64,000 nt of DNA from Candidatus Lindowbacteria bacterium RIFCSPLOWO2_12_FULL_62_27 (GTDB taxonomy: Bacteria > Lindowbacteria > 2-12-FULL-62-27), in NCBI GenBank assembly GCA_001784175.1, contig MFPR01000003.1:11836-75835 (forward strand), read 5' to 3'. Shown in pieces: positions 1-64,000 of the stretch. A program made the position numbers and the translations under genes. The notes beneath the pieces are model-generated. The model made no database searches. It saw only the letters and a program-made list of their open reading frames with translations, and was not told the origin of the DNA. Position 1 is the first letter of the stretch; every line of letters starts with the position of its first letter.

Positions 1-1052
1 CGCAGAAATTCTGTGGTATAGAACGAAACGTATCCGCCGATTTTCCTGTCCACGAGGGTTTTGTTGTTCAGCACCTGCGCCCTGTCGTACCGAACGCCGG
101 CGAACCACCGTTGATACGGCTGAATCTGCAGAAGGCCGTAGGCGCCCGATGCGTTTCTCCGGTAGATCGCGAGGGCGGGTTCCTCCCGGCTCATGTAGAA
201 AAATTCGCCCTGGACCACCGTCGACCACAGGCCCTTCGGCTGATGCGCGCGCCACTTGTACATGAAGTCTCCGCCGAGGACCTCGTTGCGATGATGGACA
301 TTGTCGGTCACCCGCTTGCCGTTCATGTAACTCGTCCCAAGCTCCATGAAACTTTCGGGGTCCAGTTCCATATAATACTTGGCCCGGCCTAGATACGCCG
401 GATCGCGCGAACTCACGCCGCCGAACTGGGTCGCGTTCTCCCCGTTGAACACCTCGCCCGTCAGGCTCAGCACATGGTCGGGATTTTTCTGCGGCATGAT
501 GTAATGAACCGACAGGCCCATCTCCGCCATCCCGTCTTCTCCCAGAAATGTCTGGATCGGCAGCGGCAGGGTCGATTGCGGAAGGTCGTGCAGGTGAAGC
601 TGGTTTAAAATTCCGAACGCGTTCTTGAATTTCCCGGCTTTCGCGCTCACTCCGCGCGAAAGGGCCGTGAAAAGCACGTAGCCCTCCTCGATGGCGACCG
701 ATGCGGGTTGCAGCGGCCGCTCCTGCGACAGGGCCGTGATCAGCACGCCCTTGGCGTAGGGATCGACGTCCGCGCGGAGGTCCAGCTCGACCTCGCGCAT
801 GTTAAAGCGGTCGGAAATCTCCTCGTTGTTCTCGTTCCGCACCGGCCCGTTGTCGATCCGGCCTGTGAAATCGCCGAACGCGGTGATTCGTGGATTGAAC
901 TCGTTGCCGCCCGACGCCCGCGGTTTGCCTGCCTGCCGCTCAAGCTCCGCGAGGCGCGCTTGGAGCGCGCGGATTTCCTCGCGGACCGATTCGTCCGCGG
1001 TGGATACCGTGGTCTGGAATAAAAATAGAATCAGCATGAACCCTCGTTTCAT
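1..1052 (-). CDS. Porin-like outer-membrane beta-barrel protein, 3' end beyond window
   Basis: The first 350 codons of an outer-membrane protein that runs off the left edge of the window; no stop codon is reached. The start at 1052 (MKRGFMLILFLF) gives a clear signal peptide ending near residue 19 (VSTADE), then a short coiled-coil-like stretch (VREEIRALQARLAELERQ) as found in trimeric phosphate-selective and zinc-related porins. The rest is alternating amphipathic strands rich in Tyr, Phe, Arg and Gly, as in a beta-barrel. The region around residues 60-90 (REVELDLRADVDPYAKG) resembles the N-terminal part of porins that share a fold with OprP. The substrate is not visible. The small Cys/His secreted protein lies 80 bp upstream on the same strand, so the two may be one operon. 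A TonB-linked receptor barrel without a plug is a less likely alternative. Confidence 0.7.
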   Translation of the reverse strand, partial: MKRGFMLILFLFQTTVSTADESVREEIRALQARLAELERQAGKPRASGGNEFNPRITAFGDFTGRIDNGPVRNENNEEISDRFNMREVELDLRADVDPYAKGVLITALSQERPLQPASVAIEEGYVLFTALSRGVSAKAGKFKNAFGILNQLHLHDLPQSTLPLPIQTFLGEDGMAEMGLSVHYIMPQKNPDHVLSLTGEVFNGENATQFGGVSSRDPAYLGRAKYYMELDPESFMELGTSYMNGKRVTDNVHHRNEVLGGDFMYKWRAHQPKGLWSTVVQGEFFYMSREEPALAIYRRNASGAYGLLQIQPYQRWFAGVRYDRAQVLNNKTLVDRKIGGYVSFYTTEFL

Positions 1053-1131
1053 GATGGATGCCTCCCGAACAAATTGAGATGTGGCGGCCTTCCAAGGCGC
1101 CTTGGGTACGACTGTCAGAACCGGGAAAAAA

Positions 1132-1500
1132 TCAGGAGAGCGAAACGGGAGGCGCGCGAATGTCCGCGGAGCGAGGGTGGAACCGCCCAAACGGGTGATC
1201 GGACAAAATCGTGGGTCCATCGCCGACACCGAGCACGGCGTCGGCGATCGCGGCGCCGGTCCACATCTGGTCGGCGGCCGTGCGGCTCATCTGGCACAAG
1301 AGACACCCGTCGGACAGGACACTCACGGGGCCGGAGGCCGCAGGCCGGGAATTGTCGGAGAGGATCGTCCGGGTGAAGGGTCCGGGATGTGAGTGATAGG
1401 GCAATATCCAGCAACCGAGCGTCACCGAAATCGTCAGCCACAGGGACAGCCATCTCTTCCACGATCCCGGTCGCGCGCAGGGCATGAACACTTGTTTCAT
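1132..1500 (-). CDS. Small secreted or membrane-anchored Cys/His protein (DUF2946-like)
   Basis: A 122-residue protein starting MKQVFMPC. A basic start is followed by a hydrophobic segment at about residues 14-30 (WLSLWLTISVTLGCWILP), then a His-rich PYHSHPGPF stretch and a CLLCQ motif near residue 60. This layout resembles the small DUF2946-type proteins often found beside metal transport or copper-resistance genes. I infer a periplasmic or membrane-anchored role, perhaps in metal handling, but no enzymatic motif is visible. It is upstream of, and co-oriented with, the porin-like gene. A protein of the same style (signal peptide, then CHSCVC) lies at 38457, directly ahead of the heavy-metal RND genes, which weakly supports a metal link. 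In-frame codons upstream of 1500 were left out because MKQVF gives the best signal peptide. Confidence 0.5.
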   Translation of the reverse strand: MKQVFMPCARPGSWKRWLSLWLTISVTLGCWILPYHSHPGPFTRTILSDNSRPAASGPVSVLSDGCLLCQMSRTAADQMWTGAAIADAVLGVGDGPTILSDHPFGRFHPRSADIRAPPVSLS

Positions 1501-1592
1501 TGCACGCACGTTAGGAAACCCCGCTGCATTCGTCAAGGGCGGCGGCTCACCGCAAGAGGCAAAGCCGATGTTTGCATACGGACTTTCCTCAT

Positions 1593-2888
1593 TCAGGATG
1601 CACCCAACAGCCATTTCCAAACCGGACGGACGGCGACTTTTTTCCCGTGAATCGTCTCCGTACCCTCTTCATTGTAAGTCAGGATCATTCCATTTCGAAT
1701 GCCGAAGGACTCCATCGCCTCGGCCAGGCCGCGCAACTCCCGATCCCGGCTGCTCGCGTCGATCTGCCATGCGACCTGAACGGCCGTTCGCGGCCGGGCG
1801 CCGTCCAAGATGACAAAATCGCATTCGTATCGGTCGCGCGAGTAGAATTGCCGCTCGCGTCTTCTCATCAGCTCGATGGACACGATGTTCTCCAAAATCT
1901 TTCCTCGATTTTCGCCCGACGCCACGCCCAGCGTCCGGAATCCGACGTCGATCAGATAGGACTTTCGCGGGTTTGCCAGCCGGTTTTTCGGCGAAAATGA
2001 AAACTTCTCGTTCAGGATGACAAAAAACGCCTCGTCCAAATACCGGAGATAATTCGAAATCGTTCGCTTACTGACGGCGCCCAGATTTTGCTTCGCCTGC
2101 CGCTCAAACGACGAAATGGAAAACAGATCGGCATACGTATTGAGACAGTATCCCATCATCGATTCCAACAGCGCCTTCGCCTTGATGTTGTACTGCTCGA
2201 TGATGTCCTTGTAGAAAATTGTGGTCAGATACGTCTGCAGAAGCTTGCGTTTTTCGGCGTTTGTCTCCCGCGCCGCCACCTCCGGATAGCCGCCCCATGC
2301 GCAATAGTCGTCAAACGCCCGGAGCAATTTCCCGCGGCCGTGGGTATGGAGCGTGGCCGCCGTGTAGGAAACATTCCTGTATCGGAGAAACTCCTCGAAG
2401 GAAAAAGGCAGAATCAGCGTGTCTGCATACCGGCCCCGAAGTTCCGTCGCGACTTCGCGGCCGAGCAGTCGCGAGTTGCTTCCGGAAACCACGATGCGAT
2501 ATCGCCGGCGATTGTGAAGCGTCCGAAGAACCCGGCTCCAGTGCGGCAGATGATGGACTTCGTCGAAAAACAGAACCTTCGGGTCCTTGCCGGCGATCTG
2601 CCGAAACGCGGTGAAGAGCGCGTCCATGTCGGCCGGCCCAAATCCGATCAGCCGGTAATCCTCAAAGTCCACGAACAGAATGTCGTCTTTGCGCAGGCCT
2701 TCAGCCAGAAGGTTGCCGATGTACTGATACATGAGATAGGTCTTCCCCGCGCGCCGCGGCCCCACAATGGCCAGGATGTCCGACCGGCGGTTCAGGTCGA
2801 GCCGGCCGCCTGTTCGGGGCGTCAATTCCGGCACGCGCGTTTCTTCAAGCCATTCGGCGACAATCGGTTTAAGAGCGGTCTCGTTCAT
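1593..2888 (-). CDS. AAA_14/DUF4143 family ATPase
   Basis: A 431-residue protein of the widespread ATPase family with an N-terminal AAA domain (AAA_14) and a C-terminal DUF4143 domain. The Walker A is GPRRAGKTYL near residue 42 and the Walker B is VLFFDEVHHLP near residue 105, followed by the family's Sensor-1-like VVSGSNS and the EFL motif (FSFEEFLRYR). The C-terminal half carries an endonuclease-like core (RYECDFVIL...AVQVAW), typical of DUF4143. The biological role of the family is unknown; many are scattered singly in genomes and vary between strains. This gene stands alone. A perfect 8-bp inverted repeat just upstream (2900-2931) is a candidate operator for self-control. Confidence 0.85.
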   Translation of the reverse strand: MNETALKPIVAEWLEETRVPELTPRTGGRLDLNRRSDILAIVGPRRAGKTYLMYQYIGNLLAEGLRKDDILFVDFEDYRLIGFGPADMDALFTAFRQIAGKDPKVLFFDEVHHLPHWSRVLRTLHNRRRYRIVVSGSNSRLLGREVATELRGRYADTLILPFSFEEFLRYRNVSYTAATLHTHGRGKLLRAFDDYCAWGGYPEVAARETNAEKRKLLQTYLTTIFYKDIIEQYNIKAKALLESMMGYCLNTYADLFSISSFERQAKQNLGAVSKRTISNYLRYLDEAFFVILNEKFSFSPKNRLANPRKSYLIDVGFRTLGVASGENRGKILENIVSIELMRRRERQFYSRDRYECDFVILDGARPRTAVQVAWQIDASSRDRELRGLAEAMESFGIRNGMILTYNEEGTETIHGKKVAVRPVWKWLLGAS

Positions 2889-3551
2889 TGCGTTTTCTCA
2901 AGTAAACAATTTTGCATAAAAGCGTTTACTTTGCAACCACTCTTGCCCCTCGGCGCTTGCGCGGGGAGTTTCAGGTGGAAGCGGACGGGGTTGATCTGGA
3001 GGTGTGAGGACATGCGGGAAGAGTGTCGAGCGGCCGGTGGCCGGCCGGTCAGCCCTGGGAGATATGTTCACCCCAAGGCAGGTCATCCAGAAATGGTTCG
3101 GCCGATGTCGGGGACATCGGCACTTGGGGCGTCGGAGACGCTGATCCGGCGCAGACAGTTGGAGTTTGCGGCGCGGATGTCAACCGGTCAGCGGGGCAGA
3201 TGCACGACACGATTTCTGACCTCCCGCCTTCCATATTCCCCCCATCTCACTTCTAAGTTTCAGCAGAGCGATCAGCATCAGCCCGATACGTTCGCCAGGG
3301 AGTTTATCCGGCCAGCAGCCAAACGCCGCTGGCGAAAATAATGCCGCCGCTCACCACGGGCATCCACAGCGCGGCTTTGTCCGTGAGCACGAATTTTTCG
3401 GCCAGTTTCCCGCCCTGGACTGCAAGGAGAGAATGGAAGATATTCGCGGGCTTCAGAACAAAGAATAAAAGACACTGCCCTTTTTCTGCCCTTTTGGTTT
3501 CATTTTTTCCCGATTTTGGGGTTTGCCCGACCGTTTCCCCTCGATCCCGCA
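2889..3551. other. Intergenic region without a supported gene
   Basis: About 660 bp between the ATPase and tRNA-Val. Short open frames occur on both strands, but none has a ribosome site and recognisable protein together. A minus-strand frame over 3304-3460 ends in a plausible membrane helix (GGIIFASGVWLLAG) and could be the remnant of a small membrane-protein gene, but its N-terminal part reads as noise. Apart from the inverted repeat near 2900, I see no promoter, terminator or repeat. Confidence 0.4.
2900..2931 (-). promoter_or_regulatory. Inverted repeat upstream of the DUF4143 ATPase
   Basis: AAGTAAAC (2900-2907) and GTTTACTT (2924-2931) are perfect 8-bp inverted arms separated by 16 bp, 11 bp upstream of the ATPase start at 2888. 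The position between gene and likely promoter suggests an operator, but no regulator is identified. Confidence 0.45.
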
Positions 3552-3625
3552 TGGGCGGTGACGGGCTCGAACCGCCGACCTCCTCCTTGTAAGGGAGGCG
3601 CTCTGACCAGCTGAGCTAACCGCCC
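3552..3625 (-). tRNA. tRNA-Val (anticodon UAC)
   Basis: Read on the minus strand this folds as a standard cloverleaf. The 7-bp acceptor is GGGCGGT/ACCGCCC, the D-arm is GCTCAGCTGGTCAGAGC, and the anticodon stem CCTCC/GGAGG encloses the loop CTTACAA, giving anticodon UAC. The T-arm is GGCGG/CCGTC-type around TTCGAGC, and the discriminator base is A. The CCA end is not encoded. It lies just downstream of the Ehr-type operon on the same strand. Confidence 0.95.
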
Positions 3626-3662
3626 GGGACTTTCGGGAGCATACTACCATATGTACAGGAGG

Positions 3663-4472
3663 TCACAATTTGTGACCCCCTCCGGATTCCAATCGTCCCA
3701 GGAGCCGCAAGAGGCCGTCGAGGATCGTCAGCGGGTGCGGGGGGCAGCCGGGAATGTAGAGATCGACGGGGAGGGGGTCCGCCGCGGCGGGTGGGTTGTC
3801 CGCGCCCACCAGGACCGCCGGACTTCCCCGGAACGGGCCCCCGCTGATGGCGCAGGCGCCGACGGCAATGACGAGCCGGGGCTGCGGAATGGCGTCGTAC
3901 GTTTTCTGAAGGGCCAGCTTCATGTTTTTCGTGACGGGGCCGGTCAAGAGAATCCCGTCCGCGTGCCGGGGCGAGGCGACGAACTGAATGCCGAACCGGC
4001 CAAGGTCGAACACCACGTTGTTCAGCGCCTGAAGCTCCAATGCGCATCCGCTGCAATCTCCCGCCGCGACCTGCCGGAGTTTGAGCGACCGGCCGAAGAG
4101 GCTTTTCATTTTTGCGTCAAGCGCCGCCGCAAGCCGCATCTCAGCGCCGTTTCCCGCGAGGACCAGGTCCTCCCGGTTCCGGGCCGCCATCCGGTGATCC
4201 GCCGTGTAGCGAATCGCGCCTTCCGGACATGCGTTCACACATTCGGCGCAGAAGAGGCACCGGCCAAGATCGAGCCGGATGCCCGGGTCGAATCGGATCG
4301 CCTGCGTCGGGCAGGATTTCTCGCAGTCGTCACAGCCCTCCGGGCACTTCGTGCCGTCGATGGCGGGCCGCCCGCGGAACCGATCGGGAAACGTCGGCGC
4401 CTCCTCGGGCCATGCGGTCGTGCGGTGTCCCTGCCTCAGCCGGGTTTTCAGGACGTTCCATGCGTTGATCAT
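3663..4472 (-). CDS. hyfI: Hydrogenase-4-like complex: ferredoxin-small subunit fusion (HyfH-HyfI type)
   Basis: A 269-residue iron-sulfur subunit. The N-terminal part has two [4Fe-4S] sites: C43, C47, C50, C54, and C72, C75, C78, C82 (CLFCAECVNACP). The C-terminal part is the NuoB/HycG-type small subunit with the ligands of the cluster nearest the catalytic site: CSGC, then GACAISGG and PGCPPHP. It would pass electrons from a soluble donor through three clusters to the HyfG-like subunit on the cytoplasmic face of the membrane. In the standard E. coli layout the ferredoxin (HyfH) and small subunit (HyfI) are separate; here they are one polypeptide. It follows hyfG by 5 bp as last gene of the operon. 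The symbol denotes family only, since the complex cannot be a nickel hydrogenase (see hyfG). Confidence 0.85.
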   Translation of the reverse strand: MINAWNVLKTRLRQGHRTTAWPEEAPTFPDRFRGRPAIDGTKCPEGCDDCEKSCPTQAIRFDPGIRLDLGRCLFCAECVNACPEGAIRYTADHRMAARNREDLVLAGNGAEMRLAAALDAKMKSLFGRSLKLRQVAAGDCSGCALELQALNNVVFDLGRFGIQFVASPRHADGILLTGPVTKNMKLALQKTYDAIPQPRLVIAVGACAISGGPFRGSPAVLVGADNPPAAADPLPVDLYIPGCPPHPLTILDGLLRLLGRLESGGGHKL

Positions 4473-4477
4473 CCGGG

Positions 4478-5944
4478 CTAGAGGTCGTGTCCGGCGTAGG
4501 AGAGGTTGAAACTTTTGTTGCACAGCGGGAAATCCGAAATCGGAGTTTCGCGCAATGCGAGCGAAAGAGCCGTCCAGTTGTGAAAGGACGGGTCCTTGAT
4601 TTTGTATCGTTGAATTTCCCCGGCCTCGCCTGTGCTCGCCACGTGCGTGATCTCTCCGCGCCAGCCTTCCACCAGCGACACGGCCATCCGGCGCGGGGGC
4701 CGGGCGCCGCAGGTGTTTCTCAGGTCCTGCGATCCTTCCGGCAGGTCCCGGACCTGGGATTCGAGAAAATGAATGCTGCGTTCGATCTCGAGCCTTCTCA
4801 CCATCGCCCGCGCGTACACGTCGCCGCCGGACACCGTGGAAACCGGAATGTGCGCAAATCGATACGCGCCGTGAGGGTGATCCGAGCGCACATCGATCGT
4901 CCATCCGCAGGCGCGGGCCGCGGGGCCGACCAGTCCGAGATCGCGGCAGGCCCACTCCGAAACGGTCCCCGCACCCTCCAACCGGGCCAGCACGGAAGGC
5001 GTCTCGAACATGAGATCCGCCGCCGAATGGATTTCCCTGCCGGCGCGGTTCAATGTCGACAGGAAGTCATCGGCCATCCGCGGGTGCAAATCAAAGAGGA
5101 CGCCGCCGGGCCGGATCAGCGACCGCCCATAGCGGTTCCCGGACAGATCCATCAGCATGTTCAGAAACTCTCCGCGCAACCGCCCGAAGTAGGCCGCGGA
5201 CGGGAGGAATCCCACGTCGGCGCACAGCGCGCCCAGATCCCCCACGTGATTCGCCAGGCGCTCCAGTTCCAGCGCGACGGCCCGCAGGGCGTGGGCGCGC
5301 GGAGAAACCGCGCAGGCCGACAGCGCCTCGGTGACATTGCAATATGCTGTCGCGTGGCCGATCACGGTATCGCCGGCGATCGATTCCGCCACGACCATCG
5401 CTCTATGCGCGGGCGCGGTTTCGAGGAGCGTTTCGGCGCCGCGGTGCTGGTAGCCGAGCTGGATCTCGAGATGCAGGACGTTTTCTCCCTGACACTGGAA
5501 CCGGAAATGTCCCGGCTCGATGATTCCCGCATGGACCGGACCGACCGCCACCTCGTGCAGTTCCTCGCCGCGCGCGGAAAAAAATGGCGTGCCGCCGGGA
5601 TAGCGGACGGGCTTGAGCCACGGATGGCCGGCGGGAACCACCTCGAATTGCTCGGCGATCTCGCGCTCGAAAAGATGCGCCTGCGGGCAATCCGGCGTGA
5701 GCGATTCGAACCGGCCGGTGACGGCGGTCGACAGGACCGACAGCTTATTTTCGGCGTCGTGGGCAAGGACGCAGAAGAGGCCTATGGTTCGGTTTTCCTG
5801 TTGTATCCCGAACAACGCGGATATCCTCAGTCCCCTCCCGACGCCGTCCAGAATCTCCTGCCGGAATTTCGACGGCGGCAGGCGCGGAACATCGCCGATC
5901 TTGAACGATTCGCCGTTTTGGGCCGTGAGCATTTCCACCGTCAC
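4478..5944 (-). CDS. hyfG: Hydrogenase-4-like large subunit (HyfG type) lacking all nickel-ligand cysteines
   Basis: A 488-residue protein joining an N-terminal NuoC/30-kDa-like domain (to about residue 130) to a NuoD/HycE-like large subunit. In real group 4 [NiFe]-hydrogenases the N-terminal site reads RxCGxC. Here it reads E187-S-I-A-G-D-T193, so both cysteines are replaced (Ala190, Thr193). At the C-terminus, where DPCxxC is expected, the protein ends NLSYAGHDL with Ser482 and Gly485. No nickel can be held, so this is an Ehr-type (energy-converting-hydrogenase-related) subunit, possibly binding a quinone or another redox partner. The GTG start at 5944 overlaps the hyfF stop as GTGA; ATG at 5932 is an alternative. 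Confidence 0.85.
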   Translation of the reverse strand: MTVEMLTAQNGESFKIGDVPRLPPSKFRQEILDGVGRGLRISALFGIQQENRTIGLFCVLAHDAENKLSVLSTAVTGRFESLTPDCPQAHLFEREIAEQFEVVPAGHPWLKPVRYPGGTPFFSARGEELHEVAVGPVHAGIIEPGHFRFQCQGENVLHLEIQLGYQHRGAETLLETAPAHRAMVVAESIAGDTVIGHATAYCNVTEALSACAVSPRAHALRAVALELERLANHVGDLGALCADVGFLPSAAYFGRLRGEFLNMLMDLSGNRYGRSLIRPGGVLFDLHPRMADDFLSTLNRAGREIHSAADLMFETPSVLARLEGAGTVSEWACRDLGLVGPAARACGWTIDVRSDHPHGAYRFAHIPVSTVSGGDVYARAMVRRLEIERSIHFLESQVRDLPEGSQDLRNTCGARPPRRMAVSLVEGWRGEITHVASTGEAGEIQRYKIKDPSFHNWTALSLALRETPISDFPLCNKSFNLSYAGHDL

Positions 5945-7410
5945 GGCCCCGCGATCAGGCGCGCGGCCCGTTCGAACACCGCCGACAGGCCGGCCGGAAT
6001 CCAGACGCCGGTGAGGATGAGCCACGCCGTCATGGACGCCGCCAGCGCGCGCGCGCCGGAAGTCTCCGGGCGTGGCGCCTCCAATCGCGCAGGAGGATCT
6101 CCGGACGCCATGTCGATGGCGTGTTTGAGCGCGCCGCAGAAGACAACGGCGACCGCCGCGAGAAAAACGGCGCTTGCGGCGAAATGCCCGCCTGAAATCC
6201 CCGCGCGGACGATCAGAAACTCGCTCATGAAAATCGCGCCCGGCGCGCAGCCGATCAGGACGAGGAGCGAGGCGAACAGGCCGGTTCCCCAGACGGGGCA
6301 CGCGGCGGCGCTGCCGGAAATCGATTCCATATTTCTGGTTCCATACCGCTGCCCGACCCGGCCCGCGCAAAAGAACGCCAGGGATTTGCAGACGGAATGA
6401 TTGAGCGTGTGATAGAGGGCCGCAACACAGCCGGCGGGCCCGAACCCCAGGCCGACCGTGATGATGCCCATGTGTTCCACGCTGTGGTAGGCGAGCAGGC
6501 GCTTGACGTCCCGCTGGATCAGGATGAACACTCCGGCCACGGCCATCGAAGCCAGGCCGAATCCCACGAGAATCCGCCGGCCCCATTCGGGCGTTCCGGT
6601 GGCCGCTGAGACAATCGGAAGAAACCGGCAGATGCAGTAGGAGGCGCAATTGAGCAGAACGCCGGAAAAGACGGCCGACACGGGCGTCGGCGCCTGGCTG
6701 TGCGCGTCAGGCAACCACGTGTGCATCGGCGCAAGGCCCATTTTGGTCCCGTAGCCGACCACCATCAGCACGAATCCGATCTTGACCAGCGCCGGATTCA
6801 TCCCGCCCGCGCGGGCGACGAGGTCCGGCCAGCGCAGGGCGCCCTCTCCGGCCGCGCCCGGCGAGGGCGATGCGCCGTGGATGAAGACGGTGCCCAACAG
6901 TCCGAGGACGAGTCCGGCCGAACAGATGATGAGATATTTCCAGGCGGCTTCGATGGACAGCCGGTCGGAATGGGTGCAAATCAGAAACGCGGACGCCAGC
7001 GTTGTCGATTCCATTGCGACCCACATCAGGCCTACGTTGCTGAACAGGAGCACGCCCGCCATGGACCCGAGGAACGAAAACCACAACGCGCCGAATCTCC
7101 GGGCCTGCCGGTCGTCCAGTGACTGCGCGGCCGGCTCGTGATTGAAATAGTCGCGGGCATAGATGGACGAAAAAAGAAAAATCCCCGTCACCAGGCAGAG
7201 ATGAAATGCCGACAGCGCGTCCAGCGCCAGATGGCCGAAACAGGCGTCGATGGCGCCGCGGCGGTACACGACCGCGCCCGCGGCCGCAGCGATCGTGGCC
7301 TCGAGGGCGGACCCGGCGATGAGGCACGCGAAAACCGCCGTCCGGCGTCGGATCAGGAGGCACAAGATCGCGCCCGCCACAGGCACGGCCGCCAGCGCCC
7401 ACAGAATCAT
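5941..7410 (-). CDS. hyfF: Hydrogenase-4-like membrane subunit F (NuoN/NuoM-like antiporter-type)
   Basis: A 489-residue polytopic membrane protein of the proton-translocating antiporter family shared by complex I and membrane-bound hydrogenases. It has the key conserved features: a Glu in a membrane helix (VAMESTTLASAFLI, near residue 130), the Lys-containing GLAPMHTWLPDAHSQAPTPVSAV motif near residue 235, and the channel-gating segment DVKRLLAYHSVEHMG near residue 310. It should form one ion-pumping unit of the membrane arm. It starts 7 bp after the hyfE stop and overlaps hyfG by 4 bp, so the genes are probably co-translated. Confidence 0.88.
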   Translation of the reverse strand: MILWALAAVPVAGAILCLLIRRRTAVFACLIAGSALEATIAAAAGAVVYRRGAIDACFGHLALDALSAFHLCLVTGIFLFSSIYARDYFNHEPAAQSLDDRQARRFGALWFSFLGSMAGVLLFSNVGLMWVAMESTTLASAFLICTHSDRLSIEAAWKYLIICSAGLVLGLLGTVFIHGASPSPGAAGEGALRWPDLVARAGGMNPALVKIGFVLMVVGYGTKMGLAPMHTWLPDAHSQAPTPVSAVFSGVLLNCASYCICRFLPIVSAATGTPEWGRRILVGFGLASMAVAGVFILIQRDVKRLLAYHSVEHMGIITVGLGFGPAGCVAALYHTLNHSVCKSLAFFCAGRVGQRYGTRNMESISGSAAACPVWGTGLFASLLVLIGCAPGAIFMSEFLIVRAGISGGHFAASAVFLAAVAVVFCGALKHAIDMASGDPPARLEAPRPETSGARALAASMTAWLILTGVWIPAGLSAVFERAARLIAGP

Positions 7411-7417
7411 GTGTCCG

Positions 7418-8059
7418 CTATCCTTTCAGTTTCCGCATGCGGCTGACGTCCGTGTGCGCGAACGTTTCATGAACGCTCTGAATGAACCCGCCGAAAATCA
7501 TGGCGGCCAGAAGGACGTCGAACAGAACGGCCATCTCGATCACAAACGGCAGGCCCCGACTGATCCGGAGCGACAGAATCAGAATTCCGTTTTCGAGAAT
7601 CAGAAATCCGATCACCTGGCCCACGGCCTTCCGCCGGTTGACCATGATCAGCATGCCCGTCAGGATCGTCGCCAGCCCCACGGCGCCCATGAGACCGTCG
7701 TGCGGCCGGAGCGGCGCGGGAATGAGCGCGCCGGCCCGGAAGGCGGCGGCGAGGATGGCGAATCCGACGAGGACCGACGCCACGGGTCCGAGAAAGGGCT
7801 GGGCCACGCGAAATTCGTCGGTCGACCGGATCACGCGGATCAAAATGAGCGGCATGAGTATCCCTTTCACGATCAGGGTCCCCGCTGACAGAAACAACGC
7901 CTGCGGCGATCCCGCGAGCGCCTCGGGCAGAGGCAGGACCGCCAGGAGACATCCCTGCAGGGCGATCGAGCGGACGCTGTTGACGTACCGGCCCGTGTTG
8001 AGGATGTAAAAATTGGTGATCACGACGAGGACAAGGACCGCCGGAAATTCCCCCGTCAT
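7418..8059 (-). CDS. hyfE: Hydrogenase-4-like membrane subunit E (NuoK-like)
   Basis: A 213-residue membrane protein with six or seven hydrophobic helices. The C-terminal half resembles NuoK/MrpC, with the pattern MVNRRKAVGQVIGFLILENGILIL, where the membrane-embedded Glu is expected for ion transfer. HyfE is the standard partner of HyfF and HyfB. The start ATG at 8059 overlaps the hyfC stop as ATGA. Confidence 0.85.
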   Translation of the reverse strand: MTGEFPAVLVLVVITNFYILNTGRYVNSVRSIALQGCLLAVLPLPEALAGSPQALFLSAGTLIVKGILMPLILIRVIRSTDEFRVAQPFLGPVASVLVGFAILAAAFRAGALIPAPLRPHDGLMGAVGLATILTGMLIMVNRRKAVGQVIGFLILENGILILSLRISRGLPFVIEMAVLFDVLLAAMIFGGFIQSVHETFAHTDVSRMRKLKG

Positions 8060-8997
8060 GAGCCGGCCGCCAGCGTCAGGATCACGCCGAATCCGGAAAG
8101 AACAAACGAGAGCGCCAGAAGCTGCGGGATGCGCGACAGGCGCAGCCGTGCCATCGTCGATTCTATGACGCCGACGAGAACCGACAGCGCCGCAAGGCCA
8201 ATCACCAGCGCGGCCCCGCCCTCCCAGAATCCCCCGCTGCGGATGGGACACACGATCCGGACGAGGAGTGCGCCGAGCGCAAAGAATTTGACGGCCGATC
8301 CGTATTCGATCAGCGCGAGGTCCGGCCCGCCGTGATCGAGGACCATGACTTCGTGGATCATCGTCAATTCCAGATGGGTGTTCGGATCATCCACCGGAAT
8401 CCGGGAATTCTCCGTCAGAAAGACGACGAGAAACGCCGCCGTGACCAGACAGAGCGCCGGCGCGTGAATCGACCAGATACGGATCAGCCCCACGCTCAGC
8501 ACATCGCTCATCGAAAAACTTCCCGCTTCGCGCGCCAGCGCCAGAAGACCCAATAGAAGCGCCGGTTCCGCCAGGCACGAGAACGCCGCCTCGCGGCTTG
8601 CGCCCATGCCCTCGAAGGCCGAGCCCGTGTCGAGCGCCGCCGTCATCGTGAAAAAGCGCGACAGGCCCCAGAGGTAGGCGAAGAGAATCAGGTCGCCCTG
8701 AAACGTCAGCGGCGATTCCATCCCGCCCAGCGGAATGATCAGCGTCGCCGCCAGGGCCGCTGAAAACGAAACCACGGGACCGGCCCGAAACAGCCACGTC
8801 GTCGTGCGGCTGTACACCGCGCCCTTGCGAAAGAGTTTGAAAATGTCCCGGTAGGGCTGCAGGAGCGGCGGGCCCCGCCGGCCCGCAAACCATGCCTTGG
8901 TTTTGGCGACGATCCCGGGCAGGATCGGCGAAACGGCGAGAACGAAGGCCCACTGCCGGACGATTTCCCGCGCGGTATCCATCAGATCGGTCATCAT
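8056..8997 (-). CDS. hyfC: Hydrogenase-4-like membrane subunit C (NuoH-like)
   Basis: A 313-residue NuoH/HycD-like protein that anchors the peripheral redox arm to the membrane arm. The family signature GRRGPPLLQPYRDIFKLF occurs near residue 40, and the acidic loop motif ENSRIPVDDPNTHLELTMIHE near residue 200 corresponds to the conserved loop that faces the quinone or active-site cavity in complex I. About eight membrane helices are visible. The start overlaps the hyfB stop (ATGA) and the stop overlaps the hyfE start (ATGA). Confidence 0.88.
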   Translation of the reverse strand: MMTDLMDTAREIVRQWAFVLAVSPILPGIVAKTKAWFAGRRGPPLLQPYRDIFKLFRKGAVYSRTTTWLFRAGPVVSFSAALAATLIIPLGGMESPLTFQGDLILFAYLWGLSRFFTMTAALDTGSAFEGMGASREAAFSCLAEPALLLGLLALAREAGSFSMSDVLSVGLIRIWSIHAPALCLVTAAFLVVFLTENSRIPVDDPNTHLELTMIHEVMVLDHGGPDLALIEYGSAVKFFALGALLVRIVCPIRSGGFWEGGAALVIGLAALSVLVGVIESTMARLRLSRIPQLLALSFVLSGFGVILTLAAGS

Positions 8998-10964
8998 CGG
9001 AACGCCTGAAACGACAGAATCGCCGCGAGTGTGACGAAAACATAGAGAAGATAGGTCTGCACGCGACCCTGCTGAACCCACTGCAATTTTTCTGCGGCGC
9101 CTTGAATCCAACCGAAAAGAGGCCCAAATACGCGGCGAGTCGCCAGATCGCCGGTGTGAGATTCGTAGGAGGCCTCCTTGGGAAAGTATCCGGCCGGCGG
9201 CCGGCGATGTTCCTGCGGCTGGAGAATCGCTTGAAAGAGATCCATGAAAGGCTGAACAAACGAGCCGGCGGTGTACTGCATCCTGGGGGTCGGCGCGGCA
9301 TAGCCGCAGTCCCACGTGACGGTTTGTCCCGCAGGCCGCCCGGCCAGCATCCACCGTCGCACGATCGCGATGAGAATCATCAGCGCGACCAGCGCGCCGA
9401 TGCAAAGATTCGCCCACTGGAGCGTCCCCGCCAGCGTCAGCAGACTCTCTGCGCCGGCGTCCGAAACGACGCCGGCCGATAACAGAACCGCCGTCGCCCA
9501 TCCCCGGCAGGCGGCGGCCGGAAACACGCCGATCAGAACACAGGCGGCGGCCAGCGCCGCCATCGGCGTGGCCATGGAAAACGGCGTGGCATGGGCGCCG
9601 GTCGGACCTCTCGGCTCGCCCAGGAAGACGACGCCGAACACCTTCACGAAACAGGCGCTCGCGAGTCCGCCGATAAGCGCGAGGCCCGCAATGGCGGCCG
9701 CGGCCGCCGCGCCGCCGGCGGCGGAACCCAGGGCCAGTTTGAAAAAGCAGACGTAAATCAGAAATTCGCTGACAAACCCGTTCAGCGGCGGCAGGCCGCT
9801 GATGGCGGCGGCGCCGATGAGAAACGTCGTGCCGGTCAGCGGCATTTTTTTCAGAAGGCCGCCCAATTTCTCGATGTCCCGCGTGCCCGTCGCGTGCAGG
9901 ACGCTTCCCGCGCCCATAAAGAGCAGGCCCTTGAAGAGCGCATGGTTGATGACGTGCAGAATGGCCCCGGCCCATCCAAACACCGCCGCCGTTTCCATTC
10001 CGTACGACATGCCGAGAAGCCCGCCGCCCAGACCGATCGCGATAATGCCGATGTTTTCCACGCTGTGATAGGCCAGAAGCCGTTTGATGTCATGCTGGGC
10101 GAGCGCGAACAGAACGCCGAGAACCCCGGACGTGAGGCCGATCAAGAGCAGCGTCAGTCCCCACCACGCCGGCGGCGGGCCGATCACCGTCACGATCCGG
10201 ATCAGCCCGTAGATCCCCGTTTTGATCATGACGCCGGACATCACGGCCGAAACGTGGCTCGGCGCCGCCGGGTGCGCCTCCGGAAGCCACACATGAAGCG
10301 GCCAGAATCCCGCCTTGGCGCCAAAGCCGATCAGCGCAAGGATGAACCACGCCGAGGCAAGGTGCGGCCATGTCCGGGATATGCCCTGCCACCGGTCGAA
10401 ATCGAAACTCCCGGCCGCGCTTCCCATCCACGCAAACAGGAGGACGATGAAGGCCGTGCCGAGATGGGTGGCCACGAGGTACATCCAGCCGGCGCGCCGC
10501 ACGCCGGTCTCGCGGGAGTCGAGCATGACGAGGAAAAAGGACGAGAGCGCCATGACTTCCCATGCCAGCAGGAACAGCACGGCGTTTTTCGCGGCGACCA
10601 CCACGCACATGGAGATTGCGAGGAGATGGAAGAAAAAGATGACCTGTCCGATTTGGCGGTTCTCGCGGCCGTTCAGATATCCCACGCTGTAGACGGAGGC
10701 CAGCGCGCTGAGGAGCAGAATCGGAATGAGAAAAATCGCCGAGAGAGGATCCAGCGCGAGATGGATCTCGGCGCCGGGCATCTGCCAGCCGGCCCGATAC
10801 ACGGCGCCGCCGCCCGTCACGAGAACCTTTGCGGCCGCCACGAGGCCCAGCGCGGCGCCCGCAACCGCCGCGGCCGACGAAACGGCCGGCATGCGCCGGT
10901 TGCCGGCAAGTCCGGCGAGGCCGCCGAGCGCCCACAGGCCGAGGCAGAGGAGAAAGAGCGTCAT
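8994..10964 (-). CDS. hyfB: Hydrogenase-4-like membrane subunit B (NuoL/NuoM-like)
   Basis: A 656-residue proton-pumping type membrane protein, full length for HyfB. It carries the conserved Glu helix (LLAWEVMALSSFFLV, near residue 135), the GAKAGFWPLHVWLPEAHPAAP motif with its Lys near residue 225, and HDIKRLLAYHSVENIG near residue 295. The C-terminus has the HyfB-type tail (TWDCGY then RMQYTAGSFVQP) and a final membrane helix. It overlaps the upstream EIIA-like gene by 4 bp (ATGA) and the downstream hyfC by 4 bp, so the whole set behaves as one transcript. Confidence 0.9.
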   Translation of the reverse strand: MTLFLLCLGLWALGGLAGLAGNRRMPAVSSAAAVAGAALGLVAAAKVLVTGGGAVYRAGWQMPGAEIHLALDPLSAIFLIPILLLSALASVYSVGYLNGRENRQIGQVIFFFHLLAISMCVVVAAKNAVLFLLAWEVMALSSFFLVMLDSRETGVRRAGWMYLVATHLGTAFIVLLFAWMGSAAGSFDFDRWQGISRTWPHLASAWFILALIGFGAKAGFWPLHVWLPEAHPAAPSHVSAVMSGVMIKTGIYGLIRIVTVIGPPPAWWGLTLLLIGLTSGVLGVLFALAQHDIKRLLAYHSVENIGIIAIGLGGGLLGMSYGMETAAVFGWAGAILHVINHALFKGLLFMGAGSVLHATGTRDIEKLGGLLKKMPLTGTTFLIGAAAISGLPPLNGFVSEFLIYVCFFKLALGSAAGGAAAAAAIAGLALIGGLASACFVKVFGVVFLGEPRGPTGAHATPFSMATPMAALAAACVLIGVFPAAACRGWATAVLLSAGVVSDAGAESLLTLAGTLQWANLCIGALVALMILIAIVRRWMLAGRPAGQTVTWDCGYAAPTPRMQYTAGSFVQPFMDLFQAILQPQEHRRPPAGYFPKEASYESHTGDLATRRVFGPLFGWIQGAAEKLQWVQQGRVQTYLLYVFVTLAAILSFQAFR

Positions 10965-11674
10965 CGGGCGCGGCCGGCACGGCCGGCGCGGCCGCCCGCT
11001 GCGATCACCTGCGCCTCGGCCCTCTCGATCGCGGAAAAAATTTCCTCCCGCGTTTCCCGTTTCTCAAGAACTTTTCGAACGCGCGCGTCTCTCAAGACAA
11101 AGGCCAGCCGGGACAGGAGGTGAAGGTGGGCCCGGACGGTGGGGCTGATCATGATGAAGAGCGTCGACACGGGCTTTCCATCCAGCGCGCCGAACTCGAT
11201 CGGATGCTCCAGGAACGCGAGCGTGATGGAAGGCCGGGTGACGTGAAGGACGATGGGATTGCGGACATGAGGAATCGCGATGCCGTCTCCGATGCCGGTG
11301 GACCCCAGCGCTTCGCGCGCCATGAGCACTTTCAGAAGAAAATTGAGATTGACCTCCTCGGGAAGACGCAGATGTTCGACGACGCTCGACAGGACCCGCG
11401 ACTTGTCCCGGCCCTCGATGCGGTACAGAACCCCGCCGTTCCGGAGCGCCTCCGAAACCGCGGGAAGCGGAATTCCGCCGGACTCCGGCTCGGACAGGAT
11501 GCCGGGGTCGAGCGGGATCTTTCTCGACGTCGCCCATTCCAGAAGCTCCACGCGGTTGAACCGAAGGGTCTCGTGGAGCCGGTAGGCGGGGACCCCGCCC
11601 TGTTTGATCCAGCGGTAGAGCGTCTTTTCCGACACGTTCAAGAGTGCGGCGGCATCTTTGACGGATAAGTTCAT
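10961..11674 (-). CDS. HTH-PTS EIIA(Ntr)-like fusion regulator, first gene of the Ehr-type operon
   Basis: A 237-residue protein. Residues 1-55 are an excisionase/MerR-like helix-turn-helix (SVKDAAALLNVSEKTLYRWIKQGGVP). Residues 85-230 are a PTS EIIA type-2 domain like PtsN, with the phospho-acceptor motif GIGDGIAIPHVRNP holding the active-site His. PtsN-type proteins act in regulatory phosphorelays, not sugar uptake; this one could sense nitrogen or energy state and control the operon that follows. The gene sits at a -35/-10 promoter (11689-11717) whose -10 is covered by three direct repeats, which suggests self-regulation through the HTH. No strong ribosome site precedes the ATG, and the predicted transcript starts only a few bases upstream. 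Confidence 0.85.
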   Translation of the reverse strand: MNLSVKDAAALLNVSEKTLYRWIKQGGVPAYRLHETLRFNRVELLEWATSRKIPLDPGILSEPESGGIPLPAVSEALRNGGVLYRIEGRDKSRVLSSVVEHLRLPEEVNLNFLLKVLMAREALGSTGIGDGIAIPHVRNPIVLHVTRPSITLAFLEHPIEFGALDGKPVSTLFIMISPTVRAHLHLLSRLAFVLRDARVRKVLEKRETREEIFSAIERAEAQVIAAGGRAGRAGRAR

Positions 11675-11675
11675 A

Positions 11676-11701
11676 TGTCTCAGTTTGTCTCATATTTCTC
11701 A
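11676..11701 (-). promoter_or_regulatory. Three direct repeats over the Ehr-operon promoter (candidate operator)
   Basis: On the plus strand TGTCTCA occurs at 11676-11682 and again at 11686-11692, with TTTCTCA at 11695-11701. The spacing is about 10 bp, one helical turn, so a regulator could bind one face of the DNA. The repeats cover the -10 region and start site of the operon and reach almost to the ATG at 11674. Confidence 0.5.
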
Positions 11702-11717
11702 CGGCGCCGGATGTCAA
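11689..11717 (-). promoter_or_regulatory. Sigma-70-type promoter of the HTH-EIIA/hyf operon
   Basis: On the minus strand a perfect -35 TTGACA (11712-11717) is followed after exactly 17 bp by TATGAG (11689-11694). Transcription would start about 6-8 bases before the ATG at 11674, leaving almost no leader. Confidence 0.55.
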
Positions 11718-11727
11718 GCGGCAAGCC

Positions 11728-11757
11728 TTGTCAGAATTTGCCGCGACCAGTTACAAT
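11728..11757 (+). promoter_or_regulatory. Sigma-70-type promoter of cysC-cysH
   Basis: TTGTCA (11728-11733), an 18-bp spacer and TACAAT (11752-11757). It is followed by a good ribosome site, AGGAGG at 11776-11781, for cysC. It is back to back with the operon promoter on the other strand. Confidence 0.55.
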
Positions 11758-11787
11758 GCGCGCACAGAACAACAAAGGAGGATGTCC

Positions 11788-12399
11788 ATGGGCACAGAAG
11801 TCAGAGCGACCAACATTACGTGGCACGGCGGCGAGGTGACGTCCGAGATGCGGCAGGACCGGATGCGGCAGCGCGGCGCGACGGTTTGGCTGACCGGGCT
11901 TTCGGCGTCGGGCAAATCGACGATCGCGCGCGATCTGGAACGGAAACTTCACGAGGGCGGGCGCATCTCTTATGTCCTCGACGGCGACAACATCCGGCAC
12001 GGGCTCAACAAGGACCTCGGGTTTTCGCCGAAGGACCGGGAGGAAAATATCCGGCGGATCGGAGAAGTCGCGGCGCTCTTCACCGACGCCAATCTCATCG
12101 TCATCACGGCCTTCATCTCGCCCTACCGCCAGGACCGGGACAACGTCCGAAAGCTCATGAAGGAGGGCCAGTTTATCGAAGTCCACGTGGACTGCGATGT
12201 CGACACGTGTGAGAAGCGAGACCCGAAGGGGCTGTATCAGAAGGCGAAGGCAGGGCAGATCCCCGAGTTTACCGGGATTTCCGCGCCGTATGAGGCGCCT
12301 CTCAAACCCGAGATCGTCATTCCGTCCGCGCGGATGAGCGTCGACGAGGCCGCCGGCCTTCTGATGACGTACCTGCGGAAGAACCGGTTTTTGCTCTGA
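11788..12399 (+). CDS. cysC: Adenylyl-sulfate kinase
   Basis: A 203-residue APS kinase that phosphorylates adenylyl sulfate to PAPS with ATP in the cytoplasm. It has the P-loop GLSASGKST near residue 35, the DGDNIRHGLNKDLGFS substrate motif, the ENIRRIGEVA helix, and the lid region with FISPYRQDRD. The length is normal for the family. Two in-frame ATGs are close; 11788 was chosen because it lies 6 bp after AGGAGG, whereas 11782 directly abuts it. Its stop overlaps the cysH start by one base (TGATG), so the pair is coupled. No sulfate adenylyltransferase is present in the window. Confidence 0.93.
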   Translation: MGTEVRATNITWHGGEVTSEMRQDRMRQRGATVWLTGLSASGKSTIARDLERKLHEGGRISYVLDGDNIRHGLNKDLGFSPKDREENIRRIGEVAALFTDANLIVITAFISPYRQDRDNVRKLMKEGQFIEVHVDCDVDTCEKRDPKGLYQKAKAGQIPEFTGISAPYEAPLKPEIVIPSARMSVDEAAGLLMTYLRKNRFLL

Positions 12400-13139
12400 T
12401 GCAATTTCAAAGTCACGACCTCGCGGCTCTCGATGGACTGGACGTCGATGGCCGGCTGAAATGGGCGTCGGACCGGTTCCCCGGCCGGGCCGGGATCGGC
12501 ACCAGCTTTCAGCACAATGGGATGCTCCTGATCGATATCCGCTGCCGCCGCAATCTCACCGGCCTCCGCATTTACACCATCGACACCGAACGGCTCCTGC
12601 CCGAAACGTACGACTTCATCAAGACGATCGAAGCGCAGTACGGCATTCGGATCGAGGTCCACCGGCCCGACCCGGCGGAAATCCGGAAGATGGTCGACGA
12701 GCACGGTCTCTACCTGTTTTTTGACAGCAAGGAGAAGCAGGAGTATTGCTGTTATCTTCGGAAGGTCAAACCCCACGACCGCGTGTTGGACGGCCTCGAC
12801 GTGTGGATCACGGGCCTGCGGCGCGTGCAGTCCGAACACCGCCAGCGCGTGCCGCTGTACGAGATCATCGACCGCAAAGGCCGGCAGATTCTAAAACTGA
12901 ATCCGCTGTTCGACTGGACGGACGAGCGGATCGAGGCGGAGGTCAAACGCCGAAACGTCCCCGTCCACCCGCTCTATTCGCAGGGATTCCCGAGTTTCGG
13001 CTGCGTCATCTGCACCACGCCGATCAGGCCGGGCGAGGACAAGCGCGCCGGTCGATGGCGGTGGCGCACAGGGCGCGCCGCGGTCGACGACAAGAAGGAG
13101 TGCGGACTGCACATCGAAAAAGGCGCGGACGCCGATTAA
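12399..13139 (+). CDS. cysH: Adenylyl-sulfate (APS/PAPS) reductase, iron-sulfur type
   Basis: A 246-residue reductase that converts activated sulfate to sulfite, using thioredoxin or glutaredoxin as donor. The PP-loop-type start (GIGTSFQHNGMLL), the WITGLRRVQSEHRQ arginine-rich loop and the C-terminal ECGLH with the catalytic Cys are all present. It also has both Cys pairs that bind a [4Fe-4S] cluster (EYCCYLR near residue 118 and CVICTT near residue 205), the mark of the APS-using type. It is paired with a PAPS-making kinase, so it may accept both substrates. It converges with the minus-strand gene at 13136, overlapping by 4 bp. Confidence 0.9.
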   Translation: MQFQSHDLAALDGLDVDGRLKWASDRFPGRAGIGTSFQHNGMLLIDIRCRRNLTGLRIYTIDTERLLPETYDFIKTIEAQYGIRIEVHRPDPAEIRKMVDEHGLYLFFDSKEKQEYCCYLRKVKPHDRVLDGLDVWITGLRRVQSEHRQRVPLYEIIDRKGRQILKLNPLFDWTDERIEAEVKRRNVPVHPLYSQGFPSFGCVICTTPIRPGEDKRAGRWRWRTGRAAVDDKKECGLHIEKGADAD

Positions 13140-13801
13140 TTGAGGCTCGGGTCGCCGGTGGTGTGTTTCCTTTCCAGATAAACTTTTTTCATCTGAAGCA
13201 TGCCGACCATCTTGTGGTACAGGAGGTCGGCGCGTTCCGACACGCGCGTTTCCTCCAGGATCGGCTGTTTCTCGTACGGATCGATCGACAGATAGTAGGA
13301 GAGCGTATCGATGATGGTGGCCAGCGGCGCCGTGAAATCGACGGGGACCCGGTTGAGCCGCATTTTGTTGTAGACGAAAAACTCGGGAATCGACAGCGCC
13401 GCCCCGCGCAGCTTCTCCCGGGTCCGTTCCGTTTCCGATTCAGTCACGTTCTCGATCCGGTCCGGCAGGAGGCTGATTTTCGCCTCGCGGTAAGGCTCGG
13501 GCTGGACGATCTTGGACACGCTGAACCGGCTGATGCCTTTGAGCAGAATATTGAACCGCCCGTCGGGGAACCGCTCCTGGTCGACGATCTCGCCCATGCA
13601 CCCGACCGGATAGATGTCGGGGTTCTCGTAGTATTTTTCCTCCCATCCCTTTTTGAGCAGCACCATCCCGATCCGTTTCGGGCCCTGCAGCGCCGACTCG
13701 ACCATCAGGCGGTAGCGGGGTTCAAAGATATGGAGAGGCAAAATCACGTCCGGGAACAGGACAACGTTGGGCAACGGGAACAGCGGAATTTTTTCTCGCA
13801 T
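13136..13801 (-). CDS. Lon-protease substrate-binding (LAN) domain protein
   Basis: A 221-residue stand-alone protein matching the N-terminal substrate-binding domain of Lon. The start MREKIPLFPLPNVVLFPDVILPLHIFEPRYR is diagnostic, followed by GCMGEI and the RFNILLKGISRF strand. It has no ATPase or Ser-Lys protease part, so it is not a protease itself; the family's role in bacteria is poorly known, perhaps presenting substrates. The ATG at 13801 is preferred to the TTG at 13807. It is a single gene converging with cysH. Confidence 0.88.
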   Translation of the reverse strand: MREKIPLFPLPNVVLFPDVILPLHIFEPRYRLMVESALQGPKRIGMVLLKKGWEEKYYENPDIYPVGCMGEIVDQERFPDGRFNILLKGISRFSVSKIVQPEPYREAKISLLPDRIENVTESETERTREKLRGAALSIPEFFVYNKMRLNRVPVDFTAPLATIIDTLSYYLSIDPYEKQPILEETRVSERADLLYHKMVGMLQMKKVYLERKHTTGDPSLN

Positions 13802-13832
13802 GGTCAAATCTTATGGTGTCGGCACGGGCTTG

Positions 13833-14282
13833 TCAATCCGGCGCGGGCGCCATGTCGCTGCCGTCATACGGCGGCGTGAAGGTCGCGAGGGCGGCCGCCG
13901 GCCGAGGGCCGGCATTGACGAAATAGTGCCGCGTGCCCCGTTCGATCTCGAAGACCGATCCGACGCCCGCACGGATTTTCCTGTGGCCGATCACCAGCGT
14001 CCCCCGGCCGCGGAGGACGACCACGCGAAGGTCGTGGTTGGCATGGACATGGGGGGCCTCGGAATCCCGCACTTGCACGACATGGACGCTCGACGTTTCC
14101 CCGGTTCCGATCAGGTCCACCCGGATGTTTTGCTGCGGCGCGAGCGGATGGTCCTTCAAAAATCGCCCGAGGTCGATGACCTGCCCGCCGAGATGCAGAT
14201 TGAGCGCGGCCGTGGTTGTGGCGCAGGCGGCCAGCACAAGCAACACCGAAACGGCGATCCACCTCGTCCGGAACCCGTCCAT
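13833..14282 (-). CDS. Cupin-domain lipoprotein
   Basis: A 149-residue protein with a signal peptide and lipobox (LLVLAAC, Cys near residue 19), so it is probably lipid-anchored in the periplasm. The rest is a single small cupin barrel: HVVQVRDSEAPHVHANHDLRVVVLRGRGTLVIG, with His residues in the metal-binding positions, then GSVFEIERGTRHYFVN. The substrate is unknown. The start at 14282 gives the cleanest signal peptide; an upstream ATG at 14330 would add about 16 residues without a leader. It is divergent from ileS. Confidence 0.75.
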   Translation of the reverse strand: MDGFRTRWIAVSVLLVLAACATTTAALNLHLGGQVIDLGRFLKDHPLAPQQNIRVDLIGTGETSSVHVVQVRDSEAPHVHANHDLRVVVLRGRGTLVIGHRKIRAGVGSVFEIERGTRHYFVNAGPRPAAALATFTPPYDGSDMAPAPD

Positions 14283-14332
14283 GCTGTCACCCAATCTCGC
14301 GTGGACCGGTTCGTCAAGGCCGGGGTTCATGC

Positions 14333-14361
14333 TTGAGTTGTGCGCGGCGTTGGGTTACGAT
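14333..14361 (+). promoter_or_regulatory. Candidate ileS promoter with near-zero leader
   Basis: TTGAGT (14333-14338), a 17-bp spacer and TACGAT (14356-14361). The predicted start is within a few bases of the ileS ATG at 14370, and no Shine-Dalgarno sequence precedes that ATG, which would fit a leaderless message. Confidence 0.4.
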
Positions 14362-14369
14362 CCACGCTT

Positions 14370-17138
14370 ATGGCTGAATCAAAATTGTCAGGATCGGTCC
14401 TGCTGCCGAAAACGAGTTTCGCCATGCGGGGCCAACTGTCGAAACAGGAGCCGGCGCGGCTCAAGGCGTGGGTCGAGGGAAAATTGTACGAGGAGGCCCG
14501 GAAGGCGCGCCGGACTGCGCGCGCGTTTCATTTTCACGACGGGCCGCCGTACGCCAACGGCCATATCCACATGGGCACCGCGCTCAACAAAATCCTCAAG
14601 GACATCGTCGTCCGCTACAAGCTCCTGAGGGGGTTCGACGCGCCGTATGTCCACGGATGGGACTGCCACGGCCTGCCGATCGAACTCAAGGCGCTCGAAA
14701 ACGATCCGTCCATCGCCGCCGCGGCCCGGTCGGGCAACGATCCCGAGACGAAATTGCGCGTCCGTAAGGCGTGCCGGGCCTATGCGGAGAAATATCTTGA
14801 CGTGCAGCGCGGGGAATTTCGGAGGCTCGGGGTCCTCGGCGACCTCGACCGTCCCTACATCACCATGGATCCGGCCTATCAGGCCGACATTCTCGAGGGG
14901 CTGGCGCGGCTCGTGGAGGAGGGGTACGTGCGGCGCGCGGAGAAGCCGGTGTTGTGGTGCGCGAAGTGCCGGACGGCGCTGGCTGACGCGGAGGTCGAAT
15001 ACGAAGAGTCGACGTCGCCGGCCATCACGGTCAAGTTCCCGCTGGAATCGGATCCGAAGTCGTACCTGCTCATCTGGACCACCACGCCCTGGACGTTGCC
15101 GGCCAATCTCGCCGTCGCCGTCAAACCCGACGCGACGTATCTTCGGGCGAAGGTCGGCGAAGAAGTGTGGATTGCCGCCGAGACGCGGGCGGCGTCTTCG
15201 GGCGTTCCCGCCGGCGCGCCGGCCGAGCGCGTGCCCGGCAAGGACCTCGTGGGTCTCGTCTACCGCCATCCGTTCGCGGGCCGGACGGGCAAGGTCTATC
15301 CCGCCGGTTTTGTGACGATGGACACCGGAACCGGACTGGTGCACATCGCGCCGGGCCACGGCGAGGAGGACTTTCAGCTTGGGCAAAAATATCAGATCCC
15401 GACCTTGTCGCCGGTGGATGGCGCCGGCCGCTTCACGCGAGACGGCGGAGAATTTGCCGGCCAGTTTGTGTTTGACGCCAATCCGCATGTTGTCGACCGA
15501 CTCCGCTTGGCCGGCGCGCTCGTCAAGTCCGAGGAAATTCTGCACACGTATCCGCACTGCTGGCGCTGCAAGAAACCCGTGATTTTCCGCGCCACGCCCC
15601 AGTGGTTTGTCTCGGTCGACCACCAGGGGCTGCGGAAAAAAATGCTCGACGCGATCGGCCAGGTCCGGTGGGTTCCGGCCGTCGGTGAAAACCGGATTCG
15701 GGGGATGGTCGAATCCCGGCCGGACTGGTGCATTTCCCGGCAGAGGATTTGGGGCGTGCCGATCCCGGCGGTTCACTGCCGGTCGTGCGGCTGCGCGCAT
15801 CTGGACGCGTCGATTGTGCGGCGCGTTTCTCAGGCGGTGCGGGCGCGGTCCGCCGACGTGTGGTTTTCCGAACCTCCCGCGTCCTTTCTGCCGCCGGGCT
15901 GGTCGTGTCCCTCGTGCGGCTCGGCCGATTTCAAGCGCGAGGAGGACATCCTGGATGTCTGGTTCGATTCGGGCATGTCGCACATCGCGGCCTTTGAGCG
16001 GCGCCACGAAACCTGGCCCGCCGATCTCTATCTGGAAGGCTCCGACCAGCATCGCGGCTGGTTTCAGGTGTCTCTGCTTTTGGGCGTGGCCCTGAAGGGC
16101 CGGCCGCCGTTCAGGCAGGTGCTCACGCACGGATTCATCTGCGACGCCGGCGGCCGCAAGATGTCCAAATCGCTCGGCAACGCGGTGGCGCCGCAGGAAG
16201 TGGTGGACAAGCACGGCGCGGACGTCCTCCGGTTGTGGGTGGCCGGCAGCGACTACACGAGCGACATCCGGATCGGAGAAACCATTCTGTCCGAAACGGT
16301 GGACACGTACCGCCGGATCCGGAACACGATCCGCTTTCTTCTCGGCAACCTGCACGATTTCGATCCCGGCGCGGCCGTCGCGTTTGACGAGATGGACGCG
16401 CTCGACCGATTCATGCTCCAGCGCATGTCCAGGCTGGCCGCGGAGACGCTGGAGGCGTACGACGCGTACGATTTTTCGACCGTGGTCCGGCGCGTGCGGG
16501 ATTTCTGTTCGGAGGATCTGTCCGGATTCTATCTGGACGTTCTCAAGGACCGTCTCTATTGCGATGCGCGGGACGGCCGGTCCCGCCGGTCCGGCCAGAC
16601 CGTGCTCCATCATCTGGCGGAGCAGGTCCTGTTCCTGATTTCGCCCATCCTGCCCTTTACGGCGGACGAGGCGTGGGAGGCGATGCCGTACCGTCCAGGA
16701 AGCCGGGAAAGCCGACCGGCGATTCCCGAGTATCGGCCGCTGCATGTGCCTCTGGCCATGAGCGATTCGCCGGCGCAACAGGTATTCGAGCAGGTTCTCC
16801 GGCTCCGAAAAGAAGTCAACGGGACGATCGAAAAGGTCCGGCAGGCCGGGCAGATCGGAAGTTCCCTCGAAGCGCAGGTGTCGATCCGGGCCTCCGGCGC
16901 CGAATACGCGCAGCTTTCATCCGTCGCGGACCGGCTCGCCGAGTGGTTCATCGTGTCGGCGTGCAAGCTGGAGGAATCGCCGGCGGGCCCGCGGGAAATC
17001 CGCGTGGACCGCGCGGCCGGCGAGAAGTGCGACCGGTGCTGGAAATATGTTCCTGTCCGTCATCCGGTCGACCAGGGCGCGGTCTGCCCGCGATGCGCGG
17101 ACGTTCTTCGAGGTCTCGCCCTGAGTTCGCGTTCGTAG
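14370..17138 (+). CDS. ileS: Isoleucyl-tRNA synthetase
   Basis: A 922-residue class I synthetase that charges tRNA-Ile. The HIGH motif is GHIH at residues 64-67 (in PYANGHIHMGT) and the KMSKS motif is GRKMSKSLGN near residue 600. The editing domain lies between them, with the CP1-type TTTPWTLPANLA. A C-terminal zinc site (CDRCWKY...CPRCADVL) closes the protein, as in bacterial-type IleS. The length is typical. The start at 14370 (MAESKL) was preferred over an in-frame upstream codon at 14340. It heads an ileS-lspA-rluD run, a common bacterial neighbourhood. Confidence 0.96.
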   Translation: MAESKLSGSVLLPKTSFAMRGQLSKQEPARLKAWVEGKLYEEARKARRTARAFHFHDGPPYANGHIHMGTALNKILKDIVVRYKLLRGFDAPYVHGWDCHGLPIELKALENDPSIAAAARSGNDPETKLRVRKACRAYAEKYLDVQRGEFRRLGVLGDLDRPYITMDPAYQADILEGLARLVEEGYVRRAEKPVLWCAKCRTALADAEVEYEESTSPAITVKFPLESDPKSYLLIWTTTPWTLPANLAVAVKPDATYLRAKVGEEVWIAAETRAASSGVPAGAPAERVPGKDLVGLVYRHPFAGRTGKVYPAGFVTMDTGTGLVHIAPGHGEEDFQLGQKYQIPTLSPVDGAGRFTRDGGEFAGQFVFDANPHVVDRLRLAGALVKSEEILHTYPHCWRCKKPVIFRATPQWFVSVDHQGLRKKMLDAIGQVRWVPAVGENRIRGMVESRPDWCISRQRIWGVPIPAVHCRSCGCAHLDASIVRRVSQAVRARSADVWFSEPPASFLPPGWSCPSCGSADFKREEDILDVWFDSGMSHIAAFERRHETWPADLYLEGSDQHRGWFQVSLLLGVALKGRPPFRQVLTHGFICDAGGRKMSKSLGNAVAPQEVVDKHGADVLRLWVAGSDYTSDIRIGETILSETVDTYRRIRNTIRFLLGNLHDFDPGAAVAFDEMDALDRFMLQRMSRLAAETLEAYDAYDFSTVVRRVRDFCSEDLSGFYLDVLKDRLYCDARDGRSRRSGQTVLHHLAEQVLFLISPILPFTADEAWEAMPYRPGSRESRPAIPEYRPLHVPLAMSDSPAQQVFEQVLRLRKEVNGTIEKVRQAGQIGSSLEAQVSIRASGAEYAQLSSVADRLAEWFIVSACKLEESPAGPREIRVDRAAGEKCDRCWKYVPVRHPVDQGAVCPRCADVLRGLALSSRS

Positions 17139-17151
17139 TTTCCGCCTGTTG

Positions 17152-17619
17152 ATGTCTCCTCTCCTGATATTTGTGTCGTCCGTCGTCCTGATGCTGGATC
17201 AACTGACCAAATGGCTGATCCGGACACACTTTCTGTTCGGCGAAACCCGGCCGGTCCTCGGCGGGGTCTTTCATCTGACCTATTATCAAAATACCGGCAT
17301 GGCCTTCGGACTCATGCAGGGCTATTCCGCCGTCATCGCGGTTTTTAGCGTGCTGGCCATCGGATTTCTGATTTATCTCTCGCGCCACTGGAGCGCCGGC
17401 GGGCCGCATGCGCGGCTCGTGCAGGTCAGCCTCGGCCTGATCGTCGGCGGCGCGTCCGGAAATCTCGTGGATCGCGTGGTGCTCTCGAGCGTGGTCGATT
17501 TCCTGGACTTCGGGATCGGCGAGTATCGCTGGCCGGCCTTTAATGTCGCCGACATCTGCATTTCGACGGGCGTCGGGATGCTGGTGCTGTTTTCGGCCCA
17601 AAAAAAGGATCTTCCCTGA
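17152..17619 (+). CDS. lspA: Lipoprotein signal peptidase (signal peptidase II)
   Basis: A 155-residue inner-membrane aspartic protease with four membrane helices that removes the signal peptide of prolipoproteins. The family motifs are visible: LDQLTKWLIR near the N-terminus, YYQNTGMAFGL, GGASGNLVDRV with the first catalytic Asp, and FNVADICIS with the second. A TTG three bases upstream is possible, but ATG at 17152 is the simpler start. It follows ileS by 13 bp and its TGA overlaps the rluD start. Confidence 0.94.
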   Translation: MSPLLIFVSSVVLMLDQLTKWLIRTHFLFGETRPVLGGVFHLTYYQNTGMAFGLMQGYSAVIAVFSVLAIGFLIYLSRHWSAGGPHARLVQVSLGLIVGGASGNLVDRVVLSSVVDFLDFGIGEYRWPAFNVADICISTGVGMLVLFSAQKKDLP

Positions 17620-18554
17620 CACAGCCTGCTGCCGATGATGCGGCGATTCCCCGGACAGTCTCCCTGCAGGGCGGGGAGCGCCTGGACAAGGAACTCTGCC
17701 AGGCGCTCGGGATTTCGCGCGAAGCCGCCAAACGACTGATCCTGTCGGGCCGCATTCGGATCGGGGGTTCGACCAAACATCATCCTGCGCGGCGGCTGGG
17801 CGGCCGGACCGACGCCGAAATTCTGCCGCCGCCGTCGCCGGCCGATCAGCCGCGCGCGCCGGCGCGCACGTTTCAGATCGAAGTCCTTTATGAAGATCAC
17901 GATCTCCTCGCCATCAGCAAACCGGCGGGGCTCGCGGTCCATCCGGGCGCTGGCCGCGAACCCGTGACGCTGGTCGATCTTTTGCGGTCCAAGAACGTGC
18001 CGTTGGCCGACCTCTCGGATTCCTCCCGCGCGGGGCTGGTGCACCGCTTGGACAAGGAAACCAGCGGGATTCTCCTGATCGCAAAACACAATGCCGCCGC
18101 CGAGCATCTCATGCTCCAGTTTGCCGAACGCAAAATCTTGAAGGAGTACCGCGCCGCGGTCCGGGGACGGTTGCCGCGTCAAAAGATGACGATTGTCGGC
18201 GCCATCGGCCGCAGCCCGACCGACCGGAGAAAATTCGGGATCCGGCATGGCGGCCGGGACGCCGTGACGGAGATCGAGGCGATCGGCGTCTGCCCCACGG
18301 CGACGCTGGTCAAGGTCGTTCCCAAAACCGGCCGGACGCACCAGATCCGCGTGCATCTCAGGCACGCCGGATTTCCGATTCTCGGCGATCCCGTCTACGG
18401 CGCCCGCGCGGAGGGCGTCGAACGGATGCTCCTGCACGCCTACCGGATCGTTTTCACGCATCCCGCCACGGGCGCGCGGATCCAGGCGATCGCGCCGCTG
18501 CCGAAAGATTTCGTCCTCGGTCTCATCCGTCTGGGATTTCCCGGATTTGATTGA
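17616..18554 (+). CDS. rluD: Ribosomal large-subunit pseudouridine synthase (RluD type), apparent CTG start
   Basis: A 312-residue RluA/RluD-family enzyme that isomerises uridines in 23S rRNA. An S4 RNA-binding domain occupies about residues 15-60 (GERLDKELCQALGISREAAKRLILSG, split here for reading), and the catalytic motif is GLVHRLDKETSGILL with the essential Asp near residue 145. KTGRTHQIRVHLRH and GDPVYG follow. The frame has no ATG, GTG or TTG before 17964, which would cut off the S4 domain and part of the catalytic core. CTG at 17616 overlaps the lspA stop as CTGA and lies 6 bp after AGGA (17606-17609), so a rare CTG start is the best reading. Confidence 0.88.
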   Translation: MTQPAADDAAIPRTVSLQGGERLDKELCQALGISREAAKRLILSGRIRIGGSTKHHPARRLGGRTDAEILPPPSPADQPRAPARTFQIEVLYEDHDLLAISKPAGLAVHPGAGREPVTLVDLLRSKNVPLADLSDSSRAGLVHRLDKETSGILLIAKHNAAAEHLMLQFAERKILKEYRAAVRGRLPRQKMTIVGAIGRSPTDRRKFGIRHGGRDAVTEIEAIGVCPTATLVKVVPKTGRTHQIRVHLRHAGFPILGDPVYGARAEGVERMLLHAYRIVFTHPATGARIQAIAPLPKDFVLGLIRLGFPGFD

Positions 18555-18600
18555 TGTTCAGTTGCGTATTTCCGCGAGGACGTAGTAAAGTCGGCGCTCT

Positions 18601-19374
18601 ATGGAATTGAAGACCGTGAAAGACCAGATGCGGACGGATGGCCGGGCGTGCGATGAGATGCGGCCCATCCAGATCCATCTCGGATATCAGGACGCGGGCG
18701 AAGGATCCGTGTTGATCGAGCAGGGCCGAACCCGCGTGCTCTGCACGGCCTCCGTCGAGCACACGCAGCCGCCGCATTTGAAGGGAACCGACCGGGGATG
18801 GGTGACTGCGGAGTATGGGATGCTGCCGCGGGCCAACCCTCATCGGCGCGCGCCCCGCGAGGCGGTCACAGGATACCGGAAGGGCCGCACGTACGAGATC
18901 GAGCGGATGATCGGCCGGGCGCTGCGGTCGGTGACGGACCTGAAAGCCGTGGGGCCGAGGACCGTCCATGTCGATTGCGATGTGCTCCAGGCGGATGGCG
19001 GAACGCGGACGGCCTCCATCATCGGCGGATTCATGGCCCTGGCGCAGGCGTTCCAGCGCGGCCGCGCGTCCGGCGTATTCAAGCGCCTGCCGGTCCGCGC
19101 CTACGTCGCCGCCGTGTCGGTGGGTCTGTCCGGCCGCGGCGCCATGCCGCGCCGGCCGATGATTGATCTGACGTTTGAGGAGGATTCCAAAGCGGAGGTT
19201 GACATGAACGTCGTATGGACGTCCGAAGGCCGGCTCGCGGAAGTGGACGCGGCCGGCGAGGGATGCGCGTTTGACGAGCCGGATCTGGCGCAGCTTTTGG
19301 CGCTGTCGAAAACCGGCGCGGCGGCGCTCTTCGCGCTCGAACGAAAACTTCTGCCGCTCGAATTTCCCTCATGA
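18601..19374 (+). CDS. rph: Ribonuclease PH
   Basis: A 257-residue phosphorolytic exoribonuclease that trims tRNA 3' ends. The family motifs RTRVLCTASVE, RGWVTAEYGMLPRA and RTYEIERMIGRALRSV are all present, as is the VDCDVLQADGGTRTASI active-site region. Because neither tRNA here encodes CCA, 3'-end trimming before CCA addition is relevant in this organism. It starts the rph-rdgB-ugd-uxs operon, in which every junction overlaps. Confidence 0.95.
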   Translation: MELKTVKDQMRTDGRACDEMRPIQIHLGYQDAGEGSVLIEQGRTRVLCTASVEHTQPPHLKGTDRGWVTAEYGMLPRANPHRRAPREAVTGYRKGRTYEIERMIGRALRSVTDLKAVGPRTVHVDCDVLQADGGTRTASIIGGFMALAQAFQRGRASGVFKRLPVRAYVAAVSVGLSGRGAMPRRPMIDLTFEEDSKAEVDMNVVWTSEGRLAEVDAAGEGCAFDEPDLAQLLALSKTGAAALFALERKLLPLEFPS

Positions 19375-19946
19375 TCAAACTGGTGCTTGCCACGCGCAAT
19401 CGGGGCAAGCTGTCCGAGTTCGCCGCGCTCCTGGCGCCGCTTCAAGTGGAACTCGAGCTCATGCCGGACGGAATCGTTGTCGCGGAGGACGGGAAAACAT
19501 ATTTGGAGAACGCAACCCGCAAGGCCTCCGAAGTCGCCCGCCGGACGGGCCTTCAGGCGGTGGCGGACGATTCCGGGATCGAAGTGGACGCCCTCGACGG
19601 CGAGCCGGGGATTCATTCGGCGCGATTTCTCAACGGCGCGCCGGACGGGGAGAAATGCGCGCGGATTCTGGAACTTCTGAGCGGCTCGGACCGGCGCGGC
19701 GCCCGCTTCGTCATCTCGCTGGTGCTGGCGGATCCCGACCGGATCCGGTTCAGCGTCACCGCTCATGTTTCCGGCCGGATCGCCGACCAGCCGAGGGGGA
19801 CCAACGGATTCGGGTACGATCCAATCTTTGTTCCGGAGGGCCACGACGAGACGATGGCGGAGCTTTCTCCGGCTGAAAAACACAGGATCTCCCACCGCGG
19901 GCAGGCCGCCCGGGCGCTGATCCGGTATTTGAAAGACGCAGCGTGA
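19371..19946 (+). CDS. rdgB: XTP/dITP diphosphatase (Ham1/RdgB family)
   Basis: A 191-residue house-cleaning enzyme that hydrolyses non-canonical purine nucleotides such as dITP and XTP to monophosphates. Signature parts are LATRNRGKLSEF at the N-terminus, ADDSGIEVDALDGEPGIHSARF, and GFGYDPIFVPEGHDET near the C-terminus. It overlaps rph by 4 bp (ATGA), a pairing of these two genes that recurs in many bacteria, and overlaps ugd by 4 bp. Confidence 0.95.
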   Translation: MIKLVLATRNRGKLSEFAALLAPLQVELELMPDGIVVAEDGKTYLENATRKASEVARRTGLQAVADDSGIEVDALDGEPGIHSARFLNGAPDGEKCARILELLSGSDRRGARFVISLVLADPDRIRFSVTAHVSGRIADQPRGTNGFGYDPIFVPEGHDETMAELSPAEKHRISHRGQAARALIRYLKDAA

Positions 19947-21264
19947 AAATCGCCGTCGTTGGAACCGGGTATGTCGGCCTCGTGACCGGCGTGTGTTTCG
20001 CAGATCTCGGCAACACGGTCATCGGCGTCGATTCGGACGAATCCAAAATCCGCCGGCTGCTGGCCGGCGAGTCGATCATCTTTGAGCCGGGCCTGGCCGA
20101 GATGCTGGCCACCAACATCAAACGCAAGCGCATCCGGTTCACGACGAACCTTCAGGAGGCGGTCGACGCGTGCGAAGTCATTTTTATCGCAGTCGGCACG
20201 CCCCAGGATAAAAAGACCGGCGAGGCCGATCTGCGCTATGTCTGGCAGGTCGCCCGCGAACTCGGGCAGACGCTCCGGCCGGGCGCCACGCGGCGGATCG
20301 TCGTCAAGAGCACCGTGCCCGTGGGCACCACGGAATCGCTTGAGCGGCGGATCCGGGACACGCTGCGCCGCCGGCGCGTGAAGGCTGCGGTGACGGCCGC
20401 CTCGAACCCCGAGTTTCTGCGGGAAGGCAGCGCCGTCCGGGATTTCATGGAGCCGGACCGCGTGGTGATCGGGACGCGGGACACGAAAACCGCGTCGATC
20501 CTGACGGCGCTCTACAAACCGCTCGGCGCGCCCATCGTTTCGACGGATCCGCGAAGCTCCGAGATGATCAAGTATGCGTCCAATGCGCTCCTGGCCGCCA
20601 GGATTTCGTTCATCAACGAGATCGCCAACATCTGCGAGTGCGTCGGCGCCAACATCCAGGAAGTGGCGGCCGGCGTCGGGATGGACAAGCGGATCGGCTC
20701 GCATTTCCTGGCGGCCGGCATCGGCTACGGCGGGTCATGTTTTCCGAAGGACACGGAAGCGCTCGTCTACATCGCGGGCCAGGGCAGCGTGCGGTCCCGG
20801 ATCCTCGAATCGGTCGTCGCCGTCAACAAGGCCCAGCGCGTCCGGTTCCTCGATAAGATCCTGCATTATTATCGCGGTCATGTGAAAGGCCGGCGGTTCG
20901 CCATCCTCGGGCTGGCCTTCAAGCCCAACACCGACGACATGCGGGAGGCGCCGTCGATCGACATCGTGCGCGGCCTCATCCGGCGCGGCGCGCGCGTGGC
21001 CGCCTACGATCCCGTCGCGATTTCCATCGCGCGGCCCCTGATGCCGGCCGGCGTGGAGTATGCGTCCGATCCTTACGGCGCCGCCAAGGGCGCGCAGGCT
21101 GCGGTGATTCTCACGGAGTGGAACGAGTTCAAGGAGCTCGACCTGCGCCGGCTGAAGCGCCTCCTGAAAACCCCGGTCGTCTTTGACGGCCGCAACATTT
21201 TTCCCCTGGAGAACATGCAGAAACTCGGGTTCCGGTACATTTCCGTCGGCCGCCGCGAAGTCTA

Positions 21265-21265
<1 letters not shown>
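19943..21265 (+). CDS. ugd: UDP-glucose 6-dehydrogenase
   Basis: A 440-residue NAD-dependent enzyme that oxidises UDP-glucose to UDP-glucuronate in two steps. The Rossmann start is [16 protein letters not shown], and the catalytic Cys lies in [14 protein letters not shown] near residue 265. [14 protein letters not shown] and the C-terminal [14 protein letters not shown] complete the family pattern. The start is GTG at 19943, overlapping the rdgB stop (GTGA). It directly feeds the next gene. Confidence 0.95.
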
Positions 21266-22194
<929 letters not shown>

Positions 22195-22198
22195 GCCC

Positions 22199-22217
22199 CG
22201 CCCGGCCACTCCGGGCG
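22199..22217 (+). terminator. GC-rich hairpin after uxs (weak terminator candidate)
   Basis: CGCCCGG (22199-22205), a 5-base loop and CCGGGCG (22211-22217) form a perfect 7-bp stem 5 bp after the uxs stop. There is no run of T after it, so intrinsic termination is uncertain; it may only protect the 3' end. Confidence 0.35.
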
Positions 22218-22271
22218 CCCTTCACTTGCCCCACCCGCCTCTCCATATTATATATAGGGCTTCGAACTCGG

Positions 22272-22344
22272 GGCGCCATCGTCTAGGGGCCTAGGACGGA
22301 GCCCTCTCAAGGCTCAAACACGGGTTCAAATCCCGTTGGCGCTA
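22272..22344 (+). tRNA. tRNA-Glu (anticodon CUC)
   Basis: Cloverleaf with acceptor GGCGCCA/TGGCGCT (a G-U first pair), anticodon stem GAGCC/GGCTC around loop CTCTCAA giving anticodon CUC, T-arm ACGGG/CCCGT with TTCAAAT, and discriminator A. CCA is not encoded. An AT-rich TATTATATAT stretch 20-25 bp upstream is a plausible -10. An accessory region starts directly downstream. Confidence 0.93.
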
Positions 22345-22423
22345 TTCAAATCTGGGCAATCGAATCGCGGCCTTCCCGATTTGGCCTCTTGCGATTCGTC
22401 CCGGCTCTTGATTCCATGCCCCT

Positions 22424-23032
22424 ATGCAAAATCAAAATTCCTTACAGCCACTGGCGGCTTGCCTGAATTGGTTTGCCGCGGCGGAATTGGCTTCGTATGC
22501 GCCTGAAGTTTCGGAGAGCAGAGACGTGTTTCAAGGCAGGCTGGAGCGGGTGGTGGCCGATCCCGGCGTTGCCCGGATGGACACGCAATCTCTTTCGCTC
22601 ATTCTGGCCGTCACGGGGGAAATCGGCAATAACTGCTTCGACCACAACCTCGGACAATGGCGGGATCAGCCGGGATGCTGGTTCGGCCTGTCCAGTACCG
22701 CCGAATCCGTCGTCATCTGGGTTGCGGACCGGGGGCAGGGGTTTTGCTCGACGCTTCGCCGGGTTCTTCCGGATATCGGGAGCGACCAGAACGCGATAGA
22801 GATCGCGTACGAGCAAGTTATTTCCGGCCGGTATCCCGAACGCCGCGGCAATGGCCTGAAGTTCGTCCGGAATGTGATTAACGGAAATCCGGATAAGGGA
22901 TTGTACTGCTGTTCGGGGAGCGGGCGGCTTGGGTTCGGCGGGGCATGTGGTGAATTGGAGACGCTGGCCGCAGGCTCCGGATTGTCCGCGGGATTGGGCG
23001 TGTTCACCGTCCTCCAGTGGAGGTTTCCATGA
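22424..23032 (+). CDS. GHKL (HATPase) protein, partner of a STAS-like protein
   Basis: A 202-residue protein with a Bergerat-fold ATPase as in anti-sigma kinases and histidine kinases, but no phosphoacceptor domain. The N box is LAVTGEIGNNCFDHN near residue 64, the G1 box is VADRGQGF near residue 100, and the G2 box is RRGNGLKFV near residue 140. It is coupled by an ATGA overlap to the STAS-like gene. Proteins of this type paired with DUF4325-like partners occur in mobile or defence-rich regions, but their function is not established. A partner-switch arrangement like RsbW/RsbV is an inference. Confidence 0.7.
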   Translation: MQNQNSLQPLAACLNWFAAAELASYAPEVSESRDVFQGRLERVVADPGVARMDTQSLSLILAVTGEIGNNCFDHNLGQWRDQPGCWFGLSSTAESVVIWVADRGQGFCSTLRRVLPDIGSDQNAIEIAYEQVISGRYPERRGNGLKFVRNVINGNPDKGLYCCSGSGRLGFGGACGELETLAAGSGLSAGLGVFTVLQWRFP

Positions 23033-23292
23033 GGATCCGCATCGAGAAGTTTGGCAAGGTGCTTGTATCCCGCCCCGCGGGCCGGGAGGCTCTCCTTGTG
23101 ATGCTGTCCGCATTCCGGCCGGCCGGCGACACTGAACCGCTAGAACTGGATTTCTCCGATTGTCTCTCCATCGCCCCGTCATGGCTGGACGAAGTCTTGA
23201 CCGGCCTGAAAAAGGAGTACGGCGAGCGCGTCGTGGTTCTTCCCTCCGCCAACCGCTCGCTTGTGGAGTCGTTGCGGATGATCGGGACGTAG
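23029..23292 (+). CDS. STAS-like (DUF4325-type) protein
   Basis: An 87-residue protein matching the STAS-like DUF4325 pattern: PLELDFSDCLSIAPSWLDEVL is the usual strand-helix with a small residue at the helix start. The start ATG at 23029 overlaps the stop of the ATPase gene (ATGA) and has GGAGG 6 bp upstream, so the two are translated together. By analogy with anti-sigma antagonist proteins it could be the phosphorylated partner of the ATPase; this is inferred from gene order and fold only. Confidence 0.65.
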   Translation: MRIRIEKFGKVLVSRPAGREALLVMLSAFRPAGDTEPLELDFSDCLSIAPSWLDEVLTGLKKEYGERVVVLPSANRSLVESLRMIGT

Positions 23293-23383
23293 TTTCGGGA
23301 CTAAACGCTATCGAGGCGGGCTACCCAAAGTTCCTCTTCAAATCCTATTGGACAAATAGTTACAAATTTGATACGGTTATGTC

Positions 23384-23575
23384 GTGGGCAAAATACGGAG
23401 AGGCAATTGCATCTTCGTGAGCTGGGTGGGAGATCACGGCCATCACGTTCACGTCTATCGGGATGGGAAACTCGTTTTGAAATGGGACTTGGATGAAAAC
23501 CGTGCGATCAAAGGCCGGATCACAGGTAAACTAAGAAAGCTGATCGACCAGCTTCGAAAGGAAGGACTCTTATGA
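23384..23575 (+). CDS. DUF4160-like small protein, module copy 1 (possible toxin)
   Basis: A 63-residue basic protein. The core (IFVSWVGDHGHHVHVYRDGKL) has the His-rich GDHGHHVHVY patch of DUF4160-like proteins, and the C-terminal half is a charged helix (KLRKLIDQLRKEGLL). DUF4160 proteins are commonly encoded next to DUF2442-type partners in toxin-antitoxin-like pairs, and that layout is seen here. GTG at 23384 is used because it gives the MGKIRRG start also found in copy 2. A 13-codon frame (ATG at 23379) overlaps the start. No direct evidence of toxicity. Confidence 0.6.
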   Translation: MGKIRRGNCIFVSWVGDHGHHVHVYRDGKLVLKWDLDENRAIKGRITGKLRKLIDQLRKEGLL

Positions 23576-24039
23576 AAATCAGAAAGGTTGAGGTGAATAA
23601 CCGCAAGAAATGTTTTGAACTCGTCACGTCGGATGGCCGCGTGCTGGAATATCCTTATTCCAGGCTTCGGATCAAGCCGTCGGCGAACGACAGAATCGCG
23701 GATGTTCGGGTGGACCCGGAAGTCGGCGGTGAGGGATTCACCTACGTCCTGGGATCTGGCAAGGAGGATACGATTGTCTTGGATCAGGTACTCGAATACA
23801 ACAAGGATACCGATTACCTGCGGGACATGCTCCTCTACAAACTTTCCCTGAAGGCCCAAAAATTGGTGCGTGAGCGTGGCGTCAGCAAACGCGAGATCGC
23901 CCGCCGGCTCCACACGTCACCCGTCCAGCTCTACCGCCTCCTGGATCAGACATTCGCGGGAAAGACCCTCGACCAGTTGGTGCGCCTGCTCGCCGCGCTG
24001 GATTGCCCGGTGGACGTGGTTTTCAAGAAGGCGGCCTGA
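23572..24039 (+). CDS. DUF2442/XRE-type fusion, module copy 1 (possible antitoxin)
   Basis: A 155-residue protein. The N-terminal half resembles DUF2442 (KCFELVTSDGRVLEYPYSRL), and the C-terminal half is a lambda-repressor-like helix-turn-helix (GVSKREIARRLHTSPVQLYRLLDQ) with the DQLVRLLAALDCPVDVVF tail usual in XRE antitoxins. The HTH would let it bind its own promoter. It overlaps the first gene by 4 bp (ATGA) and has AAGGAAGGA just upstream. Copy 2 differs by about ten residues, so the two are separate paralogues. Confidence 0.65.
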   Translation: MKIRKVEVNNRKKCFELVTSDGRVLEYPYSRLRIKPSANDRIADVRVDPEVGGEGFTYVLGSGKEDTIVLDQVLEYNKDTDYLRDMLLYKLSLKAQKLVRERGVSKREIARRLHTSPVQLYRLLDQTFAGKTLDQLVRLLAALDCPVDVVFKKAA

Positions 24040-24059
24040 TTTCAGCGATTCTCATCGCT

Positions 24060-24120
24060 CCCTGTCACGCCAAATCAGGATTTGCCATGGATGGCAAATC
24101 GACCAGCACAAGCAACAGGG
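24060..24120. repeat. Nested palindrome downstream of module copy 1
   Basis: CCCTGT at 24060-24065 pairs with ACAGGG at 24115-24120. Inside, GATTTGCCAT (24079-24088) and ATGGCAAATC (24091-24100) form perfect 10-bp arms around GG. Outer and inner dyads share a centre near 24090. It lies between converging genes with no T-run, so a protein site or small mobile-element remnant is as likely as a terminator. Confidence 0.5.
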
Positions 24121-24177
24121 ACCAAATGAGACTCGCCCTCTGAAACCGGCTTTAAGTACTCGAATACACAGGCTGCC

Positions 24178-24369
24178 TCAAACAGCAATTTTTTCAATCA
24201 GCGCGCCTTTAGGTGGTTGAGCATTCAATGCCAGCAAATCCTGGGCGCCGATTTTCAGGGATTCGACCAATTTTTCCTTGGTTCGCTCCTGCGCGTTGAC
24301 GCCGGGAATATCCATCAGCCAGCCGACCCACCAGCCGCCCTTTTTCAGAACAACCGCGCGATATTCCAT
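24178..24369 (-). CDS. hicB: HicB-family antitoxin (locus 1)
   Basis: A 63-residue protein with the truncated ribonuclease-H-like fold of HicB antitoxins: EYRAVVLKKGGWWVGWLMDIPGVNAQERTKEKLVESLKIG contains the W-hx-DhPG-h pattern. It would bind and silence the HicA encoded just upstream. ATG at 24369 was chosen because AGGAGG lies about 8 bp before it; ATG at 24375 overlaps the hicA stop but touches the ribosome site. It has no DNA-binding tail, so any promoter control must come from the complex. Confidence 0.8.
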   Translation of the reverse strand: MEYRAVVLKKGGWWVGWLMDIPGVNAQERTKEKLVESLKIGAQDLLALNAQPPKGALIEKIAV

Positions 24370-24371
24370 CG

Positions 24372-24557
24372 TCATCCCCTCCTGAATGGAATTTGCAGAT
24401 CCTTGCAAATTTTCTTCGCGAGGATGTCAACGATTTCGCGATGCCGGGGAACCTCCGTAAATCGATTCTCTTTCCGGTATATCGTGTGCCGCCTTCCCTC
24501 CCGTACGAACTCGGCCCCGTTTTCACGCAGCCATTTGATCAGTCCAGCACGCTTCAC
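24372..24557 (-). CDS. hicA: HicA-family mRNA interferase toxin (locus 1)
   Basis: A 61-residue protein with a double-stranded-RNA-binding-like fold and the catalytic His in GRRHTIYRKE near residue 23, followed by VPRHREIVDILAKKICKDLQI as in HicA toxins, which cleave mRNA. It precedes hicB and overlaps or abuts it, the classical hicA-hicB order. The region between it and module copy 1 also holds a strong palindrome. Confidence 0.82.
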   Translation of the reverse strand: MKRAGLIKWLRENGAEFVREGRRHTIYRKENRFTEVPRHREIVDILAKKICKDLQIPFRRG

Positions 24558-24658
24558 CTGTCCATCCTCGTCTTAAGTATACCTGATATTTTTCGTGTGG
24601 CAATTACAGCGGACATCCGGTCTTCCACGCTATCCTCCATCATGATACTTTCCCGCTT

Positions 24659-27600
24659 ATGAACTCAACCCCCCGGAAGAAATCATTCATGATCGTCGCG
24701 GCCTTCTCCGCCGCCGGCGCCGTCGTGGGCCTCTTGCTGTTTGCGTCCATCCGGAATATCGAAAGGCGCAACACGCAGGACCGCTTTTCGATACTGGCGG
24801 ATGACCGACACGACGCGGTCCGGAAAAAACTCGAAGTCAGCCTCGATTTTCTCCGGGGTCTGGCGAGTTTCTTTTACGCCAGCGAGCGCGTCACCGCCGG
24901 TGAATTCAATACCTACGCCCGGGAGATCGTATCCCGGCGGGATGAGATCACCAGCATGGAATGGATTCCCCGCGTCGCCGGCGCCGACCGCGCGGCCTTC
25001 GAGAAAGAGGCGCAACAGGAGGGCGGGGACTTTCAGATCTTCGAATTGAAATCCGAAGGCGGGGTGGCGACCGCCGGAAAACGCTATGAATACTATCCCC
25101 TGCGCTACGTCGAGCCCTTTGAGGAAAATCGGAGCGTCTGGGGAATGGACTACGCCGCCCGCGCGATCCGGTGGTCGACCATGCAGGCCTCGCGCGACGC
25201 CGGCGAACCGATGATGACGCCACGACTGACGCTCCAGAAACATTTCGTCGATCGGGCTGACAGGACCGGGATTCTGGTCTTTCAGCCGCTTTACAGTTCG
25301 AGGGATCCGCAGACACCGGATGAACGCCGCCGGACTATCCGCGGGTTTGTCGCGGCTGTCTATCTGATGGATGAGATCGTGCTGTCCACCTTTCCGGGCA
25401 TGGAAGACCGGGATATGGACATCTATCTTTACGAGGACACGCCCGATACCGGCCCGTTCACGTTCCGATACTATGGCCCGGCCGACCGGAAAATCGCGGC
25501 TACCGACACCGGAGACCTTCGCTCGGCCGTGGACGAGGATATTTCCTGGAAGGGATCGATCGAAATGGCGGGCCGCCGGTGGGCGCTTCTCTACAGAGCC
25601 ACGCCCTCCTTTATGGAAAGTCACCGCTCCTGGCTGCCATACATGGCGATGCTCGTGTGTTTCATCGGGTTTTTTCTTCTCGGCGCCTACATCGCATCAC
25701 TTCAATCCCGGGCGGCGCTCATCGAGCAAACGGTCCAGATTCGGACGCGGGAACTTCAGGATGAGATCAAGACACGCATGCGAGTGGAGGAGAAACTCAA
25801 GGAGGCCAAAGCCTCGGCGGAATCGGCGAACCGCGCCAAGAGCCAGTTTCTGGCGAACATGAGCCACGAAATCCGCACGCCCATGAACGCGATCATCGGG
25901 ATGACCGAGTTGGCGCTCGACACCGACCTGACGCCCATCCAGCGCGATTATCTCGATTCCGTGAAAGTATCGGCGGCGGCGCTCCTCAACGTCATCAACA
26001 ATATTCTCGACTTCTCCAAGATCGAGGCCGGGAAGCTGGAACTCGATAACGAGGAATTCGACCTCTACGAAGTCGTCGGGCATGCCGTGAAACTTCTGTC
26101 TCACCGCGCCCACCAGAAAAAACTGGAACTGGTCTGCCGGATTTCGCCCGACGTTCCGCAGCGAACCGTCGGCGACGCCATGCGCCTCCGGCAGATCCTC
26201 ATCAATCTTCTCGGAAACGCCGTCAAATTCACCGACCACGGGGAAATCATCCTGTCCGTTTCGCCCGAATCGTCGCCGGACCGCCGCGTGTCGCTTCATT
26301 TCTCCGTATCCGACACCGGCGTCGGCATTCCGCCCGAAAAACAGCGGGCGGTGTTCGAAGCCTTCGCGCAGGCCGACATGACGTCCACCCGCCGGTTCGA
26401 AGGCACGGGGCTTGGTCTCGCCATCTGCCGGAGTCTTGTCAATCTCATGGAGGGACGCATCTGGGTGGAAAGCGCGGCCGGCAAGGGCAGTGTCTTTCAT
26501 TTTACGGCGCGGTTCGGGCCGGCCGGCGAAAAGCAGGAACTTCTTCCCGGGCCCGTCGAAAATCTTTCGGTCCTCGTGGTGGACGACAACGTCACGAATT
26601 GCCGGATCCTCATGGAGTGGCTGACCAGTTGGAAAATGAATCCCAAGGCCGTGTACTCGGGCGCGATGGCGCTGGAGGAACTGCGAAGCGCTGCGCGGTC
26701 CGGCAAGAAATACGACCTTCTTCTGATCGACGTCCAAATGCCGGACATGGATGGATTGACGCTGGTGGAACGGATTCAGCATGACCCGGCGCATTCCGGC
26801 ATGCTGATCATGATGCTTTCCTCCATCGACCAGTCCGACGTCGTCCGCCGATGCCGGGAACTTCAGGTGGCCTCGTATCTTGTCAAACCCATCACGCCTT
26901 CCGATTTGCTCAATGCCTTGACCGCGGTTGTCCGCCGGCCGAATATCGTTCCGGCCGCCGCCGGGCAGTCCTTGTCCGCCTTGAACGCCGCACCCCGCCG
27001 CAAGCTTCGCGTCCTTGTCGGCGAGGACAATCCCATGAATCAGAAATTGCTTTCGGAACTTCTGAAAAAAAGGGGGCACACGTTCGTCCTCGCCGATGAT
27101 GGCGATGCCGTCTTGTCGACATATCAGTCCGAATCCTTTGACGTCATTCTCATGGACATCCAGATGCCCGGCATGGACGGATTTCAGGCCACCGCAGCCA
27201 TCCGCGAGATCGAACGCCAAACTGGCCGGCGCGTGCCGATCGTCGCCCAGACCGCGCACGCGATCAAAGGTGACCGGGAACGGTGTCTGGCCGCGGGCAT
27301 GGACGAGTACGTGTCAAAACCAATCGACCCCAGGCAATTTCTGTCACTCGTCGAGCGCGTCGCGGGTGAGAAGCCGGGTCCGACCGTCCGGCCCGCCGTG
27401 GATGTCGAAAAAATCGTGGCCGGCCTTGATGGAGACCGGAAACTCTTTTCGGAATTGGTTGACCTGTTTTTTACGAATTGCCCGTTACAGATGGCGGCAA
27501 TCGAGTCGGCGGTTCGGGATGGCGATGCCGCCGGACTTCGAAAGGCCGCGCACAAACTGAAAGGCACGGTCGGGACGTTCAAGGACGAGGAATCGGCCGC

Positions 27601-27769
27601 ATCCGCGTTGCGCCTCGAACAAATTGGCGCGTCCGGAGACCTGGCAGACGCCCGCGCGCCGCTGGATGGCCTTCGCTCGGCGGTTGACCGCCTGACGCGC
27701 GAGCTTATACCCTATCGCTCGTCGGAGACATGGGGAGGCCACGAACCAGATGAAAATTCTATTTCTTGA
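24659..27769 (+). CDS. CHASE-domain hybrid histidine kinase with two REC domains and HPt
   Basis: A 1036-residue membrane sensor. Two membrane helices (about residues 10-30 and 325-345) flank a periplasmic CHASE domain, typical for small-molecule sensing. A coiled coil leads to HisKA ([16 protein letters not shown], His near residue 403) and an HATPase ([38 protein letters not shown]). The first REC is near residue 640 ([19 protein letters not shown]), the second near 780 ([21 protein letters not shown]), and a C-terminal HPt carries HKLKGTVG. It is a full phosphorelay in one chain. The next gene starts inside its last codons. Confidence 0.93.
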
Positions 27770-28811
27770 AGACAACCCGCTGGACTCCCGGAGGATTTCG
27801 GGACTGCTGGCGAAAGAATCCGCCGACGTCGATGTGGATGCCGTCGAGACTCTTGCCGATGCGGTGTCGCGCTTGCGGCAAGTCCAATACGACGCCATCC
27901 TGACGGACCTCAATGTCCCCGATTCGGAGGGACTCGATACGTTTCTAAAATTCCAGGAATCGGCTCCCCGGATGCCGATTGTGGTTCTGACCGGCCAACA
28001 CCAGGACGAGTCGACGGCGATGGACGCCGTTCACCGCGGCGCCCAGGATTTTCTGACCAAGGACGACCTGTCGGGGAAAGTCCTCCGGCGAACCTTGAAA
28101 TACGCGATCGAGCGCAAACAGATGGAAAATCTCCGCCAGTCCTTCGTGTCCATCGTCACGCACGAGCTGAACACGCCGATTTCGGTCATCCACGGCGCCG
28201 TCGACAATCTGAAAGAGGGGTTTCTGGGAGCGCTGAACGAAGCGCAGCAAAAGTATCTTGACATGATCGGCAGCAACGCGAAACGCCTGCACCGCCTGTC
28301 GAACGACATCCACGATCTGACAAAACTGGAGGGTGGCCGGTTCCATCTGAACGTGGGCGAAATCGATCTGTGTCTGCCCCTGCGAAACGTCTGCGATTCG
28401 CTTGAGGGATTGTCCCGACAGCGGGGCGTGCGCATTGAACCGAATCTTCCCGGTACCGTTCGTATTTCCGCGGACGAGGAGCGGATCGAGCAGGTATTCA
28501 CAAACGTCATCAAAAACGCCGTGCGGTTCGCCGATGCCCGCGTCGATGTGAATATCGAGGCCGATGAAACCCAGGTCCGCGTGGCCGTGGAGGACGACGG
28601 TCCCGGATTGGATCCGGTGGATCTGCCGATGTTGTTTCAGCCCTTCTATCAGGGCAAGCAGAAAAAGGCGGCGGACGGGGGAAGCGGCCTCGGGCTGGCG
28701 ATCGTCCGGGGGATCGTTATGGCGCACGGCGGAACGATTGAGGCGTCCAACCGTCCGGACCGGCGCGGCGCGCGGTTCGTTGTGACCCTGCCAAAATCCA
28801 AAGGAGGTTGA
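27750..28811 (+). CDS. REC-histidine kinase (response-regulator-first sensor)
   Basis: A 353-residue soluble protein: an N-terminal REC domain ([22 protein letters not shown]) followed by HisKA ([17 protein letters not shown], His near residue 135) and HATPase ([31 protein letters not shown]). It has no membrane segment, so it probably receives phosphate from the hybrid kinase encoded upstream. It overlaps that gene by 20 bp and is followed 3 bp later by a single-domain regulator, giving a three-gene relay. Confidence 0.9.
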
Positions 28812-28814
28812 CAG

Positions 28815-29183
28815 ATGGCCAAACGCATTCTGATGATCGATGACGAGCCGAACACGATTGAGGTGGTCGGAGACCGTCTGAAGGAGATGGGATACGAATT
28901 CGAGGGCCGGTCGAATCCGAAGGAAGGCCAGTGGGCCACGTCCAAGACCCGGCCGGACCTCATCGTCCTCGACATCAACATGCCGGGCTGGAACGACGGC
29001 ATCGGGTTTCTGGACAGCATCCGGCATCATCCCAATCTGCTCGGCATTCCCATCGTCATCTACACGTCGTTGAACATCCGGGAGCTTCGCCGTGGCGCGG
29101 AGGAGGCGGGGGCGTCCGGGTATTACCAAAAATTGTCGGAAGACAAGGCGTTTTACGACAAGATCGAAAAATTGCTCGGTTGA
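28815..29183 (+). CDS. Single-domain response regulator
   Basis: A 122-residue receiver domain only: acidic pair in ILMIDDEPN, phospho-Asp in IVLDINMPGWNDG, the Thr in VIYTS, and a Lys in YYQKLSED in place of the usual KP pair. The KP Pro is missing, so phospho-signalling may be altered. AGGAGGTTG lies just before the ATG. It ends the three-gene relay operon and converges with the REC-STAS gene. Confidence 0.88.
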   Translation: MAKRILMIDDEPNTIEVVGDRLKEMGYEFEGRSNPKEGQWATSKTRPDLIVLDINMPGWNDGIGFLDSIRHHPNLLGIPIVIYTSLNIRELRRGAEEAGASGYYQKLSEDKAFYDKIEKLLG

Positions 29184-29213
29184 TTCGGCGTCGGCGAAGG
29201 ACTTCCCGCGCCG

Positions 29214-29945
29214 CTATTTTTTGGGACGAAACTTGCCGGTGGTTCTGGAGCGATCCAAAAACGAATCGTGCAGTTTCCGGCCGATGGCCGTCTCCCGGAG
29301 CGCCGTGAAATGGGTGAGTTCGATGCCGCCGGCGTCGTCGAGGATGCTTTCACGAATTTCTGAAAGAATGGGCACCGCCGCGGCCGCCAGATCCTTGACC
29401 TCGCCAAAATCCAGCTCGATCCGGATCGGCTGAAGCGGCCGCAGGGCTTCAAACAGCCGCGCCAGATCCTTCGCCGAATCGAGCGTGACCGCCGCCGACA
29501 GATGCACCCGGAGCGCGTCGAGCTTGGATGTCAGGCGATAGGCCAAATTCTCGTAAATCGGCTTGTCCGAATCGACCTTGTGTGCCGTGACCTTGTCGAT
29601 TTTCTCCGTGACCTTTTCAATGTCGTCGATGGGCTTGACGATATACTCCTGCGCCCCGCACTGGATGGCCTCGATAACCTTGTCTTTGGTGTTCATGGCC
29701 GTGAGCATGATGATGGGAATATCCCGGAGGGCGTCGATTTTTCTGAAAACCGAAACCGCCGTCAGGCCGTCGACGTTGGGCATGAGAATATCCATGAGCA
29801 CCACGTGGGGCCGCCAGGTCAACGCCGTCAAAATGGCGTTTTTCCCGTCCGGGGCGATCTCGATTTCGAATCCTCTTTTCTTGAGCAACGTCGAGACCAA
29901 GTGCCTGACAACTTCGTCATCCTCGGCCAGAAGCACGCGCGGCAT
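29214..29945 (-). CDS. Response regulator with C-terminal STAS-like domain
   Basis: A 243-residue protein. Residues 1-120 form a normal receiver (VLLAEDDEVV; VLMDILMPNVDG; IIMLTAMNT; IVKPIDD). A linker helix follows, then residues 150-225 resemble a STAS domain (IRIELDFGEVKDLAAAAVPILSEIRESI), as in anti-sigma antagonists. A receiver joined to a STAS-like module suggests phosphorylation could switch a partner ATPase or sigma factor. It lies opposite the relay operon. The STAS call is by pattern only. Confidence 0.75.
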   Translation of the reverse strand: MPRVLLAEDDEVVRHLVSTLLKKRGFEIEIAPDGKNAILTALTWRPHVVLMDILMPNVDGLTAVSVFRKIDALRDIPIIMLTAMNTKDKVIEAIQCGAQEYIVKPIDDIEKVTEKIDKVTAHKVDSDKPIYENLAYRLTSKLDALRVHLSAAVTLDSAKDLARLFEALRPLQPIRIELDFGEVKDLAAAAVPILSEIRESILDDAGGIELTHFTALRETAIGRKLHDSFLDRSRTTGKFRPKK

Positions 29946-30040
29946 GCGGAATGTTTATATGACGGATGTCGGTGCTGTCAATTCTCCGCGGCCGGAGTGT
30001 ATGGAACTTTGGGAACAACAATCAAACGCGGTATTAAAAT

Positions 30041-30108
30041 AGAATCGCGAATGTCCGGGTGGATCCTGATTTCGGCAATTCTCATCTCCCGCTCATCTCC
30101 CCTGTCAC
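30041..30108 (+). repeat. Decayed third copy of the two-gene module
   Basis: Positions 30041-30066 match 23692-23717 of copy 1 (inside the second gene) at 23 of 26 bases. Then the sequence jumps to the module's end: 30065-30086 matches 24035-24056, from the stop codon into the downstream flank, at 20 of 22 bases, and CCTGTCAC follows in both. About 310 bp of the old module have been deleted. It lies immediately before copy 2. Confidence 0.75.
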
Positions 30109-30145
30109 ATTGGACAAATAGTTACAAATTTGATACGGTTATGTC

Positions 30146-30337
30146 GTGGGCAAGATACGGAGAGGCAATTACATCTTCGTGAGCTGGGTGGGAGATCACG
30201 GCCATCACGTTCACGTCTATCGGGATGGGAAACTCGTTTTGAAATGGGACTTGGATGAAAACCGTGCGATCAAAGGCCGGATCACAGGTAAACTAAGAAA
30301 GCTGATCAACCAGCTTCGAAAGGAAGGGCTGTTATGA
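30146..30337 (+). CDS. DUF4160-like small protein, module copy 2 (possible toxin)
   Basis: A 63-residue paralogue of the protein at 23384, differing at two positions (Cys9 to Tyr, and Asp to Asn in the C-terminal helix). The His-rich GDHGHHVHVY patch is unchanged. The GTG start and ATGA overlap with the next gene are preserved, so both copies look functional. As with copy 1, a toxin role is inferred only from gene pairing. Confidence 0.6.
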   Translation: MGKIRRGNYIFVSWVGDHGHHVHVYRDGKLVLKWDLDENRAIKGRITGKLRKLINQLRKEGLL

Positions 30338-30801
30338 AAATCAGAAAGATTGAGGCGAATAACCGCAAGAAATGTTTTGAACTCGTCGCGTCAGATGGCC
30401 GCGCGCTGGAATATCCTTATTCCAGGCTTCGGATCAGGCCGTCGGCAAACGACAGAATCACGGATGTTCGGGTGGATCCGGAAGTCGGCGGTGAGGGATT
30501 CACCTACGTCTTGGGATCCGGAAAAGAGGATACGATCGTCCTGGATCAGGTACTCGAATACAACAAAGATACCGATTACCTGCGGGACATGCTCCTCTAT
30601 AAACTGTCCCTGAAGGCCCAAAAATTGGTACAGGACCGCGGCGTCAGCAAACGCGAGATCGCCCGCCGTCTCCGCACCTCCCCCGTCCAGCTCTACCGAC
30701 TCCTGGATCAGACATTCGCGGGAAAGACCCTCGACCAGATGGTGCGCCTGCTCGCCGCGCTGGATTGCCCGGTGGACGTGGTTTTCAAGAAGGCGGCCTG
30801 A
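30334..30801 (+). CDS. DUF2442/XRE-type fusion, module copy 2 (possible antitoxin)
   Basis: A 155-residue paralogue of the protein at 23572. Changes cluster in the N-terminal DUF2442-like half and at the start of the helix-turn-helix (VRERG to VQDRG, Leu-His to Leu-Arg), the part that could alter DNA or partner recognition; the recognition helix itself (SPVQLYRLLDQ) is kept. It ends 14 bp from the converging AAA ATPase gene. Confidence 0.65.
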   Translation: MKIRKIEANNRKKCFELVASDGRALEYPYSRLRIRPSANDRITDVRVDPEVGGEGFTYVLGSGKEDTIVLDQVLEYNKDTDYLRDMLLYKLSLKAQKLVQDRGVSKREIARRLRTSPVQLYRLLDQTFAGKTLDQMVRLLAALDCPVDVVFKKAA

Positions 30802-30814
30802 TTTCTTGGGCCGT

Positions 30815-32365
30815 TTATGCGTTGGCGTCAAACGAGGCCTTGATCTCTCCTTGATCGACGGACAGACGGATGGCGGCGTCGCGGGTGCGGTTTTCGCGCA
30901 GGATCGCCGCCGCGACGGCCGACGAGATGTCCTCCCGGATGACGCGTTTCAGAAACCTCGCGCCGTAGACCGGCTCGAACCCCTTTTTCGCCAGATGCGT
31001 CAGGACTCCATCGTCGATCTTGAGTTTCAGACGGCGGTGGCTGAGACCGTCGCGGTCTTCGAGTTCTCTGATTTCCCGCTCGGCAATCCGGCGGATGGTG
31101 TGTGGGTCGAGCGGCCGGAAAAAGACGATTTTGTCGAATCGGTTGAGAAAGTCAACCCGAAACCGCTTGCGCAGCGCCTGCTCCAGCATCGGTCCCGGCC
31201 CTGATTGCCGCGTCTCACCCGAAAATCCGATGGCCTCCTCCTCGTAGACTTCCGCTCCGGTCGGATCCCCGAAGATGATCTCGGACGCCCGGTCCTCCTG
31301 GAAGTCGGCCATGTTCAGGCGAATGAAATGATCGCGGCTGCCGAAAAGAAATTCGGCCAGTAATTTTGCCGCGAGCGTCTTGCCGACGCCGGTCGGCCCC
31401 GCGAACAAAAACACCCCGAACGCCCGGTGGACGTCCGTGAGCTGCGCCATGATGATGCGGATGGCGTTCATGATCGTCCGCACCGCGTCGGCCTGGCCCA
31501 GGACCTCTTCGCCGAATCTTGCCTCCGCCATGTCAAAGTCAATTTGAAAATCCGGATCCACGAGAAATCTTGGAACCCGGTACGTCTTGCAGAAACGGTC
31601 CAAAATCCCGTCCGGTCCGATCACGCTTCCATGGGCGGCCATGCACATCGAATCCCGGATAAGGTCCAGGACTTTGCGCGGGTGATTTTTCCGGCCCGGA
31701 AACCTGTACGAAAGGGACATCGCCTCGCTCTGGGCCTCGGGCGAGACGGCCACGCCCGTGGCCCGGTTTTTATCCTCGCACCACAACCGGACGATCTTCC
31801 GGACGCGCCCGGCGTCCGGGGGACGGCAGGAAACGACAACGAAATAGTCCTGAAGCTCCGGCTCGTACTCAAACATCGAATTCAACTGGTTGGACCGGCC
31901 TTCGCATAAAAAGGGGCCGTTAAACACGACGGCGAAGCGTTCGATCAAAGACTCGAGCGACAGGTCATACACCCGGTGAAAATCGGAAAAAAACGGCACG
32001 ATGGCGTCTTTCTGCGCGCACAGCAGATTGAAGAACTCTTCCGCGGCCGGCCGGATTTTTTCGCACTGGTCGCACGCGGAAATCCGCCGCCGAAAGGAGA
32101 ACTGCAGAATACGCTTGCCCCTGAACGCCGCCGGCTCTCCCGTTTTTTGCAAGTTCAGAACCAGCTGATAAATCGACGCGGTTTTCCCCACGCCCGGTTC
32201 GCCGGAAAGAACGGGAGATAGACCCGCCGCGACGATGTCATGAACTTGATCCAGCGTTTCCGACACCTCGTAGGCGGGCGCAAGTTCCCCCCGATCCGCC
32301 GCGGCCGTAAGGTCCTTCTCAAGCCATAATTCGATGGTTTCTTTCTGCCTCTTTTTCGCAGACAT
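30815..32365 (-). CDS. ClpA/ClpB-like AAA ATPase lacking the second Walker B and sensor 1
   Basis: A 516-residue protein with two AAA modules but no Clp N-domain or middle domain. Module 1 has Walker A GEPGVGKTAS near residue 52, but where Walker B is expected it reads IVPFFSDFHR, without the DE pair. Module 2 has Walker A GPTGVGKTLAAK near residue 345, the pore-side GDPTGAEVYEEEA loop, and the C-terminal FLNRFDKIVFF arginine-finger segment with a ClpB-type small domain. The stretch between them that normally carries Walker B and sensor 1 (about 60-70 residues) is absent, without a break in frame. It may be an inactive or regulatory ATPase, or a partly decayed gene. It follows the zinc-ribbon gene by 5 bp. 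Confidence 0.7.
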   Translation of the reverse strand: MSAKKRQKETIELWLEKDLTAAADRGELAPAYEVSETLDQVHDIVAAGLSPVLSGEPGVGKTASIYQLVLNLQKTGEPAAFRGKRILQFSFRRRISACDQCEKIRPAAEEFFNLLCAQKDAIVPFFSDFHRVYDLSLESLIERFAVVFNGPFLCEGRSNQLNSMFEYEPELQDYFVVVSCRPPDAGRVRKIVRLWCEDKNRATGVAVSPEAQSEAMSLSYRFPGRKNHPRKVLDLIRDSMCMAAHGSVIGPDGILDRFCKTYRVPRFLVDPDFQIDFDMAEARFGEEVLGQADAVRTIMNAIRIIMAQLTDVHRAFGVFLFAGPTGVGKTLAAKLLAEFLFGSRDHFIRLNMADFQEDRASEIIFGDPTGAEVYEEEAIGFSGETRQSGPGPMLEQALRKRFRVDFLNRFDKIVFFRPLDPHTIRRIAEREIRELEDRDGLSHRRLKLKIDDGVLTHLAKKGFEPVYGARFLKRVIREDISSAVAAAILRENRTRDAAIRLSVDQGEIKASFDANA

Positions 32366-32370
32366 ATCTA

Positions 32371-32577
32371 TTATCCGGTAAGGCCGGACACAGCTTCGCC
32401 GCGATAGCGCTTCTGATAGGCCTTCATGTATCCCGGGTGCCGGGCGCGCCAGAGCGCGTCGTACCCGCGTTTGTAGACCATGCGGGCCTGATGCCTGCAT
32501 GGAACCGAGCAGAACTTCTGCCCGCGTGTGTACTTGGAAGGGACGAAGGTCCTTCCGCAAACAAAACAATTCGACAT
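32371..32577 (-). CDS. Small zinc-ribbon protein upstream of the AAA ATPase
   Basis: A 68-residue basic protein with one likely zinc site, CFVCGRTFVPSKYTRGQKFC...C (CxxC near residue 4 and CxxxC near residue 23). A Arg/Lys/Tyr-rich helix follows (ALWRARHPGYMKAYQKRYRG), which probably binds nucleic acid. No enzymatic motif is seen. It is cotranscribed with the AAA gene, 5 bp apart, so it may target that ATPase to DNA or RNA. The pair has no recognised name. Confidence 0.6.
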   Translation of the reverse strand: MSNCFVCGRTFVPSKYTRGQKFCSVPCRHQARMVYKRGYDALWRARHPGYMKAYQKRYRGEAVSGLTG

Positions 32578-32932
32578 ACGAATTGCCTCCGTGAGTTTTT
32601 TCGCCGAAGACAATTCACGTGACGTTCCGGCACAGGCAGGCTTGGGTCTGTTCCGGAAAGCGCTCACCAGGAAGTCCGGGCGTGGACCCGTCGTTCCTGT
32701 GTCTTCGGCCACTACATGAGATGACCGATTGTTTGGTTCACAAAAGTTCCTCCATTGCATAGGATTGACACGATCGACGATCGATCGGTTTTTTTGCTGT
32801 AATTTGTACTGTAATTTTCGGTTTATACACCCACCGCATGTTGAAAGCAAGTGTCTTTTTTACGCATTGATTCAAAAGCATTTGCTGTTTCCCGCCACCT
32901 GACAGCGCGGTTCCAACCTGCGGACATTATCG
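32578..32932. other. Intergenic region with an orphan plus-strand terminator
   Basis: About 355 bp between the zinc-ribbon gene and the end of the RND gene. No supported gene. It is poorer in GC than its surroundings and holds an intrinsic-terminator-like hairpin on the plus strand, listed separately; the rest shows no clear signal. Confidence 0.45.
32771..32795 (+). terminator. Intrinsic terminator on the plus strand without an obvious gene
   Basis: CGATCGA (32771-32777), loop CGA and TCGATCG (32781-32787), followed by G and seven T (32789-32795). Both neighbouring genes are on the minus strand, so it would stop a transcript running antisense to the zinc-ribbon gene. Confidence 0.6.
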
Positions 32933-35900
32933 CTACTTTCCACCGGACTCGTTTCTTTTCAGCATAAAGTAGAGCACAGGCACGGCGATGCGCGAGATGA
33001 GTGTCGAGGCGATTTCGCCGGCCATCAGAGACACGGCCAGTCCCTGAAAAATGGGATCGAACAGGATGACGGATGTGCCGACGATGACGGCGGCGGCGGT
33101 GAGCAGCATCGGGCGGAATCGCACGGCGCCGGCATCGACGACCGCGTCCGACAGGGACATCCCCTGACGCAGGCGAAGCTCGATGAAATCGACAAGGATG
33201 ATCGAATTTCTCACCACGATACCGGCGCCGGCAATAAAACCGATCATCGACGGCGCTGAAAATTTTGCGCCGAGGAGGGCGTGCGCGGGGAGAATCCCGA
33301 TCAGCGCCAGCGGGATCGGAGCCATGATGACGAGCGGCACGGCAAAGGACTGAAACCACGCGACGATGAGAATGTAGATCAAAACCAGCACGGCGGCGAA
33401 GGCGATTCCGAGATCCCGGAATACATCGGCCGTGACGTCGATCTCGCCGTCCCAGTTCACGGCGTATCGATCCGGAACATCGGCCGCGCCGGCCACAAAT
33501 TGCCGAACCGACGTGCCGTCCGGCGCCTTCAGGCTGTCGATCTCATCCCGCAGGGCAAGCATCGGATACACGGGACTCTCGAGTCTGCCTTGCACGTCCG
33601 CCACCACATAGACGACGCGTTTCATATTCTTGTGATAAATTGGCTGATCGGCCAGAGTTTTTTCCCGGCGGGTCAGATAGGAAACCGGTATGAGATTTCC
33701 GTTCGGCGACAGGAATCGAATCGATTCGGCTGAATCGAGTTTCGCGCGCAGCGCATCCGGCAATCGCATCCACACGTCAACCGGCTCGGGCTCGGCCGGA
33801 AGATGCGCGAGGCCCAATGACGTTCCGTTCAATGCCACGCGCAGAGTCTGGGCCACCGCATCAGCCGGAATTCCGTTCAAGCTCGACTTGACGCGGTCCA
33901 CCGTCAATCGTTCCAGCGGTTGCGTGTCGGAATAATAATAATCGACATCCGTTACCATAGGAGATTTCAAAAGAACGCCGCGCAACTGCCGGGCCAGCTC
34001 GATTTGACCGGCGTGGTCCGGGCCGTACACCTCCAATACGAGCGTCGAAAGCACCGGCGGGCCCGGCGGAACTTCGGCAACTTGCACCCGGCCGCCGTAT
34101 CGACCGATGATGCGATGTATTTCATCCCGGATGGAGACGGCGATCTGATGGCTGCTTCGTTTTCGGCCGTGTTTTCCGACAAGGTTGACCTGCAAATCCG
34201 CCTGATGGGGGCTTTGGCGCAGGAAGTAGTGCCGGACAAGTCCGTTGAAATTGTAGGGAGCGCTTGTGCCGGCATATATTTCAATGTCGCGAACTTCCGG
34301 CACGACCGATTCGATGTATCGCGCCGACTCGTCAGCCGCGCGGCGGGTTTCGGACAGCGCTGTTCCCTCGGGCATGTTGATCACGACTTGAAACTCGCTC
34401 TTGTTGTCAAACGGCAGCATCTTGACGACGACTTGTTTCAGCGGGACAAGCGCCACCGCGGCCGAGAACAGGACGACCACGACTCCAAAAAAAACGGCGT
34501 GCGCACGGCCGCGCGAAAGAAGCGGCGTCATCCATCTGCGATAGAGCCGCGTGAGCCACCCTTCCGGCTCGACGGACGGGTCGTGCTCGGCCCGCGGGGG
34601 CCGCAAGAAGATTCGGGCGGCCCACGGCGTCGCGATGAACGCGACGAGCAGGGAAAAAATCATGGCGGCGGATGAGCCGATGGGAATGGCCCGCATGTAT
34701 TCGCCCATGAGGCCGGTCACGAATGCCATCGGCAAAATCGCCGCGATCACTGTCCACGTCGCCAGCACGGTGGGATTGCCGACTTCCGCCACCGCCTCCA
34801 CGGCGACCTCCCGAAGCGGCCGGCCCGTATTGGATTTGAGATGCGCGTGGCGTTCGATGTTCTCGACCACCACGATCGCGTCGTCGACTAAAATTCCGAT
34901 GGAGAAAATCAGCGCAAAGAGCGTGATGCGGTTCAGGGTAAAGCCGTACAGATAGAAGAAGAGGAGCGTGAGCGCCAGCGTCGCCGGAACCGCAAGACCC
35001 ACGACTGTCGCCCCGCGCCATCCCATCGCCAGCCAGATGAGGAGGATGACCGACACCGTCGCGATCATCATGTGATAGAGAAGTTCATTCGATTTTTCGG
35101 ATGCCGTGCGGCCGTAGTCGCGCGTCACGGTAACGTTCACGCCATCCGGAATCAGCCGCCTCTTGAGCGCGTCGACTTTTTTCATCACGTCCCGCACGAT
35201 CCAGACCGCGTTTGATCCGGGACGCTTGGAGATGGAAAGCGTCACGGCCGGATACTCCGCGCCGCCCGCCGCCTTCGGCCGGATGCTCACGCTCTGCTCG
35301 CTTTCGTCCGCGCCATCCTCAAGCCGCGCCACGTCCTTGAGCTGGACCGCCCGGCCGCCGCTCACGCCCACGACGATCGATTCGAGGTCGGCCAGCGTCC
35401 GGATGAACGATTCCGTCTCGATCTCAAGAAAGCGCCGGTCGCCGGAAAGATGCCCCGCCGGAAGCCGCGTGTTGAATGCCGAGATGCGCGCGGCCACGTC
35501 CAGCGGGGTGATGTGCGCCTCGGCCAGCCTGTCGGGATCAAAAAAGATTTTAAACGTCCGACGATGTCCGCCGATCAAAAGCGTTTCGGAAATATTTTCG
35601 AGCGTGTTGATTTCCCGGCGGACTTCCGCGGCGATTCGCCGAAGCGCCACGTCGTCGAGGTCATCGCGGGCTGTCCAGAACGTGAGCGCCAGGATCGGCA
35701 CGTCGTCGATGCTCCGGGGTTTGATGAGCGGCATCGCCGCGCCCGGCGGTACGAAATCCGCGTTGGACTGAACTTTCGCAAACAGTTTCGCCAGGCTCTC
35801 CGCCGGGTCGGATCCGACTTTGAACCGGACGATGATCATTCCGAGATTCGGCGCGGAGGTGGAGTAGACGTATTCGACCCCGGGGATCTCCCAGAGCTTG

Positions 35901-36133
35901 CGCTCGCCGAGGTCCGCGATGCGTTTCTCGACCTCCTCCGCGCTCGAGCCGGGCATCGGCACGAAGATGTCGAAGAAGGGCACGCGGATCTGCGGCTCCT
36001 CTTCACGCGGCAGTTGGTACACGGCGAAAAGGCCGAGCAGAATCGAAGCGATCAGGATGAGGGGTGTGAGTTTCGAATCGACGAATGCGTTCGCCGTTAA
36101 TCCGGCGAATCCCAGGCGTTCTTTGTCCGGCAT
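32933..36133 (-). CDS. RND efflux permease, multidrug (HAE) type
   Basis: A 1066-residue inner-membrane pump driven by the proton gradient. The transmembrane-4 motif GILVDDAIVVVENIERH carries the two Asp residues that mark HAE-type (drug) RND pumps, and the N-terminal amphipathic start plus two large periplasmic loops match AcrB-like proteins. The periplasmic region is full length. It is encoded after a TolC-like gene (17 bp gap) but no periplasmic adaptor gene is nearby. The substrate is not visible. Confidence 0.9.
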   Translation of the reverse strand: MPDKERLGFAGLTANAFVDSKLTPLILIASILLGLFAVYQLPREEEPQIRVPFFDIFVPMPGSSAEEVEKRIADLGERKLWEIPGVEYVYSTSAPNLGMIIVRFKVGSDPAESLAKLFAKVQSNADFVPPGAAMPLIKPRSIDDVPILALTFWTARDDLDDVALRRIAAEVRREINTLENISETLLIGGHRRTFKIFFDPDRLAEAHITPLDVAARISAFNTRLPAGHLSGDRRFLEIETESFIRTLADLESIVVGVSGGRAVQLKDVARLEDGADESEQSVSIRPKAAGGAEYPAVTLSISKRPGSNAVWIVRDVMKKVDALKRRLIPDGVNVTVTRDYGRTASEKSNELLYHMMIATVSVILLIWLAMGWRGATVVGLAVPATLALTLLFFYLYGFTLNRITLFALIFSIGILVDDAIVVVENIERHAHLKSNTGRPLREVAVEAVAEVGNPTVLATWTVIAAILPMAFVTGLMGEYMRAIPIGSSAAMIFSLLVAFIATPWAARIFLRPPRAEHDPSVEPEGWLTRLYRRWMTPLLSRGRAHAVFFGVVVVLFSAAVALVPLKQVVVKMLPFDNKSEFQVVINMPEGTALSETRRAADESARYIESVVPEVRDIEIYAGTSAPYNFNGLVRHYFLRQSPHQADLQVNLVGKHGRKRSSHQIAVSIRDEIHRIIGRYGGRVQVAEVPPGPPVLSTLVLEVYGPDHAGQIELARQLRGVLLKSPMVTDVDYYYSDTQPLERLTVDRVKSSLNGIPADAVAQTLRVALNGTSLGLAHLPAEPEPVDVWMRLPDALRAKLDSAESIRFLSPNGNLIPVSYLTRREKTLADQPIYHKNMKRVVYVVADVQGRLESPVYPMLALRDEIDSLKAPDGTSVRQFVAGAADVPDRYAVNWDGEIDVTADVFRDLGIAFAAVLVLIYILIVAWFQSFAVPLVIMAPIPLALIGILPAHALLGAKFSAPSMIGFIAGAGIVVRNSIILVDFIELRLRQGMSLSDAVVDAGAVRFRPMLLTAAAVIVGTSVILFDPIFQGLAVSLMAGEIASTLISRIAVPVLYFMLKRNESGGK

Positions 36134-36150
36134 CGGAAGAGAATTCGCGG

Positions 36151-37494
36151 CTATTTCAGCTCGGCCGGCACAGATTCCAATTTGCCGGCCGACAAAAGGA
36201 GCCGCGCGTAGGCCGTCCGAAATTCGAAATAGGTCCGGTTGAGATTGGCGTGGCTTTGGTAGAGCGCTTGTTCCGCCTGCAGAACGTCCGCGATGCTCTG
36301 CTTGCCGCTTTTGTATAGTTTGCGGAACATCGCCAGCGCCTCTTTTGACTCGGAAAGCGTCTGCCGGGCAACGGGGATTTCCTCGCGGAGGGAATCATAC
36401 TCGTGAAGCCGGCGCTCGAAATCGAGTTCCGTTTCATCTTTTACGGAATCGGCCTGCGCTTCGACCTGTTTGAGTTCCGCTTTGCGCAGTCCCTCCCGCG
36501 CATGGTCCGAAGGATCAAAGATCGGCGAGGTGAGCCGCAGGCCGATCGAATAATTATTGGAGTGCTGATCCGCCGAACGGGCGTTCTCCTCCATCTGTCC
36601 GAATCCGGTGATGACCGGCCGGCCAAACTTGGACTCGGCGTCGAGCGTTCGCTTCGCCGCCGCGGTCCGCTCCCGCGTCGCCCGCCGCGCCGGACGGCGG
36701 TCCAGCGATTCCAGAAGGATTGCCGGATTGGATATCGGCGGACTGTCCATGTCGAGCCGTCCCGTGGGTTCCAGAGCCTGCGCCGGCGGCTGGCCCATTG
36801 TGATGTTGAGCGCGGCGCTCGCGGTCTTGATCCGGGATTTCGCCCGGACATGCGCTTGTTTCATCTGCCCCAAGATGGCGCGCGCAAAATGATAGTCGGA
36901 TCCGAGGACAAGCCCCTGATTTTTCAGCGCGAGCGCGTCGCGAATCTCGTCGTCGGATTCATCGATTCGCGCTTGAATCACAAGCGCGTCCGCCCGGGCC
37001 AGGATGAGCGAATAGAACTGCTCGATGGTTTGGTACAGGACGTCCTGCGTGACCGAGCGCAGATTCTCCTCCGCCGAACGCACCTGTGCCCGCGCGGCCT
37101 CCATCCGGTCGGCGCGCTGAGGATCATGAACGGAGAGATTAAGCGCCAGCCGGCCTTGAACGTTCTGATATGCGCGCGGGTCCTGCAATTGATCAGGCTG
37201 AAGGTCTCGCGTCGTCGCACGAGACTGGAGGAGTTTGACACCAAGCCCCTCTTGCGGGTTGTCGCCCTGAACGGCGCCGCCGGAGAGCGTCAGGGACGGT
37301 TCATACCCGGCCTCGACGGCTTTCAGCCCGGCCTTCGCCACCTCCACCCGCGCCTTCGCTTCGGCGATGGCCGGATGGCGGGCCAGCGACTCGCGCGCGG
37401 CTTCGTCGAGCGTGACGGCGGAGGCCGGGTGGATGAAGAACCCCGGTGCGGAAATAAACGTCAGAAGAAACCACGCCTTATTGGCGGGTGACAT
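36151..37494 (-). CDS. TolC-family outer-membrane channel
   Basis: A 447-residue protein with a signal peptide (MSPANKAWFLLTFISAPGF), then the two repeated coiled-coil and strand units of TolC-type channels (VAKAGLKAVEAGYEPSLTLSGG and a second unit beginning near LRLTSPIFDPS). It forms the exit duct for the RND pump encoded directly downstream. It overlaps the upstream amidotransferase gene by 17 bp, so the three genes are one operon. Confidence 0.9.
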   Translation of the reverse strand: MSPANKAWFLLTFISAPGFFIHPASAVTLDEAARESLARHPAIAEAKARVEVAKAGLKAVEAGYEPSLTLSGGAVQGDNPQEGLGVKLLQSRATTRDLQPDQLQDPRAYQNVQGRLALNLSVHDPQRADRMEAARAQVRSAEENLRSVTQDVLYQTIEQFYSLILARADALVIQARIDESDDEIRDALALKNQGLVLGSDYHFARAILGQMKQAHVRAKSRIKTASAALNITMGQPPAQALEPTGRLDMDSPPISNPAILLESLDRRPARRATRERTAAAKRTLDAESKFGRPVITGFGQMEENARSADQHSNNYSIGLRLTSPIFDPSDHAREGLRKAELKQVEAQADSVKDETELDFERRLHEYDSLREEIPVARQTLSESKEALAMFRKLYKSGKQSIADVLQAEQALYQSHANLNRTYFEFRTAYARLLLSAGKLESVPAELK

Positions 37495-38164
37495 AGTTCA
37501 ACACCTCGGTCATGATATCGTGGATGCGGGCATATGACTCGGCCGGCGCTTTGCGCATCGCCGACTCGGTTTGAATGAAGTCGTCATCAACCAATTCAGA
37601 CTGGCAGTGAGAAATGAGCGCGTCAAGACTCTGCGGAGTTGTTTCAAGATGGAACTGAAGGCCGATGACATTCGAGCCGATCTGAAAGGCCTGATTGTCG
37701 CACCCGTCGCTCCGGGCCAGCCGCGCGGCGCCATCCGGCAGGTCGAAGGTTTCGCCATGCCAGTGAAAGACGGTGGCCGTTTCCGGAAACCGGAAAAGAC
37801 CGGGTTGGTCCGACGTTCCGTGGATGTCAAACCATCCGATTTCCTTGCAACGCCCGGGATAAACGCGCGAGCCGAGCGCTGCGGCGATAAGTTGCGCCCC
37901 GAGACAAATGCCAAGCACCGCTTTGCCCGCGCGAATGGCGCCTGAAACGAACCGCTTCTCATCCCGGAGCCACGGCAGCGTTGACTCGTCGTTGACGCTC
38001 ATAGGTCCGCCCATGACGAGAATAAGATCGAGATCCGCCACGTCCGGCAACGCGGGTGATTCGTAGAAGCGCGTGTATCCGACGGCCGCGCCGCGTTCGG
38101 ACAACCATGATTCGATGCTTCCGATCCCCTCAAAGGGGGCGTGCTGCAGCACGTGAATATTCAT
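37478..38164 (-). CDS. Class I glutamine amidotransferase-like protein
   Basis: A 228-residue GATase1 protein of the stand-alone type. The nucleophile motif is GICLGAQLIAAALG near residue 85, with the catalytic His and Glu in LQFHLETTP near residue 170. It would release ammonia from glutamine or act as a related amidase; the substrate is unknown. ATG at 38164 is preferred over the GTG two codons upstream. Heading an efflux operon is unusual for this family, though co-transcription may be incidental. Confidence 0.85.
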   Translation of the reverse strand: MNIHVLQHAPFEGIGSIESWLSERGAAVGYTRFYESPALPDVADLDLILVMGGPMSVNDESTLPWLRDEKRFVSGAIRAGKAVLGICLGAQLIAAALGSRVYPGRCKEIGWFDIHGTSDQPGLFRFPETATVFHWHGETFDLPDGAARLARSDGCDNQAFQIGSNVIGLQFHLETTPQSLDALISHCQSELVDDDFIQTESAMRKAPAESYARIHDIMTEVLNYVTRQ

Positions 38165-38456
38165 TCGCACCTCGATTCGAGCAGGACGCGTCTCCGATCA
38201 CTCATCTCGCCGCCGAACCTTCACTCCCATCGTTTTCTTCTTCATCGTCCGCCACTCCCGCCGCATCTGGCGTATACATTTCTATTTCACTATATAGCGT
38301 TATCTCCATGCTTGCAATAAGCGTGTAGGACATCGGGGCTATTGATTCCAAGTGAACTTGGGTCAGTCCGGGCGTTGGTGAATATACCAGACCCGACAAT
38401 GAGGGGTTTGTTGGGATCATTTACAACCTATTCGCCGTATGGCAATCTTCCGGACA

Positions 38457-38717
38457 ATGAAACCTGCGGTTTTAGTGCTTCTGTTTCTTTTCACATTCGG
38501 CGTCGGTCTCGACAGCGTGGATTTGGATTGCGCCGGTCTCGGGGCCGGCCAGTCGTGTCATTCGTGCGTGTGTCAGCTCCATGGAACAGGACCGGCCACT
38601 ATGGCCGCTGCACCCACGGTTCTGCCCGCCGCCATCCTTTTCCCCGCTCCCGACGTTTCTGCCCGAGATTTTATTTTTGTGAAAGGAATTTTTCGGCCAC
38701 CCGCAATTCCCGCCTGA
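38457..38717 (+). CDS. Small secreted Cys-rich protein ahead of the metal RND genes
   Basis: An 86-residue protein with a strong signal peptide (MKPAVLVLLFLFTFGVGLDS) and then SCHSCVCQLHGTG, a cluster of Cys and His that could bind metal in the periplasm. It resembles in layout the protein at 1132-1500. It lies 89 bp ahead of the czcC-like gene on the same strand, so a role in metal resistance is a reasonable inference, but there is no recognised family. Confidence 0.5.
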   Translation: MKPAVLVLLFLFTFGVGLDSVDLDCAGLGAGQSCHSCVCQLHGTGPATMAAAPTVLPAAILFPAPDVSARDFIFVKGIFRPPAIPA

Positions 38718-38805
38718 TTCGCTCCAACGTTCGCCCCGTGTCTCTTTTGATTTTGTAATTTTGTAACTAGCGGCGTTCGTCCGCCGTTATCATAAGGAGG
38801 ATTCC

Positions 38806-39990
38806 ATGCGTCTTTTGTCATTTTTCATCATCTTTGCACTATGGCCCGCGGTAACATCCGCGCAGGAGCCGCTTGCATTATCCGATCTCATCCGGCTCGC
38901 GATCGATCAAAACGAACAGATCGCGGCGTTCAAAGCCCGCGCGGAACAAAAACGCCTGGAGGCCGGGCAGGCCAAAACCATGCCCAACCCCGAGGTCGAA
39001 TTCAGAACCGGCCGCCGGGAAGTTAATCCCAGAAGCGGCCCCCTGCGTGAAATCTCCGTTGCCCAGCCGATCCTCTATCCCGGCAAGCAGGCGCTTCGTG
39101 CGGCCGTGTTGGAGACCGAGGCCGAAGAGGAGTGCGTGAGGCAACACCAGACCGAACATGCCGTCGCCCTTGAGACCGTTCGCGCCTCCTATGAATATGG
39201 TCTGGCCCGGCGCAAGGCGGACGCCGTCGTCGAAAAACTCCGGCATTTTGAGTCTGTGCGCGCCTTCCTTTCCGGGCGCGTGTTCGCTTCGCCTCAAAAA
39301 AAAGCCGAGGCGCAAATCGTCGAAAGCCGCTTGCACAATCACACGTCCGTCAGCTTCAGCGCCACGGCGGAGGCGCGGGCGGCATTCGAGAAACTCAATT
39401 TTCTGGTCCAGCTCCCGGGCGACACGAATCCAACCGTTCGTCTCATCTGGTTCACCGGCCGAACGCCTCTGGACGAACAAGGTCTTCTGGCGCAGGCACG
39501 GTTGAAAAATCCTTCACTGCTCACGCAAGAGCTGGAAGTTACCGGAGCGCGAACGGAGGCCGACATGGCCGCCGTCGAGATCATGCCCGATTTTTCCGTC
39601 TCGGCGTTCGCCCAGCGGGGACGCGCGGTTGAAACCGAACGAAATCGGGGCGTCGGCGTGGGCCTGTCGATTCCGATTTTCAATCTCAACAAAAAAGGCG
39701 TTGCCGCGGCCAAAGCGCGGGTGAAGGCGGAGGAAGCGGCGCTGTCACACGCCCGGCGGCGGCTGGAAAGCGAACTGCGGCGGCGGTTCGCGGAATTTGA
39801 AAACGCCCGGCAGTTGGCCGCCCGTTATCCGGAATCGCGGCTCGACGACATGCACAAGGATTTTGAGAAGGTCGAGGAGGAATTTCGAAAGGGCCGCGTG
39901 GACCTGCTGATTTTTTTGGAGGTCGAAGAGGAAATTGCTTCTACAGTTGACTCTTGCCGCCCAGATGTCCATGGCCACCGCCGCCATTGA
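38806..39990 (+). pseudogene. czcC: CzcC-like TolC-family channel with a frameshift near the C-terminus
   Basis: A 394-codon frame with a signal peptide (MRLLSFFIIFALWPAVTSAQ) and the coiled-coil and strand repeats of CzcC-type channels. After residue about 385 (FLEVEEEIAST) the frame gives a meaningless tail and stops at 39990. The +1 frame continues the protein sensibly (LLQLTLAAQMSMATAAIEIFALSGE, given here in parts) to a stop at 40043-40045. The real gene therefore ends at about 40045 and carries a single-base indel or a short loss near 39940. This could be a sequencing error or a real lesion; only the last 35 residues are affected. It is 10 bp ahead of czcA after correction. Confidence 0.75.
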
Positions 39991-40054
39991 GATTTTCGCC
40001 CTGTCCGGCGAAACGGAATTTCTACCCCGGTTGGAGTCGTTTTAACAGCGCGCC

Positions 40055-43000
40055 ATGCTGAACGCCATCGTCCAAAAAGTCCTGAAGCGGCCGTATACGA
40101 CCATTCTATTTTTCGTGGCCTTCGCCGCCGCCAGTGTCTTTCTCATTCCGCTCATTCCCATTGACGCCACGCCCGACATTACGAACGTCCAGGTCCTCGT
40201 CAATACGCTTACCGGCGGCCTCGACCCGGAACAGATCGAAAAAAGCGTCACCACGCCCATCGAGTCTGAAATGGGCGGCATCGCCGGCGTGAAGGAAGTC
40301 CGGTCGCTCTCCAAAAACGGCCTCTCGCAAGTGGTGGTCGTCTTCGAGGACGGAGCCGACATCTACTGGGCGCGCCAGCAGGTTTCCGAACGGCTCCAGG
40401 CCATCCGCGAAAATCTGCCGGACGGCCTTTCACCGGAACTTGCGCCCATCTCGACGGGCTTGGGCGAAGTGCTCATGTACGTCGTCCTGGCCAAACCTGA
40501 AACGCCGCTCGCGCAAAAAAACGAGATCGACCGGCTTCTCTATCTTCGCACGATTCAGGATTTCGTCATCCGCCGCTACATCAAGGCGAACTGCGCCGAT
40601 ATCGCCGAGGTGGACGCCACCGGCGGATTCAAAAAAGAAATTCACGTCAACGTCGATCCGGCCCGGCTCGAGGATCAAGGGCTTGGGATCGAAGACATCG
40701 TCCGGAAACTGGAGACGGTGGGCGAAAGTTTCGGCGGCGGATACATTCAGCATGAGGGGAGGCAGGTCATCGTCCGCACCGCGGGATCCCCCAATCTGGA
40801 CCGGATTCGCCGGATCGCCGTCAAGCTCGATGTGCGCGGCCGCCCGGTTTTTTTGAGCGAGGTCGCCGACGTGTGGGAAGGATTCGTTCAGCGCCAGGGC
40901 GCGGCGACGTACGCCGGCGAGGAAACGGTGCTGGGCATCGTTCTCATGCGAAGCGGCGCCAATTCCCGAAGGGTTTCAATCGACGCCGAACGGGCGCTGG
41001 CGGAAATTCCCCTGCCCGGCGATGTCGAAGTCAAGATCCTCTATTCGAGGCGGTATCTGGTGGACGCGACCATCCACACCGTCGCCAAGAATCTGGCCGA
41101 GGGCGCGGTTCTGGTCGTCCTCGTGCTCCTCCTCATCCTCGGCAATTTCCGGGCCGCCCTGATCGTGTCCCTGGCGATTCCGCTCTCGATGCTCTTCGCC
41201 GCCGCGGGCATGAAATATTTCGGGATTTCGGCCAACCTCATGAGTCTCGGCGCCATCGATTTCGGGCTCCTCGTGGACGCGTCGGTCGTCCTCATCGAAA
41301 ACATTTTAAGGCGCATGTCCCAAAAATCCGGCGACCGCCTGAATCTCGTTCTCGATTCGGTGAAAGAGGTGTTGTTGCCTGTGACGATCGGACTTCTTCT
41401 CATCATGGCCGTCTACGTCCCGATTTTGGCGCTGGAGGGCATCGAGGGGAAACTTTTCAAGCCGATGGCGCTGACGGTGCTCATGGCGCTGGCGTCGTCC
41501 TTGGCCGTCGCGGTCGCGCTCATGCCGGTTTTGGCGTATCTGGTGTTGCGACCGCCGGCGCGCGAACATAAGGAAACGGCGTTGTTCAACCTTGCGCAAA
41601 AAATGTACCGGCCCCTCCTCAATTTTGCGTTGAACCACCGGGCGGTTCTGTTCATCGGCGTTGCGATTCTCGCCGGAGCGTCCCTTTTTGTCTTCAGCCG
41701 AATGGGCGCCGACTTTATGCCGCCGCTTGACGAAGGCGATCTGGTCGTGAATCTGACGCGGGACAGCGGCATCGCGCTCGACGAATCGGTGAGGATCCAG
41801 AAAATGTCGGATCGCATCATCGCCGGGTTCCCCGAGGTCGAACACGTCTTTTCCCGCACCGGAACTCCGGAGTCGGCCACCGACCCCATGGGCGTGCATT
41901 TGTCCGACGTGTTCGTCATTCTGAATAAGACAGGCAAGGGGCGAACAAAGGAGGAACTGTTCGAAGCAATCCGAGAGGCGATCGAGCGGGAGGCGCCCGG
42001 GCAGGAGGTGATGGCGAATCAGCCCATCGAGATGCGTTTTTCCGAAATCCTCGAAGGCACCCGCGCCGACGTGTCGCTTCGCATCTACGGGCCTGAACTC
42101 GAAACGCTCATGGAGCTCCTGGAAACGTCCAAGGCAACCCTCGAAACGATCCGGGGCGCGTCGGAAGTGGAACTCGACGGCCTCACGGCGCTTCGAAAAA
42201 GTTCCGTCTTGAGCGTCCGGCCCGACGACGAAAAATTGGCGCGTTACGGCGTCGATCTTGGCCGGGTCAACTGGCTTCTCGAAACCGCCATGGCCGGCCG
42301 CCCGGTCGGCAGTTACTACGAAAACCAGTGGCGGTTTCCGATCGTCGTCCGGCTGGATGACCGCTATCGTAAAAACCCGGGTGAAATCGCGCGCCTGCCC
42401 GTGGGTCTGCCCGATGGCGGCTCCGTGCCTCTCTCGGCGCTGGCCGATATTGACCGGCAAGATCACGTGACGACCATCGCGCACGATCAAGGCGAGCGAT
42501 ACGCCGCCGTCGCCATCAATCTATCGACCGACCGCGACATCCAGAGTTTTGTGGCCGATGCGAAAGAGACCCTGGCGTCGAATCTCGCCCTGCCGGCGGG
42601 CTACCGGCTGTCGTGGGGCGGACAGTTCAAAAATCTGGAGCGGGCGTCGGCGCGTCTCCGGGTGATTGTCCCGCTGATATTGCTGGTGATTTTTCTCGCG
42701 CTCGTCAGCCAGTTCGGCCGCGTCCGTCAGGCGCTGATCGTCTATTTGAGCATCCCGTTCGCGATGACGGGCGGCGTGTTCTCTCTATATTTAAGAGACA
42801 TCCCCTTCAGCATCTCGGCCGCCGTCGGATTCATCGCCCTCACCGGCATCGCGATTCTGAACGCGATGGTCCTCGTCACGTTTTTCAATCAGCTCCGACA
42901 ATCCGGCATGCCTCTGGATCAAGCGGTAACCGAAGGCGCCGAAACGCGCCTGCGCCCCGTGCTGATGACCGCGCTGGTCGCCAGCCTGGGGTTTCTCCCG

Positions 43001-43174
43001 ATGGCCCTCAACACCGGCATCGGCGCCGAAGTTCAGCGGCCGCTCGCGACGGTCGTCATCGGCGGCATCCTCTCTTCGACCCTTCTTACCCTCCTGGTTG
43101 TTCCGATGCTCTACGCCTGGATCGAGCCGATGAGGTTGCCGTCGATTTCGGGGAGGTTGAAACGAGCGGGGTGA
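40055..43174 (+). CDS. czcA: Heavy-metal RND efflux permease (CzcA/CusA family)
   Basis: A 1039-residue inner-membrane pump. The transmembrane-4 motif DFGLLVDASVVLIENILRR, with one Asp and one Glu, marks heavy-metal (HME) RND proteins, and LIPLIPIDATPDITNVQV at the N-terminus is typical of CzcA. The metal (Zn/Co/Cd or Cu/Ag) cannot be told from the sequence. The channel gene is upstream, but there is no adaptor (CzcB). Parts of its 3' half are copied at 45280-45499. Confidence 0.92.
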   Translation: MLNAIVQKVLKRPYTTILFFVAFAAASVFLIPLIPIDATPDITNVQVLVNTLTGGLDPEQIEKSVTTPIESEMGGIAGVKEVRSLSKNGLSQVVVVFEDGADIYWARQQVSERLQAIRENLPDGLSPELAPISTGLGEVLMYVVLAKPETPLAQKNEIDRLLYLRTIQDFVIRRYIKANCADIAEVDATGGFKKEIHVNVDPARLEDQGLGIEDIVRKLETVGESFGGGYIQHEGRQVIVRTAGSPNLDRIRRIAVKLDVRGRPVFLSEVADVWEGFVQRQGAATYAGEETVLGIVLMRSGANSRRVSIDAERALAEIPLPGDVEVKILYSRRYLVDATIHTVAKNLAEGAVLVVLVLLLILGNFRAALIVSLAIPLSMLFAAAGMKYFGISANLMSLGAIDFGLLVDASVVLIENILRRMSQKSGDRLNLVLDSVKEVLLPVTIGLLLIMAVYVPILALEGIEGKLFKPMALTVLMALASSLAVAVALMPVLAYLVLRPPAREHKETALFNLAQKMYRPLLNFALNHRAVLFIGVAILAGASLFVFSRMGADFMPPLDEGDLVVNLTRDSGIALDESVRIQKMSDRIIAGFPEVEHVFSRTGTPESATDPMGVHLSDVFVILNKTGKGRTKEELFEAIREAIEREAPGQEVMANQPIEMRFSEILEGTRADVSLRIYGPELETLMELLETSKATLETIRGASEVELDGLTALRKSSVLSVRPDDEKLARYGVDLGRVNWLLETAMAGRPVGSYYENQWRFPIVVRLDDRYRKNPGEIARLPVGLPDGGSVPLSALADIDRQDHVTTIAHDQGERYAAVAINLSTDRDIQSFVADAKETLASNLALPAGYRLSWGGQFKNLERASARLRVIVPLILLVIFLALVSQFGRVRQALIVYLSIPFAMTGGVFSLYLRDIPFSISAAVGFIALTGIAILNAMVLVTFFNQLRQSGMPLDQAVTEGAETRLRPVLMTALVASLGFLPMALNTGIGAEVQRPLATVVIGGILSSTLLTLLVVPMLYAWIEPMRLPSISGRLKRAG

Positions 43175-43442
43175 ATACCGACCCGCCTCGGACCATATCC
43201 CGGATGGTTGTGTGATTTTTGTAGTGCGATGGCCAAGCTGGAAAGCAATTCCCTGTGCGTTTATCGATTGTCGCAGACTCCGCATGTCGAAGAAGCCCGG
43301 CATAGAATCCGGACTTTGCCCATCGTGGATACCTGAGTTGTAAATATTACTTCCGCGCTCTAAATGCCCGGCGCCGATTCGATCGGCCAAATCCGCGACG
43401 AATGTGTAAATGTGTCAACCTGACACTATGACTCAATTTCCT

Positions 43443-44318
43443 CTATGGAAGTAAAGACCGGGCGAGGGGTTTGAGTTGGTGTCTCCTGGCGTCGGCAATC
43501 AGACGCCTCTCGCCGTCGGAGAGATCGAGAAGGAATCGATACCGGTTCTCGCAAACGGAGATCAGTTTCTCCGGGCTTATTTTTTCGCTTCTGCGGACAA
43601 GTTGCCGGAGATCGTCCCAATCGTATTTTGCCGAACGCAGGCGCTTGATAAAACGACCGGAGTCGAATGGATCCCTGACGTTCCAGCATTTGACCACCGT
43701 AAGCGCCCTGATGAGCGACGCCTTGAGAGGTTTCTCGGCCGCTTTGGCCAGGTCGTAGAGATCCCGGGAGCGGACCCGTTGTGAGGAGGCGCGAATCTTC
43801 TCGGCCAACAGTTCCTCGAACCGGAGTGCCGGAACGGAGAATGGCTTGAATTCGAGATGCTTGAAATAGGATTGAGGTTTCAGAGGCATTTCCACCGGCG
43901 CGAGAGAGGGTGATTCCCGGAGACTGACCTCCAGTTTGAATTTGCCCGAGTTCCAATCGTGCCCGTACTGGATGTTCGCCCCGCACGACTTCTTATCGTC
44001 CGTCACATAGAAATCCTTGGAGTCCACATCAAAGGAGATGCCGCAGGCCGGTTTCCCCAAAGTCCCAAGCATCGCAATGATGACATCATCCGCCTTCTGA
44101 CTGCTGGTGTTGGTAAAGTCCAAGTCGATGGAAAAGCGGGTCTCTTTGCCATAGACGCATTTGCGGAGGCACGTACCGCCCTTGAAGGCCAACGTGTCGA
44201 GGATTCCCGCATCGTGGAATATCTTGAGGACATAGGTCAGGACGATCTCACGCTCGGCCACCTCTATCCCAACGTGTGCGCCCTGGGCGAAGAGGTCGGC
44301 GTATCGTTGTTCAATCAT
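43443..44318 (-). CDS. abiEii: AbiEii-type nucleotidyltransferase toxin
   Basis: A 291-residue protein of the AbiEii/DUF1814 nucleotidyltransferase family, toxins of type IV abortive-infection systems. The active-site pattern LAFKGGTCLRK followed by RFSIDLDFT (Gly-Gly and Asp-x-Asp) is intact near residues 44 and 60, and the C-terminal helical region with ELLAEKIRASSQRVRSRDLYDLAK is conserved. The ATG overlaps the antitoxin stop by 4 bp. Confidence 0.88.
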   Translation of the reverse strand: MIEQRYADLFAQGAHVGIEVAEREIVLTYVLKIFHDAGILDTLAFKGGTCLRKCVYGKETRFSIDLDFTNTSSQKADDVIIAMLGTLGKPACGISFDVDSKDFYVTDDKKSCGANIQYGHDWNSGKFKLEVSLRESPSLAPVEMPLKPQSYFKHLEFKPFSVPALRFEELLAEKIRASSQRVRSRDLYDLAKAAEKPLKASLIRALTVVKCWNVRDPFDSGRFIKRLRSAKYDWDDLRQLVRRSEKISPEKLISVCENRYRFLLDLSDGERRLIADARRHQLKPLARSLLP

Positions 44319-45136
44319 CCGATTCGCACCTCACCCAGTAGATCCTCCTTCGGCACATTTAGAATGAGGTTCCACCGCGCATCCAGTTTCCCCTTCGTAC
44401 CCCATCTTCGAGGAGACCCAAGCAGCGCCGGATTTTTTTTCACCTGGCCGGCGAGATAGGATTTCAGTCTGGCTGGCAGAGCAATACGCAACAGTTCGCA
44501 CAGGTAAGCGAAACGACGGGCCAGAGCGCTGTCATCGAATCGTTGAAGATAGTCCAGTACCTTGGTCACGTCCATCTTCCGACCCGCATGGAATAACGCC
44601 TGCGCTCCGGCCTCAATGCCTCCGACAAGATCGGGACGGTCGAGTGCGTCCAAGATCGACCGTTCCACGTCCGATACGTTGATCTTCTCACCCATGATCA
44701 TGGCTTCCTTGTAGCCGAAGAATCGTTTGGCCGACAGCTCGACAAACTGGAATCGGACATTCTTGAGATCCATCGGCCGCTTGGGACGCCGCACCGCGAT
44801 ATGAATGACGCGTGGAATTTGCGTCAACAACCCATGATGGGCGCACGCGAACCGGTAGGCAAAGAAGTGGGATTTTGGGAGCAGGCGCGCCATCAAGTAG
44901 GGATTCATTTCCGGCACACCCTTCGGTCCCCTTGCGACCCCCACCAGGAGATAGTGGCCTTTTGTCAGCATTTCCAACCAGCCCTTTTTTCTGAGAACGT
45001 GCGCCATTTTGCGGGCATAGCCATTGGAGCAGCGCATGCGTTTCATAATATCGCCGATTGAGATCAGGCGCTGCTTTTCCCATTCCCATGCCAAGACAAT
45101 ATCGGCTTCCCGTTTGGAGAGGCTTCTTTGAGTCAT
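44315..45136 (-). CDS. abiEi: AbiEi-type antitoxin
   Basis: A 273-residue protein with an N-terminal winged helix-turn-helix (ISIGDIMKRMRCSNGYARKMAHVLRKKGWLE) and an AbiEi-type C-terminal part. Known AbiEi proteins repress their own promoter by binding inverted repeats, and an inverted repeat at 45155-45173 sits just upstream. The start at 45136 (MTQRSLSK) is used because AAAGGACAG lies just before it and promoter and operator are directly upstream; the longer frame to 45217 would include them. Confidence 0.85.
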   Translation of the reverse strand: MTQRSLSKREADIVLAWEWEKQRLISIGDIMKRMRCSNGYARKMAHVLRKKGWLEMLTKGHYLLVGVARGPKGVPEMNPYLMARLLPKSHFFAYRFACAHHGLLTQIPRVIHIAVRRPKRPMDLKNVRFQFVELSAKRFFGYKEAMIMGEKINVSDVERSILDALDRPDLVGGIEAGAQALFHAGRKMDVTKVLDYLQRFDDSALARRFAYLCELLRIALPARLKSYLAGQVKKNPALLGSPRRWGTKGKLDARWNLILNVPKEDLLGEVRIG

Positions 45137-45154
45137 ATTATCTGTCCTTTTGAA

Positions 45155-45173
45155 TGTTACTGAATTTGTAACA
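45155..45173 (-). promoter_or_regulatory. Inverted-repeat operator of the abiE genes
   Basis: TGTTAC (45155-45160) and GTAACA (45168-45173) are perfect 6-bp arms with a 7-bp spacer, next to the -10 element and 18 bp before the antitoxin ATG. This matches the expected position of a self-repression site for the antitoxin. Confidence 0.6.
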
Positions 45174-45201
45174 TTGTCGTGTATAAATATCGTCATGTCA
45201 A
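45173..45201 (-). promoter_or_regulatory. Promoter of the abiE operon
   Basis: On the minus strand TTGACA (45196-45201), exactly 17 bp, and GACAAT (45173-45178). The -10 touches the inverted repeat. The ATG of the divergent mosaic gene (45195) lies inside the -35 region. Confidence 0.6.
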
Positions 45202-46529
45202 GTTCGAAAGCACCCAAAAAAGGGAAAAGGGGTCATTTTTCCTTATTCCTTTTTCTCCTTTTCTTCTTTCTTCTCAACGCGATTCGGGGCGCGTCGGAAG
45301 TGGAACTCGACGGCCTCACGGCGCTTCGAAAGAGTTCCGTCTTGAGCGTCCGGCTGGATGACCGCTATCGTAAAAACCCGGCTGAAATCGCGCGCCTGCC
45401 GGTGGGTCTGCCCGATGGCGGCTCCGTGCCTCTCTCGGCACTGGCCGATATTGAGCATCCCGTTCGCAATGACGGGCGGCGTGTTCTCTCTATATTTAAC
45501 TTTGTGCTACCTATCGCCGCCCCAGCGGGAACTTATCGAATCAGAGTCGCTCTTCGTAGCCCTTTTTCCAAAAAACCGTTCTATAGACACAAGAATGGTG
45601 AGCCGATGGACATCTTCAAGGTGTCCGGTCGGAAGTTCGAGCCGGTTATTGTGGACGCGGGGACGATGAAGATGACGGGTCGGAGGTTCGAGCCGGTTAT
45701 TGTGGACGCGGGGACGATAAAAATGACGGGGCAGGCAGGATTCGAGCCCATAACCGTGCGGACAGATGAGATCAAGGTGACCGGGGTGAAGTTCGACCCA
45801 GTCACCGTCCGTACGGATGAGTTGAGCATGACCGGTCGTAGATTCGATCCTGTAACGCTCCGTACGGACGAGCTGACCATGACAGGCCGGCGCTTCGATC
45901 CCGTGAGTTTCCGTGCGTCCGAGGAAATGACGATGACAGGCCGGCGCTTCGATCCCATGAGTTTCCGTGCGTCCGAGGAAATGATGATGACCGGGCAGAG
46001 GACCGACCAGACAACGCCAGCAGCGTCAAAAACGGGCAATACGGATTTTTCGAAATCGACCGTGGAGAAAGAGAAATCGGTTCCCGAATTCAAACGCCCA
46101 TCGGGTCTTCCGGCAAAAACAGGACTGGACCCGGCGGAGTTTTCCTTTAGAACCAGTGGGAATGTCAAAGCATCATTCAACGGCCAGACTCTCCACGTTC
46201 ATGCTCCCGGTCTCGACGCGGGATGGAAGCTCAATTTTAATTTACCGCCCGAAGAGAAGGCGGCCTTTACGGTCAGCGTCGGGCAACCCTTCAAATTCAA
46301 ATTGAATCTCGCGGAATCCCCGCTAAATATCGTAGCATCCGGATCGGTGATGCTTGTGGCCCCGGGCACGGCGAAGGTGGAGTTCTCTTCCCTGATGGTG
46401 GCGTTCGATGGAGAGGAGAGTATGGATGTGGTGGAGCTTCCGGTGGCGGTCACGGCCGTCGGATCTGCGCAGGTGCCAGTGGGGACGTTGAAGATTTCTG
46501 TGTCGCCGGGTGAGGAGGTCGAGGAGTGA
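45195..46529 (+). CDS. Mosaic gene: czcA-derived patch joined to a tandem-repeat protein
   Basis: An open frame of 444 codons assembled from unrelated parts. Residues 1-28 have a basic start and a Phe/Leu-rich segment. Codons for 45280-45499 come from three pieces of czcA (see repeat entry), the third read in another frame. Next, APAGTYRIRVALRSPF and KPFYRHKNGEPMDIF closely match the neighbouring secreted protein (47331 onward). Then come seven 17-18-residue repeats ending in MTG, and a beta-rich C-terminal domain (GNVKASFNGQTLHVHAPG to the end). The start is uncertain. It may be a decayed gene whose 5' end was replaced, or a living chimera; the repeat and C-terminal parts show no internal stops. 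Confidence 0.55.
   Translation: MSSSKAPKKGKRGHFSLFLFLLFFFLLNAIRGASEVELDGLTALRKSSVLSVRLDDRYRKNPAEIARLPVGLPDGGSVPLSALADIEHPVRNDGRRVLSIFNFVLPIAAPAGTYRIRVALRSPFSKKPFYRHKNGEPMDIFKVSGRKFEPVIVDAGTMKMTGRRFEPVIVDAGTIKMTGQAGFEPITVRTDEIKVTGVKFDPVTVRTDELSMTGRRFDPVTLRTDELTMTGRRFDPVSFRASEEMTMTGRRFDPMSFRASEEMMMTGQRTDQTTPAASKTGNTDFSKSTVEKEKSVPEFKRPSGLPAKTGLDPAEFSFRTSGNVKASFNGQTLHVHAPGLDAGWKLNFNLPPEEKAAFTVSVGQPFKFKLNLAESPLNIVASGSVMLVAPGTAKVEFSSLMVAFDGEESMDVVELPVAVTAVGSAQVPVGTLKISVSPGEEVEE
45280..45499 (+). repeat. Composite copy of three czcA segments
   Basis: 45280-45353 matches 42147-42220 (72 of 74 bases). 45354-45454 matches 42353-42453 with about 3 mismatches. 45455-45499 matches 42750-42792 with a 2-bp CT insertion. 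The two deletions remove 132 and 296 bp and fall at short shared sequences (CGTCCGG and TTGA). Confidence 0.92.
45630..45995 (+). repeat. Seven tandem 51-54-bp repeats encoding RRFDPVTxRTDELTMTG-like units
   Basis: Units start at 45630, 45681, 45732, 45786, 45837, 45888 and 45942; five are 51 bp and two to three are 54 bp through one extra codon. The first two are almost identical in DNA; later ones diverge. The constant parts are Arg-Phe-Asp/Glu-Pro at the front and Met-Thr-Gly at the end. Confidence 0.9.
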
Positions 46530-46561
46530 GTTCCATGGTCTTTGGCGCCGATCAGTCGACC

Positions 46562-46756
46562 TTACGCCTTCCAAGGATGAGGAATCCCAAGGTCTCTGCA
46601 GATTTTCTGGACCATTCGATTGGACAATTCCCGGTGTCGGGGAATGCTCGAGGTTCTAAGTGTTTGCGGATGGTAATAAATCGTGTGGCGGGTACCTTCC
46701 CGGAAGAGGCGGCACCCGCGAGTTTCCAGATGCCGGATCGCCTCGCCTCTTTTCAT
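46562..46756 (-). CDS. hicA: HicA-family mRNA interferase toxin (locus 2)
   Basis: A 64-residue HicA protein: the catalytic His is in EGTRHTIYYHP near residue 23, then SIPRHRELSNRMVQKICRDLGIP. It follows hicB with a 4-bp overlap, the reverse of the order at 24.4 kb, and shares little sequence with that copy, so the two loci were acquired separately. Confidence 0.82.
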   Translation of the reverse strand: MKRGEAIRHLETRGCRLFREGTRHTIYYHPQTLRTSSIPRHRELSNRMVQKICRDLGIPHPWKA

Positions 46757-46977
46757 GCCGCGCGAATTTCGAGGGCTTCCCGGATCACCTCTCTATCTCG
46801 GACGAAGCGCCGGGCCAGTTCACGGTTGGCCTCCATGACCAACTTGACGGCTTCTTTCAAATTCCGCCGGGCTTCTGGAAGCGTCCGGCCCTGGGTGTTG
46901 GCGCCCGGCAGTTCCTCGACAAATCCGATCCACCATTTACCGTCTTTTTCAAAAACCGCAGTGAATTTACGTTTCAT
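46753..46977 (-). CDS. hicB: HicB-family antitoxin (locus 2)
   Basis: A 74-residue HicB antitoxin: KFTAVFEKDGKWWIGFVEELPGANTQGRTLPEARRNLKEAVKL shows the family's W-hGFhEELPG core. A C-terminal basic stretch follows, but no clear DNA-binding domain. It is first in its operon, divergent from the secreted protein gene 25 bp away. Confidence 0.82.
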   Translation of the reverse strand: MKRKFTAVFEKDGKWWIGFVEELPGANTQGRTLPEARRNLKEAVKLVMEANRELARRFVRDREVIREALEIRAA

Positions 46978-47002
46978 ATGCAGAGATTACCGCCGGCGGG
47001 TG

Positions 47003-49581
47003 ATGAAGTCAACTCGAATCGTTGGGCTGCTCGTTGGGCTGCTGTCGGCGTGTCTGGCCGGATTTCTATTGGCATGGGCTAGCCCCGCAAACGCCGTTCA
47101 GGTGGACGGTCCTGTGGCCGCCAGGGAAACTTACAGCCCGGGCGACGCAGTCGAAGTTTCGATCAAGGTCGTCAACGACGGCGCCAAAAAATAATATTTA
47201 TCCCGCTTCTGGACATCGACGGGCCGAATGGCGAGCCGGTTTACCGCGGTGCGCAGGACCGGCTCATGAGAAAGAAAAAGGTCCGGCTTGTGGCGGGGAA
47301 ATCCGAGACGGTCAGGTTCAGATTTGACCTCTCTCGCGATGCCCCGCAAGGGACCTACCGCGCCCGCGCGGCGCTTCGAAGTCCCTTCTCATCAAAACCT
47401 TTTTACCGTCATCGTAACGGGGAACTGATGGACGTGTTCATGGTTGCCGGGGGCGCCTCGGCTCCGGAAACCACGCCTATTTCGGCCGTCCCCGCGGTCC
47501 CTGAAATCCCGCCATTGCCCGCGCCCGAATTGGCCGGACCGCCGGATGAGCAGGCCAAAAATATTCTCCGGCTCATCCAGGACGCTTATGCGCGCAAGGA
47601 CCTCGACGGTATCGTGCAGTATCTTTCTCCGACCGCGGTCATCGCCCTCCCCTCCGGCCGGCAGGATGTTTCTACCTATCGGCGGACACTTGGATCGCTG
47701 TTCATGGCGCTGGACAATCCGCGGTGGGAATATGAAATCGTCTCCGTCAGCCCGGACCCCAAGAGCGGCGCGATCCGCGTCAGGGTTCAATCCACCTATT
47801 CCGCAAATCTGATTGAGTTGATCGGCGTCAATCCCGCGGCGCTGGAACGGGCCGGTGAGCCGCCGGCCCTGCAGTCGCGGGTTCTCGAATCGTTTAAGGC
47901 CTCTGCGGGGGAAATATTCGAATTCCGGCCGGATGTCTCCGGGCAGATGCGGATCGTCGAACTGGCATCGGTCCTGCGGCTCGATCCAACGATTGCAGAC
48001 CAGATCGCGGAGCTGACGGCCACGTGGGAGTCCAAGGTCGCCATTGTTTCACTTTTTTTCTATCTTGAGGAGAAAGAGGTGGACAAGTTCGCCTCCCTCA
48101 TCCACGAGAAATTCATCAACAATGACGACAACTCCTTCAACCACGGCAGGACCGAATTCCTTGAATCGGTCCGCGCCGACCTCGATCATCTCTCCAATTT
48201 CGACCACGGCGTCCGGGTGGAGTCGATCCTGTTCAACAGCGACCGTTCGGAGGCGCGCGTGCCGGTCACGTGGGACCGCCGCGCGCGTATCGGCAACACC
48301 AAGTCGGAGTGGACGGTCAAGGACAGAAAAACCGTTTTCACCTTGAAGCGCGGGTCCGGATTCAAACTCGCTCAAATCGAGGGCAGTCCCTTGTTCGGCA
48401 ATTCGAGTTTTCTCACACGCAAGACGCTGATCAACGCGGGCGAGGTCGACGCTGCGAAAGTGACGAAGGCGATCGTGGTGGACGACAAACGTGAGACAGC
48501 CGCCGCATCGAGCGCGGATGTGCCTGAACTTCCCGCGGAACAGCTTTCCAGCCTCAGCGTGAGTTCGGAAGTGACAGGCAGTATTTCGTCCAGCCCGACA
48601 ACGGATCAGACATGGACAGGCAATGTCGCCTTGATGACCAGCATGACCATCCCGGCCAGCGTCACGATTACCATCAAGGCGGCAACCGTGACAGTGGCGA
48701 ATAACGTAGCGATCACAGTGGAAGGCACGGTTGACGCCACCTCGGCGTCAACTACATTCAGCATGGGTACGGGTTCCAGTATCACAATTAATGGGATATT
48801 TAATGCAACCTCCGCGACGTTCAAGAAATCATCCGGGGCTGATACATGGAGTGGGATAACGACAGGATCGGCCGCCACTGTCACCCTTTCTTCCTGCACA
48901 CTCCAGGATGCGGACACGTTGGTTACCGTCAACGGCGGGTCACCCACATTTCAGAACGGGACGGTCAAACCCGGGTTTTGCGCTTTCTATATAAAGGGCG
49001 GGTCTCCGAGCATCTCGAATATTACATTTACGTCGAATACAGGGGCCGCCGCCACCGCATATGCGATGATTATCAGCGCGGGTACAACCATCACATTCAG
49101 TGATAATACAATCTCTAACCTGACCGGCCCTGTTATCAACGGATTCAGAAGAGCTGTTCAGATCAACAGCACTTTTTCGGGTACATATAATTCCTCTAGA
49201 AACGTCTTCGATGGTAATGCCCACTACGCCAACACCCCAGTGGGTGTCATGGCAAGCACCAGCAATGCAACATTAAATTTTACTAATGATGTTTACAAAA
49301 ACTGGTCGAATGGAATTCGAAGTGCGGGAGCCAACGAAGTCGATGAAGATGACGATGGCTCCCGGATGACCGTCACCAACTGCGATTTTTCTCGCGGCCC
49401 TCTTGTCGGCGGAAACGGCACTGGAGACGGGACGCCCAGCAACGTCTTAAACGGCTGTTATTTCGATAATTCCGGCAACGGAACCAGCGTAGATACGGGA
49501 ACAACTGTGCCGGATTCTGCCTCTTTTTCCTATGAAGATGTGTCGAGTGTCAGCAATCCACGCTCGACGAAAAACAACTGA
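47003..49581 (+). pseudogene. Secreted Ig-like/NTF2-like/beta-helix protein, broken by a one-base frameshift
   Basis: Starts MKSTRIVGLLVGLLSACLAG with a signal peptide ending at SPANA, then an Ig-like domain. The frame stops at 47192-47194 directly after a run of six A (GCC AAA AAA TAA). One more A, or a -1 slip, continues smoothly into IFIPLLDIDGPNGEP and on to 49581. Downstream parts are the rest of the Ig-like domain, a Pro/Ala linker, two NTF2-like domains (near 47560-47820 and 48030-48400), and a right-handed beta-helix (48600-49500) rich in Thr, Ser, Asn and Val. It is about 860 residues if joined. The lesion could be a sequencing error, a mutation, or slippage used on purpose; the sequence cannot decide. 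Confidence 0.7.
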
Positions 49582-49714
49582 AATGGGCTGTTCCACGATC
49601 CTGTTCGGTCTTGTGATTCCAAGAGATGACTTGAAGACCATCCGCCGGTCGGCGTTTCCATTAGACCTGCAGGCAGGTCACTTGGATGGGCGTTTTGTTG
49701 GGGGGATCGATGCG

Positions 49715-52012
49715 GTGGCGGAGATTGGCAGGCGGTCCGTCTGCTGTCCATCCCGGTGCCCGGCCGGCATCCGGATTCTGTCGGCTCTCTGGATAGTTGC
49801 CTGTTTCTTTGGGTCGACTCCCTGTTTTGCCCTCAGCGTCATGTTCCCGGGCGAGGGCATCAAAGTCGTGACGGCGCGCGCGGGCAAGGAGATCCAGAAG
49901 GTCCGGGAGATGGACAACGACGTGGGCCGCGCGGTGGACGGGGGCCTTCGGCTGATCGACCCCAATACGTGGGGCGTGAATTTCGATCAATTTAATTTTG
50001 CGATGACGGCGGCGGGCTACAAAAAAAGCGTGGACGGCAACAAGTCCCGTTCTTTTTTCGACCGGGGGACGCATGAGGAGGCGTCGTTCAAATTGGACGG
50101 CAAGAAGCGATATCTCCAGCTCGGCGGCGGCGAATTCAGCACGAACGCAAGCGTGCGATTCACGGACGACCGCCAAGTCCAGCCCAAAAAACGGTGGCTC
50201 ATGCAAGGCGTATATGGAACGTTCGAACGCGCCGACCGCTACAGCCTGCGTCTGGGAAATGTCAGCGGAAGCTTTTCGTCCTACTCCCTTTCGGCAAGCT
50301 CCAACGTCGGCATTCACTACACCAACAAATTCCTCGGCGACCAGTCGCCCGCGCAGGAATTCCAGATGTATCTGGCCCGGCCCACCCGGGCCCTCGCCGC
50401 CACGTCCTTCGACCGGTTCGTCTATGGGTTTCGCCTGGGCGGTATCGGAAAATCGCGCTGGAAATCCATCCAGCAGTTGGGCCTAAGTTACGCGAAGACA
50501 AAGGATCAGGTGGACAGTATCGAGGACACCAACGCCCGCCCGGCCAACGCGGTCGAAAATGACGTCTACGCGGTTGACGCGGATCTCAATGTGACTCCGA
50601 AACTCAACGTGAAAGCCGAGGCGGCCTATTCCCGTTTCGATCCCAACACGCAGTCCGATCCAACGGATCGCATATTCGGCTATGCATACAAGTTCAACAC
50701 ATCCTATCAGTCGCCTGCTCGGTGGATGTTTGACCCGGCGCGCTGGAGCCTCGGTTTCGAACACGTCGATCCGACCTACCGCGCGACTTCCGGCGGTGGG
50801 TCGGCCGACGCCCAGCGGTTCAACGGCGGCGTCTCCACGGCCCTGAAGTCCGCCTTGGATTTGCCTGACGCCCAGATCGGCTATACGTTTTCCGGGAATA
50901 AAAATAATCTCGACGGCCAGCTCGCGAGGCGGACGACCACGGAGATTCATTCGGCGAATGCGAGTTTCAAACCGTTTCAGAAATACGCGCTGGAGAAAAG
51001 CGGCGCGCGGATCAAAGAGATCGCCAAAAACATGAGCGCGTCCGCCGCCGTTCAGCAGAACAAGAACTGGACCAGCGATAATACGACGCATACAACCACC
51101 AACAACCAGAATTATCAGCTCAATACTTCGACCGGGAGTCACACGCTTTCGACGTTCTTCCGATATCAGATCACGACGGAGAAAACGGCGGCGACGGGAA
51201 ACCGGCGGAACGAAAGCAAAGGGTTGACCTACGGATACAGGGACTTTGCGTGGCGCTTTTTCCCCGCCGCGCGTCTCCTGCCGGAACACGAGTTTAAAAC
51301 CGACCTGTCTTTGAACGCAACGCAGACGCTCGACAAAACCATGGACGCGGCCGGCCGGTCGCACAACCGGCAGTACGGCGTGACCGCGCAAACGGATGTG
51401 CGGGACGACGAGCGGCTGGACGTCAATTACTCGCTTGGGTTGACCGACAATCTCAACGAAAACAGCGATATCCGGACGACGAACTGGAAGTTCGCCTACG
51501 TGATTGAAAAATTCATCCATGCGGATGGAGAACTGGGGCTCTCGTACACGCAGAATAGGACGAGGGAAGAGATCAAGACACAGGACTACAGGGAGGAACT
51601 CTGGCGGGTGGACGCGAATTTGAAATGGGGCGGGCCGCCGGCGGAAGTGGCCGAGCTTCGCCAGCAGGTTGAGTTTGCGGTGCAGGAAATCCTGAAGACA
51701 TTCGCGTCGGAGGATTATCTTGGGTTTGTGAAGCTCGTCAGCGACAATTTCAAGGCGAACCGTGAGGAACTCCTGATCAACATCCAGAATCAACTGAATA
51801 TGGTGGACACGATCAAATACGACGGCGTCTGGATCAGCCGGACGGTGCCGGGGGAAGGCGGAGCTGAAGTGACATTCCTATGGCAACGCCGGTTGCGCGT
51901 AACGGCCACAGGCGCCGAGGAGCGCCAAACCGGTACGGCTTTATTTCGTCTGGAAAAATCGGGTGATCTATTTCTCCTTCAGGAAATCCGTGAGGCCAAT
52001 CCATTTTTTTGA
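49715..52012 (+). CDS. Outer-membrane beta-barrel protein with C-terminal NTF2-like domain
   Basis: About 765 residues. The start is unclear: the frame is open from 49532, but GTG at 49715 with GGGGGG nearby places the hydrophobic signal segment (ILSALWIVACFFGSTPCFA) near the N-terminus. The middle, about residues 110-640, is a long run of amphipathic strands with many Tyr, Arg, Gly and Asn, as in a large barrel of over 20 strands. The last 125 residues (from EVAELRQQVEFAVQEIL) form an NTF2-like domain similar in style to those in the upstream secreted protein. I infer a cell-surface pair: this protein in the outer membrane, the beta-helix protein outside. Confidence 0.7.
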   Translation: MAEIGRRSVCCPSRCPAGIRILSALWIVACFFGSTPCFALSVMFPGEGIKVVTARAGKEIQKVREMDNDVGRAVDGGLRLIDPNTWGVNFDQFNFAMTAAGYKKSVDGNKSRSFFDRGTHEEASFKLDGKKRYLQLGGGEFSTNASVRFTDDRQVQPKKRWLMQGVYGTFERADRYSLRLGNVSGSFSSYSLSASSNVGIHYTNKFLGDQSPAQEFQMYLARPTRALAATSFDRFVYGFRLGGIGKSRWKSIQQLGLSYAKTKDQVDSIEDTNARPANAVENDVYAVDADLNVTPKLNVKAEAAYSRFDPNTQSDPTDRIFGYAYKFNTSYQSPARWMFDPARWSLGFEHVDPTYRATSGGGSADAQRFNGGVSTALKSALDLPDAQIGYTFSGNKNNLDGQLARRTTTEIHSANASFKPFQKYALEKSGARIKEIAKNMSASAAVQQNKNWTSDNTTHTTTNNQNYQLNTSTGSHTLSTFFRYQITTEKTAATGNRRNESKGLTYGYRDFAWRFFPAARLLPEHEFKTDLSLNATQTLDKTMDAAGRSHNRQYGVTAQTDVRDDERLDVNYSLGLTDNLNENSDIRTTNWKFAYVIEKFIHADGELGLSYTQNRTREEIKTQDYREELWRVDANLKWGGPPAEVAELRQQVEFAVQEILKTFASEDYLGFVKLVSDNFKANREELLINIQNQLNMVDTIKYDGVWISRTVPGEGGAEVTFLWQRRLRVTATGAEERQTGTALFRLEKSGDLFLLQEIREANPFF

Positions 52013-52210
52013 TTTTGCCGCCCCTTTCCGATTCCCGCGGTGTTTCGCTCGGCCGGTGTCGGGCTTGGATTGCATCCGTTCCTCGGCCGGGATGAGAAAT
52101 TTTGATGTGCTTCTTAAGACACATCCGGCCCGGCCCGGAACGCAGGCCGTATCGAGCAGCAGGCAGTGATCCAGCGCGATATCGAAATGCGGGCAGGAAA
52201 ACGAGCCCAT
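51968..52210 (-). CDS. Small Cys-rich protein after hemerythrin
   Basis: An 80-residue protein whose N-terminal half has the pattern CPHFDIALDHCLLLDTACVPGRAGCVL, four Cys with a conserved spacing that suggests a metal or Fe-S site. The C-terminal half is basic and low-complexity. It starts on the last base of the hemerythrin stop and overlaps the converging barrel gene by 45 bp. I recall similar small Cys proteins beside respiratory regulators but cannot name a family. Confidence 0.5.
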   Translation of the reverse strand: MGSFSCPHFDIALDHCLLLDTACVPGRAGCVLRSTSKFLIPAEERMQSKPDTGRAKHRGNRKGAAKSKKWIGLTDFLKEK

Positions 52211-52677
52211 CAGCAGCAGGTGTTGTACCGATTCTCCGGAACACCCTCCATGCCGGCGAAGACCAGGCGTTTTTCGTCCGCCGTCAAATGCGCGTCGATG
52301 TGGGGATAGAGGATGCTTTCCTCCTTGTCATTGTGCGGTTTCAGTATGCGAAGAATCGCCTCTTCCTCGATATCCGATTCGGGATTGCCGGCTCGCACTT
52401 TGCCATGCAGCGCATCGAGCAACGACTCGATCTGCCGGTGCTCCATCCGCATCACGGCGGTCGGCCCGGCGTCCCTCATGCCGGTCTTGTCCTCGAACAT
52501 CGGGAAGAGAATCTCCTCCTCCCAGAGGATATGCCTTTTCAGGCCGAAGAAAAACGTTTTGAAGGATTGTTTGGCCTCGGCGAAATTTTCGCGCTTCAAC
52601 CGCCGGTAGCGCTCGAAACCTTCATCAAGCCTGTCGTGGTCGTGTTCGTAGTACGTTTGAATACTTTCCTGTTCCAT
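52210..52677 (-). CDS. Hemerythrin-domain protein
   Basis: A 155-residue hemerythrin-like four-helix protein with the metal-ligand pattern HDHDRLDEGF, HILWEEEILFPMFE, MEHRQIESLLDAL and HNDKEESILYPHIDAHL. It could bind O2 or NO at a di-iron centre. ATG at 52677 has AGGAGG about 9 bp upstream; the frame opens further but lacks a better start. It follows a Crp-type regulator on the same strand by 96 bp, suggesting control by oxygen or nitrogen oxides. Confidence 0.88.
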   Translation of the reverse strand: MEQESIQTYYEHDHDRLDEGFERYRRLKRENFAEAKQSFKTFFFGLKRHILWEEEILFPMFEDKTGMRDAGPTAVMRMEHRQIESLLDALHGKVRAGNPESDIEEEAILRILKPHNDKEESILYPHIDAHLTADEKRLVFAGMEGVPENRYNTCC

Positions 52678-52773
52678 GAAACTCCACCTCCTGGGGTTGT
52701 CGTTGATGAAAGGATCGCACAGGTCGAGGCGGATTTCTTTGCGCTGGAGCAAGTAAACCTGGATAATATTTTT

Positions 52774-53484
52774 TTACGATTTCCCGGCGATGCCGGTGAG
52801 ACCCCGCGAGTTTCGGATGAGGATGCGCCGCCGGCCGGTGCGGACCAGGCCGCGCCGCTGCCAGGCCGAAAGAATCCGGCTGACGCTGTAGATGGTGGTC
52901 CCGATGATTTCCGCCAGATCCTGTTGGGAAATCGGCAATTCGATTTCGATGCCACCCGAAACTTTTTTCCCGAACCGGTGTCCGAGGCGCGCGAGCGCGT
53001 CGGCCAGACGGCATTCCACCCGCTCGCCGCCGAGTTCCAGGAACCGGGTTTGAAGTTCATGCAGGCGCGACACCACCATCTTGAGGGCGTTCAGGGCGAT
53101 CGGGGAGTGACGCTCCATCAATCGGGCCATTGTATTTCCGTCCCACGCCAGCGCCGATCCCTCCTCCAGGGCCACAGCCGTTCCGGGATATGTCGAGTCT
53201 CCAAAAATCGACAGGCACCCGAACATCTCGCCGGAACCGACGACCCGGAGTACCGTCGCGCGGCCGTCCGCGCCGGTCTGGCTGATTTTGACGCTGCCAT
53301 TCGCGAGGACATACACGGTGTCGGCGGGCTCGCCCTGGTGAAAGACACAGGTTTTCCGGTCGAGTTTCCGTTTGACGGCCGATTCCGCGACAGACTTGAT
53401 GTCCGCCGGCTTTAGACCCCTGAACAGAATGATCTTGCCGATCAGCACGCGCATATACACGTCCGCCGACGAATCCGGCTTCAA
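52774..53484 (-). CDS. Crp/Fnr-family transcriptional regulator
   Basis: A 236-residue protein: an N-terminal cyclic-nucleotide-binding-type barrel (FHQGEPADTVYVLANGSVKI; GSGEMFGCLSIFGDS), the long dimer helix, and a C-terminal winged helix (ISQQDLAEIIGTTIYSVSRILSAWQRRGLV). It lacks the N-terminal Cys cluster of FNR, so it does not hold an oxygen-sensing Fe-S cluster; the ligand is unknown. Its neighbour hemerythrin suggests a link to oxygen or NO. Confidence 0.9.
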   Translation of the reverse strand: MKPDSSADVYMRVLIGKIILFRGLKPADIKSVAESAVKRKLDRKTCVFHQGEPADTVYVLANGSVKISQTGADGRATVLRVVGSGEMFGCLSIFGDSTYPGTAVALEEGSALAWDGNTMARLMERHSPIALNALKMVVSRLHELQTRFLELGGERVECRLADALARLGHRFGKKVSGGIEIELPISQQDLAEIIGTTIYSVSRILSAWQRRGLVRTGRRRILIRNSRGLTGIAGKS

Positions 53485-53665
53485 GGCGTCGCCCTACGCC
53501 GCCGTAATTCGTTGCGAACCGCCCGAAATGCGTGAGGAGAAGAGATTTTCATAGGGATCGAACCATTATTCGAATATGACTGAATGTCAAGCCAGACGGG
53601 TCTGGCAGTTTACCGGCCGAATTTAAAAGAGAGAAGCCCTTGACATTCGGCCGTTTTTCGTCACC

Positions 53666-55093
53666 ATGAGACCGATGAAAAATATCAAAACGCTGATTGT
53701 GGAAGACGACAAGGGCATGGGCAGGCTGATGGAGGAGCTTCTCCAGGCCCGGGGATACAAGGTCACGGTTTGCGCGGCGGGCGAAGAGGCTTTGGAGTTG
53801 TACCGGACGAGCCCGTTTCCGCTGCTCATTGTCGATTGGTCGCTTCCGAAAATGGACGGATTACAGCTGTGCCGCGAGATCCGGGCTTTGCCGCGGGGGG
53901 ATTTGAGCGTGATCCTTGTCGTCACCGGCCGCAATCAACCCGAGGACATCCTTCAGGTCCTCGACGCCGGGGCGGACGATTACATGGACAAGCCGATGGA
54001 TCTTCAGGTGTTCGAACAGCATTTGAACGTGCGGCTCACCATCGCCGAACGCCGGGTTCTGGCCCAGACCTCCCTCTTTTTGGCCCGGGAAAAAATCGCC
54101 CTGCTGGAGGAGCAGACCAAAGGCCGGCATGCTTTTGAGGGGATGATCGGCAAGAGCGATCCGATGCAGAATGTCTTCCGCTCGATCCGGCTGGCGGCCG
54201 AAAGCGACGTGACGGTTCTATTGAGCGGCGAGTCCGGCACGGGCAAGGAACTGGCGGCCCGGGCCATTCACTCCGTGAGCGAGCGGTCCAACAAGCCGTT
54301 TATGGCCGTGAATTGTTCCGCGATCCCTGAAACGCTTCTCGAAAGCGAACTCTTCGGGCACGTCAAGGGATCGTTCACCGGGGCGGTCCGGGACAAACCC
54401 GGCCTCTTCCCCGCGGCCGACGGCGGCACTCTGTTTCTCGACGAGATCGGCGATGTGAGCCCGGCCATTCAGGTCAAACTGCTCCGGACGCTTCAGGAAC
54501 GGGAAATTCGCCGCGTGGGAGACGAACAACAGATCAAAATCGATGTGCGGCTGGTCACGGCCACCAACCGGAACCTCCAACATCTGGTCTCCTCCGGCGC
54601 CGTCCGGGAGGATTTCTATTACCGCATCCGCGTTTTTGAAATCCATATCCCGCCGATCCGGGATCGCAAGGAGGACATTCCGCTTCTGATCGAGCATTAC
54701 ATTTCGGAATTCTCGCGCGCGCGGCAAAAGCCCATCCAGGGCATCGAAAAAGACGCCTTGCGAAAAATGCTCGATTATCCCTGGCCCGGAAATGTCCGGG
54801 AACTGCGAAGCGCCATCGAACACGCCTTCGTGACGGCGTCGTCCGACCGCATCACCCTCGACAATTTGCCGGCCGAAATCCGCCTTCCGCGCGCTCCCGC
54901 ACAGCCGCCCATTTCAGCGCGGCCCGGGCGGACGGATGAGGAATCGGAGAAGACAATGATCATCGAAGCCTTGCGGGCGACGGGCGGCAACCGCACCAAA
55001 GCCGCCAAGTTGCTCGGCGTCAGCCGGGTCACGTTGTGGAGTAAAATCCGGGTTCACAGAATTCAAGTGAAAGGAGGGAGTAACGCCCGATAG
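53666..55093 (+). CDS. Sigma-54-dependent response regulator (NtrC family)
   Basis: A 475-residue regulator. A receiver domain (LIVEDDKGMG; phospho-Asp in LIVDWSLPKMDG; MDKPMD) is followed by the sigma-54 AAA domain with Walker A GESGTGKE, the sigma-54-contacting loop GSFTGA in place of GAFTGA, and Walker B GTLFLDEIGD. A Fis-type helix-turn-helix closes it (GNRTKAAKLLGVSRVTLWSKI). The Ala-to-Ser change in the GAFTGA loop is tolerated in some regulators. It begins a signalling gene array on the plus strand. Confidence 0.93.
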   Translation: MRPMKNIKTLIVEDDKGMGRLMEELLQARGYKVTVCAAGEEALELYRTSPFPLLIVDWSLPKMDGLQLCREIRALPRGDLSVILVVTGRNQPEDILQVLDAGADDYMDKPMDLQVFEQHLNVRLTIAERRVLAQTSLFLAREKIALLEEQTKGRHAFEGMIGKSDPMQNVFRSIRLAAESDVTVLLSGESGTGKELAARAIHSVSERSNKPFMAVNCSAIPETLLESELFGHVKGSFTGAVRDKPGLFPAADGGTLFLDEIGDVSPAIQVKLLRTLQEREIRRVGDEQQIKIDVRLVTATNRNLQHLVSSGAVREDFYYRIRVFEIHIPPIRDRKEDIPLLIEHYISEFSRARQKPIQGIEKDALRKMLDYPWPGNVRELRSAIEHAFVTASSDRITLDNLPAEIRLPRAPAQPPISARPGRTDEESEKTMIIEALRATGGNRTKAAKLLGVSRVTLWSKIRVHRIQVKGGSNAR

Positions 55094-55126
55094 GTCCGCT
55101 CCCAAATACGGCCCCGGTCCCCTTCA

Positions 55127-55138
55127 GTGTTTAAACAC
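55127..55138. promoter_or_regulatory. Palindrome GTGTTTAAACAC
   Basis: A perfect 12-bp palindrome 34 bp after the NtrC-type gene and 164 bp before the REC gene. A related sequence (GTGTTTAAACAT with further dyad arms) stands at 61064-61075 at the other end of the signalling array. Possibly a shared operator. Confidence 0.4.
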
Positions 55139-55301
55139 ATTTAACAATTCCGGATTAAAATCCATCCACCAATTCATATTGCAGTTCATCTTGGGAAAAA
55201 TCTAACCTCTGTTTGAAGAGAAGGTTAAAAATTATTGAGCAAACATGATCGTCCGCGGGTACGGTCATTGCTCGAGCAATCCTTCAATGGAGAAAGTACA
55301 T

Positions 55302-55673
55302 ATGCCCGGAGAATCCGTGTTGGTGGTGGATGGCGACGACAGCGTGAGGGAATGTTGCCGCCGGATGCTGGAATGGTTCGGCTACCGGGTCGTGGCCGCC
55401 GGAACGGTGGAAGAAGCTTTGGGTGGACTCAACGGCCATGCGTTCGACGCGGTCGTTTGCGATTACCCGATGCGCGGTCAAAACGGCCTGGATTTTCTGC
55501 GGATCCTGCGGGACATCGGGCGTCCCGAGGCCGACCGGTTTTTGTTCATGATCCGATTCTCCCCGGAGCGGGTCGACCTCGGCGTTCCCGTCCTTTACAA
55601 ACCCTTCGATCTGGTTGAATTCAAAGAGGCCATCGAAAGCGTCATCAAGAGGAATACGGAATCCCTGCCGTGA
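55302..55673 (+). CDS. Single-domain response regulator
   Basis: A 123-residue receiver: VLVVDGDDSVRECC at the N-terminus, phospho-Asp in VVCDYPMRGQNG, and the conserved Lys in LYKPFD. The switch Thr/Ser is replaced (FMIRFS), so output may be unusual. It ends with a 4-bp overlap (GTGA) into the HDOD gene, so the two are translated together. Confidence 0.82.
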   Translation: MPGESVLVVDGDDSVRECCRRMLEWFGYRVVAAGTVEEALGGLNGHAFDAVVCDYPMRGQNGLDFLRILRDIGRPEADRFLFMIRFSPERVDLGVPVLYKPFDLVEFKEAIESVIKRNTESLP

Positions 55674-56947
55674 GTTTGGCGCGGCTCAACCGGTTCGTTC
55701 TGTACGCGAGGGATCGCCGAATCCTGGAGCAGGATGATCTCCTTACGGCCATCCGGCAGATGAGCGCGTTCGACCGGCGGATCGGCTGTCTGGCGGCGTT
55801 TCGCGGATATTTCCAACCGGAACAGATCAACACGGTCCTTCTCGAACAGTCCAGGACCGGCGGCATGTTTGGAGAATGCGCCACGCGCCTGAATCTTCTG
55901 ACCTCTCCCCAGATCGCCGCGCTCCTGCGGATTCAGAAGGACGATCTCTTTCTTTTCACGCAGGCCGTGGTCGCCAAACAAATCATGACCGCGGACAAAA
56001 TGGTGGTTCACCTCAAGGCCTTTCTCGACAGTCAATCCGAAACCTCCAACCAGGACCTCCGGGCGCCCACGGAGGAGAAACGGATGCTGGACAAGCAGGT
56101 GCGGGAGATTCTTCGAAACATCGAGGCGATTTCCCCGTTGCCTGCCACCGCCCAGCGCGCCATCGCGATGCTGGACGACCCCCGGGCGGATCTCGACAAG
56201 GTGGGGCGGGTGGTGTCGCTGGATCCGGGATTGACGTCGACCCTGCTCCGCGTCGCCAACTCGGCGTTTTACGGAATGCGGGACAGAGTGACGAGCATGT
56301 CCAAGGCCGTTGTCGTGCTGGGCACGAAAAAAATGAGGCATCTGGTGATTGCCGCGGCCATCATGCAGAAATTCCAGTCGATCCCGCCCGCCTTCACCAG
56401 AACGTTCTGGGAGGCGTCGCTTCGCGCGGGGCAGTGGTGCAAGGAAATTGCGGTCCTGCGCGGCATGGCCGAGCCGGATGATCTGTTCATCTGCGGCCTG
56501 TTGCATGACATCGGCCGGCTGGTGACGATGCAGTATTTCCGCCCCATCCAAACCAGATTGGATGAGCTTCGCGCGGCCGGGAAACCTCCGATTGAAGCGG
56601 AGAAGTCCGTCATGGGCGGAACGCATGCGGACATCGGCGGGTTCATGTTCAATCTCTGGCAAATGCCGCGCGCGACCGTCCAGAGCGCCATGTTCCATCA
56701 TCACGATTTGCGCCTGGTCCTCACGTCGCCCAACATGGACGAGTCCGTGCCCATCGTGCACATGGCTTCCGCCATCATCGACATGGATCCCAACCTTGAC
56801 GCGCTCGCCCACAGCGACGTCCTTGAAAGTATTGGCCGGCTCTACGCCCCTCCGCTGAACCTCGGAACCGACCTGAACATGGACCGGTTGTCGGACCGGG
56901 TCGAGTCGAATTTGGGAAACCTCGTGGGGACATTAATGGTGGGATAA
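55670..56947 (+). CDS. HDOD-domain signalling protein
   Basis: A 425-residue protein. The N-terminal part (about residues 1-110) is helical and resembles regions found before HDOD domains. The HDOD domain spans about residues 130-340, with ISPLPATAQRAIAMLDDP, ANSAFYGMRDRVTSMSKAVVVLGT, and the degenerate HD-like site LFICGLLHDIGRLVTMQYF. HDOD proteins usually act as regulators, and here the HDIG keeps its HD pair. The start is GTG at 55670. The adjacent receiver probably acts with it. Confidence 0.88.
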   Translation: MSLARLNRFVLYARDRRILEQDDLLTAIRQMSAFDRRIGCLAAFRGYFQPEQINTVLLEQSRTGGMFGECATRLNLLTSPQIAALLRIQKDDLFLFTQAVVAKQIMTADKMVVHLKAFLDSQSETSNQDLRAPTEEKRMLDKQVREILRNIEAISPLPATAQRAIAMLDDPRADLDKVGRVVSLDPGLTSTLLRVANSAFYGMRDRVTSMSKAVVVLGTKKMRHLVIAAAIMQKFQSIPPAFTRTFWEASLRAGQWCKEIAVLRGMAEPDDLFICGLLHDIGRLVTMQYFRPIQTRLDELRAAGKPPIEAEKSVMGGTHADIGGFMFNLWQMPRATVQSAMFHHHDLRLVLTSPNMDESVPIVHMASAIIDMDPNLDALAHSDVLESIGRLYAPPLNLGTDLNMDRLSDRVESNLGNLVGTLMVG

Positions 56948-57005
56948 CCGACCCCGGCAAATTATCGCTTTTCACGCGGCGCCGGATGAGGGATAATCCG
57001 GCGAC

Positions 57006-58457
57006 ATGAAACGGGTCGACATGCGATACGCCGGAACGGTGGCCGCGCTGGCGGTGATTTATTTTCTCGCCGCGAAGTTCGGGTTGTCCCTGGCGTTCGT
57101 CAACAAGCAGGTCACGGCCGTGTGGCCGCCGACGGGGATAGCGCTCGCGTCGCTGTTGATTTTCGGAATCAAATTCTGGCCGGGCGTCGCCCTGGGCGCG
57201 TTTCTGATCAACGCCGCCACCGGATCGCCCTTCACGGCTGTCGGCATCGCGACCGGGAACACGCTCGAAGCCGTCATCGGCGCGGCGGCTCTCCGGCGGC
57301 TGGTCCAATTCAATCCGGCCCTCGACCGGTTGAGGGACGTGTTCGGACTGGCGGTCTTCGCCGCGGCGATCAGCACCGCCGTCAGCGCGACGGTCGGCGT
57401 CGCCAGCCTCTGCGTTGGCGGCATGCCGTGGGCCGGGGCGGCGCCGGTCTGGCTGGTCTGGTGGCTTGGAGACGGGCTGGGGGATCTGGTCGTCGCGCCC
57501 GTTCTCCTGACGTGGGTCTCCCGGCCGCGCCTGGAGTGGCGGGGCGGCAAACTCGCGGAATTCACAGCTCTTTATGCCGGGCTGGTTCTGGCGGGCTGGG
57601 CCGTTCTGGCCGGCCGGATGATTCCGACCTCCGCCACGCAGTCGCTCGCCTACCTTGTTTTCCCGTTCATTATCTGGGCCGCCCTGCGGTTCGGCCCGCG
57701 AGAAACCGCGACGGCCGTGTTCGTGATCTCGTCGATGGCCATCTGGGGCGCGATCCATGACCGGGGGCCGTATGCGATCGGCACATTCAACGAGCGCTTG
57801 AACATGCTGCAAATTTTCATGGGGGTCACCGCGCTTACCGCCCTGATCCTGGGAGCCGTCACCGCCGAGCGGGCCCGTGCGGACGAGGATCTTCGCCGAT
57901 TGCTGAACGAACTGGACCTGCGCGTCCGGGATCGCACGGCCGAACAGGAGCGGAAGTCGTCCGTTTTGCGGGCGACGCTGGATCTCACGGCCGACGGCAT
58001 TCTGCTTGTCGATCACGAGGGCAAAATCACGCTCTACAACCGGAAATTCGTCGAGATGTGGCGCATTCCGGAATCGGTGATGGCGGCCGGGGATGACGAT
58101 CAGGCTCTGGCGTTCGTCCTCGGAGAGTTGAAGAATCCGGACGCGTTTTTGTCGAAAGTCCGGGATCTCTACGCCAACCCGGAGGCGGAAAGTTTCGATA
58201 TTCTTGATTTCAAGGACGGCCGCGTGTTCGAGCGCCATTCTGTTCCGCACCGTCTGGGGAGCCGGATCATCGGCCGTGTGTGGGATTTCCGGGACGTCAC
58301 GGACCGCAACCGCGCGGAGGAGACGCTGAAGACGAAAATTCAGGAGTTGGAACAGTTGACCCAGGTGATGCTGGGCCGGGAGGAACGGATCATGGAGCTT
58401 AAGGATGAGATCAAACTTCTCCGGGAACGCCCGCCGGTGAAGCGCGGTACCGGCTGA
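57006..58457 (+). CDS. MASE1-PAS membrane sensor without an output domain
   Basis: A 483-residue protein with eight membrane helices forming a MASE1 sensor domain (to about residue 285; FVNKQVTAVWPPTGIALA and APVWLVWWLGDGLGDLVV are typical). A coiled coil and a PAS domain follow (VLRATLDLTADGILLVDHEGKITLYNRKFVEMW), then a C-terminal coiled coil (ELEQLTQVMLGREERIMELKDEIKLL). There is no kinase or GGDEF/EAL domain. Gene order suggests it signals with the next gene, a histidine kinase 4 bp downstream. Confidence 0.88.
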   Translation: MKRVDMRYAGTVAALAVIYFLAAKFGLSLAFVNKQVTAVWPPTGIALASLLIFGIKFWPGVALGAFLINAATGSPFTAVGIATGNTLEAVIGAAALRRLVQFNPALDRLRDVFGLAVFAAAISTAVSATVGVASLCVGGMPWAGAAPVWLVWWLGDGLGDLVVAPVLLTWVSRPRLEWRGGKLAEFTALYAGLVLAGWAVLAGRMIPTSATQSLAYLVFPFIIWAALRFGPRETATAVFVISSMAIWGAIHDRGPYAIGTFNERLNMLQIFMGVTALTALILGAVTAERARADEDLRRLLNELDLRVRDRTAEQERKSSVLRATLDLTADGILLVDHEGKITLYNRKFVEMWRIPESVMAAGDDDQALAFVLGELKNPDAFLSKVRDLYANPEAESFDILDFKDGRVFERHSVPHRLGSRIIGRVWDFRDVTDRNRAEETLKTKIQELEQLTQVMLGREERIMELKDEIKLLRERPPVKRGTG

Positions 58458-58461
58458 CCCT

Positions 58462-60603
58462 GTGGAACCGTCCGGCGCGCGCCATCCCCTCGAAGGTCTG
58501 AACAAAACCGCCGTTCTTTCGGCTGTGTCCGTGACGGCCATCGGCGTCGCGGTTCTGGCGGGATGGATGTTCGACGTCGGGGTCCTGAAAAGTGTCATGC
58601 CGGGCTGGACTTCGATGAAAGCCAACACGGCCATGGCCTTTGTGATGTCCGGGCTGGCTCTGCTGTTTTTGCAAAAGAGAGCGGCCAGGACTCGGGATCG
58701 GCTCCTGGGGATGTTCTTTGCCGCTCTCGTGGGGATGCTTGGACTGCTCACCCTCGGCGAGTACGTGTTTGGATGGGATATCGGGATTGACCAGTTTCTC
58801 GTTCGGGAAATACCGGGCGCGGTGGGAACATCCCATCCGGGCCGCATGTCTCCCGTGACCGCTTTGAGTTTCCTTTTGATCGGCGCGGCGTTTCTGACGC
58901 TCGAATTGAAAACGCGCTCCGGCCGCCGGCCGTCTCATCTTTTCATCCTTCCCGTCTTCTTCGTCTCGTTCCTGGCGTTGATCGGCTATCTTTACCGGGT
59001 TCCGTATTTCTATGGCGTTGCCGCCCACACCAAGATGGCGATCCACACGGCGGCGTGCCTGATGATGCTGGTCATCGGAATTTTTTCAGCGCGTCCGGAT
59101 CCGACCCTGGTCGGGGTCATAACGGGTGAGGAAGTCGGCTGGGCCATGGCGCGCCGGGTGTTGCCGCTGACCGCCGGGATGTTCGTGTTGATCGGCTGGC
59201 TGCGGCTCCGGGGTCAGGAGGCGGGATGGTACGGGACGGAATTCGGAACGGCGTTGGGGCTTCTGTCGGACATCACCCTTCTGGCGGTCGTCGTCTTCAT
59301 CACGGCGGTGTCGCTCAATCGCGCCGATGAAGAGCGCCGGAAGAAAGAGGAACTGCTCCGGTCCGGCGAGGAGCGCACGCGCCTGATTCTTGAAAAATCG
59401 TTCAACGCCTTCATCTCCATCGACGCGACCGGCGTCATCACGGAGTGGAATGCCCAGGCCGAATCGACGTTTGGCTGGACGCGCCGGGAGGCGATCGGAC
59501 AAAAATTGGCGGATACCCTCATTCCCCCCGGCATGCGGGATGCGCATTTGAACGGCATCCAGCGCTTTATCGAAACGGGCGCCGGGCCCGTGCTGAACCG
59601 GAGGATCGAAATGACGGCGATGCACCGGGACGGCCATGAATTCTCCGTGGAAATGGTGATTTCGCCGATCCGGCACGGCGGGACGTACAGCTTCTGCGCG
59701 TTTCTGCATGACATCAGCCAGAGGCGGGCGGCCGCTCGGCGGCTCGAGGAGGATGTCAAGGTGATCGGCGAACGCAATCAAGAGCTGGGCCGCCAGCAGA
59801 AAATCATGATAAGCCTCATGGAGGATCTTCGCGAATCGGAGGAGAAAATCAAGAAAACGGCGGCGGAATTGGAGCGGTCCAACAAGGAACTCGAACAATT
59901 CGCCTACATCGCTTCGCACGATCTGCAGGAACCCCTCCGAAAAATATCGAGTTTCACCCAGCTTCTGGCCCAGCGGTATGCGGGCCGGCTGGACAAAGAC
60001 GCGGACGAGTTCATCGGTTACGTGGTCGACGGCGCCAAGCGGATGAGAGACCTGATCGAAGACCTGTTGACCTATTCGCGGGTTGGCCGGGCCGAAATCG
60101 CGTTCGAGCGGACGGACATGACGGAACTGATGGGGCAGATCACGGCCCTGTTCGATGTGGACCGGGCGATCACGGCCGCGGAGATCACGCACGATCCTCT
60201 TCCGACCGTTCGGGCCAATCCCCTGCTCATCCGCCAGCTTCTTCAGAATTTGATCAGCAACGGCATCAAGTTCCACGGCGATTCGCCGCCCCGGGTGCAT
60301 GTGTCGGCGTCCCGGAAAGGCGGTGAATGGATTTTTTCCGTTCGAGACAACGGCATCGGGATCGAATCCCAATTCCATGATAGGATCTTCGAGATTTTCA
60401 AACGTCTTCACACAACGGAGGAATTTTCCGGCACCGGCATTGGGCTGGCGGTCTGCAAGAAAATCGCCGAGCGCCATGGCGGGCGGATCTGGGTGGAATC
60501 GACTCCGGGCGGGGGGTCCACGTTTTATTTTTCGATCCCGGCGCGCGAGGGCGCCGCGGCGGACGTGTCAGGAGATAAATCCGAAGGAGGTGTGAGATCA
60601 TGA
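58462..60603 (+). CDS. Membrane histidine kinase (PAS, phytochrome-type HisKA)
   Basis: A 713-residue protein starting with GTG at 58462. About eight membrane helices fill residues 15-290, then comes a PAS domain ([25 protein letters not shown]), a coiled coil, HisKA of the phytochrome-like kind ([19 protein letters not shown], His near residue 485) and HATPase ([36 protein letters not shown]). It is expected to phosphorylate the Rcp1-like regulator whose gene overlaps by 4 bp. Confidence 0.9.
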
Positions 60604-61040
60604 ACGGCAGGCCGATCGAGATTCTGATGGTGGAAGACGATCCCGGAGATGTCCGGCTGACAAAGGAGGCGTTGAAGGGAGCCAAGGTCGCCCTTGACTT
60701 GAATGTAGTCGATGATGGGGTGAAGGCCATGAAGTATCTCCGTAGAGAAGGGCCGTATGCGGAAGCCGTTCGGCCGGATTTGATCCTCCTCGATCTCAAT
60801 CTTCCGAAAAAAGACGGGCGTGAAGTGCTTCGAGAGATCAAATCGGACGCGTCTTTGAAATCGATTCCCGTCATCATCCTGACCACATCCGCCGCGCATT
60901 CCGACATTCTCAAAGCCTACAATCTCGGCACCAACTGCTATATCACCAAACCCGTTGGGCTGAATGAGTTCCTCAAGGTGGTCAAATTGATTGAAAATTT
61001 CTGGCTGACGGTTGTAAAACTTCCGAAAGAGACCGAGTAA
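60600..61040 (+). CDS. Rcp1-like response regulator
   Basis: A 146-residue receiver with the extended C-terminal helix of Rcp1-type regulators that partner phytochrome-like kinases: [18 protein letters not shown], phospho-Asp in [24 protein letters not shown] and [10 protein letters not shown]. It overlaps the upstream kinase gene by ATGA and is preceded by AAGGAGGTG. It is last in the array; a palindrome-rich region and surface-protein gene follow. Confidence 0.92.
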
Positions 61041-61402
61041 ACAGATCCCTCCTAAGTGTTAAAGTGTTTAAACATATAACACTATTCTGCCGGTTGCCCC
61101 CCTGAAAAGTATAAAATTGTATATCCATAATATTTTTTCTATTATATAGTTATAAATATTTATATCCGTTTTTCAATTTTGGAACCTTACTTGCTAGTGT
61201 AACCAATTAGTACAGATTTCGTTCTGAATATGTAGGACGGTCACAGGTCAACGAAACTTGAAAAGTTCCATACCGGGTCCCTGACCAATCCCAAAATCAC
61301 ATCAATGATGGGATGAAGGCCTAACTACGTGGCCTTGGAACTCGACAGCGCTCTTAGTCTGTCGCGCGGTTGTTCGAGTATTCTTGGAAGGAATGCAGAG
61401 AA
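61041..61402 (+). other. AT-rich intergenic region with palindromes and a structured leader
   Basis: About 360 bp ahead of the surface-protein gene. It begins with a dyad (AGTGTTA 61055-61061 with TAACACT 61077-61083, and TGTTTAAACA 61065-61074). A very AT-rich stretch (about 61115-61170) could serve as promoter or UP element. The second half is a series of hairpins, listed separately. No small gene is supported. Confidence 0.5.
61246..61364 (+). other. Four consecutive hairpins in the leader of the surface-protein gene
   Basis: Perfect arms are GGTCA 61246-61250 with TGACC 61282-61286 (enclosing AACTT/AAGTT at 61255-61267), ATCCCA 61288-61293 with TGGGAT 61309-61314, AAGGCC 61316-61321 with GGCCTT 61331-61336, and CGACAG 61343-61348 with CTGTCG 61359-61364. 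They lie end to end, 39 bp before the ATG. It could be a riboswitch-like or mRNA-stabilising leader. I find no match to the GEMM or other riboswitch consensus I know. Confidence 0.5.
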
Positions 61403-64000
61403 ATGAAGTATATGCGGAAAGTACCAACACTGTTTGTATATATAGCCTTGCTGGCCGCCAATCCGCTTTTGGACAAGGCCTTCGCTTCCAACGCACCGCC
61501 CCAGCCCGGGGAAACGCAGTGGGTGCCTCTGCACACTTCCAGGTGGGATCCCTATGCGGACACGGTATACAACGACGGCACCTCCAGCTACACCGAGATC
61601 GTCGACGACAAAGACTCGTTCTCCGGGTACATGTACTATGACCGAAGCTACCGGGGCGGGTGGCTTTATATCCGCATGGCGCTTGATTCGCCGGACACCG
61701 CCAGCTGGCAGCAGGGGTCGAACAACATCCGGAATTTCGGATGGATGCTTTTTTTCGATGCGGACGGCGATCTCGACATGGACTGGGGCGTGCAGGTCCT
61801 CGGCGGCAATCCGGAGGGCGTGCAGGTCCTGTATGACGTCGACGGCGACAACAACCTGACAAACGGGACGGTCACCTGGTCCGATGTCTCGGGCGCGGCT
61901 TACACAACGAGCGCCGTTTCCTGCACGGTGTGCGTGACGACGATTCCCCGGTCCAGCACGAACGGCGATTCGGATGTCTGGATGATGTGGTCGGCGCCAT
62001 TGAGCGCGTTTCAAAACGCGGGCGCGCTCGCATCGATCTACGAGACGACGCCGATGCGCGTGGCGTTCGGGACGGGGGCGTCTGCGCAGAGTTTGGGCCG
62101 CGACATATCCGGCGGCGGGACGCCCGCGGGCGCGTTTACGGCGTCGCAGATCGTGACGGCGAGCATGTTTGCGAGCGGCGGATCGTCCAGCCCGGGCGGG
62201 GCGCTCTATGACGACAAGGATACCAGCCCGACTTCCATCGCGGGGACTTGGAAACAAAAAAATACGATCACCATCACCGGCAATGGCTGGCCGACCAACC
62301 GGGACACGCTCGCCATGCGCCTGGTCTACGACTCGCGGGATACCACGCAGTACTCATACCAGGCCGACAGCGTCTCGTTCGCCAAGGACAGCGGGACGTT
62401 CAGCAAGATCAACCTGTGGACGACCACCGTCAATGACACGCCGGGCGTGTACGGGATATACGTCCAGCATCCGATCACGCCGGCCAAGGGCTGGTATTTT
62501 TATGACTCCTTTGTCCTCGACACGACGGCGGTCTACAACACGGCGTCGATCGGGACATTTCCGGTCAGCATCATCGCGAAGGATTCGATCTACCCGCAGA
62601 TCGAGGACCAGGACGGGAACACGGACAGCGCGGTCACCGAAACGGTTGCGGTGACGTTCACCAATCAGACCACGGGCGAGACTGAAACGCTGACGCTGTA
62701 CGAGTCCACGGCGGCCAGCCCGATTTTCAAAAACACGGCGATGGCGACGAGCACCGGCGCGTCGGATTCCTTGAGCGCGTCCGGCAAGCTGTACGTCAAA
62801 CCGGGCGACACGCTCACCGTCCAGTACGTCGACCCGGACCAGTCGAGCGACAGCGTGACATCCGCGGGCATCGCCGTGATCGCGGACACGGCCTACTCGA
62901 CGATGACGATCTCCACGACGCTGTTTTTGAGCGATTCGATCGCGCCGGTCGTCACCGACAGCGACCAGAACGCGAACGGGTCTGCGACGGAGACAGTGAC
63001 GGTGACGGTGACGAATCAGACGACGGGCGAGACGGAGACGCTCTACGTCACGGAGACGGGAAACAATACCGGCATCTTCGACATCGCCAGCCTCTTGACA
63101 AGTACAAGTTCGGGCGACTCGGCAAGTGGCACGGGAAAATTATACGTTCGAGCGGCAGATACGCTGACGGTGAAATACACCGATCCGACGGACGCCAGAG
63201 ACAGCGTGACGTCGGGGACGATCACGATGATTCCGGACACGGCGACGAGCTACGGCACGTCGCCGTTGACGGTGTCGACGTCGGATTCGATCGCGCCGGT
63301 GGTGTCGGATTCGGATCAGAACCTGAACGGGGATGCGGTGGAGACGGTGACGGTGACGATCACGAACGGCATGACGGGGGAGACGGAGGTCGTGACGCTG
63401 ACGGAGACGGGGAAGAACACGGGGGTGTTCGACATCGGCGGACTCGCGCTATCGATTCTGCCGGGCGATTCGGCGAGCGTCAGCGGCAAGCTGTACGTGA
63501 AGCCTGGGGACACGGTGACGGCGAAATACACGGACCCGACGGATGGACGGGACTCGTTCACGACGCCGTCGATCGGCGTCGTGCCGGATACATCCAACAG
63601 CTACGGCACGGCGCCGGTGTCGGTGTCGACGGCGGATTCGATTGCGCCGGTGGTGTCGGATTCGGATCAGAACCTGAACGGGGATGCGGTGGAGACGATC
63701 ACTGTCACGATCACCAACGGCGTGACGGGGGAGACGGAGACGCTGATGCTGACGGAGACGGGGAAGAATACGGGCGTGTTCGACATTGCGGGACTCACGC
63801 TGTCGATTCTGCCGGGCGATTCGACGAGTGTCAGCGGCAAGCTGTACGTGAAGCCGGGGGACACGGTGACGATCAAATACACGGACCCAACGGACGGTAC
63901 GGACAGCGTGACGTCGTCGACGATCACGATGATTCCGGACACGGCGACGAGCTACGGCACGTCGCCGTTGACGGTGTCGACGTCGGACTCGATCGCGCCG
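61403..64000 (+). CDS. Large secreted repeat protein, 3' end beyond window
   Basis: At least 866 residues, open to the window edge. A signal peptide (VPTLFVYIALLAANPLLDKAFA) is followed by a unique N-terminal region to about residue 393 with WDPYADTVYNDG and an acidic FFDADGDLDMDWGVQ stretch that may bind Ca. From 62582 there are five 117-residue repeats (the fifth cut by the edge), each beginning DSIAPVV and rich in Thr, Asp, Gly and Ser, typical of extended Ig-like adhesin stalks. The start at 61403 has GGAAGGA about 10 bp upstream. The C-terminal anchor is not visible. Confidence 0.8.
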   Translation, partial: MKYMRKVPTLFVYIALLAANPLLDKAFASNAPPQPGETQWVPLHTSRWDPYADTVYNDGTSSYTEIVDDKDSFSGYMYYDRSYRGGWLYIRMALDSPDTASWQQGSNNIRNFGWMLFFDADGDLDMDWGVQVLGGNPEGVQVLYDVDGDNNLTNGTVTWSDVSGAAYTTSAVSCTVCVTTIPRSSTNGDSDVWMMWSAPLSAFQNAGALASIYETTPMRVAFGTGASAQSLGRDISGGGTPAGAFTASQIVTASMFASGGSSSPGGALYDDKDTSPTSIAGTWKQKNTITITGNGWPTNRDTLAMRLVYDSRDTTQYSYQADSVSFAKDSGTFSKINLWTTTVNDTPGVYGIYVQHPITPAKGWYFYDSFVLDTTAVYNTASIGTFPVSIIAKDSIYPQIEDQDGNTDSAVTETVAVTFTNQTTGETETLTLYESTAASPIFKNTAMATSTGASDSLSASGKLYVKPGDTLTVQYVDPDQSSDSVTSAGIAVIADTAYSTMTISTTLFLSDSIAPVVTDSDQNANGSATETVTVTVTNQTTGETETLYVTETGNNTGIFDIASLLTSTSSGDSASGTGKLYVRAADTLTVKYTDPTDARDSVTSGTITMIPDTATSYGTSPLTVSTSDSIAPVVSDSDQNLNGDAVETVTVTITNGMTGETEVVTLTETGKNTGVFDIGGLALSILPGDSASVSGKLYVKPGDTVTAKYTDPTDGRDSFTTPSIGVVPDTSNSYGTAPVSVSTADSIAPVVSDSDQNLNGDAVETITVTITNGVTGETETLMLTETGKNTGVFDIAGLTLSILPGDSTSVSGKLYVKPGDTVTIKYTDPTDGTDSVTSSTITMIPDTATSYGTSPLTVSTSDSIAP
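62582..64000 (+). repeat. Exact 351-bp tandem repeats in the surface-protein gene
   Basis: Units begin at 62582, 62933, 63284, 63635 and 63986 (last one partial), each exactly 351 bp. Units 3 and 4 are highly similar in DNA (for example GACTCG/GATTCG starts followed by near-identical sequence), whereas unit 1 has diverged, which fits recent expansion at the 3' side. Confidence 0.95.

Follow-up and report, generated by a model that had tools for sequence, protein, structure and literature searches.

The question raised by this locus is how three fragments of a transporter gene came to lie, in their original order, at the head of an open frame that otherwise belongs to a different gene. Within the window (the whole 64,000-nucleotide stretch of DNA analysed here), the donor is a czcA-type RND transporter gene at 40055-43174 (Pfam ACR_tran, 861.7 bits) which has an ortholog in the related genome G002. 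A preliminary description of this DNA had reported a patchwork of czcA at 45280-45499, and both BLASTN and base-by-base comparison bear this out: positions 45281-45499 consist of three czcA pieces in donor order and on the donor strand, 97-98% identical to their source. Piece 1 (45281-45354) corresponds to donor 42148-42221 with 2 mismatches in 74 positions and has 8 bp in common with piece 2 (45347-45454), which in turn corresponds to donor 42346-42453 with 3 mismatches in 108. Piece 3 (45451-45499), shifted in frame, corresponds to donor 42746-42794 with 1 mismatch in 49. The donor gene and all of these pieces, copy and source alike, are on the plus strand. Altogether, the copy amounts to 219 bp drawn from a donor stretch of ~647-648 bp. 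The losses relative to the donor are 132 bp and 296 bp, as originally reported, the first keeping the reading frame and the second shifting the third piece out of it.

Microhomology is present at both joins, as had been claimed, although the lengths given for it have to be revised: the first repeat is 8 bp rather than 7 bp, and the second is 4 bp or possibly 7 bp. At the first join the final 8 bases of the donor of piece 1, CGTCCGGC (from 42214), are seen again as a direct repeat at 42346. At the second, the donor of piece 2 ends in TTGA and the donor of piece 3 begins with TTGAGCA, giving a 4-bp repeat in present-day donor czcA. The G002 gene has TTGAGCA at the end of piece 2 as well, reading GATATTGAGCA, which is identical to the copy there. 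If this G002 state is ancestral, the repeat may have been the 7-bp TTGAGCA when the deletion happened, a length that is unproven because piece 3 also provides GAGCA. The ~648-bp donor stretch contains five direct-repeat pairs of 8 bp and 16 of 7 bp, and for a random blunt join within it the probability of homology is 0.001 at 7 bp or longer and 0.00024 at 8 bp or longer. A hairpin-aided deletion was considered and not adopted, although the 132-bp segment can be folded with its ends close together. The pieces, the joins and the repeats together support the original proposal that a duplicated czcA fragment shrank by deletions at short direct repeats.

The source and age of the copy can be judged against a family comparison of three genomes, in which G001 and G002 are the relatives. 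A whole-genome search found no other close source of the copy, the next best match being a czcA paralogue on contig C9 at ~77-79%. The G002 ortholog has 88-89% DNA identity to the donor (88.4% over 1115 bp) and allows most of the six differences between copy and donor to be polarised: at two the copy agrees with G002, so it is the donor that has changed, three are private to the copy, and one is of ambiguous polarity. Because it carries both private states and states shared with G002, the copy is real diverged sequence and not misassembled donor reads. It therefore split from the donor after the divergence of G002 and has evolved separately since, with only three to four changes on its own branch.

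The gap between the donor and the copy is filled by an AbiEi/AbiEii operon that is absent from the preliminary description. The gene for AbiEii, the nucleotidyltransferase toxin of this type IV toxin-antitoxin (TA) system, lies at 43443-44318 on the minus strand (Pfam AbiEii, 94.8 bits against a cut-off of 22.5; PADLOC, 231.7). It is overlapped by 4 bp by the gene for the antitoxin and regulator AbiEi (44315-45136, minus strand), which reads leftward from an ATG at 45136 and scores 190 bits with PADLOC AbiEi, its Pfam AbiEi_1 match being below threshold (20.0 against 22.2). The likeness to AbiE systems thus lies in the overlap of the two genes and in their strong PADLOC matches; nothing unusual was found in this putative TA module itself. 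An inverted repeat read from the sequence upstream of abiEi (TGTTAC-N7-GTAACA, 45155-45173) is a candidate operator. A block of 1757 bp (43450-45206) is common to this module and an AbiE module of G001 (contig C223), with 81% identity, no gaps and a sharp end at 45206, and we treat it as delimiting the mobile module. On the right, 74 bp separate it from the czcA copy. The two AbiE genes lie exactly between donor and copy. The genomic context of the G001 module differs from that in the window, and so the module is mobile at the scale of the family.

Neither the listing of open frames nor Pfam revealed a transposase or insertion sequence between 43175 and 45280, a stretch that holds just the AbiE genes and one short REP-like motif, AAAAGGGGTCATTTTTCC (45225-45242, plus strand). 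This motif is repeated in all three family genomes (5, 6 and 9 copies, against 0, 1 and 1 for a reversed control), and in at least three cases it adjoins genes for Y1 (REP-type) transposases. The involvement of a REP/Y1 transposase at the present locus was considered and set aside as a lead, since the motif lies 40 bp to the left of the copy but has no transposase nearby. Retrocopying by a reverse transcriptase was likewise rejected; reverse transcriptase genes occur in the genome, none of them tied to this locus.

To the right, the copy is part of a chimeric open frame on the plus strand which runs uninterrupted across the joins from an ATG at 45195, or an in-frame TTG at 45150, to 46529 (459 codons). 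Its putative product comprises a hydrophobic head, ~73 czcA-derived residues, a truncated domain, repeats and a C-terminal domain. The head, encoded upstream of the copy, is basic and then hydrophobic and could be signal-peptide-like; the DNA encoding it comes in part from the end of the AbiE block (to 45206) and in part from the motif repeated across the family. No Shine-Dalgarno-like sequence was seen upstream of the ATG at 45195, and a protein search of the genome contigs returned no relatives of the chimera. Beyond the copy the frame reads FNFVLPIAAPAGTYRIRVALRSPFSKKPFYRHKNGEPMDIFKVSG, and 53 residues align with the next gene (47003-49581) at 60% amino acid identity. Alignment with paralogues identifies the first ~45 residues of this part (45500-45640, plus strand) as the end of an N-terminal domain that is found whole, behind a signal peptide, in the next gene, in a gene on contig C41 (a 605-aa frame) and at G002:C129. 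The recipient lacks the front of this domain and is therefore a truncated older gene. The chimera is thus a truncation and fusion of a pre-existing secreted-protein gene.

It had been proposed that the czcA fragment became the N-terminal part of a new open frame, possibly a gene born from fragments. The fragment does indeed lie in the 5' part of a long open frame; the birth of a new gene does not follow, given that everything after 45500 belongs to an older gene and that 10 of 81 frame combinations would run through the joins without a stop. With that many combinations remaining open, the lack of interruption is a weak sign that the frame is used. The arrangement resembles the chimeric or de novo birth of genes by rearrangement in joining parts of an unrelated gene to an older one, but loss of the start of that older gene describes it equally well. 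The chimeric frame and its paralogous neighbor are separated by a further TA module at 46562-46977 on the minus strand, which consists of a gene for the toxin HicA (Pfam, 41.8 bits) and one resembling HicB (UPF0150 match below threshold). In the neighbor itself (47003-47265), the signal peptide and the start of the domain are out of frame with the rest by one base in an A6 run near 47185, either a real frameshift or an assembly error.

Our preferred explanation, to which we give a probability of about 0.55, is that AbiE, on inserting downstream of czcA, produced a long target duplication, and that the patchwork is what erosion has left of its right-hand copy. The starting arrangement would have been czcA followed by the secreted-protein gene. 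Insertion of AbiE would have converted this to czcA, AbiE, a second copy of the czcA 3' region and then the secreted-protein gene. The redundant copy would then have lost 132 bp between the 8-bp direct repeats and 296 bp between the repeats of 4-7 bp, in both cases by replication slippage or annealing. A third deletion would have removed the end of the copy together with the start of the secreted-protein gene, its signal peptide and most of its N-terminal domain, joining the remainders into an open frame. The pieces, their joins, the intervening operon and the truncation relative to paralogues are observed directly; from them we infer that insertion of AbiE made the duplication, in what sequence the events took place, and that there was a third deletion.

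Direct host repeats of at least ~100 bp on both sides of an addiction or defence module are found in the window. A far copy ending where the near copy meets the module is found at another locus (on contig C1) and approximately at two more (on C11 and at G001:C325), but not here: in the window the last copied base corresponds to 42794, which is 649 bp away from AbiE (the shared block starts at 43450), and because the copy thus lacks the diagnostic AbiE boundary, a terminal deletion must be assumed. The preliminary description had looked to relatives for a check, and G002 does help in polarising the copy-donor differences. It offers no clean empty site, and none was found in the relatives: czcA of G002 has neither AbiE nor the copy beside it, but the gene that follows is a different one.

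At these three other loci the layout of gene, TA module and far-side copy of the 3' region of the gene recurs, and the copies stop at the point where gene and module meet or no more than ~80 bp from it. This is the geometry predicted by insertion with a long target duplication. At C1 a sigma-54 regulator gene (6510-8234) is followed by genes for a ParS antitoxin and a RES toxin (8291-9235) and then by a copy at 9325-9530, in which 9325-9352 derive from 7518-7545 and the remainder, 9353-9530, from 8112-8289, the intervening 566 bp being absent. Copying extends as far as 8289 and the match to a ParS-RES relative at G001:C76 begins at 8291, which by this comparison puts the meeting point of module and target exactly where the copy stops. 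No TA module follows the ortholog of the regulator at G001:C200. At C11 the 3' end of lnt (minus strand) is followed by a CopG/BrnT-like pair, a DUF4258/MqsA-like pair and then pieces of lnt, 15934-15854 corresponding to lnt 17498-17418 and 15746-15726 to lnt 17418-17398. The lnt copy ends at the homologue of 17398 and the antitoxin frame at 17393, the boundary here being approximate. At G001:C325 the last 261-264 bp of a gene (8647-8910) are repeated at 4859-5119, with DUF4160-DUF2442, AbiEi-AbiEii and DUF5615 genes between the two copies; the copy terminates at the stop codon of the gene, again an approximate boundary.

Further repeats whose origin is less clear surround TA genes on contig C7 and in islands on C4 and C11. 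The C4 island (G000:C4:221231-231411) is a 10-kb region in which small TA genes (PIN, HicB-like, DUF433/DUF5615-like and DUF2442-like, all but PIN read by eye) lie among many direct repeats of 40-230 bp without attC motifs. An origin of the C4 and C11 islands from integron cassettes was rejected, their repeats lacking GTTRRRY/RYYYAAC pairs. One repeat family on C11 is a near-perfect hairpin element. At 14979-15041 and 15966-16028 of locus L087, a near-perfect hairpin element (~-42 kcal/mol) lies between TA modules, and it also occurs elsewhere in the genome. On the small contig C7 (G000:C7, locus L084), short copies of pieces of a tail-like gene (1749-1785, 6479-6521, 7423-7459 and 7831-7873) are scattered around a DUF4160-DUF2442 pair. 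At G000:C6, 46-bp direct repeats that resemble a tRNA 3' end (63838-63883 and 64624-64669) enclose a PIN gene and one small gene, and no tRNA was detected at these repeats by ARAGORN. The window also contains a 697-bp block in two copies of 95% identity (23347-24043 and 30109-30805), each with a gene for a 155-aa helix-turn-helix protein.

The main competitor to the insertion of AbiE is an ordinary local duplication of czcA, unconnected with AbiE and later shrunk by the same deletions, the position of AbiE being coincidental or acquired afterwards. We regard this as unlikely, if by no means negligible. In 1.67 Mb of the genome, short local duplicates are common (108 direct pairs, 7 inverted), and many enclose no TA module. 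Many of these TA-free pairs, however, are repeats internal to proteins, intergenic repeat elements or CRISPR repeats, whereas gene-derived duplicates outside proteins often enclose TA modules and recur around them with a matching boundary. Direct repeats (at least 46 bits, within 4 kb on both sides) flank 11 of 35 AbiEii and PIN loci but only 27 of 291 randomly chosen genes with 80-400 codons (P = 7e-4, Fisher's test), a figure that mixes discovery and test loci, the 35 including those that prompted the idea. Among the 22 loci fetched afterwards the count is 5, which is not significant alone, and two of these five resemble intergenic repeat elements. The remaining 24 of the 35 loci have no flanking repeat, and the TA-rich region C4:216-231k and the C11 island account for at least 9 of the 27 control matches. 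The association between TA genes and direct repeats is suggestive and not settled.

Still less probable, in our estimation, is a single repair event of the MMBIR kind, in which a polymerase, switching templates at microhomologies, would have filled a break in the secreted-protein gene with three short stretches of czcA. Such templated insertions are assembled from short segments of a template close by, kept in order and linked by microhomology, and the single strand, forward order and microhomology at both internal joins seen here are of this kind; the 5' end of the recipient would also have been replaced in one step. A forward-only order is, however, equally expected from deletions within one copy, and the mechanism is unnecessary if the pieces are the remnants of a single duplicate. 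It requires no AbiE and so leaves the recurrent association with TA modules unexplained, and the internal join of the C1 copy has little or no microhomology. An assembly artefact or strain mixture is very improbable. The assembly comprises 44 contigs and is apparently metagenomic, and the record of its nearest relative is a groundwater MAG, but the six copy-donor differences (three of them private to the copy and two ancestral) speak against a chimera, as do the position of the joins at real short repeats and the preservation of the open frame.

Reading the patchwork as the insertion scar of a TA module is, we suggest, more useful than reading it as a newly born gene, and it has a precedent. 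Passages of PMC3031569 and PMC3874152, citing Nobusato 2000 and Furuta 2010, describe restriction-modification genes as inserting with long, variable target duplications of the order of 100 bp. In the cases as described there, the likeness lies in an addiction or defence module with no transposase of its own, flanked by direct host copies of ~100 bp or more. The differences are that the module is AbiE here, and ParS-RES or CopG/BrnT-like pairs elsewhere, and that the second copy has been broken into pieces and fused to a neighboring gene. More tentatively, and with greater doubt than attaches to the window itself, several kinds of TA module (AbiE, ParS-RES and CopG/BrnT-like) may in this lineage target the 3' regions of host genes, duplicating ~100-770 bp as they insert and requiring no transposase of their own; the redundant copies would then decay and occasionally fuse to genes downstream, which would give new open frames. 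To our knowledge, how small TA modules without transposases enter chromosomes is poorly known. If the layout is general, the scars would date and orient such insertions, the insertion mode of restriction-modification genes would extend to toxin-antitoxin modules, and the chimera would illustrate one way in which TA insertions damage or remodel the adjoining gene.
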